Under the pieces are notes generated by a model, which was given only the letters and a program-made list of their open reading frames with translations, ran no database searches and was not told the DNA's origin. 42,900 nucleotides of DNA from Rhodococcus phenolicus (GTDB lineage Bacteria > Actinomycetota > Actinomycetes > Mycobacteriales > Mycobacteriaceae): NCBI RefSeq assembly GCF_001646785.1, contig NZ_LRRH01000105.1, positions 1-42,900 of the forward strand. Reading direction: 5' to 3'. Below, piece after piece: positions 1 through 42,900 of the stretch (the stretch's first letter is position 1; every line of letters begins with the position of its first letter). A program made the translations under genes and the position numbers.

Positions 1-119
1 ATTACCGAAACATCTGTAAGACGGCGGGACTCCATCAACCGCGCGACAAAACGCCGAAGCAACTCCAACGTCACAGTCGGCGGCGCTTCGAGCATCCGCA
101 CACGCAAGGCGCGCCCCAA
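1..119 (-). CDS. Possible 5' fragment of an unrecognised gene, cut by the window edge
   Basis: The minus strand is open from a TTG at 117-119 to the window edge. A GAGGAG sequence lies about 5 bases upstream of that TTG, and in-frame GTG and ATG codons follow within nine codons. The translation is Leu/Arg rich, with LEAPPTVTLELLRRFVARLM near its start, and is not recognised. The plus strand is also open in one frame up to a stop at 136-138, so coding on either strand is uncertain. The plus-strand reading is very basic and looks like an antisense shadow. Confidence 0.3.
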   Translation of the reverse strand, partial: MGRALRVRMLEAPPTVTLELLRRFVARLMESRRLTDVSV

Positions 120-231
120 CGCACTCCTCGCTGCCTAACGGACCACACCCCACAAATCAGTCCGGAAGCACACACTCCGACTCGTCTCACAGTCGCACAA
201 ACTAAGACACCTCTCCTCACACCTCGGACAC

Positions 232-266
232 AAAATCTGCCTCTGACCGATCCGGTCAGAGGCAGA
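232..266 (-). terminator. Rho-independent terminator of the 54-aa gene
   Basis: A perfect 14-bp stem (236-249 with 253-266) closes a 3-base loop and is followed on the minus strand by TTTT. It lies 20 bases past the stop codon of the gene at 287-451 and fits an intrinsic terminator for it. Confidence 0.85.
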
Positions 267-286
267 TAGCCACTACGATCAGGCCG

Positions 287-451
287 TCATCCCTCAACCA
301 ACTTCGTCGCCACACAGGGCTCCTCACCGACCTCTGTCCGCCAGAGAGATTGCGCCGCAACGATCCCAGTCCGCGCAACCCGCTCGGCCTCGCGGATCGA
401 CGGCGCATTCACGGTCTGAAACACAACGAAACCGACTCTGTACTTGTTCAT
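287..451 (-). CDS. Hypothetical 54-aa protein
   Basis: This is a small soluble protein starting MNKYRVGFVVFQTV. The frame is open further upstream, but the start at 451 is preferred because a GGAG ribosome site sits 8 bases before it and the upstream residues are not protein-like. A short beta-strand stretch (GFVVFQTVNA) is followed by a predicted amphipathic helix (SIREAERVARTGIVAAQSL), the order seen in many small actinobacterial accessory proteins. It has its own strong terminator. No function can be assigned. Confidence 0.75.
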   Translation of the reverse strand: MNKYRVGFVVFQTVNAPSIREAERVARTGIVAAQSLWRTEVGEEPCVATKLVEG

Positions 452-494
452 CTGAAGATCTCCACGTTCCTTGGAATAGTTGGGAACAAACGAC

Positions 495-911
495 TTATTC
501 AATGTCGTCGTCTCGTTCGAGGGAATTCTCACTTAGGGGACATGGCCGTAGGGACTGCCTCATCACATGAAGGTCGACGCAGCCCCGCATGATCTCTCGA
601 AGTGAGTCGATCGATGCTGGGGACTCGAACTCGAGCACCATCTCGCTCATGAAAGCGTCATCCGGGTCTACGGCCCTGTGCCGGACCTCGATCTCGGTCC
701 TTGATTCAGTGGCCGCTGCAAGGAAGTTGGCGATGTCGATGTCGCATTCCGCTCTGCACGAATAGATTCCATTGTTCACGCCGCTCAGGCTATCGGCGAT
801 TTGCAGGTTCCGGTCGGAGTAGCAATTTGATCTTAAAGCGCCGCTCCCCCACAGCGATGCATCCGATACGATCTTGAGTTGAGGCGGGGCGCGCAGGCCT
901 GTTTCATTCAT
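495..911 (-). CDS. Hypothetical 138-aa protein
   Basis: The frame encodes an acidic, soluble protein of ordinary composition with four cysteines in its first half or middle (for example SCRAECDIDIANFLAAA) and a C-terminal acidic tail ending RDDDIE. The ATG at 909-911 is chosen. The frame continues upstream to 986, but that stretch overlaps the divergent gene at 943 and is less protein-like. No good ribosome site precedes 911, so the start is uncertain. No family was recognised. It is transcribed divergently from the 70-aa gene, with about 30 bases between starts. Confidence 0.6.
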   Translation of the reverse strand: MNETGLRAPPQLKIVSDASLWGSGALRSNCYSDRNLQIADSLSGVNNGIYSCRAECDIDIANFLAAATESRTEIEVRHRAVDPDDAFMSEMVLEFESPASIDSLREIMRGCVDLHVMRQSLRPCPLSENSLERDDDIE

Positions 912-942
912 CGGCAAAGCCAGACGAGGAAGCGGAAACTCT

Positions 943-1155
943 ATGAAGCACAGTCCACTCCACCCGCGTGTCAGTGTCATTGTCACACGCGTGGCCTACG
1001 CCGACTCACCAGACAAGGTCATCCGCGTGGATGACACTCAATCCACCGAGGACGTCCTCACGCGCTATTACCCCGGCGCCACAATCGATGATCGCGGCGG
1101 CTTCGACACCCCTGACGGTGACAGCTACCACTACGATCGAGCGCTCACCGAGTAG
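943..1155 (+). CDS. Hypothetical 70-aa acidic protein
   Basis: Codon use is strongly coding (mostly G or C at third positions). A GAGGAAG-like ribosome site lies about 11 bases before the ATG. The protein has a beta-strand start (VSVIVTRVAY) and then an acidic, aspartate-rich stretch with regularly spaced aromatics (RYYPGATIDDRGGFDTPDGD). No domain was recognised. It is followed after 26 bases by a possible 34-aa ORF and the membrane protein at 1283, so the three may form one transcript. Confidence 0.7.
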   Translation: MKHSPLHPRVSVIVTRVAYADSPDKVIRVDDTQSTEDVLTRYYPGATIDDRGGFDTPDGDSYHYDRALTE

Positions 1156-1181
1156 CTGCCCCACCGGTTCCAGCGACCAGG

Positions 1182-1286
1182 ATGCACTGTGCCCAAATGT
1201 GTTTCGCCCCAGAGTTGCAAAGGTTCGGGTCACGATCGGTCGGGCTGTTCCAGGTTTTGTCCGAGACGGAAATTGCGAAACTATGA
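1182..1286 (+). CDS. Possible 34-aa ORF coupled to the next gene
   Basis: The ORF starts MHCAQMCFAPELQRF and ends so that its TGA overlaps the ATG of the membrane-protein gene (ATGA at 1283-1286). Such overlaps usually mark translational coupling. The ORF has no clear ribosome site of its own, is short, and could be chance. Confidence 0.3.
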   Translation: MHCAQMCFAPELQRFGSRSVGLFQVLSETEIAKL

Positions 1287-1630
1287 CATTGGATCGAGAA
1301 GGTGGCGAGGGCGAAATTTCAGCATTCAAGAAGGCTTCGCCTTACTTGGTGATTCTCTCCATAATTGGCGCCCTCTTCCTGCTATTTTCTCTGCTGACCA
1401 ATGAGCGTTCATCAACCGAGGCGCGCTGCGAGGTGCGTTATGTCGTCCACCCGGAGTGGTACGAAAACAAAGAACCTGTCTCGGTCGTCACGTCATGCGG
1501 AATCCTGAACACAGGTGATGAAGATCTTGCCGACAGTCTGATCATCGGCGGACTTTACAGTTTCGAGCTCAGGGACGTGACCGTAGGACAGAACGCGAGA
1601 AGGCACATCGTGAAGGCGACACTGGAATGA
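1283..1630 (+). CDS. Single-pass membrane protein, 115 aa
   Basis: After about 18 polar residues there is one hydrophobic segment (YLVILSIIGALFLLFSLLT, about residues 21-39). An extracytoplasmic domain of about 75 residues follows, with two cysteines (EARCEVRYVV and VVTSCGIL) that could form a disulphide. The fold after the helix appears mainly beta. The frame is open further upstream but those residues are low-complexity antisense-like sequence, so the ATG at 1283 is chosen. The function is unknown. Its position suggests cotranscription with the 70-aa gene. Confidence 0.65.
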   Translation: MTLDREGGEGEISAFKKASPYLVILSIIGALFLLFSLLTNERSSTEARCEVRYVVHPEWYENKEPVSVVTSCGILNTGDEDLADSLIIGGLYSFELRDVTVGQNARRHIVKATLE

Positions 1631-1652
1631 TCTCTGCCTAGGCCATGGGTAG

Positions 1653-1728
1653 GTCGAGTTCGCTGTCACTACGTCTGTCGTGCGTGTAGCGTCCAAACGC
1701 CCGCGCTCCTGCCACGCCCGAACTCGAC
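1653..1728. repeat. Widely spaced 10-bp inverted repeat
   Basis: GTCGAGTTCG at 1653-1662 is repeated inverted as CGAACTCGAC at 1719-1728. It lies in the gap between the convergent genes ending at 1630 and 1866. The loop of 56 bases is long for a terminator. I see no other feature in this gap. Confidence 0.35.
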
Positions 1729-1865
1729 AACTGGCCGACCGGATCCGAAGAGCGATCGGTAGCCGAAGCTCACTCACCATCCTTGCCAAAGGCTCGCGTG
1801 GCCGACTCGGCGTCACCGCGCGGGTGTCGTCGGGTTAGTTCGTCGTCCGGGATGACCGACGCCGA

Positions 1866-2108
1866 CTATCGGCCGAACCGCTCCAGTTTCGTGCTTTCGG
1901 CCTGTGCTGCGGTTTCAACCAGTTCCTGTTCGATTAGGGCGGGGATCTGGTCGAGGGGCGCGATCCAGCCGTCTGCACGGGTGAACCAGTTGCCTTCAAC
2001 TTCCTCCCACAGTGCCCACATCCCTTCCGCGAGTGGAACACTCTCAAATTTGCGGTTCTCAGCGCGGTAGGTCACCCTCTCGGGGCTGGATGAGGTTTGC
2101 TCGACCAT
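1866..2108 (-). CDS. Hypothetical 80-aa Trp-rich protein
   Basis: The ATG at 2108 has an AGGAG ribosome site 9 bases upstream, so the longer frame is not used. The protein is a compact, tryptophan-rich acidic domain (WALWEEVEGNWFTRADGWIA) followed by an amphipathic helix (LIEQELVETAAQAESTKLE). No family was recognised. It lies downstream of the 42-aa zinc-ribbon gene on the same strand but is separated from it by a hairpin at 2369-2407. Confidence 0.7.
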   Translation of the reverse strand: MVEQTSSSPERVTYRAENRKFESVPLAEGMWALWEEVEGNWFTRADGWIAPLDQIPALIEQELVETAAQAESTKLERFGR

Positions 2109-2368
2109 CGTTTCGGTCTCCTGTCGTCTTATCGACCTGCGGCGCAGGCCCGGGTGGGTAGCCAAAGCGGAGGCAATTGTTTGTCCGGCGCTGGCCCTTT
2201 CAAAGGGTGGCAGCGAGGGCCGGTGCGGGCGTTCTGCTTGGGCGATGAGGCCGGTGGTCCGTGTAGGTGCCGCTGTGCGACTGCTGGCGGTGAGCGTTGA
2301 TCTGCGGGATCTGGGGTTCGCGAACCGACATCAGCGGCGGCGATCAGTGGCGGCGCTTCTCTGATCAT

Positions 2369-2407
2369 GGCAAAGCCTCACCCGCGGGAGGTTGGTGAGG
2401 CTTTGCC
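2369..2407 (-). terminator. Perfect 14-bp hairpin after the zinc-ribbon gene
   Basis: GGCAAAGCCTCACC (2369-2382) pairs perfectly with GGTGAGGCTTTGCC (2394-2407) around an 11-base loop. It lies about 30 bases past the stop of the 42-aa gene. No clear T run follows on the minus strand, so it may be a terminator or an RNA-stabilising hairpin. Confidence 0.6.
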
Positions 2408-2434
2408 AGCTTGTCCGACGCCAGCTTGTCCGAC
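2405..2434. repeat. Tandem duplication of a 15-bp unit
   Basis: The unit GCCAGCTTGTCCGAC occurs twice head to tail, immediately between the hairpin and the stop codon of the 42-aa gene. Confidence 0.8.
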
Positions 2435-2435
2435 C

Positions 2436-2564
2436 TCAGGAAGCGTTGAGTCTCGCGTCCTTGTCCTTGCAGCGCTTGCAGGTTGGCACTTCCCCCAGAA
2501 CTGGATGCTTCAACGTGGTTGTTGCTTCGTTCGTGCACATCGCAAACCATCGGCACGTCCCCAT
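2436..2564 (-). CDS. 42-aa zinc-ribbon microprotein
   Basis: The ORF begins MGTCRWFAMCTNEATTTL and ends with a CKRC pair, giving four cysteines at positions 4, 10, 29 and 32. This is a C-x5-C...C-x2-C arrangement typical of a single zinc-binding knuckle. An AGGAG ribosome site lies about 7 bases before the ATG. CRWFAMCTN...HPVLG..PTC..C recalls small zinc-finger-like proteins common in actinobacterial and phage genomes, whose role is unknown. I am confident that it is a gene and less so that it binds zinc. Confidence 0.8.
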   Translation of the reverse strand: MGTCRWFAMCTNEATTTLKHPVLGEVPTCKRCKDKDARLNAS

Positions 2565-2858
2565 GATTTCTCTCCTATTCCTGAACTGTCTACGATCTTG
2601 AATTTCGGCTCGCCGCTCGATCCGTTTGCGAACGAGTTCGCCGACGCGGAGCTTGTCTACTAAGCGGTTCGAAGCCTACTAGGTCTCAACACTTTTCATT
2701 GATGTCCAGTGCCCGGGTGAATGGCAGGCCCTCTCAGAAATTCCACCGGATGTCACCCCTCATTCTGATCTACCGAGACGTGGCATGCGGGCCAGGATGG
2801 GGCGATGTGATGTAACCCTGCTGTTCATGCGGATTCGATTGTCGTCGTTGATCGGCCG

Positions 2859-3686
2859 TCACACGCTCGCCAACGAATCCTTTTCGATTACTACACCTCG
2901 GATAGCGAAGGAGGCGGGGGCGTGAACGAGCGAGTACGCGAACATTCGGGGGTTCCCCGGGTGCCAGAGCCTCGACCGGAGTCCCCGACCTGGTCGCGTA
3001 GTCCATTCGGGCTCGTTTCCGTTGCGGCGCATCCCCACAAGCGCGGAAGCCGCGGACACCACAGCATCGACGACGTCGTTTCCGGTCAGGTCCGGTTCGT
3101 CATCCACGTTGCCTGCCTCGGAAATCCAATGAGCGGTGAAGCGCACGTACTCGTTCTCTTCGACTGACCGGAGGGCATTGGCCAGCGCCGCCGGAGCTTT
3201 CGGGGAAGTCGCCGTACGTGGGTAGCCGCGTATCGCGACGTCGATATTGTTCTTGGCCCGAGGTACGAGGAAGTCTTCGAGGAACTTGATGTCGTCCGCG
3301 TTGTGGTCGACCCGTGAGGCATGGTTTTTCAGTGCGAGAACGTATTCCGGGGTTGGTACGCAAACACTGAGCCCTGGAACTTCCAGTACGACTTGCTGCG
3401 CGGGCTCCGTTTCGGGAAACAATCCCTTCACCACGTCGTTGACCCACGCGTCGGACAACCTCCCGCGTCGCCTGGACACCACACGGGCAGTTTCGGAGAT
3501 TACATTTGTCGGCTCGAAAACGGCGGTGACGTCGGTTGTCAATCGACGGGTGTTGAATGCCACGGATAGGACTGCGCCGCCGTCGCCGAAGAACGCACCT
3601 CGCACTCCACGAGATGCGAGTTCGGCTCCCAGTTCGGTAAGCAGCTCGATCGACTGGTCCTGCGTCAGCATCTTCCCTCCATCCAT
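2859..3686 (-). CDS. Nucleotidyltransferase-like protein fused to a C-terminal partner domain (275 aa)
   Basis: Residues about 12-160 resemble the DUF6036/AbiEii-type nucleotidyltransferase fold: a helix, the GDGGAVL loop (34-40), the R-x-T-x-D strand (RRLTTDVTAVF, 47-57) and a later PEYVLALKNHASRVD stretch. Such proteins are often toxins of toxin-antitoxin or abortive-infection pairs. The second carboxylate of the usual D-x-D is Thr here (D52-V-T54), so transfer activity may be weak or lost. The last 51 residues (EPEWTTRPGRGLRSRLW... then HAPASFAIRGVVI) look like a separate small domain that I recall as a stand-alone neighbour of such genes. The start at 3686 follows AAGGA by 7 bases. It is divergent from the XRE regulator. 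Confidence 0.75.
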   Translation of the reverse strand: MDGGKMLTQDQSIELLTELGAELASRGVRGAFFGDGGAVLSVAFNTRRLTTDVTAVFEPTNVISETARVVSRRRGRLSDAWVNDVVKGLFPETEPAQQVVLEVPGLSVCVPTPEYVLALKNHASRVDHNADDIKFLEDFLVPRAKNNIDVAIRGYPRTATSPKAPAALANALRSVEENEYVRFTAHWISEAGNVDDEPDLTGNDVVDAVVSAASALVGMRRNGNEPEWTTRPGRGLRSRLWHPGNPRMFAYSLVHAPASFAIRGVVIEKDSLASV

Positions 3687-3859
3687 TCGCGTTTCCTTCC
3701 GGCCTAGATGCTCTCCGCTGCTTGACCTTCGCAGATCGCACCGATCGCATCCAGCAGAGCACGCCTGGTCAGCGTTTGTGCGAAGTCGGTCGGAGCATTG
3801 ACTCACCACTGTTGACAGCCCAATTCGGCGTCGATCTGCCACAACCATCCCAAATTGGT

Positions 3860-3865
3860 TACACT
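3860..3865 (+). promoter_or_regulatory. -10 element of a probable leaderless promoter
   Basis: TACACT ends exactly 6 bases before the ATG of the XRE gene, and no ribosome site precedes that ATG. This is the spacing expected when transcription begins at the start codon, which is common in actinobacteria. Confidence 0.5.
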
Positions 3866-3871
3866 CCCAAT

Positions 3872-4645
3872 ATGGCTATCGAGACATCTGCGGATGGAAC
3901 CGAAGAACGGTTCGCGCGTCGGGTCCGCATAGAACGCGAGGCCAGGAACCTTTCCCAGGCTGACCTCGCGAAACTGCTCAGCAGGAACGGCCTCCGCGCT
4001 CACTCGACGACGATCGCGAAGATCGAAACCCGCGACAGCGCACACCCCCGCACCATCCGACTCGACGAGGCCGCTGCGCTTGCGCGCATCTTCGACACCA
4101 CACTGGACGACCTCATCGGCAATCCCCGTCCGTACGACCCCAACGCCGGTCTCGACCTTGTGTCAAAGACCGCGCACCATACCCAGCAATCGATCACGTT
4201 GGCCATCGACCAGCTCAACGAATCGCTCAACGCCCTCTCCGCCGCAGCGGCCCACGGCGACCACTCGGTCGATTCCCCCGCCGTCGATCTGCCGTTCCAA
4301 CGTCGAGCGCTGATCGAGGCGGCACGGCCCAAGCTCCGCGACGCCGTGCACGCCCTCAAAGCCGTGCTGCACGACATCGGCGGCTACCCGCTGTATCCCG
4401 AAGACACCGTGCGGGAACGCTTCCGTGCGCTGGCTCTCCACATCCGGGACACAGTTACTCCTTTGACCAGCCCCGAGGGAACAGACAATCACCTGTTCTC
4501 CAACGACGAATGCACTTGTGGATGGATGGGCAGCAAACGCCATCATCTGGGGCATCGAGAATGGGTCGCAGAACAACGAGCGATCGCCGATTCGATCGAG
4601 CCTTCACTCCCACAAAGTAGTTCAGACGCTCAGCTCAGCAGCTAG
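3872..4645 (+). CDS. XRE-family HTH regulator with C-terminal Cys/His motif (257 aa)
   Basis: Residues about 14-82 form a helix-turn-helix of the XRE (Cro/C1) type: RRVRIEREARNLSQADLAKL is helices 1-2 and TTIAKIE lies in the recognition region. A central helical domain follows. Near the C terminus, CTCGWMGSKRHHLGHREW (214-231) carries two Cys and three His that could bind metal. It probably regulates itself and the divergent nucleotidyltransferase gene, whose start is 185 bases away. The combination resembles a regulator/antitoxin plus toxin pair, but divergent orientation is unusual for toxin-antitoxin modules, so this is an inference. A leaderless promoter supports the chosen start. Confidence 0.85.
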   Translation: MAIETSADGTEERFARRVRIEREARNLSQADLAKLLSRNGLRAHSTTIAKIETRDSAHPRTIRLDEAAALARIFDTTLDDLIGNPRPYDPNAGLDLVSKTAHHTQQSITLAIDQLNESLNALSAAAAHGDHSVDSPAVDLPFQRRALIEAARPKLRDAVHALKAVLHDIGGYPLYPEDTVRERFRALALHIRDTVTPLTSPEGTDNHLFSNDECTCGWMGSKRHHLGHREWVAEQRAIADSIEPSLPQSSSDAQLSS

Positions 4646-4700
4646 CCGTGCAGACCAGCACGCAATCCACTGTCTACCAACACAAAACGGGAGAAGCGCC

Positions 4701-4940
4701 ATGATGTCCGACAAGATGAAAATCACCCTCAGCGCATTGAACGGCTACGAGTCCATAATCGGCCGGGGAACCACAGCCGGAGAAGTTACGGAGTCCGGGG
4801 GATCCAGAAGCTCACTTGCAACAGCCGTCAAGAATGGATGGGTTAATACCTACCCCAAAGAAGTCCACGCTTCAGAACGGCGAGCGCCAGCCTATTACCT
4901 CACGAGCGAGGGTGAAACTGCGCTCAAAGCACAGCAGTAG
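4701..4940 (+). CDS. Small winged-helix-like protein, 79 aa
   Basis: The start at 4701 follows GGGAGA by 6 bases. The upstream open frame overlaps the end of the XRE gene and is not used. The sequence has a helix (SALNGYESIIGRGTTAGEV), a second helix ending SLATAVKNGWV, and a beta-wing-like end (RRAPAYYLTSEGETALKAQ). That is the pattern of MarR/PadR-like winged helices, where YYLT..G..AL is typical. DNA binding is inferred. It lies 55 bases after the XRE gene and is followed by a strong hairpin. Confidence 0.75.
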   Translation: MMSDKMKITLSALNGYESIIGRGTTAGEVTESGGSRSSLATAVKNGWVNTYPKEVHASERRAPAYYLTSEGETALKAQQ

Positions 4941-4992
4941 CTTTCTGACTTCTCGAACAGTCGGCGGCGTGCGAACCCTATCTGCCGAACGA

Positions 4993-5040
4993 AACCCGAA
5001 GCCCTTGTTGACAATGGAATATCAACAAGGGCTTCGGGTT
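4993..5040 (+). terminator. Perfect 19-bp terminator-like hairpin
   Basis: Arms 4993-5011 and 5022-5040 are perfectly complementary around a 10-base loop, 52 bases after the winged-helix gene and 85 bases before the end of the convergent 75-aa gene. No T run is present, but the stem is strong enough to act in both directions. Confidence 0.75.
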
Positions 5041-5125
5041 ACTGAGGATAGAACCAGATCCGAGAGCAACTTTCGTCATACTCCCCGGCGTCTTTCTTTG
5101 TCATCACTGGTCTCCCCCGGCGTCG

Positions 5126-5353
5126 TCAGAGGACATCCTCCCACGCGCCGCCCGATTTCCGAGACTTCGGCATGAAGTATCCGTCAGGGTTGATGATCCA
5201 CATCAATTCGCGGCCGTCAGTGATCTTCAGCAATTTCACTGCGCCGTCGCTGTTCGCCGGGCTGACGAAGCAGTCGCCAGCGGGAGACTGGTCCTGCCAG
5301 TGGTCGATTGCTTCTTTTTGCTCGTCGGTGAGTGCGGGTAGTTCAAAGGCCAT
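5126..5353 (-). CDS. Hypothetical 75-aa protein
   Basis: The ATG at 5353 gives MAFELPALTDEQKEAIDHW and the protein ends KSGGAWEDVL. An N-terminal helix precedes an apparent beta-rich domain (VKLLKITDGRELMWIINPDG). The frame is open upstream, but that part has poor composition. A weak GGGA lies about 9 bases before the start. No family was recognised. It shares the strand of the HicB-like gene at 5547 but is separated from it by about 190 bases with no clear feature. Confidence 0.7.
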   Translation of the reverse strand: MAFELPALTDEQKEAIDHWQDQSPAGDCFVSPANSDGAVKLLKITDGRELMWIINPDGYFMPKSRKSGGAWEDVL

Positions 5354-5546
5354 GTGTATGTTCCCATTCCGTTGTATCGGCGTCGAAGCGGACTGTGAGA
5401 CTTGCAAGCTGGTGATCAAACTATCGCAGATTGGGGATGCCCGGATTTCAGGACTACGTTCCACCGGCCGGTATTCGCTATTTCTCGTCATGCGGCGGTC
5501 GACAGCCGCGTAACGATTTTCCTCATCCATCCACGGCTGCGATGCG

Positions 5547-5777
5547 CTACCCTCCGCTGTCGGTCCACTGAATCTCCGCGTCGTGCGGAGCTGGCGCGTC
5601 AACTGTTGCGAGGTAGTCGAGGACCATCATTCGGGCGACGTCGAGATCTCGCGTTCCGTATGTCTGCGTGTATCCGTGCCCCTCGATGTGGAGTTCGAGT
5701 CCGTTCTGTCGGCGCCAGCCGCGCCACCATGGACCTCTGCAGGTCCATCGGCTGACTGCCACGTGTATCGCTGCCAT
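5547..5777 (-). CDS. HicB-like small protein, 76 aa
   Basis: The pattern is a strand (IHVAVSRW), a WW pair, a strand (LELHIEGHG), then YTQTYGTRDLDVARMMVLDY with a regularly spaced amphipathic helix. This matches the partial RNase-H-like fold of HicB antitoxins and solitary HicB-like proteins, in which a V/YTQ-x3-L-x2-A-x2-M motif precedes the helix. No HicA toxin and no HTH or ribbon-helix-helix tail are seen, so it may be a solitary regulator. The ATG at 5777 lacks a strong ribosome site. The assignment rests on pattern, not search. Confidence 0.6.
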   Translation of the reverse strand: MAAIHVAVSRWTCRGPWWRGWRRQNGLELHIEGHGYTQTYGTRDLDVARMMVLDYLATVDAPAPHDAEIQWTDSGG

Positions 5778-5974
5778 GAATCCAGTCTGGCAGGTCCGGG
5801 TCATCGGAATGTGCGACCCGCACCTATCGGCACACCTCCGGGGCGTGCTGGTGCAGCGCCGAGTTGCTTGCCCACGCCGCGGTCGGTGGGATGCCGCTCT
5901 TGCGTGTGCCTGTGGGACTTGCATGTTCGTGTTCATCCCACAAGGCCAGTGCGCCCTGTCTGTCACAATCATGC

Positions 5975-7207
5975 GTGCCCATTCCTACAGCGTTCACTCC
6001 CCTGCGGAAGCCTCGCCGCCGACGCGCTCCGGCTGCCATGTTCGGAATAGTGTCGGTCGCGCTCCTCGCGGGCTGCAGCTCCGGAAGCAGCGATGCCGGG
6101 GCTTTGGACTGGGACTCTCTCCCGTCCTCCTTCGCCACTGAATGCAGCGTGTGGACGAACCCGGATCCGGATTCGTTCGCGACGAACACGCCTCCGCCTG
6201 CGGAAGTGCAGGTCCGGGCAGCGACCGTCGAACACACCACTGGTGATCGGGTCAAGATCAGCTTGTCGTTTCTGGCTCCGCCTCCCCCGCCGCCCCTTCA
6301 GGTGCCCGGGGTCGGAAGCCAGACGATCGCACAGCCAGGATCCGTCGATTTCTCGTTTGCCGTGTACCCGAGTGGGATGAACGGCCCGAACGACTACAGC
6401 CTGTTCTTCCAACGAGATACGCAAAACGTCTGGACGGTCAGCGGAAGCCGCACCCTGACCCCGGAACGCGCGAAATCGGGATTCGATCTGGAGAGTGTTG
6501 TCGGCACCGTGGATTCATCCCGTGTGATCGGAAACGATCTGATTGCCGAGGTCGATCTGGCTCAATTTCCGGCGGTCTTGCGCGAGCCGGTCTTCGCTCC
6601 GGACGTTCAGGTCTCGAGCAAGCAAGCGATCCCGCGCGATCCATACCGCCTGCCGATAGAAGGCCCCAACGGCGGTCCGCCCAAGACCGGCCCGAGCAAT
6701 ATGGGGCTGTTCATGTTCGCAACCCAAAACTGCTCCGCCACCGACTCTGACATCGCTATGGACGGCGGCGCATTCACGAGCACGTTCGAGACGGAACCAC
6801 GCTCTGCCGCAGTGGATCCCGAGACGTTCGCGAACCCAACGAAAGCAGGGTCCTACCAGTTCACGACCAGCGACGGAAACTTCACCTGCGGAATCAACCT
6901 GTCCGGGATCGCAGAAGGCGCGGGATGTCACGGCGCAATCCCCACGGACGCCGCGTGCACCGTCGGCGGCACGTCCACCGGCGCTGACTGCACCCCGAAC
7001 ACGATCTTCATCTCCGCCACTTCCAAAGGCATCCAGCAAGCTGAACGGCAGCGGTACGCCAACGGCAGTACCGCAACTGTCCTGAACAACAACGAAACTC
7101 TCCGCGTCGGCGACTACGCCTGCGTCGTGCGTGATGACACGGTCCAATGCTCCGACAATGCGGGGAGTGAATTCTCGGTCTCACCGACCTCGGCTACCGT
7201 CACCTGA
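5975..7207 (+). CDS. Large cysteine-rich lipoprotein (410 aa)
   Basis: A GTG at 5975 gives a basic n-region (RKPRRRR, 11-17), a hydrophobic core and the lipobox LLAG-C with Cys34, so the protein should be lipidated and anchored on the outer face of the membrane. After a Pro-rich linker (FLAPPPPPP) comes an apparent all-beta domain. The C-terminal third has eight or more cysteines (FTCGINLSG, GAGCHG, AACTVGG, YACVVRDDTVQCSD) that probably form disulphides. CACAAT lies 5 bases upstream of the GTG, suggesting a leaderless start. An internal ATG just before the hydrophobic core is an alternative start. The next gene starts 22 bases downstream, so the two are probably one operon. No function is known. 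Confidence 0.8.
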   Translation: MPIPTAFTPLRKPRRRRAPAAMFGIVSVALLAGCSSGSSDAGALDWDSLPSSFATECSVWTNPDPDSFATNTPPPAEVQVRAATVEHTTGDRVKISLSFLAPPPPPPLQVPGVGSQTIAQPGSVDFSFAVYPSGMNGPNDYSLFFQRDTQNVWTVSGSRTLTPERAKSGFDLESVVGTVDSSRVIGNDLIAEVDLAQFPAVLREPVFAPDVQVSSKQAIPRDPYRLPIEGPNGGPPKTGPSNMGLFMFATQNCSATDSDIAMDGGAFTSTFETEPRSAAVDPETFANPTKAGSYQFTTSDGNFTCGINLSGIAEGAGCHGAIPTDAACTVGGTSTGADCTPNTIFISATSKGIQQAERQRYANGSTATVLNNNETLRVGDYACVVRDDTVQCSDNAGSEFSVSPTSATVT

Positions 7208-7228
7208 ACCGGGAGAACGGGAGAACTG

Positions 7229-8347
7229 ATGCTCAGTGCGGATATTTTGCTGGCGGGCCCGCGGGGGCGCCGGATGCTGCTCGCGTACGCGATCGACGCC
7301 GAACGCGCCCTGCGGCCCGAGCCAGGCGACGGCATGTTCCGCATCAGCGCTCACCGGGCGGCTTATCACCTCGACGTCGGGCAAGGCACCTCCCGAGTGT
7401 TGTTCGGCCCGGGCGCCGAAGAGGCCCGGCGGACAATAGTCACCGCCGAGGATGTGGCGCGTAGCCTCTCGGAAATCTCGCTCCCCGACGTCACCGCCGT
7501 CGATCTACGCTCCGCCCTCGCAGAAGCCGTCGATGCGGCACGCTACTGGCAGGAACCCGACGGAGAAGACGTCCTCGTCGCCACCGAGGTTATGCAAGAT
7601 GAGCTTCGACGCGTCGCGGAGCACATTGCCGGATCCGAACAGGCGCAATGGTGGAGCAGCCCGCTTGCCGCGCCCGACCAATGGACGATCGGGTGCCGAG
7701 ATGACGAATCTGCGAACACAGGCGAAGTGCCTGCTGCGCAACAACTCCTCAGCGAGTGGCGCACGAGCACCCTGGAATCGGAAGCGAGAGCCGAACGTGA
7801 CCGCCCGGTGGATCCCGCAGCGAACTGGTCAGGTTATTGGTGGTCGGATCCACCCACTCAGTGTTCGACGAGGGCGCTGTTCGACGGGACAGCGGCGGGC
7901 TTGTGGTTCGTCGAAGACAGCATGGGATGGGAACGGGCCGTCGTGCGAGCGTTGCGGCCACCGAATGGCGCACGCATCTACGAGATCGACAGTGCACAAG
8001 CCTGGGCGGATCTGTGCAGACGGTTCCCACTCGAGGTCACCGCAGAAACGCGGCAGGTTTGGTACCGGACTACCGGCCGATCAGGCAGGTGGGTCATCCC
8101 GGACTGGGTGCAGGTCGCGGAAAGTTTTGAGGGAGTGCACCTTACCGTGACGGGATACCTCGCGGCGGCAGGAACCGCGATCGACGTCGATGCCGACACA
8201 GCGAGCGTCATCGCGGGCTGGGCACCCGACGAAACATACTGGTTCACCGACGCTGCCACCTACAGTTCCGAGCCGTGTGTTTGGGTTCTGCACAATGGCT
8301 CGGACGTGACCGACCAGCCCGCCTGGACGCTGGAATCGCAGCAATGA
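7229..8347 (+). CDS. Conserved actinobacterial protein of unknown function (372 aa)
   Basis: GGGAGAAC lies just before the ATG, and the gene begins 22 bases after the lipoprotein. The C-terminal part contains a block (ARIYEIDSAQAWADLCRRFP, then GRWVIPDWVQVAESFEGVHL and GYLAAAG) that I recall as very common in uncharacterised actinobacterial proteins often found on accessory DNA. It reads as a soluble protein with mixed alpha/beta structure and no signal peptide. The N-terminal part is more variable. The role is unknown. Pairing with a secreted lipoprotein suggests a cytoplasmic partner for a surface protein, which is only an inference. Confidence 0.85.
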   Translation: MLSADILLAGPRGRRMLLAYAIDAERALRPEPGDGMFRISAHRAAYHLDVGQGTSRVLFGPGAEEARRTIVTAEDVARSLSEISLPDVTAVDLRSALAEAVDAARYWQEPDGEDVLVATEVMQDELRRVAEHIAGSEQAQWWSSPLAAPDQWTIGCRDDESANTGEVPAAQQLLSEWRTSTLESEARAERDRPVDPAANWSGYWWSDPPTQCSTRALFDGTAAGLWFVEDSMGWERAVVRALRPPNGARIYEIDSAQAWADLCRRFPLEVTAETRQVWYRTTGRSGRWVIPDWVQVAESFEGVHLTVTGYLAAAGTAIDVDADTASVIAGWAPDETYWFTDAATYSSEPCVWVLHNGSDVTDQPAWTLESQQ

Positions 8348-8372
8348 CGACATACGTGAACGCAGTTCAGGC

Positions 8373-8597
8373 ATGAGATTTCACGAGAAGTCGATCGCTC
8401 TCGCCATCCGCGTGGGGCAGGACTACTTCACCGGAAACACCTGCCCGCAAAACGGAGATGCCGACACGAACGTCGAATCCCTCGGCCACGGCGACAACGA
8501 CATGTACGAATATCGGGTCAGCTGTCCCGTGTGCGGATGGCAGGAGTACCTACGTGCACGCGGAATCACGCAGAAGGACGGTCCCAGTCCCACCTGA
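8373..8597 (+). CDS. Small Cys-containing protein, 74 aa
   Basis: The frame starts 25 bases after the 372-aa gene. A C-P-x(N) site (GNTCPQNGD) and a CPVCGW knuckle near residue 55 could together hold one zinc ion. The rest is polar. There is no clear ribosome site, so translation may be coupled to the gene upstream. It is probably the third member of the 5975-8597 operon. Coding is likely from composition, but no family was recognised. Confidence 0.6.
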   Translation: MRFHEKSIALAIRVGQDYFTGNTCPQNGDADTNVESLGHGDNDMYEYRVSCPVCGWQEYLRARGITQKDGPSPT

Positions 8598-8617
8598 GCG
8601 ATCGCCCCTGTCGGTCG

Positions 8618-9808
8618 TCAAGGGCCGGTGAAGAAGTCGTCGTCGACATGAATGCCGGTTTCCACGTCCGAGAGTTCGAGCGTAAATGACTTGTCCACCC
8701 ACCTCAGGGGGATACCTGTTTGTGCGTCGAACGCGGCTGTGGAATCGAGGCCGAGTCCGTCCGGTGGCATCGCGAATTCCCATGCCGGGCGCCCGTTCAC
8801 CTCCACTGCATCGCCGATCGTGTCCGGTGGGAGTAGATCTGTGAACCGTGTGGACGGCCACGAGAGGTGGACGAGGAGGAGTTGTTCGAGGTAGATGTCG
8901 AGGCTGTATCCGCTGCTTCGTCGTTGGAGTGTTCCGTCGGTGCGGAACCATGTCTGTCGTTGCCGGTTCTGCAGATACAGCGTCCCCTGCTGGTCTGCCA
9001 GACGGATGCAGCTGCGCGGTTTGTACCAGAATTCGAGTTGAGCGCCGGGACGCCCACGAGATCGTGTTTTGGTGATGACAGCATGCAGCGGGGTTCGATC
9101 CGCGCCCCAGTAGCGGTGCGCGACTGCCCTCCACGACGACGGGTTGTCGCGCCCCGGGAGGGTGTGGGGGTCGGGGGAGGTAGTTTGTTGGTCCCTGGGG
9201 ACGACGGCGACGCTGAAGACGCCCGCCTCGAACACGGCAGCGGGTACTGCTACGCCGGTGATTCGTTCGGCCAGGGCGAAGGCACCTTCCACTGCATGCT
9301 CGCCGGGCTCACTGCTCGCATCGTCATCGATGCCGATGCCGCCGACATCGAGAATCAGGTCCACGAGCCGCTCGTCCCCGATCACCGGGTTGGAACCGAA
9401 AAGTTCGACATGGGCGACCCGTTCGCCATTGGACCACCAGACGAATTCGCTGTCGGCGTTCACACTGAGGTAGTGCGAGACGACCTCACGATCGGGGAGC
9501 AGTGGCAGCATCAACTCATCCGTGACGGCGAATGTTCCGCCGTTGAGCTGCAGCAAGAAGGTGTTCTCCTCGTCCACCATGGCGACGGCGACCACATCGC
9601 TCGGGCCGGGGACGTCGGATTGTTCGGCGAGGTCCAGTGCCACCCCGCTGAGTTCAGCAATACCGATCGCTTCGGTCACATGGGCAGCGCCGAGCGTGTC
9701 CAACACCTGTGCGGGGGTGCGGCCGGGGATGGCGGCGACGCAGTATCCGAGAGCGAGACTGCCGTCCCGATACGGTTGGAGCCAGGAGTAATCGCGGTAG
9801 GTAGCCAC
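8618..9808 (-). CDS. DUF6461-like domain fused to a LolA-like beta domain (396 aa)
   Basis: The first about 190 residues (YRDYSWLQPYRDGSLALGYC then AAIPGRTPAQVLDTLGA) match the general pattern I know for DUF6461, a common actinobacterial family of unknown function. The last about 140 residues (ADQQGTLYLQNRQRQTWFRT... GRPAWEFAMPPDG... GIPLRWVD) resemble lipid-carrier-type beta domains (LolA/LppX-like or sigma-regulator C domains) but have no signal peptide. A Pro/Ser-rich linker (VPRDQQTTSPDPHTLPG) separates them. The start is a GTG at 9808 with GGAG close before it. It converges with the 74-aa gene. The domain calls are from pattern memory only. Confidence 0.75.
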   Translation of the reverse strand: MATYRDYSWLQPYRDGSLALGYCVAAIPGRTPAQVLDTLGAAHVTEAIGIAELSGVALDLAEQSDVPGPSDVVAVAMVDEENTFLLQLNGGTFAVTDELMLPLLPDREVVSHYLSVNADSEFVWWSNGERVAHVELFGSNPVIGDERLVDLILDVGGIGIDDDASSEPGEHAVEGAFALAERITGVAVPAAVFEAGVFSVAVVPRDQQTTSPDPHTLPGRDNPSSWRAVAHRYWGADRTPLHAVITKTRSRGRPGAQLEFWYKPRSCIRLADQQGTLYLQNRQRQTWFRTDGTLQRRSSGYSLDIYLEQLLLVHLSWPSTRFTDLLPPDTIGDAVEVNGRPAWEFAMPPDGLGLDSTAAFDAQTGIPLRWVDKSFTLELSDVETGIHVDDDFFTGP

Positions 9809-9952
9809 AGCTCCACAGTTTCACGGAAGACCGCCAACAGGCAGCGAATGCCGAAGTGCCCCCGGCTCATATTGAAGCCGCTCCCCCCGTGCGGGCGGAT
9901 TCGCGGCGGGATACTAACCGGCGGCACCGCCAATCCCGGTGAAGGGACGTGA

Positions 9953-9958
9953 TACGAA
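9953..9958 (+). promoter_or_regulatory. Possible leaderless -10 (weak)
   Basis: TACGAA ends 6 bases before the ATG at 9965, and the only purine-rich sequence, AAGGGA, is about 18 bases away, too far to be a ribosome site. The hexamer lacks the conserved final T. Confidence 0.3.
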
Positions 9959-9964
9959 ATACCC

Positions 9965-10465
9965 ATGAAAAGACCCTTTGTTGTGGCCATTGCAGCGCTC
10001 GCGCCGCTCGCATTCCCCGCTGTGGCGAGCGCCCAACCGACTGATTCGACACTGCCTCCAGTGGTGACACTCACCAGCGGCGACTCGTCAATCACCGCGA
10101 CCATCACAAACCCGAATGGACCTCGTGTCGTCAAGGGGTACACGCGCACCTGCACCCTCTCGATTGACGGCAGCCCCGAAGGCTTCAGCGACTCTGTCCT
10201 CCCCTTCGAAAACCCCGACTGGCAAAACCACCCGTCAGACCCCACTGACGCCACCATTTATCCTCAGGCCGGACAGACGGTCACGGTGACACGAACTGGC
10301 CTCCCCCAGGGTCGATACAGCCTGTTCGGACTATGCGGCCAAATGAGCCACGGGGGCGGATGGATGTGGGGCTCCGGACAACTTTCCGAACGAGTCCAGT
10401 ACGAAATTCTGGTCGGGCCTGAACCGAGGCCTGAACCTACCGGCTCCCTCGCGTTCGGTTCGTAA
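9965..10465 (+). CDS. Secreted protein of the FGS-ending family, copy 1 (166 aa)
   Basis: A classical signal peptide (KRPFVVAIAALAPLAFPAVA, cleavage near ASAQ) precedes an Ig-like or beta-rich domain. It has two cysteines, in TRTCTLSIDG and LFGLCGQMS, and ends SLAFGS. Order and spacing match the protein at 15843-16349 (ITNPNG...C...GQTVTV...LPQGRYSLFGLC against ITNNSGG...C...GQTIYE...IPDGAYVVLASC), so the two are divergent paralogues. The FGS tail is shared. The function is unknown; it is likely an extracellular or cell-wall protein. Confidence 0.8.
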   Translation: MKRPFVVAIAALAPLAFPAVASAQPTDSTLPPVVTLTSGDSSITATITNPNGPRVVKGYTRTCTLSIDGSPEGFSDSVLPFENPDWQNHPSDPTDATIYPQAGQTVTVTRTGLPQGRYSLFGLCGQMSHGGGWMWGSGQLSERVQYEILVGPEPRPEPTGSLAFGS

Positions 10466-10969
10466 GGCACACCAACCAACTCGGGGGCTTCCCAACGCCG
10501 GAAGTCGATCATGGTGGGTCCCACAACGATGAACCAAACGTCGGCTCAGACGCATTGGATGCACATACGCCAGCCTTGAGTGCGTACGACCCAAGCGTAT
10601 CGAATAGAAACGAGCCGGACGAAAGCAGCTTTCGCGGAACGGATTGCGACCGTTCTTGCTGCTTTCGCCCGACTCGCCTGTCTACCTCACCACTATGACT
10701 GGTCGAAACTGTCGTTCGCCTGCCTGCGACGCAACTGCCCCTGACCGCTTCCGATCGAAGTCGGAAGCTCGTACCACTCACTCGTCCGAATATACAGAAG
10801 CGGCGCCAGTTCTCGCGCCGCCGTGAGCTGACGGTCCCCACTTGTCCGGCCAATCCGTCCCGCAGCTACCCTCCTGCGACAATGCCGTCGCTGTCAGCAA
10901 TTACAGAAAGGTGCACCGGCCCAAGGGAACACAGGCCTGTACACTGTTCCGGCCGTCAGCGGATCCGGG
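10466..10969. other. 504-base gap with stem-loops and no convincing gene
   Basis: Several short frames are open here but are Arg/Ser rich and have no ribosome sites. The stretch holds the large stem-loop at 10611-10676 and two smaller hairpins at about 10748-10769 and 10801-10823 (GCGGCGC paired with GCGCCGC). It lies between the secreted-protein gene and the 3' end of the small minus-strand genes. Confidence 0.5.
10611..10676. other. Long imperfect stem-loop, possible structured RNA or terminator
   Basis: Bases 10611-10629 pair with 10658-10676 at 17 of 19 positions, and an inner AACGG/CCGTT hairpin fills the loop. A T-rich stretch (CGTTTCTATTC) follows on the minus strand. It could be a large bidirectional terminator or part of a small RNA. 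Confidence 0.5.
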
Positions 10970-11119
10970 TCAAGCCTCGCCCGCTCTACGCTTCGCGGCT
11001 TCCTCTCGCAGTCTGCGCGCAGTCCAGTTCGTGAGACTTCCGTCTCCTATTTCCTCGTCCATCTCGGCAAGGGTTTGCGCTGCCTACGCGACGCGGTCCG
11101 CACTGACCTTCATGGCCAT
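10970..11119 (-). pseudogene. Small ORF interrupted by an in-frame TAG
   Basis: A good AGGAG site lies 7 bases before the ATG at 11119. The frame reads MAMKVSADRVA, then TAG (11084-11086), then continues open as AAQTLAEMDEEIGDGSLTNW and a basic helical end, REEAAKRRAGEA, to TGA at 10970. The part after the TAG is clearly protein-like. The simplest reading is a nonsense mutation in a 49-codon gene. Restart at the internal ATG (MDEEIG) or readthrough is possible. Its upstream neighbour on the same strand is the 41-aa gene ending at 11214. Confidence 0.55.
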
Positions 11120-11213
11120 GTTTCATCTCCTGCGCAATAGGTTTCACCGCCGAATGGCAAGTTGCCAGAGTCGACGCCGTCGCCCTGCCCTGTGTCGACC
11201 GACGACGGAGCAC

Positions 11214-11339
11214 CTATTCGGACGCCTGAGCGGTCCTTGAGTCCTCGCCCGCGACGATCAGGCGGGTCTCGACGACCTCGAATGATCCATCTCCGGTCAG
11301 ATCGACCTTGTTTACCTCCGCAATAACAACTTTCGACAT
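11214..11339 (-). CDS. 41-aa acidic microprotein
   Basis: The ORF starts MSKVVIAEVNKVDLTGDGSF and is followed by EVVETRLIVAGED. GAGAGG lies about 7 bases before the ATG. Alternating hydrophobic residues suggest a small beta-hairpin or sheet. No family was recognised. The interrupted ORF begins 94 bases downstream on the same strand, and the two may be one transcript. Confidence 0.7.
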   Translation of the reverse strand: MSKVVIAEVNKVDLTGDGSFEVVETRLIVAGEDSRTAQASE

Positions 11340-11542
11340 CTCGTACCTCTCTCGTTTCATGCAAGATTCCGGCTGGGCGAAACACTATCTGCCGCTCGGC
11401 GCGAGCGCTCACCCAATCCGGCGCGATCCAAATCTGCGATCATCGTGTCCCTTTTCCGGTCGCGGGATGCGAGGCTCACGTCTTGCCTTGCGGCGGGCTT
11501 GGCGCACCGCATCGGCTGCGCCCACGGGGCGCACAGTCTGGA

Positions 11543-11548
11543 TACGCT
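11543..11548 (+). promoter_or_regulatory. -10 element of a probable leaderless promoter
   Basis: TACGCT ends 6 bases before the ATG at 11555, the same spacing as at the XRE gene, and there is no ribosome site upstream of that ATG. Confidence 0.45.
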
Positions 11549-11554
11549 CACGGA

Positions 11555-11860
11555 ATGCGTTACCTACGCGCAGATTACGCATCGAGAGGATTGGACTCCA
11601 TGGCAGCGGAAGACTTCTTTGTTCGGGACGGACTCCCCCCGGGCATGACCAATGACGAACCCGTTCCGTACGGCTATCGCCGGTGGAACGGCGTCGTCTG
11701 GGCCGACTCGTGGACAGACACGTACAACGCCATATCGCGGCAAGCCGTCATCGCATGGAGACAGGGTTTCGACAGCAAAGCCGAGCAGGAAGTCGAGGCG
11801 ATGTACCGGATGGCCGCACAATTCGACCAACTCGGAAAAGAACTCGCCGAAAAGGACTAG
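11555..11860 (+). CDS. Hypothetical 101-aa protein
   Basis: The protein starts MRYLRADYASRGLDSMAAED and carries an aromatic-rich middle (YGYRRWNGVVWADSWTDTYN) followed by a long amphipathic helix ending in EVEAMYRMAAQFDQLGKELA. It looks like a soluble, mostly helical protein. An alternative start at the ATG of MAAEDFF, with GAGAGG about 10 bases before it, would give 86 aa. No family was recognised. A 13-bp hairpin lies 76 bases downstream. Confidence 0.7.
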   Translation: MRYLRADYASRGLDSMAAEDFFVRDGLPPGMTNDEPVPYGYRRWNGVVWADSWTDTYNAISRQAVIAWRQGFDSKAEQEVEAMYRMAAQFDQLGKELAEKD

Positions 11861-11936
11861 ACCGCAGACGAACAGACAGCGATATCGAATCTCGGCTGCA
11901 ACGGCGCGCTTGCTGTCGCTCTCACATGAACGTATG

Positions 11937-11968
11937 GGCACTCGACTTCATATTCGAAGTCGAGTGCC
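11937..11968 (+). terminator. Perfect 13-bp hairpin
   Basis: GGCACTCGACTTC (11937-11949) pairs with GAAGTCGAGTGCC (11956-11968) around a 6-base loop. It is followed by AGTTTCG, a weak T run, and may end transcription of the 101-aa gene. Confidence 0.6.
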
Positions 11969-12077
11969 AGTTTCGTATGTCCGCGTCCGAACAACCAGCT
12001 CGTCGGCACCATTGCCAGCGAAAGCCTCGACGCAGCAAGGGAAATACCGTGCAGTCGCGCCGAAAGGCATCCGTCCA

Positions 12078-12245
12078 ATGAACGCAACCGAGTACCAGAC
12101 GACCATTGTCGAGCCGCTCAACGCCGCAACTGGTCTCCTCTTCGGCATCGTCTTCACCGGCGGCAGGCACCGCGCATTGTCCGCACCGCTTGCTCAGCCC
12201 AACGCGCGCGCTGAACGCGCCGCCACACACGGTGCGCCCCCTTAG
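12078..12245 (+). CDS. Possible 55-aa protein
   Basis: The frame MNATEYQTTIVEPLNAATGL continues LFGIVFTGGRH, is followed by an Ala/Arg-rich tail, and has a high G+C share at third positions. GAAAGG lies 10 bases before the ATG. A short ORF starting at a GTG near 12050 ends in a TGA that overlaps this ATG. The opposite strand is also open, so the call is moderate. No family was recognised. Confidence 0.4.
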   Translation: MNATEYQTTIVEPLNAATGLLFGIVFTGGRHRALSAPLAQPNARAERAATHGAPP

Positions 12246-12424
12246 CCGCCCATCTGGCCCGCCCATTAACGCCCTCACGAGTTCTATTGCGTCCCCTGAC
12301 ATCAGAAGGTGGGCGGTCACTTCCGCGCCGCACGCGCCCGTTCAGGACCTGCGCGTCGCGTAACGCAGCGACAGCACACAGCGATTCAGCAGCGAGTAAA
12401 TATCCCCCACACGCAAGGAACACA

Positions 12425-13057
12425 GTGCCGCCGACCACCCGCTTTGCCACGTTCGCCGCAGCTGCTCTCACCGCCGCACTCGCTCTCTCAGGATGTGGCA
12501 GTAGTGACGGATCACCGACGTCAGCCGTCACCAGCGAAGCACCCGCCGTCGACGCGGTAGAGGACACGTTACCTGCCCGAATGGAAGGCAGAATCGACAA
12601 CCCGGACCGCACCGAAATGCACGGCTTCCTCACAGCCAGTCCGTACGAGCTGACGGCCGACCTCGAGGTGTACTCCACGCAGCAGCTGACGGCGGACAGT
12701 GCACCCGCACCGGATGGAAAGAAGTACGTCGTGATCAGCTCGGCACCAGCCACCACGAGTTGGATCATCGAAAAACGAGGATGCACAGGCGAACTCGGCG
12801 CATGCGGGCGCGCGGACCTCACCGAGACTTTCGAGCTGAACTTCGCACCATACGACTTCTCGGTCACCAGCCCCGATCCGGTGGAGCCGGTGAAGAAACG
12901 GGCACGGTTCGGCTCTCCACAGGGCGCCGAGTTGATCTTCGTGGTGCCTCAGGATGCTTCGGTGATGCAGTTGCGCGTGTCGGCGTATCGGCCGGGACGC
13001 CTCGACGCTGTGGAAGCATGGACGGACATCGACGTCGAGTTTTCCACTCTGCGATAG
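12425..13057 (+). CDS. Lipoprotein, 210 aa
   Basis: A GTG start follows AAGGA by 5-6 bases. The signal region (TTRFATFAAAALTAALALSGC) ends in the lipobox LSG-C at Cys24, then a Ser/Gly/Thr-rich linker. The mature domain appears beta-rich, with one Cys pair (KRGCTGELGACG) and a long strand region near the end (ELIFVVPQDASVMQLRVSAY). This recalls the DUF4352-like extracellular beta-sandwich of many actinobacterial lipoproteins, though that is only a resemblance. The function is unknown. Confidence 0.75.
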   Translation: MPPTTRFATFAAAALTAALALSGCGSSDGSPTSAVTSEAPAVDAVEDTLPARMEGRIDNPDRTEMHGFLTASPYELTADLEVYSTQQLTADSAPAPDGKKYVVISSAPATTSWIIEKRGCTGELGACGRADLTETFELNFAPYDFSVTSPDPVEPVKKRARFGSPQGAELIFVVPQDASVMQLRVSAYRPGRLDAVEAWTDIDVEFSTLR

Positions 13058-13226
13058 CGCGCATTAGGGAGGTCGCGGGGAGGCACCGGTGTTGTGACCG
13101 CCCTCGACGGATCCTCTCCCCCGCTCGCTCGACAACACCGACATCCTCGACTGCACCCTCGTCGAATACTGTTCGATTCTTCACGGCGGACCGATCCGGC
13201 TCGCTGACGATCGAAGGAGTGCAGAA

Positions 13227-14051
13227 GTGGCGACAGACGCGAACTTAGGCCCATGCGTCATCTGCGGAGATCTCGACAATCCCACTCTCGAACACATCAT
13301 CCCGCAGGCACTGCTGCTGCGAATGGGAGTCGAACCCGCAACCACTGCCGATCATCCGTTCACGACATCGCTGTGTAACGACTGCAACACCGCAACCAGC
13401 AAGTTGCACAACAACACGGACCTGCTCGACTTGATCGAGACAGGGGCACCGGTCTCGCAGAACACCCTCCGCGCCCTCGCCTTCTGGATCGTCTGGATCA
13501 CCTTGCTGCTGGGCGTGAAACGGGGCGGAGACGTCTGGCCGATAGAAGACGCACGTCAGCGATTGCAGTCACGCTTCAGCGACCGCTCGGGTGGGGGCGT
13601 CCCCAAAGGCACCAGGGTGTACGCAGCCCTGGTTAACGAAGACGAAACCAGCACCCTGAGCGCCCAGTACTCGATACTTCTGCGCAACGACCCGCGAGTG
13701 ATCCTCGACCACGCAAACTTCCCCACCGGCTACCGCCCTTCAGGAGCAAAAACAGCCGCCGCCGTCCTGCGGGTCGGCAACCTCGTCGTGATGGTTCTGG
13801 GACCAACATGGTCGTCGGGACCGGACCACATTTCCCTCATCGACAAGGCCGCAGCCGATATCGGACTGACCCCGATCTGGCCGTCCACCAATCCCGAAAT
13901 CACGCTGACGCCGCACACCGTGGCCCTCAAAGAGGTCTGGAATCTGTTCGTCTGCACACCTTTCACGACCCGGAACAACGAACTGCTTCCCGCCGCCCTT
14001 CGCGCCCTCGAGTCCGCTGTGAGCTACCTGGACCCGAGCACAGAGACCTAA
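13227..14051 (+). CDS. Zinc-HNH-type protein, 274 aa
   Basis: The GTG start follows AAGGAG by 8 bases. At the N terminus, C10-x2-C13, then LEHIIPQALL (E22, H23), then C50-x2-C53-N54, is the zinc-HNH pattern of HNH_5-type endonucleases in which the Cys pairs hold zinc and EHIIP supplies the metal site. The remaining about 210 residues include a hydrophobic segment (FWIVWITLLLGV) and a beta-rich region and are not recognised. It heads a run of three plus-strand genes ending at the terminator at 14865. It is probably a nuclease, but whether it serves defence or mobility is unknown. Confidence 0.75.
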   Translation: MATDANLGPCVICGDLDNPTLEHIIPQALLLRMGVEPATTADHPFTTSLCNDCNTATSKLHNNTDLLDLIETGAPVSQNTLRALAFWIVWITLLLGVKRGGDVWPIEDARQRLQSRFSDRSGGGVPKGTRVYAALVNEDETSTLSAQYSILLRNDPRVILDHANFPTGYRPSGAKTAAAVLRVGNLVVMVLGPTWSSGPDHISLIDKAAADIGLTPIWPSTNPEITLTPHTVALKEVWNLFVCTPFTTRNNELLPAALRALESAVSYLDPSTET

Positions 14052-14202
14052 CGCGAGCGCGGATCCGGAGACCTGCCGTTCCGGCGCACGGGTCCACGCT
14101 GAACTCGTCGCCGTGTCCGCCGCTGCCATTCGCATCCGACTACGCATCCGACATCCGCTTTAGACTTCCTCTATCACCCTTCCCCGAGAGAGGCCTTTTG
14201 TG

Positions 14203-14439
14203 ATGCCGGAGAACACAATCAACAGTGATGACACGGTCGAGGACGGCACCGACGCCAACGGCCCCTTCCGCAAGATGACGCCTGCAAAGGACATCGCGCA
14301 CTGTTCGGCCTGCGGCCGACAAACCGAGGTCGTGATCATCCGGGACCCCGACACCGACGACGAGACGTGGTACGGGCTGTGCTGTGACGCCTACGGCGAT
14401 GATTTGCCCGACTCTGTCCGCTTTCCCTTCGGCCGGTAG
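14203..14439 (+). CDS. Small Cys-rich acidic protein, 78 aa
   Basis: GAGAGG lies 9 bases before this ATG. A GTG immediately upstream at 14200 is an equally possible start. The protein is acidic, with a HCSACGRQTEVV knuckle and a later GLCCDAYG pair that could together bind zinc. A TAGACT hexamer at 14161-14166 may be its -10 element. It is second in the HNH-headed run. No family was recognised. Confidence 0.7.
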   Translation: MPENTINSDDTVEDGTDANGPFRKMTPAKDIAHCSACGRQTEVVIIRDPDTDDETWYGLCCDAYGDDLPDSVRFPFGR

Positions 14440-14476
14440 TCCCTTCCCCGCTCGCTACGAAACGAAAGGCAGGTTC

Positions 14477-14809
14477 ATGAGCACCTACAAAGCATTCATC
14501 GCGAAGGACGGCAAGAGGTTTCAGGTCTCCGTCTGCTGGGATGACAACGACCCCAACAGGTTCATCACCGCACCGTTTCCTCTCGAACCATCCGACGACC
14601 TCGACAACCAACTCGGGCGAGCTGGGTACCGGCTGGTGTCGAACGACTCCGACAATATCGGCCGAGGTTGGGCCGTTGTGTCGCGGATGGCAACGGATCG
14701 GCCCTTCTACGATCCGGTGGAACAGACCTGGCGCTCATCTCTGTCCGACGATGCGAAGCAGAAAATCCGCGCCAAGTACCCGGACGCGTCGGTGCCTGGC
14801 GTAGCGTGA
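14477..14809 (+). CDS. Hypothetical 110-aa protein
   Basis: The ATG at 14477 follows an AAAGGCAGG stretch and begins 38 bases after the Cys-rich gene. The protein (STYKAFIAKDGKRFQVSVCW at its start) reads as an alpha/beta domain with a polar C-terminal helix (SSLSDDAKQKIRAKYPDA). No domain was recognised. It is the last gene before a strong terminator. Confidence 0.7.
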   Translation: MSTYKAFIAKDGKRFQVSVCWDDNDPNRFITAPFPLEPSDDLDNQLGRAGYRLVSNDSDNIGRGWAVVSRMATDRPFYDPVEQTWRSSLSDDAKQKIRAKYPDASVPGVA

Positions 14810-14864
14810 GCCCTCCCTCCGCCGTGCCCGATGTGACGCGCTAGCGCCATCCGCGAACAGATGT

Positions 14865-14898
14865 GACCCCTCCGAGCTTCTCGGAGGGGTCATTTTTT
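14865..14898 (+). terminator. Rho-independent terminator
   Basis: GACCCCTCCGAG pairs perfectly with CTCGGAGGGGTC around a CTT loop and is followed by ATTTTTTG. It lies 55 bases after the 110-aa gene and closes the 13227-14809 run. Confidence 0.95.
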
Positions 14899-15012
14899 GT
14901 GCCCAGATCCGCCGCTACTTGCGGTGGACCGCAGCATGATTGACGGACGAAGCGCACCGGTTGCGACGTCATAGCGTTTACCCGGTAAACACTTGCGATA
15001 CCACGTTCGAAT

Positions 15013-15756
15013 TCAACGGCGTTGTCGCGGTTGAAATGTCAGGCACCGGACACCGTGACGATCGCCCCATTCTTTGGCCTTTTTCGTGTAGCCGGTACGG
15101 GAAAAGAAGATCGCATCCTTGCCCTCCGCGTGCGCGATTCCACTCAGCCGCTGAATTTCGTGGAGCGCGATCTTGGAGGAGAAGAACTTGACCTGGGCGA
15201 CCGCCCGAGCGGATGTGACGTCGATTCCGCCGTCCGGCCCCGCCTTCGTCTTCCTGGCGTCGGGGTAGCCGTTCTTGCGCATCCAGTCCTCGGCGAAGTC
15301 CTCTGCGTCCTCCCACGTGAGCAGCGGACGACCACGGAGCCGCACACGTGGCGGCGGGGCGTCCGCGTCCACTGTGGGAGATGGTTGGTCTGTCTCGTCC
15401 GACTGCGACGAGGGCAGGTCGAACGGGAACGGAAATGGATGCTCCGCGTCATCGGGACTGAGAACTGGCCGATACTTCGGATCGCCAAAAGCCGTTGGCT
15501 TCGTCCGGGCCTGGGCTTTGATACGGGCCTTGTTCGCGAGGTACCACTGGCCGAGGCCTGGCCCTCGCGAGTCCAGGTAGCGCGCGGCCGACTCGTCACG
15601 CCATCGCACTTCACCTTTGAGACCTTTCACCTCACGTAGGCACAGTCGACAACGAGCGGATAGCCCGAGGACGAGCGGTCCACCGCAGTAGCCACACAGC
15701 CAGAGTTCCTCCACGGCTTGCATTCTACGAACCCGGGGATCCATGCCTGCTGGCAT
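15013..15756 (-). CDS. Zinc-ribbon Mrr-type restriction endonuclease-like protein (247 aa)
   Basis: A zinc ribbon at the N terminus (C21-x2-C24...C36-x2-C39) leads to a Pro/Asp-rich linker and a PD-(D/E)xK domain of the Mrr type. It has WEDAEDFAEDWMRKNGY (148-164), PDGGIDV (174-180, catalytic Asp near 175/179) and QVK (188-190), followed by the usual AIFFSRTGYT strand and helix. Mrr-like enzymes cut modified or foreign DNA. No methylase or helicase partner lies next to it, as expected for a type IV or solitary enzyme. The start is uncertain: the ATG at 15744 (MDPRV) is an alternative. Confidence 0.85.
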   Translation of the reverse strand: MPAGMDPRVRRMQAVEELWLCGYCGGPLVLGLSARCRLCLREVKGLKGEVRWRDESAARYLDSRGPGLGQWYLANKARIKAQARTKPTAFGDPKYRPVLSPDDAEHPFPFPFDLPSSQSDETDQPSPTVDADAPPPRVRLRGRPLLTWEDAEDFAEDWMRKNGYPDARKTKAGPDGGIDVTSARAVAQVKFFSSKIALHEIQRLSGIAHAEGKDAIFFSRTGYTKKAKEWGDRHGVRCLTFQPRQRR

Positions 15757-15776
15757 CCTCGCCTACCAATGAAAGT

Positions 15777-15820
15777 GGCGCGCATCGCCGACGAAATCTC
15801 GTCCGTCGGTGACGCGCGCC
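15777..15820 (-). terminator. Hairpin after the FGS protein, copy 2
   Basis: Bases 15777-15793 pair with 15804-15820 at 15 of 17 positions. It lies 23 bases past the stop codon at 15843, and ACTTTC follows on the minus strand. Confidence 0.65.
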
Positions 15821-15842
15821 GTTCTACAGACCTGCTGCCGGG

Positions 15843-16349
15843 TCAGCTCCCGAAGTTCACGCCTGGGGCTGCTGCGGGCGCACCAGCGGCGGGCAGCGTG
15901 ACCACCCAGGACGCTTGCTGCACGGCGTAGGTGGTGAACGGGAACATCGCCAGGTATGTCTCGAGTCCTGGGTAGTCCGAGGCCCACATGCTCATCGGTT
16001 CGTCGAGGCTGCCGCAGGACGCCAAGACGACGTAAGCGCCGTCCGGGATGCCGGTGACTGTCTGAACTGTTGTGCCCGTCGGGATCACGCCGGTCTCGTA
16101 GATCGTTTGTCCTGGTCCGATCGTGTCTTCGATCGGCGGCAACACGCCACCAGGGGCGTCCCCGAGGCCCGTGGTGCACTGCAGAGGACCGCCCGAGTTG
16201 TTGGTGATGGTATTGCTCACCGTGGACCCGGACGCGCTGTATGCGAAGGTGACGTCGGCAGCCGTCGAGGCCGAGGCCAGCGAGGGAGCTGCCATAGCCA
16301 AGGGAAGAGCTGCAGCACCGACCAGGGCCGCGCGTGTGATCGAACGCAT
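15843..16349 (-). CDS. Secreted protein of the FGS-ending family, copy 2 (168 aa)
   Basis: The ATG at 16349 follows an AAGGAG site by 6 bases. A signal peptide (ITRAALVGAAALPLAMAAP, cleavage near ASAS) precedes a beta-rich domain with two cysteines (LQCTTGLGD and VLASCGSLDE). A Pro/Ala-rich tail ends VNFGS. It pairs with the protein at 9965 in length, cysteine placement and C-terminal FGS. The shared tail may be a localisation or processing signal, but that is inference. Confidence 0.85.
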   Translation of the reverse strand: MRSITRAALVGAAALPLAMAAPSLASASTAADVTFAYSASGSTVSNTITNNSGGPLQCTTGLGDAPGGVLPPIEDTIGPGQTIYETGVIPTGTTVQTVTGIPDGAYVVLASCGSLDEPMSMWASDYPGLETYLAMFPFTTYAVQQASWVVTLPAAGAPAAAPGVNFGS

Positions 16350-16511
16350 CGAATCTCCTTCTCGTTCAGCATCAAATGTCGTCGACTGATCTTGACATGA
16401 AACGAGACCAACTGGACCGGTTTTCTTGGATCCCATGCCTCCGCCAACGACCGCACCCTGGGTGCCGCCTTGGCCAGCGCGCGACGGCATAACCCAAATA
16501 TGCACCGAGAA

Positions 16512-16545
16512 AAGGGGACTCGAACCAATAGGTTCGAATCCCCTT
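16512..16545 (-). terminator. Terminator of the 49-aa gene
   Basis: A 15-bp stem with one G-T pair (16512-16526 with 16531-16545) and a 4-base loop is followed on the minus strand by TTCTC. It lies 20 bases past the stop codon at 16566. Each arm happens to read like a tRNA T-arm. Confidence 0.75.
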
Positions 16546-16565
16546 ATTGCGTGAGCGCGGCCCGT

Positions 16566-16715
16566 TTAGGGGACCGGTGTGTGCGGTGCATCTTCGGGTT
16601 CGATCCAGGAGCAACCCTCGATCTCCTGCGCCTTGTCTTGCGCCGAATACCTGTCGTCGGCGGTCACCGTACCAATGTGATTGTTCTCGTCGTCGTACAC
16701 AATCCAGTTGCGCAT
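16566..16715 (-). CDS. Hypothetical 49-aa protein
   Basis: GGGAG lies about 10 bases before the ATG at 16715. The protein is acidic (RNWIVYDDENNHIGTVTADD, then RYSAQDKAQEIEGCSWIEP). The strand-helix-strand order resembles small DUF-type proteins with a single alpha/beta hairpin. The function is unknown. Confidence 0.7.
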   Translation of the reverse strand: MRNWIVYDDENNHIGTVTADDRYSAQDKAQEIEGCSWIEPEDAPHTPVP

Positions 16716-16911
16716 TGGCGTCGATCTCCCAGCAGTCGAAGTTGATGAATCGGAACGGTTCTCGATCCGTTCATACATTCTCCCCCAACTGCTTTGAGCC
16801 CGTCGACTCCAAACTGCAACACGAGCAATCCGTCGCCGCATTGAACGGAACCTAGAACGACACTGCGCGCGATGTATCCGCGGTTTCCTGGTTACCGGCT
16901 AGCGGGGGCGG

Positions 16912-17262
16912 CTACATCCCGGCGACGATGATGTCCGGATGTGCGCGGACAGCAGCACCCTGTTGACTGGCTGGCACCAGGTGGGGAAGTTCCGGTTCGT
17001 CGTCCAGGGACACCGGGCCATCCCAGGGAGCGACGAGTGTTGGGTTGTATTCCCAACCGTCACACGACATGTCGTCAACCCAAATGGGAGTGAGGGAAGT
17101 GCCGAAATGCTTCTCCGCGAATGCCGTCACAGCAGGGAGGACGTTCTGATCGAAGTATCCTCCACTACCGACTTTGACGTCGCATCCGAATGCGCTCGGC
17201 CTCACTCTGGCGACGTATTCGCCAGCCGCCGAACGCAAAACCACATGATGGTAGGTCCCCAT
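16912..17262 (-). CDS. Hypothetical 116-aa protein
   Basis: AAAGGA lies 7 bases before the ATG at 17262. The protein appears alpha/beta: a beta start (YHHVVLRSAAGEYVARVRPS), a helix (NVLPAVTAFAEKHFG), a strand (LTPIWVDDM), then an acidic, proline-rich tail. No family was recognised. It lies between the three-gene cassette and the 49-aa gene, all on the minus strand, so they may share transcripts. Confidence 0.75.
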   Translation of the reverse strand: MGTYHHVVLRSAAGEYVARVRPSAFGCDVKVGSGGYFDQNVLPAVTAFAEKHFGTSLTPIWVDDMSCDGWEYNPTLVAPWDGPVSLDDEPELPHLVPASQQGAAVRAHPDIIVAGM

Positions 17263-17400
17263 GTGCGGATCCTTTCTCGTTCTACGGGTGGGTCTTTCGT
17301 GACTATTTCTACACGCGATTCAGTGATTTCGCGGAGTCGGCGTGGCCCCGCGGCCACCACAGTGCCGACGGGGCTCTGACCGCCCAGTACCTCCTGGTGT

Positions 17401-17769
17401 TCAGTGCCTTCGCCGGGTGAAAACGATGCCTGCAGTTGAAATCAGGACCATCGCCACCAGGACCACGACGAAGAACGACCTGTCCGCGGCCGGTGTCAGG
17501 GTCTCGCTTTCTTTGGTCATTACGTCGGTGAAGGTGCAGCTCACACCTGGCGGGAGCCATCCCCAGAAGTCCGTAACTCCTGCCGTTACCCGCTCCGCGC
17601 GGTCGGGCAGCAGATTGGCGAACCGCGCCGGGGTTCCGTAGTGATCCATGCACCAGCTGGGTTGGTGTTGGAGTCGCAACGACAGCAGATCCCAGAAATA
17701 GACCAGCACCAGCAGGACCACCGAGATAGCCAGCGATGCCTGACTCACCCGTAGTGCTCGCGCGCTCAC
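17401..17769 (-). CDS. Cassette gene C: two-helix membrane protein (122 aa)
   Basis: The GTG start overlaps the stop of the 626-aa gene (GTGA), a strong sign of coupled translation. One helix lies near the N terminus (SLAISVVLLVLVYFWDLLSL) and a second near the C terminus (FFVVVLVAMVLISTAGIVF). Between them is a domain of about 65 residues with two cysteines (WCMDHYG and VSCTFTD) that may form a disulphide outside the cell. A basic tail (TRRRH) ends the protein. The frame is open far upstream inside the 626-aa gene, but that part is antisense-like. It is probably the membrane component of the cassette. No family was recognised. Confidence 0.75.
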   Translation of the reverse strand: MSARALRVSQASLAISVVLLVLVYFWDLLSLRLQHQPSWCMDHYGTPARFANLLPDRAERVTAGVTDFWGWLPPGVSCTFTDVMTKESETLTPAADRSFFVVVLVAMVLISTAGIVFTRRRH

Positions 17770-19646
17770 CGCTGACGCGTCACAGCTGCGCCCTCGCGCG
17801 GCAACGACGGCAACCGGTACACCCGCGGGCCGATGTCGCCACGAGCAGCGTTCACGAGTACCGGCGCGATCCGCACTCGCCGTTCGAGTGAACGCTTCGG
17901 CCCGTACCGCTGCCGCCGCCAATGCCCACGCCGGATATGAGGCGCCACCTGCGCGCCGGTCCCCTGCGCAGCCCCGGACTCCGCACGCCCGGTTGCCTTC
18001 ACGTTCAGGACCCGCACCGCGCCGTCCTTGCGTTCGGCTGACTCGCCGTCCGCAGACTCCCGAACTGTGACATGCCCGTCGGTTTCCTCCGCTGCACTGT
18101 GCCAATCGCCCCATGCCGCGACCGCCGCCAGGTTGATCACCTGATCGCGGAACGCGGTGCTGTCCAACGACGCGGGCAGGGTCCATCGCCCGAGCACGCC
18201 GCTGGACTTGGCGGGGATCGTTACGCACCAAGCGAACTCGTCGTCGAGCCGCCCTACGGCGTCGGCGAGCAGGACGAGGCCTTCGATCCTTGCCCCGCGC
18301 TGCTCGATCATGTCGCAGAGGTCGACCCGGTCGGCGGTGAATCCTCGTGTTCCGGCCAGCAACATCGATCCCAGGGACCTTGTCTGACCGCGGCCCAAGA
18401 TGTCCGTGACGACGCGCGTCATCCACTCCCACGACTCGTCCACCTCAGGTGTCGACGGTGCGGCGGCGTCGAGTCGGAGCGGATCAGCGAATGCGAGGAA
18501 CACCTGCGCATAAGGCAACCGGATGTCGGCGCGATCGTCGGCTGAGAGCGGCTCCGAATCTGCATAGTTCAGTGTGTGTCCGGGCGGGAGCCAGAAGGGG
18601 ACGGCCGCTTGTGTGGCGACCGCGATCCTCGACGGCGCACACGACCCAGCGCCACCGGCGTAGCGGAGCGCACTCCCCCATGCTGCCGCGGTGTACCAGT
18701 GCTGCAGCGAGGCCGCGTCCGCGGGAATGGGATGACGAGGCATCGCAGCGATCGGGAGGCGAATCCGGGAATCGAGAGCCTGCTCGGTTCCCGCACCGTA
18801 CGCACGCTGCCACGTCGTAAATATTTGACGGGGCGGCAACCCGGACAACGCATTGCGTGTCGCCGCACTCAGTGTCGCGTGCGCTTGCGTCGGGATGGAA
18901 GGCCCTTCCGGGAAGTCGGTGTGTTCCTCGCCCAGGACCAGTCCCAGGGCCTGCGCCGACCCAGCCGACTCAGGGCTGGGCTCGGCGATCCACGAGGCCG
19001 GATGCCAAGCACTGACCGCCGCTGGAGTGCGATCGAAGAGGGTACCGAGAGCGCGCTGCCGTGTGTCGTCGTCGACATCGGCGTCCGCGCGATGATCATC
19101 CGCAGGCAACCGTGAGACGAGTAGCTCCTTCCGCATCTGCTTCTGGGCCTCGGTGTAGTGCTTTTTCGGTTGAGCCGATCGTCGTCCGCCGCGAGCGCGC
19201 TGAATCGCCGTGGCTGCTTCCTGCGAGATTTGTCGCCGGTCTGCGACATCGAGCTGAAGAGTCACGCTGTCCTCGGCGCCGATCACCGCCATGAAGGCTT
19301 CCAAGCTCTCGGTCTTGCCGCCCCCCAGGGCGTCGGTGATGGGATCCAGCATCCTCCCCCAGCGATCGTGGACCCGCTGATGCAGCGCGCGATGGGACTT
19401 CACCCATAGGCCGAGCGCGGCGATCTCGTTGCCGAGTCGATCGACTTCCGCCTGGCACGCCCTGTCCCGGTCCACGCACGCAGCGTCCAACTCGCGTTTG
19501 AGTTCATCCGCCTCGGCGCGTGCCTTGAATGCCGCCTCGTGCAGGCGCTCTTCCTCGGCGAGTTCCGCCCGGACAGTCGCGAGCTTGTCCTGCGCTTCCC
19601 GCATGTCGCGGTTGTGCTTGGCCTGACGGTGCTTGCCGCGCGCCAT
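17766..19646 (-). CDS. Cassette gene B: coiled-coil protein with C-terminal GHWRRQ motif (626 aa)
   Basis: Residues about 8-85 form a charged coiled coil (AELAEEERLHEAAFKARAEA). A region of alpha/beta character follows (about 90-540) with no motif I can name. Near the C terminus, VAPHIRRGHWRRQRYGPKRS (about residues 567-586) and then RVRIAPVLVN is a basic, aromatic motif that I recall from large actinobacterial and phage accessory proteins of unknown function. No signal peptide, membrane helix or Walker box is seen. The ATG shares one base with the stop of gene A (TGATG), and the stop overlaps the start of gene C. The three should act together. Confidence 0.8.
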   Translation of the reverse strand: MARGKHRQAKHNRDMREAQDKLATVRAELAEEERLHEAAFKARAEADELKRELDAACVDRDRACQAEVDRLGNEIAALGLWVKSHRALHQRVHDRWGRMLDPITDALGGGKTESLEAFMAVIGAEDSVTLQLDVADRRQISQEAATAIQRARGGRRSAQPKKHYTEAQKQMRKELLVSRLPADDHRADADVDDDTRQRALGTLFDRTPAAVSAWHPASWIAEPSPESAGSAQALGLVLGEEHTDFPEGPSIPTQAHATLSAATRNALSGLPPRQIFTTWQRAYGAGTEQALDSRIRLPIAAMPRHPIPADAASLQHWYTAAAWGSALRYAGGAGSCAPSRIAVATQAAVPFWLPPGHTLNYADSEPLSADDRADIRLPYAQVFLAFADPLRLDAAAPSTPEVDESWEWMTRVVTDILGRGQTRSLGSMLLAGTRGFTADRVDLCDMIEQRGARIEGLVLLADAVGRLDDEFAWCVTIPAKSSGVLGRWTLPASLDSTAFRDQVINLAAVAAWGDWHSAAEETDGHVTVRESADGESAERKDGAVRVLNVKATGRAESGAAQGTGAQVAPHIRRGHWRRQRYGPKRSLERRVRIAPVLVNAARGDIGPRVYRLPSLPREGAAVTRQR

Positions 19647-20110
19647 CAGAACTCCCTACGGTTCGCCGGGTACATGGCAAACGGCTTCGGTACCGGGAAC
19701 TCCGAGACGCCCTGCGCTTCGAGCGATTCGAGGGTTTGGGTCCGCATCACCGCTTCCTCCTCCAAGGACTGCTGCAGCGAGTTGAGCGTGTCCTTGCCGT
19801 AGGACGACATCCTCGCGATGACCCCGGTGCGGTCCAAGCGGTAGAGCGACCACCGAATGTGGTCGCAGCTCGCCCAGACTTCATCGATCGCGTCCGTCAG
19901 TTCACCCGCCCGTGAGCGCAAGTCCTCGACTTTCGGATTGACCACGGCGTCCCGGTCCCGGTGCGCTTGGCGGATGGCCACGCGGAGCGGTTCGGGGTTC
20001 GGGGTGGTGTTCTCGGTGTCCATCCGCTCCCGGCGCAGTCGCCGGATCTTGTCCTGGATGTCCGCGATCTGCTTGTGCATTTCGTCGAGAGTTGCTGGTG
20101 CGTCGGCCAT
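19646..20110 (-). CDS. Cassette gene A: helical coiled-coil protein (154 aa)
   Basis: GGAGG lies 8 bases before the ATG at 20110. The protein is almost wholly helical with heptad-like stretches (LDEMHKQIADIQDKIRRLRR, then VEDLRSRAGELTDAIDE). It ends with FPVPKPFAMYPANRREF, a Pro-rich tail. The stop overlaps the start of the 626-aa gene. It shares coiled-coil character with gene B, so the two may assemble. It is divergent from the paralogue at 20277 with about 165 bases between starts. No family was recognised. Confidence 0.8.
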   Translation of the reverse strand: MADAPATLDEMHKQIADIQDKIRRLRRERMDTENTTPNPEPLRVAIRQAHRDRDAVVNPKVEDLRSRAGELTDAIDEVWASCDHIRWSLYRLDRTGVIARMSSYGKDTLNSLQQSLEEEAVMRTQTLESLEAQGVSEFPVPKPFAMYPANRREF

Positions 20111-20264
20111 CAGTTCGACCTCCGTCCGCCACGCAGTGACAGGTCGTCGCCAAACGTGATTGTGGAAGCGCCAAAGCGGTAGCGAATCATGTCGTGCACC
20201 ATATCGACTCGCACCGACGCGAATGCCGCTGGCCACGTTGACCTGTCGAGTGCGTCCGGCACGG

Positions 20265-20270
20265 TACAAC
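20265..20270 (+). promoter_or_regulatory. Possible leaderless -10 (weak)
   Basis: TACAAC ends 6 bases before the ATG at 20277, and no ribosome site is present. A TTGACC lies 21 bases upstream of it, a longer gap than usual for a -35. Confidence 0.3.
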
Positions 20271-20276
20271 TAACCG

Positions 20277-20735
20277 ATGAGACCTCTGGTCGTTCGACAC
20301 CGCATTCTGATCGTCGTCGCTGTCGTGATCGTCGCGATAGGCGGACTGTGGTGGACGAAGACGATTGCCTTCACCCGCTCATCACCGGTCGCGTTCACGG
20401 CCGAAACCTTCGTCTACGTTCCGCGCGGCGATCCTTCTGACATCACTCCCACAGTGATCGCGGCCTTCCCGTTCTCGAACGACGAGATCGTGAGGCTTGT
20501 CGCCGAGCGGATCGTAAACACATACGGCGGCAACAGATCCGAATACGCGTCGAGTCTGACCATCAAGGACACAACGGCTGTCGCGGGGAAGGTGGTGTAC
20601 GCCCGCGGCCGGACGCCACTCTCGACTCAACGGATCGCGAACTACGGCGCCGAGGCCCTCTGCGATTTAGTCAACGCAGCAGTCTTCGCGCACACCGGCC
20701 AGGCGCGTGTCGCGTTCATGGTGTTCACCGACTAA
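20277..20735 (+). CDS. Membrane-anchored paralogue 1 (152 aa)
   Basis: A basic N terminus and one helix (ILIVVAVVIVAIGGLWWTKT) place the rest outside the membrane. The block GGLWWTKTIAFTR is identical in the gene at 21042. The outer domain (FTAETFVYVP...ARGRTPLSTQRIANYGAEAL) recalls the periplasmic part of Wzz/YveK chain-length proteins, where a repeated A-x-TP-x3-A-x2-IAN motif occurs, but the C-terminal helix of those proteins is missing. The function is unknown. The two copies diverge strongly outside the shared block. Confidence 0.75.
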   Translation: MRPLVVRHRILIVVAVVIVAIGGLWWTKTIAFTRSSPVAFTAETFVYVPRGDPSDITPTVIAAFPFSNDEIVRLVAERIVNTYGGNRSEYASSLTIKDTTAVAGKVVYARGRTPLSTQRIANYGAEALCDLVNAAVFAHTGQARVAFMVFTD

Positions 20736-21041
20736 CTTCTCTGTCCGCCCTTCACACCGTCACATCCATGTATTCCGAGGGGCAGGACGTTCCCCGCCGG
20801 GCCGACGCCGTAAGCGCTTCCCCGCCAAAAGTATTAGCCCTAAAGGACTACTCGGATTGACCGGACCGTACGGACTCTCACCCGCACACAGGCCACGCCT
20901 GTCAATGCGGCCCCATCACTGCACAGTCCCCGCTACCGCCCGCGGTCCCGGGGCGGTAGCGGAAGCTCGGCCCGAGAGCCCCGTGATGAATACTGGGACG
21001 CACGCGCGTCGCCGACGGCTGTAGGAACGAAGGAGCAGTCC
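20736..21041. other. 306-base gap between the two paralogues
   Basis: The gap holds a 10-bp hairpin (GCTACCGCCC at 20932-20941 with GGGCGGTAGC at 20951-20960) and a possible 30-codon ORF starting at 20768 (MYSEGQDVPRRADAV) with no ribosome site. I see no convincing gene. The ribosome site of the next gene (AAGGAG) is at its right end. Confidence 0.5.
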
Positions 21042-21476
21042 GTGACACGCCCGCAACGCCTGATCGTCCTCGTAACAGTGTTCGTGCTCGCAGTATTCGG
21101 CGGGTTGTGGTGGACGAAGACGATCGCGTTCACCCGCACGGCTCTCGTCGAGTTCAGTGTTACACCGACGCAACCCGATGCCGGAACCACGAGTTACGTC
21201 TTCGTCGGGATCCAGACAACCCCCGAGGACCTCGCCAAGACCGCTGAACTCCTCGCACACACACGCGGCGGCGCGGCAGCAGACTACGAATCCGATCTGA
21301 CCATTACTGGGGCCTCCGACATCGCCGGGATCGCGGTGACTGCTCGCGCACGAACACCCGGCGCTGCAACGGCACTCGCGAACGACGCCGCGCGTGCGCT
21401 CAGTTCGTATCTCAACGACATGCCCACAACGACCACCAACAAGATCACCTACCGGGTCAGCTCTTTGGCTCAATAG
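21042..21476 (+). CDS. Membrane-anchored paralogue 2 (144 aa)
   Basis: A GTG start follows AAGGAG by 6 bases. One helix (IVLVTVFVLAVFGGLWW) runs into the shared block GGLWWTKTIAFTR. The outer domain (FSVTPTQPDAGTTSYVFVGI ... TARARTPGAATALANDAARA) follows the same plan as paralogue 1: one beta-rich part, then a helix after an A-R-TP-x3-A motif. The pair suggests a duplication followed by divergence. The function is unknown. It is the last island gene before the broken transporter. Confidence 0.75.
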   Translation: MTRPQRLIVLVTVFVLAVFGGLWWTKTIAFTRTALVEFSVTPTQPDAGTTSYVFVGIQTTPEDLAKTAELLAHTRGGAAADYESDLTITGASDIAGIAVTARARTPGAATALANDAARALSSYLNDMPTTTTNKITYRVSSLAQ

Positions 21477-21573
21477 CGAGCCCACCACGCCACATCCTGC
21501 TCGATCGGCGGCGACAACGCGAACAACGTTCATGCGGCACTCCGCCGCGTACCCAAGGACCATCGCCCACGGC

Positions 21574-22719
21574 TCAGGGTTGTACCGGTTTCGGCCAGGC
21601 CGTCGCATCTTTGCCGGTCACCTTCGGGTGAGCGATGACGGCGGCAATGAACGCCGGAATCGACATGCCCAATCCGTGCGAAAGTGTCGCTGCCGTCGTT
21701 CTGCCTTCGAGCCAGATACTCGGATCATCTTCGAGGGAATAGTGAAATTCCGTATTGGACCGATTCAGCGGTTGGGCAACGACACCAGGTCCGGTCGTGC
21801 CATTCCACATCCACGCCACGCTGACGGTGCCTTCCGACGGTTCGAGGCCGGCGATGATCCTCGTCAGGGTCGATTTGCCGGAGCCGTTGTGACCGACGAT
21901 CGCGACGAACTCACCGTGTTCGATGTGTAGGTCGACTCCGGTCAATGCAGCTGTGGCGCTTCCCGGGTACCGATAACCGACCGAGGCGAGGGTGACCGGC
22001 AACGGCCCGATCTCGTCGTCGTCGGTGCTCGAGACAAGAGCTTCGGGGGTGGGGATGGTGGAGAGACGGTCGAGGATGGCGGTGAGGATCAGCCAGGCGA
22101 ACAGTGTTCCGGTGACGATCCCGAACGCGATGGAACCGCCGACCCACCACCACCAGTTGTCGAGCACCGCGGTGGAGCTGCTGCGGAGCACATCGGCGGC
22201 ACCCTGCAAGGCCGACGTGCGCTCGAGCAACCTGGACACGCCCTCGAGGGTGTTGCGAAGGGTGTCGAGGAACAACGTTCGCAGCGGAACGAGGATCAGC
22301 AAGAGCAACACCGTCAGGGCTCCCAGTGCGGGCCCGACGACCATCGAGGTGACCAGCACACCGAACAGGCCTTGCTTCTTGCGCTTCGCTCGCCCGACCA
22401 GGCCGCCCAACAGCGCCGCGCTCGCCACGGTGAGTGCCGTCTGTGTACCGGCAGCGACGAATCCGACGAGGGTGCCTGCTACCGCAGCGGTCAGAAGCGC
22501 ACGGGTCCGATACCGAAGTGCGACCACCGACATCGGAACGGCCGCGACGACTTGAAGAATCGCTGCCATCGGCACGAGCACACCGATCACCGTCAATGCG
22601 ACTGTGAAGCTGCTCATGACCGCGGCGGTCGCCAATTCCTGAGGACCGAGGGGCCCTGACTTCGGAGTGCGAGAAGAACTGACGGTCACCGCTCCAGTGT
22701 GCCAGCTCGACCGAGACAC
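21574..22719 (-). pseudogene. Truncated ECF/ABC transporter gene with an unrelated in-frame 3' end (381 codons)
   Basis: Residues about 30-220 are a membrane region of several helices, as in DUF2232/Rv2326c-like proteins of mycolata. Residues about 240-300 are the start of an ABC ATPase with Walker [10 protein letters not shown] (276-284). The intact family has at least one complete ABC domain, often two, and about 700 residues. Here homology stops after [10 protein letters not shown] (about position 21,820). The last about 80 residues ([20 protein letters not shown] ... [20 protein letters not shown]) are unrelated, with no signature motif or Walker B. The gene is broken at the island edge, and the product cannot hydrolyse ATP. 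The start is uncertain: the GTG at 22689 is possible. Confidence 0.8.
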
Positions 22720-22797
22720 ACTGTTCGACGTGACTTCCGTGGTTCGGGCCGGCCGGTCTTTGCGCAGTTGCTGCGGTGGTGAGCGTGAGAACAGAAA

Positions 22798-22834
22798 AGC
22801 GCGGAAAGCCCTCGTAAAAAGGGCTTTCCGCGCT
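22798..22834 (-). terminator. Rho-independent terminator of the DEAD-box gene
   Basis: A perfect 14-bp stem (22798-22811 with 22821-22834) and a 9-base loop are followed on the minus strand by TTTCTGTTC. It lies 11 bases past the stop codon at 22845. Confidence 0.95.
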
Positions 22835-22844
22835 CAGGCCGAGA

Positions 22845-24248
22845 TCAGCGGCTGCGCTGGCTCGTAGCCGGTCCTGCTGCACGACGGCTGTGGCCGCCGC
22901 CACCGCTACGCGGCTGTCCACCGGAACGGGGCTGTCCGCCACCGCTGCGCGGCTGACCACCACTGCGCGGCTGACCACCCGAACGGGCCGGGCCGCCGCG
23001 GCGAGCGTTGCTGTTGCGCGGGGCTCCGGTGCGGGCGGGTGCCTGCTCGACTCGCGGTGCAGGCTCGACGTAGCGGGCCTGCTCGCCGACGAGGTTCGCC
23101 ACTGCGGGCGAATCGGCGGTGACGCGGATCGGGGTGACCTTGATATCGGCCTTGCGCAGCAGCACTGCGGTGTCCTTGCGCTGCTCGGGCAGGACGACGG
23201 TCACGACGTCGCCAGCGCTGCCGGCGCGCGCCGTGCGGCCGGAGCGGTGCAAGTACGCCTTGTGCTCGGCCGGGGGATCGACGTGGACGACGAGCTGAAC
23301 GTCGTCGACGTGGACGCCGCGGGCCGCGACGTCGGTGGCGACGAGAACGCGAGCCTGGCCGGAGGAGAAGGCTGCGAGGTTGCGGTCACGTGCGGCCTGC
23401 GAGAGGTTGCCGTGCAGGTCGACGGACGGGATTCCGGCGTCGGTGAGCTGCTTGGCCAGCTTGCGGGCCTGGTGCTTGGTGCGCATGAACAGGATGCGTC
23501 GTCCGGTGCCCGAGGCGAGCTGATGGACTAGCTTCTTCTTGGCTTCGACGCCGTCGACCTCGAAGACGCTGTGCGTCATGGCCTCGACGTGGGAGGTGGC
23601 CTCGTCGACGGAGTGCGTGATCTGGTTGTGTAGGAAGCGCTTGACCAGCTTGTCGACGCCGTTGTCCAGTGTCGCCGAGAACAGCATGCGCTGACCCTTG
23701 TCCGGGGTGGCGGCGAGGATGCGGGTGACGACAGGCAGGAAGCCCAGATCGGCCATGTGATCGGCCTCGTCGAGGACGGTGATCTGAACGCCGTCGAGCG
23801 TGAGGTGGCGCTGCTTCATCAGGTCTTCGAGGCGACCGGGGCAGGCGACGACGATGTCGACTCCACCCTTGAGCGCGGAGACCTGGCGAACCTGCGACAC
23901 ACCACCGAAGATCGTGGTGACCTTCAGCGAGTACGCGGCGGCGAGGGGCTCGATTGCGACGGCGATCTGGGTGGCGAGCTCACGCGTCGGAGCGAGAATC
24001 AGGCCACGCGGGCGGCCGGGCTTGCGATTGCCGGGAAGCTGGCCTGCGAGCCGAGCGACCATCGGGATCGCGAAGGCGAGTGTCTTTCCGCTGCCGGTCT
24101 TTCCGCGTCCGAGCACGTCGCGTCCCTGCAGTGTGTCGGGGAGCGTATCGGCCTGGATGGGGAAGGCTTCGGTCTTGCCCTGGCTCGCGAGTACATCCGC
24201 GATGGCCTGGGGTACACCGAGTGCAGCAAATGTTTGTGGGGTCGTCAT
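22845..24248 (-). CDS. DEAD-box RNA helicase with RGG-like tail (467 aa)
   Basis: All main motifs are present: Q motif (F7, TEAFPIQ around 26-32), Walker A GKTGSGKT (49-56), PTRELA (87-92), PGR (137-139), DEAD (160-163), SAT (191-193), the ARG block of motif V (VAARGVHVDD), and HRSGRTAR (334-341) of motif VI. The C-terminal 50 residues are repeats of RSGGQP, a basic, flexible RNA-binding tail. It unwinds RNA in ribosome assembly or cold adaptation, as in RhlE/DeaD. The start at 24248 is chosen because upstream residues are not conserved. A leader of about 220 bases with a stem near 24316-24337 precedes it. Confidence 0.95.
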   Translation of the reverse strand: MTTPQTFAALGVPQAIADVLASQGKTEAFPIQADTLPDTLQGRDVLGRGKTGSGKTLAFAIPMVARLAGQLPGNRKPGRPRGLILAPTRELATQIAVAIEPLAAAYSLKVTTIFGGVSQVRQVSALKGGVDIVVACPGRLEDLMKQRHLTLDGVQITVLDEADHMADLGFLPVVTRILAATPDKGQRMLFSATLDNGVDKLVKRFLHNQITHSVDEATSHVEAMTHSVFEVDGVEAKKKLVHQLASGTGRRILFMRTKHQARKLAKQLTDAGIPSVDLHGNLSQAARDRNLAAFSSGQARVLVATDVAARGVHVDDVQLVVHVDPPAEHKAYLHRSGRTARAGSAGDVVTVVLPEQRKDTAVLLRKADIKVTPIRVTADSPAVANLVGEQARYVEPAPRVEQAPARTGAPRNSNARRGGPARSGGQPRSGGQPRSGGGQPRSGGQPRSGGGGHSRRAAGPATSQRSR

Positions 24249-24470
24249 AGTGATGAAAAGTGCCTTTCGGGCAGGGTGTTGCACCTGCGGGCCTTGGGCC
24301 GAGATGCAAGGTGGCGAGACTGCCGGTGGGCAGTTTCGATCGCCGTAAGAGAAGCCTGTGCGGGGTGCACATGGTGATTCGGGAGCATTCCACGACGTCT
24401 GACGTGCAGCTACGCGCGTCGTCACCGAGTGTAACCGAGTTGTGGCTCGGTCTCTTCCCGTGCATGTTCG

Positions 24471-25826
24471 TCACGCGGCGCCGTCGTCGAAGAGACCCGT
24501 GATCATCACGTTCTCGATTCGCGAGTTGTAGAGCTCGACCACCGGCATGGGCGGGGCACTCGAGTCATAGGTGTGGCCGGTGGGTGAGATGAGCCTGTAC
24601 CGATGTCGCGCGTTGCGTTTGTCTCGCCGCGCTTCGGCCGTCCAGCCTTCCCCTTCTTTCGCGTAATTGCATGCGGCACAAAGGCCTGCGCCGTTTTCGG
24701 CGCTGGTTTTACCACCCGCGGAGTGTGGCCGGATGTGATCGTGGTGTCGGATCGGCGCGTCGCACCACGGGGTGCGGCAGGTGCGATCTCGGAGGTCGAT
24801 GAGGCGTCCCAACGCGGTGGGAAAACCTCGCGACGTGGACTCCACTGCCGTCAGCGCTCCGGATTTCGGATGGGCATAGAGGCGACGTAATGCGACGTGC
24901 GTCTCATTGCCTTGTGCGTCGTCGAGCGCGTCTCGAATCAGTTGCCGTGCGACATCGGACGGGATTTCGCCGTAGCCGTGCAGATATGCGGACGTGTCAC
25001 CGCCGGCGAGCAGCGTCGAATCGGAGATGACGATGTCGACGGTCACTGGCGGGCCTTGGGCTGCTGACGCGCCGGTGACCCGCTCGAACACGAGGTCGGC
25101 CATGATCTGGTCGCGCGTGCGTGTGTCGCCGCCCGAGTTGATGATGGTGTCGGCATCTCGTCGCAGCGTGGCCCACATGCAGACGGACTTCTCCATCGAT
25201 GTGAGGACGGTGAAGAAACCCATGGATTCGGGTGCGGGGCGGGTGCTGGTGCGCCGAGCTGCGTATGCCTTCGCACGCCGCTTCACCTGGGAGGCGGCGT
25301 CGAGTTCGTTGGCAAGTGCGCGAGCGCGACCCTCGATGGTGCGGTCGCCGGCACCGGCCAATGTCGCGGGGTCTGCGCACAATCGTTCGTCGATGGTGCG
25401 GCGATCGTCGACGGTGAGGCACGCCGTCTCGCGAGCAAGAATCATGACCCGCCACTCGTTGAGTTCGCCGGCTTTCAGGCGCGCGAGAGTGTGCGGCATT
25501 TCGTGCACCAGCGCGCGTGCGAGTCCGAGGTGAGTGCCGCCACGGTTCGGCGATTCGCGTCGGGCCAAGCCGATCTGTGACGCAATCCCGCTGCGCCACT
25601 GAGCTTTCGGTTTGCCGAGCTCTTTGCGTTCGTTGCTGATGGCTGTTGCGACGGCATCGGTCACCACGGCTTGCGTTGCCACGCTGACGCACTTGACCGT
25701 CTCGAGAGCGGAGATCAAATCGATGCCTGCTGCTGCGTCGACAACGACATCGGACGCCTGAAGACGTGCGACGAAACGCAACACCTCATCAGGTGTCAGC
25801 GGCAAATTTTTCAAAGCTGTGACCAC
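24471..25826 (-). CDS. DUF222 / HNH endonuclease-domain protein (451 aa)
   Basis: The N-terminal about 330 residues are the helical DUF222 region. The C-terminal HNH site is seen at about 350-392 as C-x4-C (CRTPWCD), HHDHIRPHSAGGKTS and LCAACN. This two-part layout is found in many copies per genome in mycolata, where the proteins are linked to mobile DNA (REP13E12 type in mycobacteria). The frame is open to 25853, but the GTG at 25826 is preferred because GGAGG lies 5 bases before it. Function in vivo is not established. Its HNH residues look intact. Confidence 0.9.
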   Translation of the reverse strand: MVTALKNLPLTPDEVLRFVARLQASDVVVDAAAGIDLISALETVKCVSVATQAVVTDAVATAISNERKELGKPKAQWRSGIASQIGLARRESPNRGGTHLGLARALVHEMPHTLARLKAGELNEWRVMILARETACLTVDDRRTIDERLCADPATLAGAGDRTIEGRARALANELDAASQVKRRAKAYAARRTSTRPAPESMGFFTVLTSMEKSVCMWATLRRDADTIINSGGDTRTRDQIMADLVFERVTGASAAQGPPVTVDIVISDSTLLAGGDTSAYLHGYGEIPSDVARQLIRDALDDAQGNETHVALRRLYAHPKSGALTAVESTSRGFPTALGRLIDLRDRTCRTPWCDAPIRHHDHIRPHSAGGKTSAENGAGLCAACNYAKEGEGWTAEARRDKRNARHRYRLISPTGHTYDSSAPPMPVVELYNSRIENVMITGLFDDGAA

Positions 25827-25902
25827 GAGTTCCTCCCCAGTACTCGAATGCATGTTCGATAGTACGGGTGAATTCGATGGTACGCAAGACCTGCTTCGGA
25901 CG

Positions 25903-26661
25903 TCAGGTGAGCACTACTGCGATGGCGATGGAGCTGACAACGGCGTTGTTGAATGCGTGCAAAATCAGCGGAGCCCAGAGCGATCGATACCAGAGACGGA
26001 GTGCAACAAGGCCGGTGCCCAGGAAGAGGATGTACAGCATCGCCGGCGGTGCAATGTGGCACAGTGCGAAGACGATGGTGACAAGCGCAGCACTGACCGC
26101 TGTCGGCATCTTGGACCTGAGCCAATCGAGCAGGATCCTGCGAAACACTATTTCCTCTATCAAGGGAACAACGCCCGCGATCAGCACGAGTATCGCGGCG
26201 ATCGAGGCCGGTCCGATTTCTACGGCGTCCTTCACTATCGCGTTCTGATTGCCGTCCGGTGCGACGTCGAGGAGTGCGCCAATTCCGGCCGTGGCCAGCA
26301 CGGCGAGGAGCATCAGGAGCGGAACCTGCCACAGGAGATGGAGGAGGCTGTGCGCGGGGGATCGAAAACCCAAGTCCGACAGCGACCATCGACGTCGACG
26401 GATCAACGCGAAATAGAGGCCGGCGCATCCGATGATGCCGGCCAGAACCATGGCGAGCAAAGCTGCCTCGGCGACCCCGCCGATCATGAACCCCGCCACG
26501 GCCCCGATCAGTCCGCCGATCGTCGTTCCCCCGAACCCGCTGACGAAGGCCAACGCGACGTCGCCCACGGTGGGTGTAGGCAGTGGCGAGCCGGTGAATT
26601 GCGGGAAACTCTTGTGGTTCAGGTGGACGAGTGGCGCATGCTCGTCAGGGGAGTGGTCCAC
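25903..26661 (-). CDS. CPBP-family intramembrane metalloprotease (252 aa)
   Basis: Several hydrophobic segments surround the family motifs: EE-x3-R (E169-E170 and R174, in LIEEIVFRR), F-x3-H (FALCH, H202) and H-x2-N (LHAFNN, H235-N238). These glutamates and histidines form the active site of CAAX-protease/bacteriocin-processing (Abi) proteins. The start is a GTG at 26661. Length is typical. The substrate is unknown. It stands alone between the DUF222 gene and the tRNA. Confidence 0.9.
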   Translation of the reverse strand: MDHSPDEHAPLVHLNHKSFPQFTGSPLPTPTVGDVALAFVSGFGGTTIGGLIGAVAGFMIGGVAEAALLAMVLAGIIGCAGLYFALIRRRRWSLSDLGFRSPAHSLLHLLWQVPLLMLLAVLATAGIGALLDVAPDGNQNAIVKDAVEIGPASIAAILVLIAGVVPLIEEIVFRRILLDWLRSKMPTAVSAALVTIVFALCHIAPPAMLYILFLGTGLVALRLWYRSLWAPLILHAFNNAVVSSIAIAVVLT

Positions 26662-26736
26662 ACCTGCACTATTTCGCCATACGCTCGCCTCCGCAAGTGC
26701 CGCACCCGGGCATCATGGCAGTCTTGCAGCGCTCTG

Positions 26737-26812
26737 TGGTGCCCTCGGCAGGATTCGAACCTGCGACCTACCCTTTAGGAGAGGGTTGCTCTATCCCCTG
26801 AGCTACGAAGGC
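26737..26812 (-). tRNA. tRNA-Arg (anticodon CCT)
   Basis: On the minus strand the arms fold normally: acceptor GCCTTCG with CGAGGGC, D-arm GCTC/GAGC, anticodon arm ACCCT/AGGGT enclosing CTCCTAA, and T-arm GCAGG-TTCGAAT-CCTGC. The anticodon CCT reads AGG. The discriminator A (26740) is followed by an encoded CCA (26737-26739). Confidence 0.97.
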
Positions 26813-26926
26813 TGGTAACTGTCCGTTGATCGTAAACTGCTGCAGCGCAACATTTTTCGATTTTCGGAACAATCGGTTGCGGATAGGTTTGCTGCCAGAG
26901 TGCACAGCCGACCCACATCGCGCTCG

Positions 26927-27553
26927 CTAGTCTAGCGGCCCACCCCGCGGATCGGGAAGCAGGTTCTGGATCGACGCCACTCGACCGGTCAGTGACGCAA
27001 TCAGCTTCAATGCGGTGCGGTGCTGGTGAGCGGTGTAATCGGCAATCGCTTCGACGCCGACGAAGCACTCAATATCGCGGGCGGAAGCGTCGAACGTCGT
27101 CGCCAAAATTCCCGCCGACGCGAACACGCCCACGATGATGAGCTGGTCACGGCCGCGTCGGCGCAATTCGACCTCCAGATCGGTGGCGTAGAAGGCGCTG
27201 TAACTTCGCTTTGCGATCGGAGCGAAGTCCGGCTCGGTGATCGCTACCTCCTCGGCGTTTGGGCCCAACCCCCACATCGGTCCCAGCAGTCCCCGCTGGG
27301 CGACGTCACTCGCCGCTCGTGGAGCACTGGCCAGAATGGGTACCCCACTCGACCGCGCCCACGCGACCACCTCCGATGCCGCCGCAAACACTTTCGAGCG
27401 GACAGAGTCGTCGAGCACGTTGAGGTAGTACGGCTGCATGTCGTGGACCAGGAGGGCGGCTCGCTGAGGAACCAACTCCCACTCCGGGCCGCCCGAGCAG
27501 TCGAGCAGAGCGTCGGCGTCGTAGTCCTCTGCTGCGACGCTGAATGTGGCCAT
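26927..27553 (-). CDS. Isochorismatase-family hydrolase (208 aa)
   Basis: The sequence follows the EntB/DhbB/PhzD plan: RAALLVHDMQPYYL (D38 catalytic Asp), a Lys at 115 (KRSYSAF), GVFASAGILATTFDA and ARDIECFVGVEAIADYTAHQ. The position of the nucleophile Cys in nicotinamidase-like members is Ile149 here, as in true isochorismatases, which use Asp and Lys. It probably cleaves isochorismate or a related vinyl ether to a dihydro-dihydroxybenzoate. No siderophore or phenazine gene is near, so the pathway is unknown. It has no ArCP domain. AAGGG lies 7 bases before the ATG. Confidence 0.85.
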   Translation of the reverse strand: MATFSVAAEDYDADALLDCSGGPEWELVPQRAALLVHDMQPYYLNVLDDSVRSKVFAAASEVVAWARSSGVPILASAPRAASDVAQRGLLGPMWGLGPNAEEVAITEPDFAPIAKRSYSAFYATDLEVELRRRGRDQLIIVGVFASAGILATTFDASARDIECFVGVEAIADYTAHQHRTALKLIASLTGRVASIQNLLPDPRGGPLD

Positions 27554-27643
27554 CCGACAACCCTTCCCTCCCGCAAACGCGCGCGCATTCGCTAGGCGCG
27601 CGCAGTCCTGCTATACGTCCGCTGACCATTCCGCTCGCACCTG

Positions 27644-27716
27644 GCAAACGCGCGCGCGTTTGCGAAATCCAGAGGCCCCGCGAATCCTGCCGACCCGCCG
27701 AATCCAGAGGCCCCGC
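27644..27716. repeat. 20-bp palindrome and 16-bp direct repeats
   Basis: GCAAACGCGCGCGCGTTTGC (27644-27663) is a perfect palindrome. A related partial sequence occurs at about 27567-27585. AATCCAGAGGCCCCGC occurs twice (27666-27681 and 27701-27716). The block lies between the isochorismatase start and the end of the permease gene and could hold a transcription stop or operator. Confidence 0.6.
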
Positions 27717-27723
27717 CCACAAC

Positions 27724-30191
27724 CTAGTCCGCCGCAATGGCCTCCACGATGTTCAGTCGCGAGGCGTGCACGGCGGGTGGAGCCGAGCCCAGCAGCGACA
27801 GGCCCAGGGCGACGAGGCCGTACAGCAGCACCGACCAACCGGCGGTGTAGGCAACCGGGATTCCGATGCTGGCGCCGAGGATCAAGGTGCTCAGATACTG
27901 CAGACCCGCGCCGATGATCAGGCCGAGCACGCCGCCCACGATGCCGACCGACAGTGCCTCCGCCAACACCATTCGTGCCAGGGTTCCCCGTCCACCGCCC
28001 ATGGCTCGCAGTACGCCGAGTTCGCGTCGACGCTCCAGGACCGACAGCGTCAACGTGTTGAGCAACGCGACCGCGGCGACGAGCGCGACGATCCACTGCA
28101 ACGCGATGGCCAGTGCGCCGGACTGTCTGATGGCAGCGCTGGTGCCCTCGAGTGCGGCAGCGCCGGTGTACACGAAGACCTCGGGCGGCAGTGTCGAACG
28201 CAACGAATCCTCAACGGCCGCAACGTCTCCGTCGACGCCGATCTCCAGGTAGGTCGCGCCGGGTCGGTCGTACCAACGCTGCATCGAGTCCAGCGAGATT
28301 GCCATCGTGCCGCCCGCGGCATTGATGTACTGGACCAGATCCAGCACTCGCACGTTCTTCACGCCCGTCGGCGTCGGCAGATCGATGTAGTCGCCCACCG
28401 ATACACCCAACGTCCTGCCGAACCCCTGGGACAGCACCACACCGTCACCTGCGAGCACCTGGGACCGCACGGTGTCGGTGAGCGATGCGAGCGTCACCGC
28501 ATTGCTGCCGTCGGCGACGCCCTGGATGGATACCGTCTCGCCGTCGATCGTTGCGTATGCCCACTGCCCCTCGACGACGCGAGCGACACCGGGCGTCGAA
28601 CGGACGGCGTCTGCCACCTCCGTAGGAACGATGGGGCCCGACGGTATGGCGTCGGGCGAGGACATCGACACGTACAGGTCGGTGTTCGCCAACGACGACA
28701 GCGATTCGGCCGCCGAGTCGGTCATGTTGGCCAACGAACCCGACACTCCGACACTGACTCCCACCGCAATCACGATCGTCATGACCGTTGCCCAGATCCG
28801 TCGCGGGGCACGTTCGATGGTGGCGGTGGCCAGCCGGCCGGCACCACCCCAGCGGCGAGGGACGGCCGCCGTGGCCGACACGATCGGTCCCGTCCCCCCG
28901 ACGCACAGCGCAACGACGCCGAACATGAACAGCGCTCCGGCACCGAGGGTCAGTTGGCCGTCGACGTTGACGGCGAACACGAACGATCCGGCAATGGCGA
29001 CGAGGCCGAACGCGGTGGCTGCAGCGACGAATCGACGACGTGGTCCACCTGCCGTTTCTCCGCCGCCGACGGCGAGTGCCTCGATCGGCGAGATGCGATA
29101 CACCTGTACCGCAGCGACGGCCGAGGCTCCGACGCAGGCCAGTACACACGCTGCGATCGCCACGGGAATGGCAAAACCTGGCAACACGTACTCGATTCGA
29201 GCGTCGAATGCCTGCGACAGGAACGGCGGAAGGCTCTCGATGGCGATGCGGCCCATCGCGATTCCGAGTGGAACACCGACGGCACCGCCGACCAGTCCGA
29301 CCAGGACGGACTCGAACAGCAGGTCGCGGACGATATCCGCGCGGCGTCCACCGACGGCGCGAAGGAGAGAAATGGTGGGTCGACGCTTCGCGATGGCCAT
29401 GTTCATGACGTTGAAGACGAGGAAGGCCGCGACGACGAATGCGATGAGCGAGACCATCAGCGTGGCATTGCGCGTCAGACTCATCGCCTGGTTCGCGCGG
29501 TCGGCCCGGTAGTCGGGGCTCATCACCGACACTCGGCCGGCGAGTGCGGCGTCGAGGTCGGACCGCAGTGTGTCGCCGTTGCCCAGGACGAAGATCGAAT
29601 CGAGCTGATCGGGGCGATCGGTGAGTGCCTGCGCAGCGGGAAGGAGCGCAACCGCGAACATGCCCCCACCGATGCGTTGCGTGCCGGGGCCGTCGATCAC
29701 GCCGACCACCGCCGTCGGAACGTCGTCGATCGTGACGGTGTCTCCCTGATTCAGACCCGTTGCGGCTCCGACCAATACACCGGAAGGATCGGACAACAGT
29801 CCCGCCGCGTTGCCGACCGCGCCCTGCAGATCCGACTGCAGTGCCGTGATGGACGAGTCGACACCGAGGACCGTCAGATCTCCGACGTCGGATCGAACGG
29901 TGCTGCGCAGCAGGGGAACCGCCGTGTCGACACCGGGAACGGAGCGCACCACGTCGAGTTCGCTCTGGTCGAAGCCGGAGTCGGTGACACCGACGACTTC
30001 GTAACTCGCGTTTCCTGCGATCGTCACCGCGAGACGTTCGACGGATCCGGTCAACGACCCGTAGGTGCCGAGGACGGCGATGAGCAGCCCGGCGGCGACG
30101 GCCACGACACCCGCGGACACGAGCGAACGCACCCAGTGCATGCGGAGGTCGCGAAGGCTGATGACTCGAAATCTGCTGAGAGCGGTACCGA

Positions 30192-30195
<4 letters not shown>
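27724..30195 (-). CDS. FtsX/MacB-type ABC transporter permease (823 aa)
   Basis: A first helix (SLVSAGVVAVAAGLLIAVLG) is followed by a large outer domain (MacB periplasmic-like) and two sets of FtsX-type helices, in the middle and at the C terminus (VAAVALLNTLTLSVLERRRE, then LGVLRAMGG). That is the double-FtsX layout of large actinobacterial permeases. It pairs with the ATPase upstream: the GTG start overlaps the ATPase stop (GTGA). The pair probably exports a lipid or lipoprotein, or drives an outer process as MacB/LolCDE-type systems do. The substrate is unknown. Confidence 0.9.
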
Positions 30196-30902
<707 letters not shown>

Positions 30903-30980
30903 GGACGAATCCCCTTGCTTCTCGAATGTATCTTCGACGCTACCTGCCGTCGGATCGAGAAACCGTTCGGAACTCTCAGA

Positions 30981-32213
30981 TCAAGCTGCGCCGCGCGAGG
31001 ATTCGAGTCGGCGGGCCACCAGCGCGGCCTGCAGGTGTCGGATTCCGGACGGACGTGTGGGGTCGAAGCCCGTGAGCTGTGCGATCCGCTTGAGGCGGTA
31101 GTCGACGGTGTTGGTGTGCAGATGGAGCTGACGAGCAGACCGCTGACGGTTCAGATCGTGCGAGATATGGATCTCCAGGGTTTCGAGCAGCTCGGGTGAC
31201 GAATCGAGCGGCTCGAGTATCTGAGTCAGGTGGCGTCGGCCGGGGCCCGGACGCGTCAGCTGGTACTCCAGCACGAGATCGTCCATGCGGTACAGGCCGG
31301 ACGGGCGGTGCAGTTGATGGGCCAGAGACAGCAGTTCGTGGACCTGATCGGCTGCGGTGGGGATGTCCGCAGTGGCGGCCTGCTCGGCCGTGACGGTGAC
31401 GGGCACCTCGGCGGCGGTACCGATGCGATGCACCAGAGCCTCGACCCACTCGTCGTCGTGGACACCGGGAATCAGGACGGTGCCACCCTCGGTGCTCAGC
31501 AAGGACAGGGGAGTGCGGCCGCAGATCGTGGCCAGCTCGGCCTGGACACGACGCAGCTTTCTGCGAGCGGCGACCGTCTTCTGGATGTTGGGGTCGTTCT
31601 CGTCCGGGTGCGGCGGCACCGAGATGGCGAGCACGAGGTAGCTGTCGGCGAGTTCGATGCCGGACTGACGTGCCATCGACACCGCGTTGTGGCCGCTGAG
31701 AAGTGAGGTGACCAGAGTGTGCGCTGCAGTGTGGTGTTCGCTGGCCACGGCCTGCAGTTCTTCCACATAGCTCTTGCTGGCGGCGATGGATACCTTCTCC
31801 GACAGCAGCACGAACATGCGCGCGGCCTCGATCAGCTGCGCTGCATCGCCCTCACCCGCTCGCTTCGACACGAGATTCCAGCCGATCTGGATGCCCTCGT
31901 GGTAGACGCTGAGCACCGATTCGAGCGGAACTCCTTCGCGAGCCCACTGGCTGGCCTTGGCGCGAAGCTCGGCCAGGTCGGATTCCGCCGGGGCGCGGCG
32001 CTCGTCGAGCATCTGGACCGCGATGCTGATGCATTTGACGGTGAATTCGGTGACGTCGCCGTGGAGCTGTTCGCCTGGCAACGACCCGCAGGGAGTGTTG
32101 GCTGCGAAGTGTCCTACCAGGAGCCGCGCCACCGCGCGGAAATCGCGAAGAGGAGCCGACGCAGGCTGACCCGCGACCATGATTCCGAGGCTAGTCGAGT
32201 TGTGAACGGTCAC
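30981..32213 (-). CDS. PucR/CdaR-type transcriptional regulator (410 aa)
   Basis: The C-terminal HTH_30 domain is seen in LETLEIHISHDLNRQRSARQ then LHLHTNTVDYRLKRIAQLTG (about 340-395), typical of PucR regulators. The N-terminal part is helical (a RsbT co-antagonist/PucR-like region), and a central GGDEF-like CdaR part holds RRVQAELATICG. The GTG start at 32213 has no good ribosome site. It is divergent from the DesA-like gene and may control it. This is inferred from the arrangement only. The effector is unknown. Confidence 0.9.
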   Translation of the reverse strand: MTVHNSTSLGIMVAGQPASAPLRDFRAVARLLVGHFAANTPCGSLPGEQLHGDVTEFTVKCISIAVQMLDERRAPAESDLAELRAKASQWAREGVPLESVLSVYHEGIQIGWNLVSKRAGEGDAAQLIEAARMFVLLSEKVSIAASKSYVEELQAVASEHHTAAHTLVTSLLSGHNAVSMARQSGIELADSYLVLAISVPPHPDENDPNIQKTVAARRKLRRVQAELATICGRTPLSLLSTEGGTVLIPGVHDDEWVEALVHRIGTAAEVPVTVTAEQAATADIPTAADQVHELLSLAHQLHRPSGLYRMDDLVLEYQLTRPGPGRRHLTQILEPLDSSPELLETLEIHISHDLNRQRSARQLHLHTNTVDYRLKRIAQLTGFDPTRPSGIRHLQAALVARRLESSRGAA

Positions 32214-32540
32214 AGATCAACCCTTCGTGTTGGTTCTTCAGGTCATACGGACTGCAAACTTACTGGCGCGTATCAACGCGCTTCGATGGCTCAATGTAAA
32301 CAATCGAACCTGAAACCGCGTCGTTTTCGTACTTCAAGTTTGTTTCCTGGCCTCTAACAGGATCGATCATAGGTTGTTATCTACGTGTGATCCATGGTTT
32401 CGGCAAAACTCGTTGTGATCTATCTCGAGCGACCGACGTGGCCGGCTGCGACTTGCCCTAAACAATCGGGAAGCTGTTCACGGCGCACGCGGCGCACATC
32501 TACCTTGATCCCGTCGGGAGTGGGCAACGAAGGGACGAGC
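32214..32540. other. 327-base intergenic region with a small palindrome
   Basis: The region separates the divergent regulator and desaturase-like genes. It holds GCGCGT-ATCA-ACGCGC at 32266-32281, a perfect 6-bp inverted repeat that could be an operator. AT-rich stretches (for example near 32293-32300 and 32321-32342) may hold promoters. No gene is seen. Confidence 0.45.
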
Positions 32541-33446
32541 ATGCACAGTGATATCGGTCAGTTCACTGTCCTCCGGGAGTTGCGCCCGACGATCGAGGAA
32601 AATCTCGCCCGTCACCGTGTCGAGTCGGTTCAGTGGGTACCGGCCGATTTCGTGCGTGCCGAGATGTACTGGGGATCGCGTCCCTCGCCGCTGACCGAAA
32701 CTGCCAAAGCCGCGTTGGTGACCAATCTTCTGGTCGAGCAGAACATTCCGCTCTACCGCCGAGATGCAGGGGCAACCGAGATCGGTGCCTGGCCGTCCTG
32801 GCTCACCGACTGGAGCAGCGAACGACGTCGGCACTCGGTGGCCCTCACCGATTACCTGGTCGCCACCCGCAGCGTCGATCCGGTCGCCCTCGGACGAGCT
32901 CGAGCGCAATGTATGACGGTGGGGTTCGACGCCCCCATGAACGGTGCACACCTGCTTCGGTCACTGGTTCAGGTGGTCCTCGACGAGTCGGTCTCGACTA
33001 TCAGTCATCGCAACACCGCGGACCAGTGCCATGATCCGGTGGCGGATCGTCTCCTCGGACGCATCGTCGCCGATCAGGAACTGCACGTCCGATTCTTCGC
33101 GAACTTGGTCTCGGCAGCGCTCACCGTGGCACCCGGCCTGACGGTCACCGCCATCACCGAGGTCGTCATGAATTTCCAGCTACCGGGTACCAACCTCCCC
33201 GGTTTCGCGCGCAGTGCGATGCTCATCGCGCGCGACGGCATCTACGACCTTGCGCGCCATCTCGACGAGGTACTGCGGCCCATGTTGGCCCAGTGGCGCA
33301 TCTTCGAGCGGACAGATCTCGGTGCCGGGGCGCGTAGTCGCGATCAATTGGCGGACTACTTGGACCATCTCGATGCCCAGGCCGCCACCATCGAACGCAG
33401 CTCTGTGCGAACGCGGGAGTACGCAAACGCATTGCGCGCCAGCTGA
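32541..33446 (+). CDS. DesA-like acyl-ACP desaturase homologue with altered metal ligands (301 aa)
   Basis: AAGGGA lies 6 bases before the ATG. The helical layout and blocks (LLVEQNIPLY, RHSVALTDYLVATRSVDP, LDESVSTISHRNTA, LHVRFFANLV) match the stearoyl-ACP desaturase family, close in plan to mycobacterial DesA2. The di-iron site normally has E-x2-H twice. Here the first is R95-R-R-H98 and the second Q179-E-L-H182, so two metal-ligand glutamates are replaced. E66 and E149 are kept. A desaturase may have become inactive or changed role. It is probably a soluble protein acting on acyl-ACP, possibly under the divergent PucR gene. Confidence 0.8.
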   Translation: MHSDIGQFTVLRELRPTIEENLARHRVESVQWVPADFVRAEMYWGSRPSPLTETAKAALVTNLLVEQNIPLYRRDAGATEIGAWPSWLTDWSSERRRHSVALTDYLVATRSVDPVALGRARAQCMTVGFDAPMNGAHLLRSLVQVVLDESVSTISHRNTADQCHDPVADRLLGRIVADQELHVRFFANLVSAALTVAPGLTVTAITEVVMNFQLPGTNLPGFARSAMLIARDGIYDLARHLDEVLRPMLAQWRIFERTDLGAGARSRDQLADYLDHLDAQAATIERSSVRTREYANALRAS

Positions 33447-33544
33447 CACCACTTACCTCGACGGGGTGGATCGACTAACCTGAACTCCTACTCTTCTTCA
33501 CGCTCCACACCTTGTGTTCGGGGCAACGACCGGAGGCCCCCATC

Positions 33545-34405
33545 GTGACAGGCTCTCGACCGATCATCGTCGGTATAGACGGATCCGCCGCGGCGGACAA
33601 GGCAGTGATCTGGGCGGCCTTGTGCGCGCATCGACGCGATCGGCGGTTGCACATCGTCACTGCCGTCGACATGCCGGGAGTTGTCGATCTGAGCGAATTC
33701 GCCGGAGAAGCAACGGAATTCGTTGCGACGGCCAAGTCCAGGTTGGTGGCGGCAGAGACCCTGGCCGCGCTGGTCGTCGACGATCCCGCGTTCGAGGTGA
33801 CGTCGAGCGCCATCGAGGGCGGCGTCATGGACGTTCTCATCGGCGTCTCGGCGCAGGCCGAGATTCTGGTGATCGGCGCCAGTGAAACCGGCGCTGTCAC
33901 ATTGTCTTTGGCGGCCCACAGCGTCTCGCCGGTGGCAGTGGTGCGGGGCCGTGACATCGACGGTCGTCGGGTCGCCGAGGGCCCGGTCGTTGTCGGCATC
34001 GATGGATCGGACGTCAATCAGACTGCCGTCGAGTCGGCGTTCGTCGAAGCGTCGGCGCGCGATGCCGTATTGATCGCGGTACACGTGTGGTCCGATGTGG
34101 ATCTGACGCAATCGTTCGGCCGCGCGCCCAAGGATTGGCACGCCATTGCCGACGGCGAAGAGGCACTGCTGGCAGAGAGCCTCGCCGGCTGGCAGGAGCG
34201 GTTCCCCGAGGTCGAGGTGCAGCGCATCGTGGCGCAGGACCGACCGGTACGGGTACTCAGTGGCCTGTCCGAAACCGCAGCACTGATAGTGGTGGGCAAC
34301 CGGGGACGCGGCGGATTCGGTGGAATGCTGCTGGGGTCCACGAGTTTCGCTCTCGTCAACACCGCGGACTGCCCGGTGTTGGTAGTGCGAAAAGCACTCA
34401 CATAG
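33545..34405 (+). CDS. Universal stress protein, two USP domains (286 aa)
   Basis: The GTG at 33545 follows GGAGG by 8 bases, so the open frame upstream is left out. Two USP folds in tandem are seen. Each begins with a VVGIDGS strand (IIVGIDGSAAADKAV near residue 7; VVVGIDGSDVNQTAV near 147). The second ends with VGNRGRGGFGGMLLGSTS, the G-x2-G-x9-G-[ST] ATP-binding motif, and the first has a degenerate one (IGASETGAVTLSLAAHS). So only the second domain is likely to bind ATP. Such tandem proteins are common in mycolata and respond to hypoxia or stress. Confidence 0.95.
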   Translation: MTGSRPIIVGIDGSAAADKAVIWAALCAHRRDRRLHIVTAVDMPGVVDLSEFAGEATEFVATAKSRLVAAETLAALVVDDPAFEVTSSAIEGGVMDVLIGVSAQAEILVIGASETGAVTLSLAAHSVSPVAVVRGRDIDGRRVAEGPVVVGIDGSDVNQTAVESAFVEASARDAVLIAVHVWSDVDLTQSFGRAPKDWHAIADGEEALLAESLAGWQERFPEVEVQRIVAQDRPVRVLSGLSETAALIVVGNRGRGGFGGMLLGSTSFALVNTADCPVLVVRKALT

Positions 34406-34724
34406 CGACGGTCAGCAAAAAGCTCACGTCTTCGAGGGCCTCGACGCTGTGGCGGGCGTCGGGGATGACGAGCAGATCGCCGGTCGAGCCCTTCCAGGAT
34501 CGCTCGCCGCTGATCAGCTCGAGCTTTCCGCTCAGCACCAGCACCGTCGACTCGCCGGACAGGTCGTGTTCGGCCAACTTGTTACCGGCGGCCAACGCCA
34601 CGACAGTCTGCCTCAGGTGGCGTCGGTGACCGCCGTACACCGTCTGCGAACTGCGGCCACTCGACGCACCGACGGCGAGCTTGAGTTGTTGGCGGGCAAG
34701 TGCGGTGAGTGACTTCTTGTCCAT
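34398..34724 (-). CDS. Small cupin-domain protein (108 aa)
   Basis: A single cupin beta-barrel is seen: the first motif appears as LAAGNKLAEHDLSGESTVLV (a G-x5-H pattern with one His) and the second as GDLLVIPDARHSVEAL (G-x5-P-x4-H). The metal site may use H53 and H91. The function is unknown; it could bind a small ligand. Its 3' end overlaps that of the stress protein by 8 bases in convergent orientation, so transcription from each strand may interfere. Confidence 0.9.
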   Translation of the reverse strand: MDKKSLTALARQQLKLAVGASSGRSSQTVYGGHRRHLRQTVVALAAGNKLAEHDLSGESTVLVLSGKLELISGERSWKGSTGDLLVIPDARHSVEALEDVSFLLTVAM

Positions 34725-34778
34725 GATCGTCAGTATGACGCACGGTCTGCGGTCGCGACGGGGGAATCCTGAACGCGC

Positions 34779-35288
34779 TCAGGAAGGTTGGGTAGCCTGT
34801 CCGTACTCGACGTAGCGAAATCTAGTGTCGTTCACTCGGCTGTTCTGCCACTCGCCGGCCTTCGCGGTCCAGCCGTCCGGAATCTCGGGGGCGACGGTAT
34901 CGCCGGAGATGTCGAGATCGACCTCGGTGACTTCGAGGTGCGTCGCGATACTCACTGCACTGCGATAGATTTCGCCGCCACCGATGATCCAAACCGGGCT
35001 TCCGCTCGCCAGGGCCACAGCGTCGGCGACACTCGGTGCGCTTTCGGCACCGTCGGCGGTCCACGACGCGTTACGGGTGACCACGATGTTGCGACGGCCC
35101 GGCAGCGGGCGGAACTTCGCCGGCAACGAATCCCAGGTCCTGCGCCCCATGATCACCGGGTGCTCGGCCGTCGTGGCTTTGAAGTGCGCCATGTCCTCGG
35201 GAATGCGCCAGGGGATGCCACCCCCGTCGCCGATGACCCCGGCCCGGCTCTGAGCCCAGATCAGACCGACGAATTGCGGGGCAGTCAC
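34779..35288 (-). CDS. dfrA: Dihydrofolate reductase
   Basis: The protein (169 aa) reads [20 protein letters not shown] at the N terminus, with W27 and E31 (IPWRIPEDM) at the folate site, then [10 protein letters not shown] (NADPH binding) and WIIGGGEIY (the GGxxIY loop). These are hallmark DHFR motifs. It reduces dihydrofolate to tetrahydrofolate with NADPH. The GTG start overlaps the stop of thyA (GTGTGA), so the two are translated together, which fits: thymidylate synthase makes the dihydrofolate that DHFR recycles. The frame is open far upstream through thyA, but this is a shadow, not a fusion. Confidence 0.97.
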
Positions 35289-36094
35289 ACTGCGACCGGA
35301 GCCTTGATGGCCGGATGGTGCTGATAGTCCACCATCTCGATGTCCTCGAAGGTGTAGTCGAAGATCGAATCTCGTTGTGCCAGTTTCAGAGTGGGGTACG
35401 GATACGCCTCGCGGGAGAGCTGCTCGGTAACCTGTTCGCGGTGGTTGTCGTAGATGTGGCAGTCGCCGCCGGTCCACACGAATTCGCCCACTTCCAGACC
35501 CGTCTGGGCCGCCACCATGTGCGTGAGCAGCGCGTAGCTGGCGATGTTGAACGGCACACCGAGGAACATGTCTGCGCTGCGTTGGTACAGCTGGCAGGAC
35601 AGTTTGCCGTCGGCCACGTAGAACTGGAAGAACGCGTGGCAGGGCGGAAGCGCCATCCGCGGGATCTCGCCGACGTTCCAGGCCGAGACGATCATGCGCC
35701 GCGAATCCGGATCGGTCTTCAAGGTCTCGATGACCTGGCTGATCTGGTCGATGTGCTCGCCGGACGGGGTGGGCCACGACCGCCACTGCACTCCGTAGAC
35801 GGGGCCGAGCTCGCCGTCCGGAGCTGCCCACTCGTCCCAGATGCTCACGCCGTGCTCCTGCAGCCAGGTGGCGTTGGAGTCGCCGCGCAGGAACCACAGC
35901 AATTCGTACACGATCGACTTCAGATGGACCTTCTTGGTGGTGATCAACGGGAAGCCCGCTGCCAGATCGAAGCGCATCTGATGCCCGAACACGCTGGTGG
36001 TGCCGGTCCCGGTGCGGTCGGACTTCGCCGTCCCGGTATCGATGATGCGGCGCAGCAGATCTTCGTACGGAGTCGGAACCATCACGACGGTCAT
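35285..36094 (-). CDS. thyA: Thymidylate synthase
   Basis: The protein (269 aa) begins [20 protein letters not shown] and has the classic features: [27 protein letters not shown], the catalytic Cys in [40 protein letters not shown] and the C-terminal IKAPVAV. It makes dTMP from dUMP using methylene-tetrahydrofolate. It is first in a thyA-dfrA operon and divergent from the DNA glycosylase. The ATG at 36094 sits 6 bases after a TATGCA that may be part of a leaderless promoter. A second ATG at 36082 is an alternative. Confidence 0.98.
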
Positions 36095-36102
36095 CGTAGC
36101 TG

Positions 36103-36108
36103 CATACT
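36103..36108 (+). promoter_or_regulatory. Probable leaderless -10 of the glycosylase gene
   Basis: CATACT ends 6 bases before the ATG at 36115, with no ribosome site. It overlaps the promoter region expected for the divergent thyA gene, whose start is 20 bases away. Confidence 0.45.
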
Positions 36109-36114
36109 GGTTTC

Positions 36115-36981
36115 ATGCCGGAATTGCCCGAGGTCGAAGCCCTTGCCGGCTTCCTGCGCGAACATGCCGTCGGTGCCGTCATCGGCCGCATCGACATCGC
36201 CGCGCTGAGTGTTCTCAAGACGTTCGATCCGCCGATCACCGAACTGCAGGGCCAGGACGTCACCGATGCCGCGCGGTTCGGTAAACACCTGGCACTGCGG
36301 GCCGGCGACCTGTGGTTGATCACGCATCTCTCGCGCGGCGGTTGGCTGCGGTGGGTGGACAATCCCAGCGCCGCGCCGCCCAAGCCCGGCAAAGGTCCGT
36401 TGGCACTGCGGATCCACTTCTTCACTCCCGAAGGCGCGACGCCCGCCATCGACCTCACCGAAGCCGGTACCAAGAAGCGATTGGCGGTCTGGGTGGTCCG
36501 TGACCCTGCGCAGGTGGCGAGCGTCGCTCGCCTCGGACCCGATGCGCTGACGGTCACCGAGCTCGAGTTCGCCGAAATACTCGCCGGCACCACCGCGCGA
36601 CTGAAGACCTCGTTGGTGGACCAATCTCTGTTGGCCGGTATCGGCAACGCGTACTCGGACGAGATATTGCACGTCGCGAAGCTCTCGCCGTTCGCGTCGT
36701 CGAGCAAGCTCGATCCCGAATCCGTCGCGACGCTCTACGCGTCGATGCGCTCGGTGCTGTCCGACGCGGTGGCCCGCTCGGCCGGGCAGGACGCGGCGCG
36801 GCTGAAGGGGGAGAAGCGATCTGGTATGCGGGTGCACGCCAGAACTGGGCTGCCGTGCCCGGTGTGCGGAGATCCGGTACGCGAAGTCGCGTACGTCGAT
36901 CGATCGTTTCAGTACTGCGCCACGTGCCAGACGGCCGGCAAAATTCTTGCCGACCGTCGAATGTCACGTCTGCTCAAGTGA
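36115..36981 (+). CDS. Fpg/Nei-family DNA glycosylase (288 aa)
   Basis: The protein starts PELPEVEALAGFLREHA, with the catalytic Pro2 and Glu3 and the conserved Lys57 (RFGKHLAL). A helix-two-turn-helix (LVDQSLLAGIGNAYSDEILH) is followed by a zinc finger CPVC...YCATCQ near the end. It removes oxidised bases from DNA and nicks the strand. Which of Fpg or Nei it is cannot be decided. It shares the divergent region with thyA. Its 3' end overlaps the carboxylesterase gene by 8 bases. Confidence 0.95.
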   Translation: MPELPEVEALAGFLREHAVGAVIGRIDIAALSVLKTFDPPITELQGQDVTDAARFGKHLALRAGDLWLITHLSRGGWLRWVDNPSAAPPKPGKGPLALRIHFFTPEGATPAIDLTEAGTKKRLAVWVVRDPAQVASVARLGPDALTVTELEFAEILAGTTARLKTSLVDQSLLAGIGNAYSDEILHVAKLSPFASSSKLDPESVATLYASMRSVLSDAVARSAGQDAARLKGEKRSGMRVHARTGLPCPVCGDPVREVAYVDRSFQYCATCQTAGKILADRRMSRLLK

Positions 36982-38515
36982 AGGGTTCGAGTTTCTGGCT
37001 GGCGTAGCCGCGGTAGCCTTCCCACGCCTTGCGGCGGTCGCTCCGCGGATCCTTCTGCACCCGAGTGCGGGTGTCGAAGATCAGTGTCTTTCGGTCGCCT
37101 TCGTCGTACGCCGGCCACGACTCCAACGGCTTTCCGTTGGTGGCGAACGCAATCCAGTGCGATTGCACCTGCTCGGTGACCTCGGAGAACGCCTTGCGTC
37201 CGCCGGCCAGGGTGAGCGCCTTACCGAACAAGGTCTCACTGATCCCGAACACGGCGAACAATTCGAAGCCGTGGGTGGCGTCCAATCCGAGCAGCTTCAT
37301 CGATCGCGGCGCGAAGTCGAATCGGTAGAAGTACGTCGGTGCGTGACGCGAATGTCCCTCGGCCACTTCCAGTGACGGCTTCCAGAAGGTGAAGTCGCCG
37401 CCGAAGTCGATGGCGGCACGCTCGTTCGGGTAGCCCCGGTAGCCCGAAGTGACCACCGCTTCGGCGTCGGGATCGGTGAGTGAGAACAGCTTGGTGATGC
37501 GCTCTGGATTGGTGGGCAACACGGGGAAATTCCGAAACAGCGTTCCCTCACGGGCATTGGTACCGATGATCAGCGGCACGCGGTGCGCGGTTCCGTTCGC
37601 ATACGCCTCGACCGGGCTGATCGGTAGGAAGTCGCCGTCGATCACCGGGCCGAACGGGAGCAGGCCCGGAGTGCGGTGCCACGTGGTGAGACCCAGCTTG
37701 GTCCCCGCGCGTCCGAGCCGTAGTACCTCGGCGTTCTCGAGGGTCTCGGCAGCGTTCTCGACGGTGCCGCCGAGGTAGCCGACGTATTCCCGCGCCCATT
37801 GATCGGCGCGCTCCTTGGTGGCGGTCATGCCGGGAGCGGAACTCTCGGAAATGGCCTGAGCGAAAAGGCCTTTGGCCGAGGGAACCGTCATCAGGGTGGT
37901 GACGGCGTTGCCGCCGGCAGACTCACCGAAAACGGTGACGTTGCTCGGATCGCCGCCGAACTCGGCGATGTTGCGTTGCACCCATTCCAGAGCGGCTACC
38001 TGATCTCGCAAGCCGAGGTTGGAGTCGAACGGCCGCTCGGGAGTGGAGAACTGGGACATGTCGAGGTAGCCGAGAGCGCCGAGTCGGTAGTTGACCGAGA
38101 CGTAGATGATGCCGTCGCCGTCCTTCAGCGAGCGGCGCACCAGGGAGCCGCCGCCGTACAGGGGAGTAGCGGACGTGCCGAGGGTGTACGCGCCGCCATG
38201 GATGAACACCATGACCGGACGCGGGTTCGCGCTCGGTGCGCTGGGGGCGAGCACATTGAGCGTCAGGCAGTCCTCGCTGGACGGCTGGTACTTGCCGATC
38301 GCGAGCATCGTGCCTCGCTTGTGCTGAACGGAGGCATTGCCCCACTCGGTGGCGTCGCGCACGCCGTCCCACGGTTCGGTGGGTTGCGGCGCCCGGAAAC
38401 GCAGTGGGCCGACGGGTGGGGCGGCGTAGGGAATGCCTCGCCAGGTGGTGAGGTCACCGACGGGCTTTCCCTCGATGATGCCGTCGGAGGTGGTCACGCG
38501 TGTCGTCACAACCAT
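36974..38515 (-). CDS. Type-B carboxylesterase (513 aa)
   Basis: The alpha/beta-hydrolase landmarks are FRAP (residues 40-43), SEDCLTLNVLAP, the oxyanion loop VFIHGGAY (104-110), and the nucleophile in FGESAGG (Ser199). HGFELFAVFG near the C-terminal third supplies the His, and a Glu/Asp lies between. No signal peptide is seen, so it is cytoplasmic. It hydrolyses esters of unknown identity. The ATG at 38515 is used. The upstream frame overlaps the next gene and is not conserved in plan. Confidence 0.95.
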   Translation of the reverse strand: MVVTTRVTTSDGIIEGKPVGDLTTWRGIPYAAPPVGPLRFRAPQPTEPWDGVRDATEWGNASVQHKRGTMLAIGKYQPSSEDCLTLNVLAPSAPSANPRPVMVFIHGGAYTLGTSATPLYGGGSLVRRSLKDGDGIIYVSVNYRLGALGYLDMSQFSTPERPFDSNLGLRDQVAALEWVQRNIAEFGGDPSNVTVFGESAGGNAVTTLMTVPSAKGLFAQAISESSAPGMTATKERADQWAREYVGYLGGTVENAAETLENAEVLRLGRAGTKLGLTTWHRTPGLLPFGPVIDGDFLPISPVEAYANGTAHRVPLIIGTNAREGTLFRNFPVLPTNPERITKLFSLTDPDAEAVVTSGYRGYPNERAAIDFGGDFTFWKPSLEVAEGHSRHAPTYFYRFDFAPRSMKLLGLDATHGFELFAVFGISETLFGKALTLAGGRKAFSEVTEQVQSHWIAFATNGKPLESWPAYDEGDRKTLIFDTRTRVQKDPRSDRRKAWEGYRGYASQKLEPFT

Positions 38516-38547
38516 GTCGCGAGTGTACAAGCACGCCGGTGAAGCCG

Positions 38548-40098
38548 TCAAGCAGTTGGGCCGCTATATGTGACCGGGCGGGCCCTGACCCGATCTGCAG
38601 CGCCGTCGAGAACGCCACCGAGCGGGTCGACGGCGCTGCCGTTTCGAATGAGGTCTTCGGACGGCCGGTAGATCTGCCGAATGATCAACGCGCACAACCC
38701 GATCACCGCGATATCGCGCACCACGACGGCTGCGGTGAACCATTGCTCGGGCACGCCCTTGTTCTCCACGCCCAAGTAGTAGTACATCCGCGGGAACCAG
38801 ACGAACGCGTCGATCGTCATCCACGCCAACAGTATTCGGCGATGCGGTAACGCAAGCACGGCCAGTGGAACCAGCCACAGCGAATACTGCGGGCTCCATA
38901 CCTTGTTGGTGAGCAGGAAGCCGGCGACCACCAGGAATATCAACTGCGCGAGCCGCGGCCGCACGGGGGCCGTCGTGCCGATGTAGGCGATCACCGCACA
39001 CACGATGGCGAACAACACCAGCGTCACGGCATTGAGGATCAGGGGCTTGGCGCCTGCATAGAGCGGACCGTCGAAACCGGGCCAGCCGGTGAACGAGGTG
39101 ACCACGTTGTACAGGGAATCGGGGTCGGCTCCGCGCTCGGAGTTGAGCCGGAAGAACTCGTACCACCCCGACGGATACAGCAGCGCCAGAGGAAGATTCA
39201 CGGCCAGCCAGGCTCCGATGGCAGCGCTCGCGGTGAGGCCCCACTCCCGCATCCGGCCGGTCCGCCAGCACAACACCAGAAGCGGACCGAGGAACAGCAG
39301 GGGATAGAGCTTAGTGGCACCGCCGAGTCCGATCAGCACACCGGCGAGAACCGGCCTCTTCTTGGCCCATGCCAACAGACCGGTGAGCGCGAAAGCCGCG
39401 GCCAGAGCGTCGAAATTGGTGAAGCCGTGGACGATCACCAGCGGCGACGCGGCGACCAGGGCCGCGTCCCAGATCCGCCGTCCCGCAGCTATTGCCGTGG
39501 CCCACACGGTGACGAGCCAGGCGACGGCGAGACCCAGGGCAACCACGTTGAAATACACGACGACGGGCAGGGCCTGGGGAAGGAAACTCAGCGAGTTCCA
39601 CATCTTCCCGACGACCATCGAGCCGTACTGGTACAGCCCCGCGAGCACCGGGTACTCCATGTATCGAACCTGGGTCGAGCCGTCGGCCTTGGTTTCTTCC
39701 CAGGACTTCTTGTACGGGAACGCGCCTTGGTCGAGTCGCTCGGCACCGTACAGCGGCACGGTGTCCGAATAGCACATGGCCACGTACTGCCGGCTGCCAC
39801 TCCAATCCAGTCCCAGTTCACCGTTGGGACCGACCGGAGCCTGCTGAATGCACGCCGCCTTCGCGAACCAACCGAAGCACAGGAAGATCACCGCCAACAG
39901 CAGGATCACCCGCAGTGCGGTGAACCACCGTTGCCGTCCGATCACCGCGTGACGTCCGACCGGACCGCCGATGACCGAGGACAATTCCCCGGCCATCGGA
40001 TCGGTCCGACTGGGTAGATCTCGGTCATTCTCGCTCGCCGCGTCGAGGCGACCGGGGCTCGCCAATGCTCGACCCTTGCGGTCGGGTTCGGTCGTCAC
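38548..40098 (-). CDS. GT87-like membrane mannosyltransferase, Rv0051-type (516 aa)
   Basis: About ten hydrophobic helices surround an outward loop (GLDWSGSRQYVAMCYSDTVP, then the acidic YMEYPVLAGLYQY), as in DUF2029/GT87 polyprenyl-phosphate-mannose-dependent transferases. It acts at the membrane and may add mannose to a lipid or cell-wall glycan. The GTG start is 11 bases after the ponA1 stop, so they are cotranscribed. The same order occurs in Mycobacterium tuberculosis as Rv0050 (ponA1) and Rv0051, from established knowledge. The exact substrate is unknown. Confidence 0.9.
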   Translation of the reverse strand: MTTEPDRKGRALASPGRLDAASENDRDLPSRTDPMAGELSSVIGGPVGRHAVIGRQRWFTALRVILLLAVIFLCFGWFAKAACIQQAPVGPNGELGLDWSGSRQYVAMCYSDTVPLYGAERLDQGAFPYKKSWEETKADGSTQVRYMEYPVLAGLYQYGSMVVGKMWNSLSFLPQALPVVVYFNVVALGLAVAWLVTVWATAIAAGRRIWDAALVAASPLVIVHGFTNFDALAAAFALTGLLAWAKKRPVLAGVLIGLGGATKLYPLLFLGPLLVLCWRTGRMREWGLTASAAIGAWLAVNLPLALLYPSGWYEFFRLNSERGADPDSLYNVVTSFTGWPGFDGPLYAGAKPLILNAVTLVLFAIVCAVIAYIGTTAPVRPRLAQLIFLVVAGFLLTNKVWSPQYSLWLVPLAVLALPHRRILLAWMTIDAFVWFPRMYYYLGVENKGVPEQWFTAAVVVRDIAVIGLCALIIRQIYRPSEDLIRNGSAVDPLGGVLDGAADRVRARPVTYSGPTA

Positions 40099-40109
40099 CG
40101 GTGGAGTCG

Positions 40110-42833
40110 CTACTGCCCGGGAGTAGCCGGTTCGGGCGCGGCCGGTGCCGGCTGAGCCGGTGCCAACCCGGGAAGCGGAATCGTCACTCCGGGCAGAATT
40201 TCAACCTGCCGTGGCGTGATGACGACGGGCGGGGAGATCTCCGTCGGAATCGGCAGGGTCACCTGCGGCGGAGCAGTCGTCGGTGCGACCGTGGCCGTCG
40301 GTGCGGGCGCGGAGTACTGCGGCACTCCGGCCTGACCGGCAATGGCTTCGGGCGTCGGGAAGGTCTCGTTCGAGGTGCCCTCCAACGTGCCGTCCATCGT
40401 GTCTTTCCAGATGTCCGACGGTATGCCCGATCCGTAGATCGGTCCGCCGTAGCTGTTCTCGAGCGGCAGACCCTGCTCGGTGCCGACCCACACGGCCGTC
40501 GACAACGATGGCGTGTAGCCGACCATCCAGGCATCCTTGTTCTGCCCGGTGTCGCCCAGCTGAGCGGTACCGGTCTTCGCTGCCGACTGACGACCACCGG
40601 CGAGGTTGTGACCGTTCGAGTACCCGGCGATCGGTCGCATCGCCGAGGTCACGTTGTCCGCGACCGCGGCCGAGACGACCTGCTGGCCGGCTTCGGGAGC
40701 GCGGTCGAGAAGCACGGTGCCGTCGGCGGTGACGACCTTCTGCACGAAGTGCGGGGTGTGATATACGCCGGACGCAGCCAATGTCGCGTAGGCGGAGGCC
40801 ATGTCGAGGACGCGAGACTGGTACTGGCCGAGCACAACTCCGTAGTTGGGACCCGCGTTGTCGGGCTCGGTCAGGGTGGGGCCGACGCCGTCGATCTCCT
40901 GCGGGATGCCGAGCTTGTGCGCCATGTCTGCGATGGCCTGCGGGCCGTTGTCCATCCCGAGCATCATGCGATAGAAGCTGGTGTTCAGTGAACGTTTCAG
41001 CGCCTCGGCGATGGTGCACGTTCCGCAGGAGGCACCCTCGACGTTGCTGATCTCGATGCCGTTGACGTCCAGCGGAGAGCTGTCGTACATCTTCGAGAGC
41101 GGGATGCCCTGATCCAACGCGGCGGCCAGACCGAACACCTTGAACGACGATCCCGTCTGCAGGCCCGACTGCGCGAAGTCGAATCCGCGCCCGTCCGCGC
41201 CGCCGTAGTACGACCGGACCGCACCACTGCGCGGATCGACCGATACCGATGCCGTTCGCAGTTCCGACGGCTCGCCTTCGAGGTTGCTGTTCACGGCCTC
41301 GATCGCAGCAGCCTGCGCCTTCGGATCGATTGTCGTCGTGATCTGCAGACCTTCGGTGTTGAGGTCCTGCTCGCTGACTCCGGCAGCAGACAACTCGCGC
41401 AGTACCTGGGCCTTGATCAGGCCGTTGGGACCAGCGTCGTCCGCGTCACCGGTGTCCACCTGGGAGGTCGGAACCACCGCGGGGAACATCATCGCGGCTC
41501 GCTGGGTGGAGTCGAGCTGGCCCTGCGAGACCATGCCGTCGAGGACGTAATCCCACCGAGCTTGCGCTCCCGTCGGGTTGACCTCGGGATCGAGGTTGGA
41601 GGGCTGCTGGATGACTGCCGCCAGCACAGCACCTTCCTCGACCGACAGTTGATCGACGGACTTACCGAAATACGCCGTGGACGCGGCTGCGATGCCGTAC
41701 GCGCCACGACCGAAGTAGATGGTGTTCAGATAGGCCGCGAGAATGTCGTCCTTGGACCACTGCCGCGCCATCTTGGAGGAGATGACCAGCTCACGCATCT
41801 TGCGAGTCAGCGTCCGGTCGTTACCGACCAGCGCGTTCTTCACGTACTGCTGGGTGATCGTGGAGCCGCCACCTGCGCTGTCGCGTCCGAGCACGTTGTC
41901 GCGCAGAGCCCGGCCGAATCCGGTGACCGAGAATCCGGGGTTGGAGTAGAAGTCGCGGTCCTCGGCCGAAAGGACGGCATTGCGTACGTGCTCCGGGATC
42001 TGGTCGATCGTCACGTCGGTCCGGTTGCCCTCGGGGGGCACCACCTTGCCGAGCACGCTCGCACCGTCGGACGCAAAAATCGTCGCGACCTGGTTGGTTC
42101 TGAGGTCACCGGGTCGAGGAACGTCCACCAGCGTGTACGCCACCATGAACGCCAGAATCGGCACGATCAGGCCCAAGGCGATCAACGCGTACATCGTGCG
42201 CCGAACAACCCGCCACTTGGACTTCTTCTTCGTTTTCGCGGCGGAACCTCTTTCGGGCGGCTCGGGCGGCTCGTTGCCCGAGGAGCTAGCTGATGGATCG
42301 TTCGGTTCGTACGGGGGTGGGACGGATCCCGATCGGGTGATCCCGGCCGCAGCGGCTCCCGGCCCTACCGCGGAGCGCGCAGCGGGCGTGACCGGCGGCT
42401 CCCCATAGCGGCGTTCACCGGGGGGCCGACCCTGCGGCGGCATCGGACGCTGACCGGGCGCAGACCCTGGGCGCTGCCCGGGAGGCGGCATGGGTGGCCT
42501 GCCCTGGGGTGGCATCGGACGCTGCCCCGGAGGAGGTCCGGGTCGCTGCCCGGGTGGCGGCATCGGAGGCCGACCTTGCGGTGGCATCGGACGCTGCCCC
42601 GGAGGAGGTCCGGGTCGCTGACCGGGTGGCGGCATCGGAGGCCGACCCTGCGGCGGCATCGGACGCTGACCGGGCGCAGACATCGGACGCTGCCCGGGCG
42701 GAGGCACGGGACGACGTCCGGGCGGATCGGAATGCCTGCTGCCGCGCGGCGGCCCTGGCACGTCGGGACGCCGTCCGGAGTCGCTACGGCCAGGTTCGTT
42801 GGTACCCGGGTTGTTGTCGTAGGGGGAACTCAC
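40110..42833 (-). CDS. ponA1: Class A penicillin-binding protein (907 aa)
   Basis: After a Pro/Gln/Arg-rich cytoplasmic region (1-200) with three 24-aa repeats, there is one helix (about 213-235). A GT51 transglycosylase domain follows (VLSAEDRDFYSNPGFSVTGF, catalytic Glu about 291; GGGSTITQQYVKN; RKMRELVIS). Then comes a transpeptidase with S562-S-F-K565 (GSSFK), SLN (615-617) and KTGT (753-756). A Pro-rich tail ends the protein. It polymerises and crosslinks peptidoglycan. The GTG at 42833 follows GGAG by 8 bases. It forms an operon with the GT87-like gene. Confidence 0.97.
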   Translation of the reverse strand: MSSPYDNNPGTNEPGRSDSGRRPDVPGPPRGSRHSDPPGRRPVPPPGQRPMSAPGQRPMPPQGRPPMPPPGQRPGPPPGQRPMPPQGRPPMPPPGQRPGPPPGQRPMPPQGRPPMPPPGQRPGSAPGQRPMPPQGRPPGERRYGEPPVTPAARSAVGPGAAAAGITRSGSVPPPYEPNDPSASSSGNEPPEPPERGSAAKTKKKSKWRVVRRTMYALIALGLIVPILAFMVAYTLVDVPRPGDLRTNQVATIFASDGASVLGKVVPPEGNRTDVTIDQIPEHVRNAVLSAEDRDFYSNPGFSVTGFGRALRDNVLGRDSAGGGSTITQQYVKNALVGNDRTLTRKMRELVISSKMARQWSKDDILAAYLNTIYFGRGAYGIAAASTAYFGKSVDQLSVEEGAVLAAVIQQPSNLDPEVNPTGAQARWDYVLDGMVSQGQLDSTQRAAMMFPAVVPTSQVDTGDADDAGPNGLIKAQVLRELSAAGVSEQDLNTEGLQITTTIDPKAQAAAIEAVNSNLEGEPSELRTASVSVDPRSGAVRSYYGGADGRGFDFAQSGLQTGSSFKVFGLAAALDQGIPLSKMYDSSPLDVNGIEISNVEGASCGTCTIAEALKRSLNTSFYRMMLGMDNGPQAIADMAHKLGIPQEIDGVGPTLTEPDNAGPNYGVVLGQYQSRVLDMASAYATLAASGVYHTPHFVQKVVTADGTVLLDRAPEAGQQVVSAAVADNVTSAMRPIAGYSNGHNLAGGRQSAAKTGTAQLGDTGQNKDAWMVGYTPSLSTAVWVGTEQGLPLENSYGGPIYGSGIPSDIWKDTMDGTLEGTSNETFPTPEAIAGQAGVPQYSAPAPTATVAPTTAPPQVTLPIPTEISPPVVITPRQVEILPGVTIPLPGLAPAQPAPAAPEPATPGQ
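42420..42671 (-). repeat. In-gene 72-bp tandem repeats in ponA1
   Basis: Three near-perfect copies of a 24-codon unit (GQRPMPPQGRPPMPPPGQRP then G-P/S-P/A-P) and a partial fourth code for part of the cytoplasmic Pro-rich region. Copy number could vary between strains by slippage. Confidence 0.9.
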
Positions 42834-42900
42834 GTACAAATCTCCAGTAATTTCGGCGGCCGCGTCGACTTCTCGCGAAATGATCCCTCCCGGGATTTCC

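Follow-up and report, generated by a model that had tools for sequence, protein, structure and literature searches.

A base-exact junction between two DNA blocks and its 381-codon fusion reading frame in Rhodococcus phenolicus and related plasmids

ECF-type transporters with a DUF2232-like membrane part and two ABC ATPase domains are represented by a 686-residue protein of strain Leaf278 of the Rhodococcus fascians group. The H-CA8f plasmid encodes a 210-residue protein, CPI83_RS30470, whose 73%-identical paralogue CPI83_RS30570 lies directly downstream of a TNT-domain gene (annotation; Pfam TNT); judged by this gene position, the 210-residue protein is plausibly a putative immunity protein. 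Pfam and NCBIfam return no match for CPI83_RS30470, Pfam gives one weak hit below its cut-off for the paralogue, and the PDB contains no match for the relative of the 210-residue protein in R. qingshengii IEGM 1359. In the latter strain (locus L048, 6804–11646), a small gene and the 210-residue family in tandem copies, one of them split, come after a gene for an 818-residue secreted-type protein; the array resembles a toxin gene with several immunity genes stacked behind it.

Among plasmids, the closest described relatives are pLW1 of Rhodococcus sp. LW-XY12 (253,808 bp), pGZ01 (236,455 bp), unnamed3 of AH-ZY2 (353,437 bp) and plas1 of ZM15 (241,142 bp), all complete and typed rep_cluster_1732. 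LW-XY12 is described as a phthalate-ester degrader (PMC10134610). AH-ZY2 is linked with phthalate esters in a source whose plasmid passages, in the available text, concern cloning vectors (PMC13188901), and the main text of PMC11406921 names R. ruber ZM15 88 times, with the words plasmid, plas1 and chromosome absent from it. Among the literature matches listed, no title or abstract opening describes the junction or the captured segment reported here. We analysed a stretch of 42,900 nucleotides from R. phenolicus (assembly GCF_001646785.1, contig NZ_LRRH01000105.1), referred to as the window. The four plasmids share with it a composite at positions 1436–42770, including the junction, at an identity of at least 99.9%, and differ from it at 1–1435 and 42771–42880, where they carry other DNA.

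Make-up of the fusion reading frame

The open reading frame of 381 codons at 21574–22719 on the minus strand was confirmed as first reported. Pfam, NCBIfam and alignments assign its 5′ part (21820–22719, minus strand; the first 300 residues) to an ECF-type transporter comprising DUF2232 and the start of an ABC ATPase, and an identity of 81/81 assigns its 3′ part (21574–21819, minus strand; the last 81 residues and the stop codon) to CPI83_RS30470. The first-pass annotation, made from the letters alone, had proposed a transporter gene cut inside its ABC domain near 21,820 and continued by a foreign, in-frame 3′ end of about 80 residues; both proposals proved right.

DUF2232 occupies residues 38–183 (28.8 bits against a Pfam cut-off of 27.8), and the NCBIfam ECF_ATPase match is confined to residues 243–302. 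The ECF_ATPase_1 cut-off is 315 bits; the fusion reaches 58.8, and the intact Leaf278 protein itself just misses the cut-off at 300.5. The fusion shares residues 1–300 with this type of transporter, which comprises about 686 residues when intact, and is identical to the Leaf278 protein up to residue 299–300. Unlike the Leaf278 protein, it ends its first ATPase domain at position 44 of the 137 positions of ABC_tran, shortly past the Walker A motif, and has no second one. The complete nucleotide-binding domain of a functional ABC or ECF ATPase is absent from it.

The tail corresponds to residues 130–210 of CPI83_RS30470 and is read in that protein's own frame. This explains why its frame is open and its coding composition normal. 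Residues 1–129, needed for full-length membership of the 210-residue family, are lost, and in pLW1, as annotated, no TNT-domain gene adjoins the remnant, unlike the H-CA8f paralogue.

Most probably the fusion is a scar without function, its truncated domains pointing to an inactive protein. A working hybrid protein under selection, for example a membrane-anchored immunity fragment, would account for a frame that stays open, is unchanged in all six known carriers and is called as a gene by annotators. We nevertheless regard it as highly improbable: the ATPase part stops within its first domain, the partner protein has lost its N-terminal 129 residues, and the conservation of the frame among carriers carries no weight as evidence, since the whole region is near-identical in them.

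The breakpoint and the DNA on its two sides

We located the breakpoint by the switch in alignments with intact homologues, as the first-pass annotation had advised, and by side-by-side comparison of the two parents, using 18 confirmed loci from a peptide-pattern scan of 84,980 species genomes. It lies at 21819|21820. Upward from 21820, the transporter locus of KRD162 matches at 100% over 10.9 kb, so that the whole 5′ part of the fusion is identical to it in DNA, and that of Leaf278 matches at 98.4%; other loci of the fascians group reach 80–93% in matched blocks. Downward from 21819, the sequence follows R. qingshengii IEGM 1359 at an unrelated locus, with 92–94% identity in the main blocks. 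Read from the match start, the frame stays open for 670–687 codons in 10 of 11 fascians-group loci, the exception being KRD162 locus L035 with 586 codons; locus L041 and the metagenome-assembled genome nzgw98, which carries the fusion itself, were kept apart from this reading. A second transporter locus of KRD162, 81–82% identical, is open over 684 codons.

At the break the parents have 0 bp in common when IEGM 1359 or BH4 supplies the left side and 1 bp when H-CA8f does. No word of at least 14 bases near the junction recurs within the window (three 12-base words do), and, the far edge of the supposed island lying outside the window, a comparison with the edges in pLW1 gave no direct repeat of at least 11 bases. 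The direct repeat at both ends that the first-pass annotation had suggested searching for is therefore not borne out, and neither a direct repeat nor an att core common to the parents, the mark of site-specific integration, was found. What we observe, unrelated parents with little or no homology at the joint, is the pattern of end joining. Four joints (that in the window, a second one at 38528|38529 and the two outer joints of an insert in KRD162) have 0–2 bp common to their parents. Ku scored over the cut-off in 5/5 genomes tested, against 1/14 control genomes; end joining is therefore available in them.

We surveyed 401 genomes of the family (400 sampled evenly from a larger group, plus the R. 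phenolicus genome itself) for the origin of both parts, scoring the two best first-look candidates per genome, so that a tail lying far from a transporter match could escape. Apart from the window's own sequence, every long 5′ match to the fusion frame (about 840 bases or more) at 80–100% identity falls in genus g6. The whole tail is matched in genus g24, in IEGM 1359 (75–97%) and in genome G223 (75%), and one shorter g6 match to the tail reaches 78%. The complete 1146-bp fusion frame was found among these genomes only in R. phenolicus and nzgw98. In IEGM 1359 (G133:C11, 970000–986241), the native transporter orthologue (69%) lies only about 14 kb from the tandem copies of the tail family, although these genes are unrelated to each other.

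The left block (1436–21819) is plasmid-type DNA with a restriction endonuclease gene and mostly genes for hypothetical proteins. From about 2575 onwards it is patchily 81–96% identical to the H-CA8f plasmid at 280848–301600. The right block (21820–42880) is R. fascians-group chromosome, 98.6–99.7% identical to Leaf278 and 99.6% to KRD162, and consists of two pieces. Piece 1 (21820–38528) is 98.6% identical to Leaf278 and 81–93% identical in blocks to the G280 chromosome near 4.49 Mb. According to the pLW1 annotation and Pfam it carries the transporter gene and genes for a DEAD helicase, an HNH protein, a CPBP protease, a tRNA-Arg (cct; 26737–26812, minus strand, ARAGORN), an isochorismatase, an FtsX/ABC pair, a PucR-type regulator, a desaturase, a Usp protein, a cupin, DHFR, thymidylate synthase, an Fpg-type glycosylase and a carboxylesterase. 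At 38528 both Leaf278 and G280 depart from the order of the window. Piece 2 (38529–42880), from a separate chromosomal locus and 99.7% identical to Leaf278, encodes a GT87 glycosyltransferase and a ponA-type transglycosylase/transpeptidase. The counterparts of 38529–42770 lie at G280:C1:57558–61829 (a contig of 5,706,031 bp) and on another Leaf278 contig, G234:C23:106763–111004; if the G280 chromosome is circular, the two pieces would be about 1.3 Mb apart on it. At the second junction, just upstream of the carboxylesterase gene, the pieces have a single G in common.

Carriers of the junction and the host genome

A megablast search of 72,556 plasmid records matched the window's right half to the four plasmids at 99.9% over 99% of its length. 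The left half, from base 1436, matches the same plasmids at 100.0% and ends exactly where the right half starts. In alignments of at least 900 bases, each plasmid shows 13–15 listed differences from the window, none inside the fusion frame. The block contains an IS630 copy in two of the four plasmids and an IS3 copy in one, unlike the window. An IS5 transposase gene lies directly beside the left edge in the plasmids, where window positions 1–1435 are absent. The R. phenolicus form, with 1–1435 and 42771–42880, may predate the plasmid changes at the edges. In pLW1, a pair of tyrosine recombinase genes lies a few hundred bases past the right edge of the captured segment (L107, 47285–49901) and is present again, inverted, elsewhere on the plasmid (L110, 22319–25326). 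The contig of nzgw98 that bears the junction (G286:C90) covers window positions 11690–36913, with one difference up to 35.68 kb and divergence from there to the contig end. R. phenolicus, nzgw98 and the four plasmids thus make six known carriers, and in all six the block adjoins the 381-residue frame; the counter-case named by the first-pass annotation, relatives with this protein but without the adjacent block, was not encountered.

That close relatives of the two halves belong to two genera (g6 and g24), with the R. phenolicus genome in a third (g1), could suggest a contig assembled chimerically from two Rhodococcus species in a mixed sample. The chance of this is minimal. Four complete plasmids of different strains show this junction at the identical base; nzgw98 has it too, on a contig with other ends; and 0–1 bp at the joint means that there is no overlap to mislead an assembler. 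With five other assemblies carrying the same join, we rejected an assembly chimera for the junction.

The R. phenolicus genome has an intact transporter orthologue on contig C159 (a 782-residue frame, 39% identity), so the fusion would be dispensable. In the other genomes of genus g1, the best homologue reaches 36–39% in 15/17, and none is found at E 1e-30 in 2/17; elsewhere R. phenolicus carries another copy of the helicase at 72%. Since its relatives offer only these distant homologues, its own orthologue is intact and it has this other helicase copy, the right half of the window is foreign to this genome and its genus. The 8-kb replication stretch of pLW1 finds its main matches in R. phenolicus at 75–88% on other contigs, and the KRD162 sequence past the right end of the window has no match in the R. 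phenolicus genome. The contig ends on both sides of the window, and nzgw98 likewise offers no plasmid context; judged by its sequence, the window appears to be plasmid-type DNA.

The first-pass annotation had interpreted the site as an integration or deletion junction within a core gene at the edge of an island, with the missing half of the ATPase at the other edge or lost. An abruptly cut gene with foreign DNA next to it fits the integration of an island into a transporter gene of the host itself, yet we consider this reading very unlikely: the host's orthologue is intact, the side bearing the gene does not belong to the genus either, the parents have only 0–1 bp in common, and the pLW1 annotation has no integrase beside the junction. 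Nor was the missing half found. For the 1164 bp that would complete the Leaf278 gene, R. phenolicus and nzgw98 give only 68–83% matches, mainly the native orthologues, and the KRD162 version, which supplies 828 of the missing bases, gives the same picture of native homologues and short pieces at 67–85%. We therefore rejected a host core gene broken by an island. What survives of the earlier claims is an illegitimate junction within a core-type gene, although not the host's own, and an edge between two DNA blocks, although with the roles reversed: the supposed core side is captured chromosome and the supposed island side is plasmid DNA.

Strain KRD162 and the formation of the composite

Scaffold 2 of KRD162 (G274:C23) is H-CA8f-like up to base 52149, continues with a 23,482-bp insert and is then H-CA8f-like again. 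The insertion point corresponds to H-CA8f 227005/227006, with a 2-bp overlap and no target sequence lost. The insert holds both captured pieces in the order of the window with the same joint at 38528. Its transporter gene extends 828 bp beyond the cut in the window, up to the start of plasmid DNA. The plasmid and Leaf278 have 2 bp (AC) in common at both outer joints, and the outer ends share no inverted word of at least 10 bases within about 250 bp. Over the 21-kb captured segment, KRD162 is 100% identical to the window except at 79 positions within a patch at 35546–38511, which suggests recombination; the divergence of nzgw98 at 35681–36913 overlaps this patch at the end of its contig. KRD162 thus carries the same two-piece segment as the window, but at another H-CA8f-like site, with a cut 828 bp later and without the window-left block, which was not found within 24000–123999 of scaffold 2. 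This arrangement would be an earlier or sister state of the window composite.

On both sides, the H-CA8f-like DNA of KRD162 borders on chromosomal stretches that adjoin each other in Leaf278 and G280; it would be either a plasmid segment integrated there or the product of wrong scaffolding. The stretch of about 71 kb (G274:C23, 22868–94126; covered by loci L127, L115, L098, L099 and L100) comprises roughly 41 kb of H-CA8f-like DNA, the 23.5-kb insert and an unassigned remainder, and it adjoins the native ponA/GT87 locus.

From these comparisons we propose the following order of events, which as a whole we consider probable. An H-CA8f-like Rhodococcus plasmid would have taken in a 23.5-kb insert at a single point, keeping its own sequence; the insert would combine two chromosomal fragments from the R. 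fascians group (Leaf278-like), in the arrangement visible in KRD162. Subsequently about 55 kb would have been deleted, from a point within the captured transporter gene to one within the 210-residue plasmid gene, which would have bluntly joined the two gene remnants, the frame being kept by chance to give the 381-codon frame, and the composite would then have spread to several Rhodococcus species. The joints were presumably made by Ku-type end joining.

The deletion is inferred from order and orientation: the left block follows H-CA8f from 280848 to 301600, in patches, and its orientation relative to the insert is that expected after a deletion. On the H-CA8f map the stretch missing from the window amounts to 53.8 kb, to which 828 bp of captured DNA are added. 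No plasmid was seen that combines the insert with the 54 kb in between, and transposition or inversion could yield the same order.

A ready two-piece segment might also have been joined directly at plasmid position 280848, with the same plasmid never passing through a KRD162-like stage. In the parts of pLW1 and H-CA8f that were compared (outside pLW1 50000–63999 and H-CA8f 30001–151699), only the block left of the junction is common to both, so the ancestor need not have had the 227005 site; the missing window-left block of KRD162 points the same way. KRD162 nevertheless has the same mosaic with the same 38528 joint, near-identical sequence, an H-CA8f-like site and matching orientation, and we hold direct joining to be rather unlikely. 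Independent formation of the two-piece mosaic is unlikely, and moving a ready-made one to site 280848 is possible. Insertion followed by deletion remains our preferred explanation.

A more far-reaching account is possible but doubtful. In it, Ku-type end joining would have mended a plasmid break by inserting two unrelated fragments of 5.9 and 17.5 kb from the chromosome of another species while the target was kept; a second housekeeping set (thymidylate synthase, DHFR, ponA, tRNA-Arg, helicase) would then have been carried through several Rhodococcus species, with backbone shed by a further blunt deletion. The fusion itself is a genuine event that has been passed on, though events of this type are ordinary.

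The base-exact scar provides a marker for tracking the composite through several Rhodococcus species and habitats. Plasmids of these bacteria carry a block of housekeeping genes of another group, and such blocks can mislead genome binning, gene-based taxonomy and claims of broken core genes. With the two-fragment insert of KRD162, the question whether bacterial plasmids are built by end joining can be put to a specific example.
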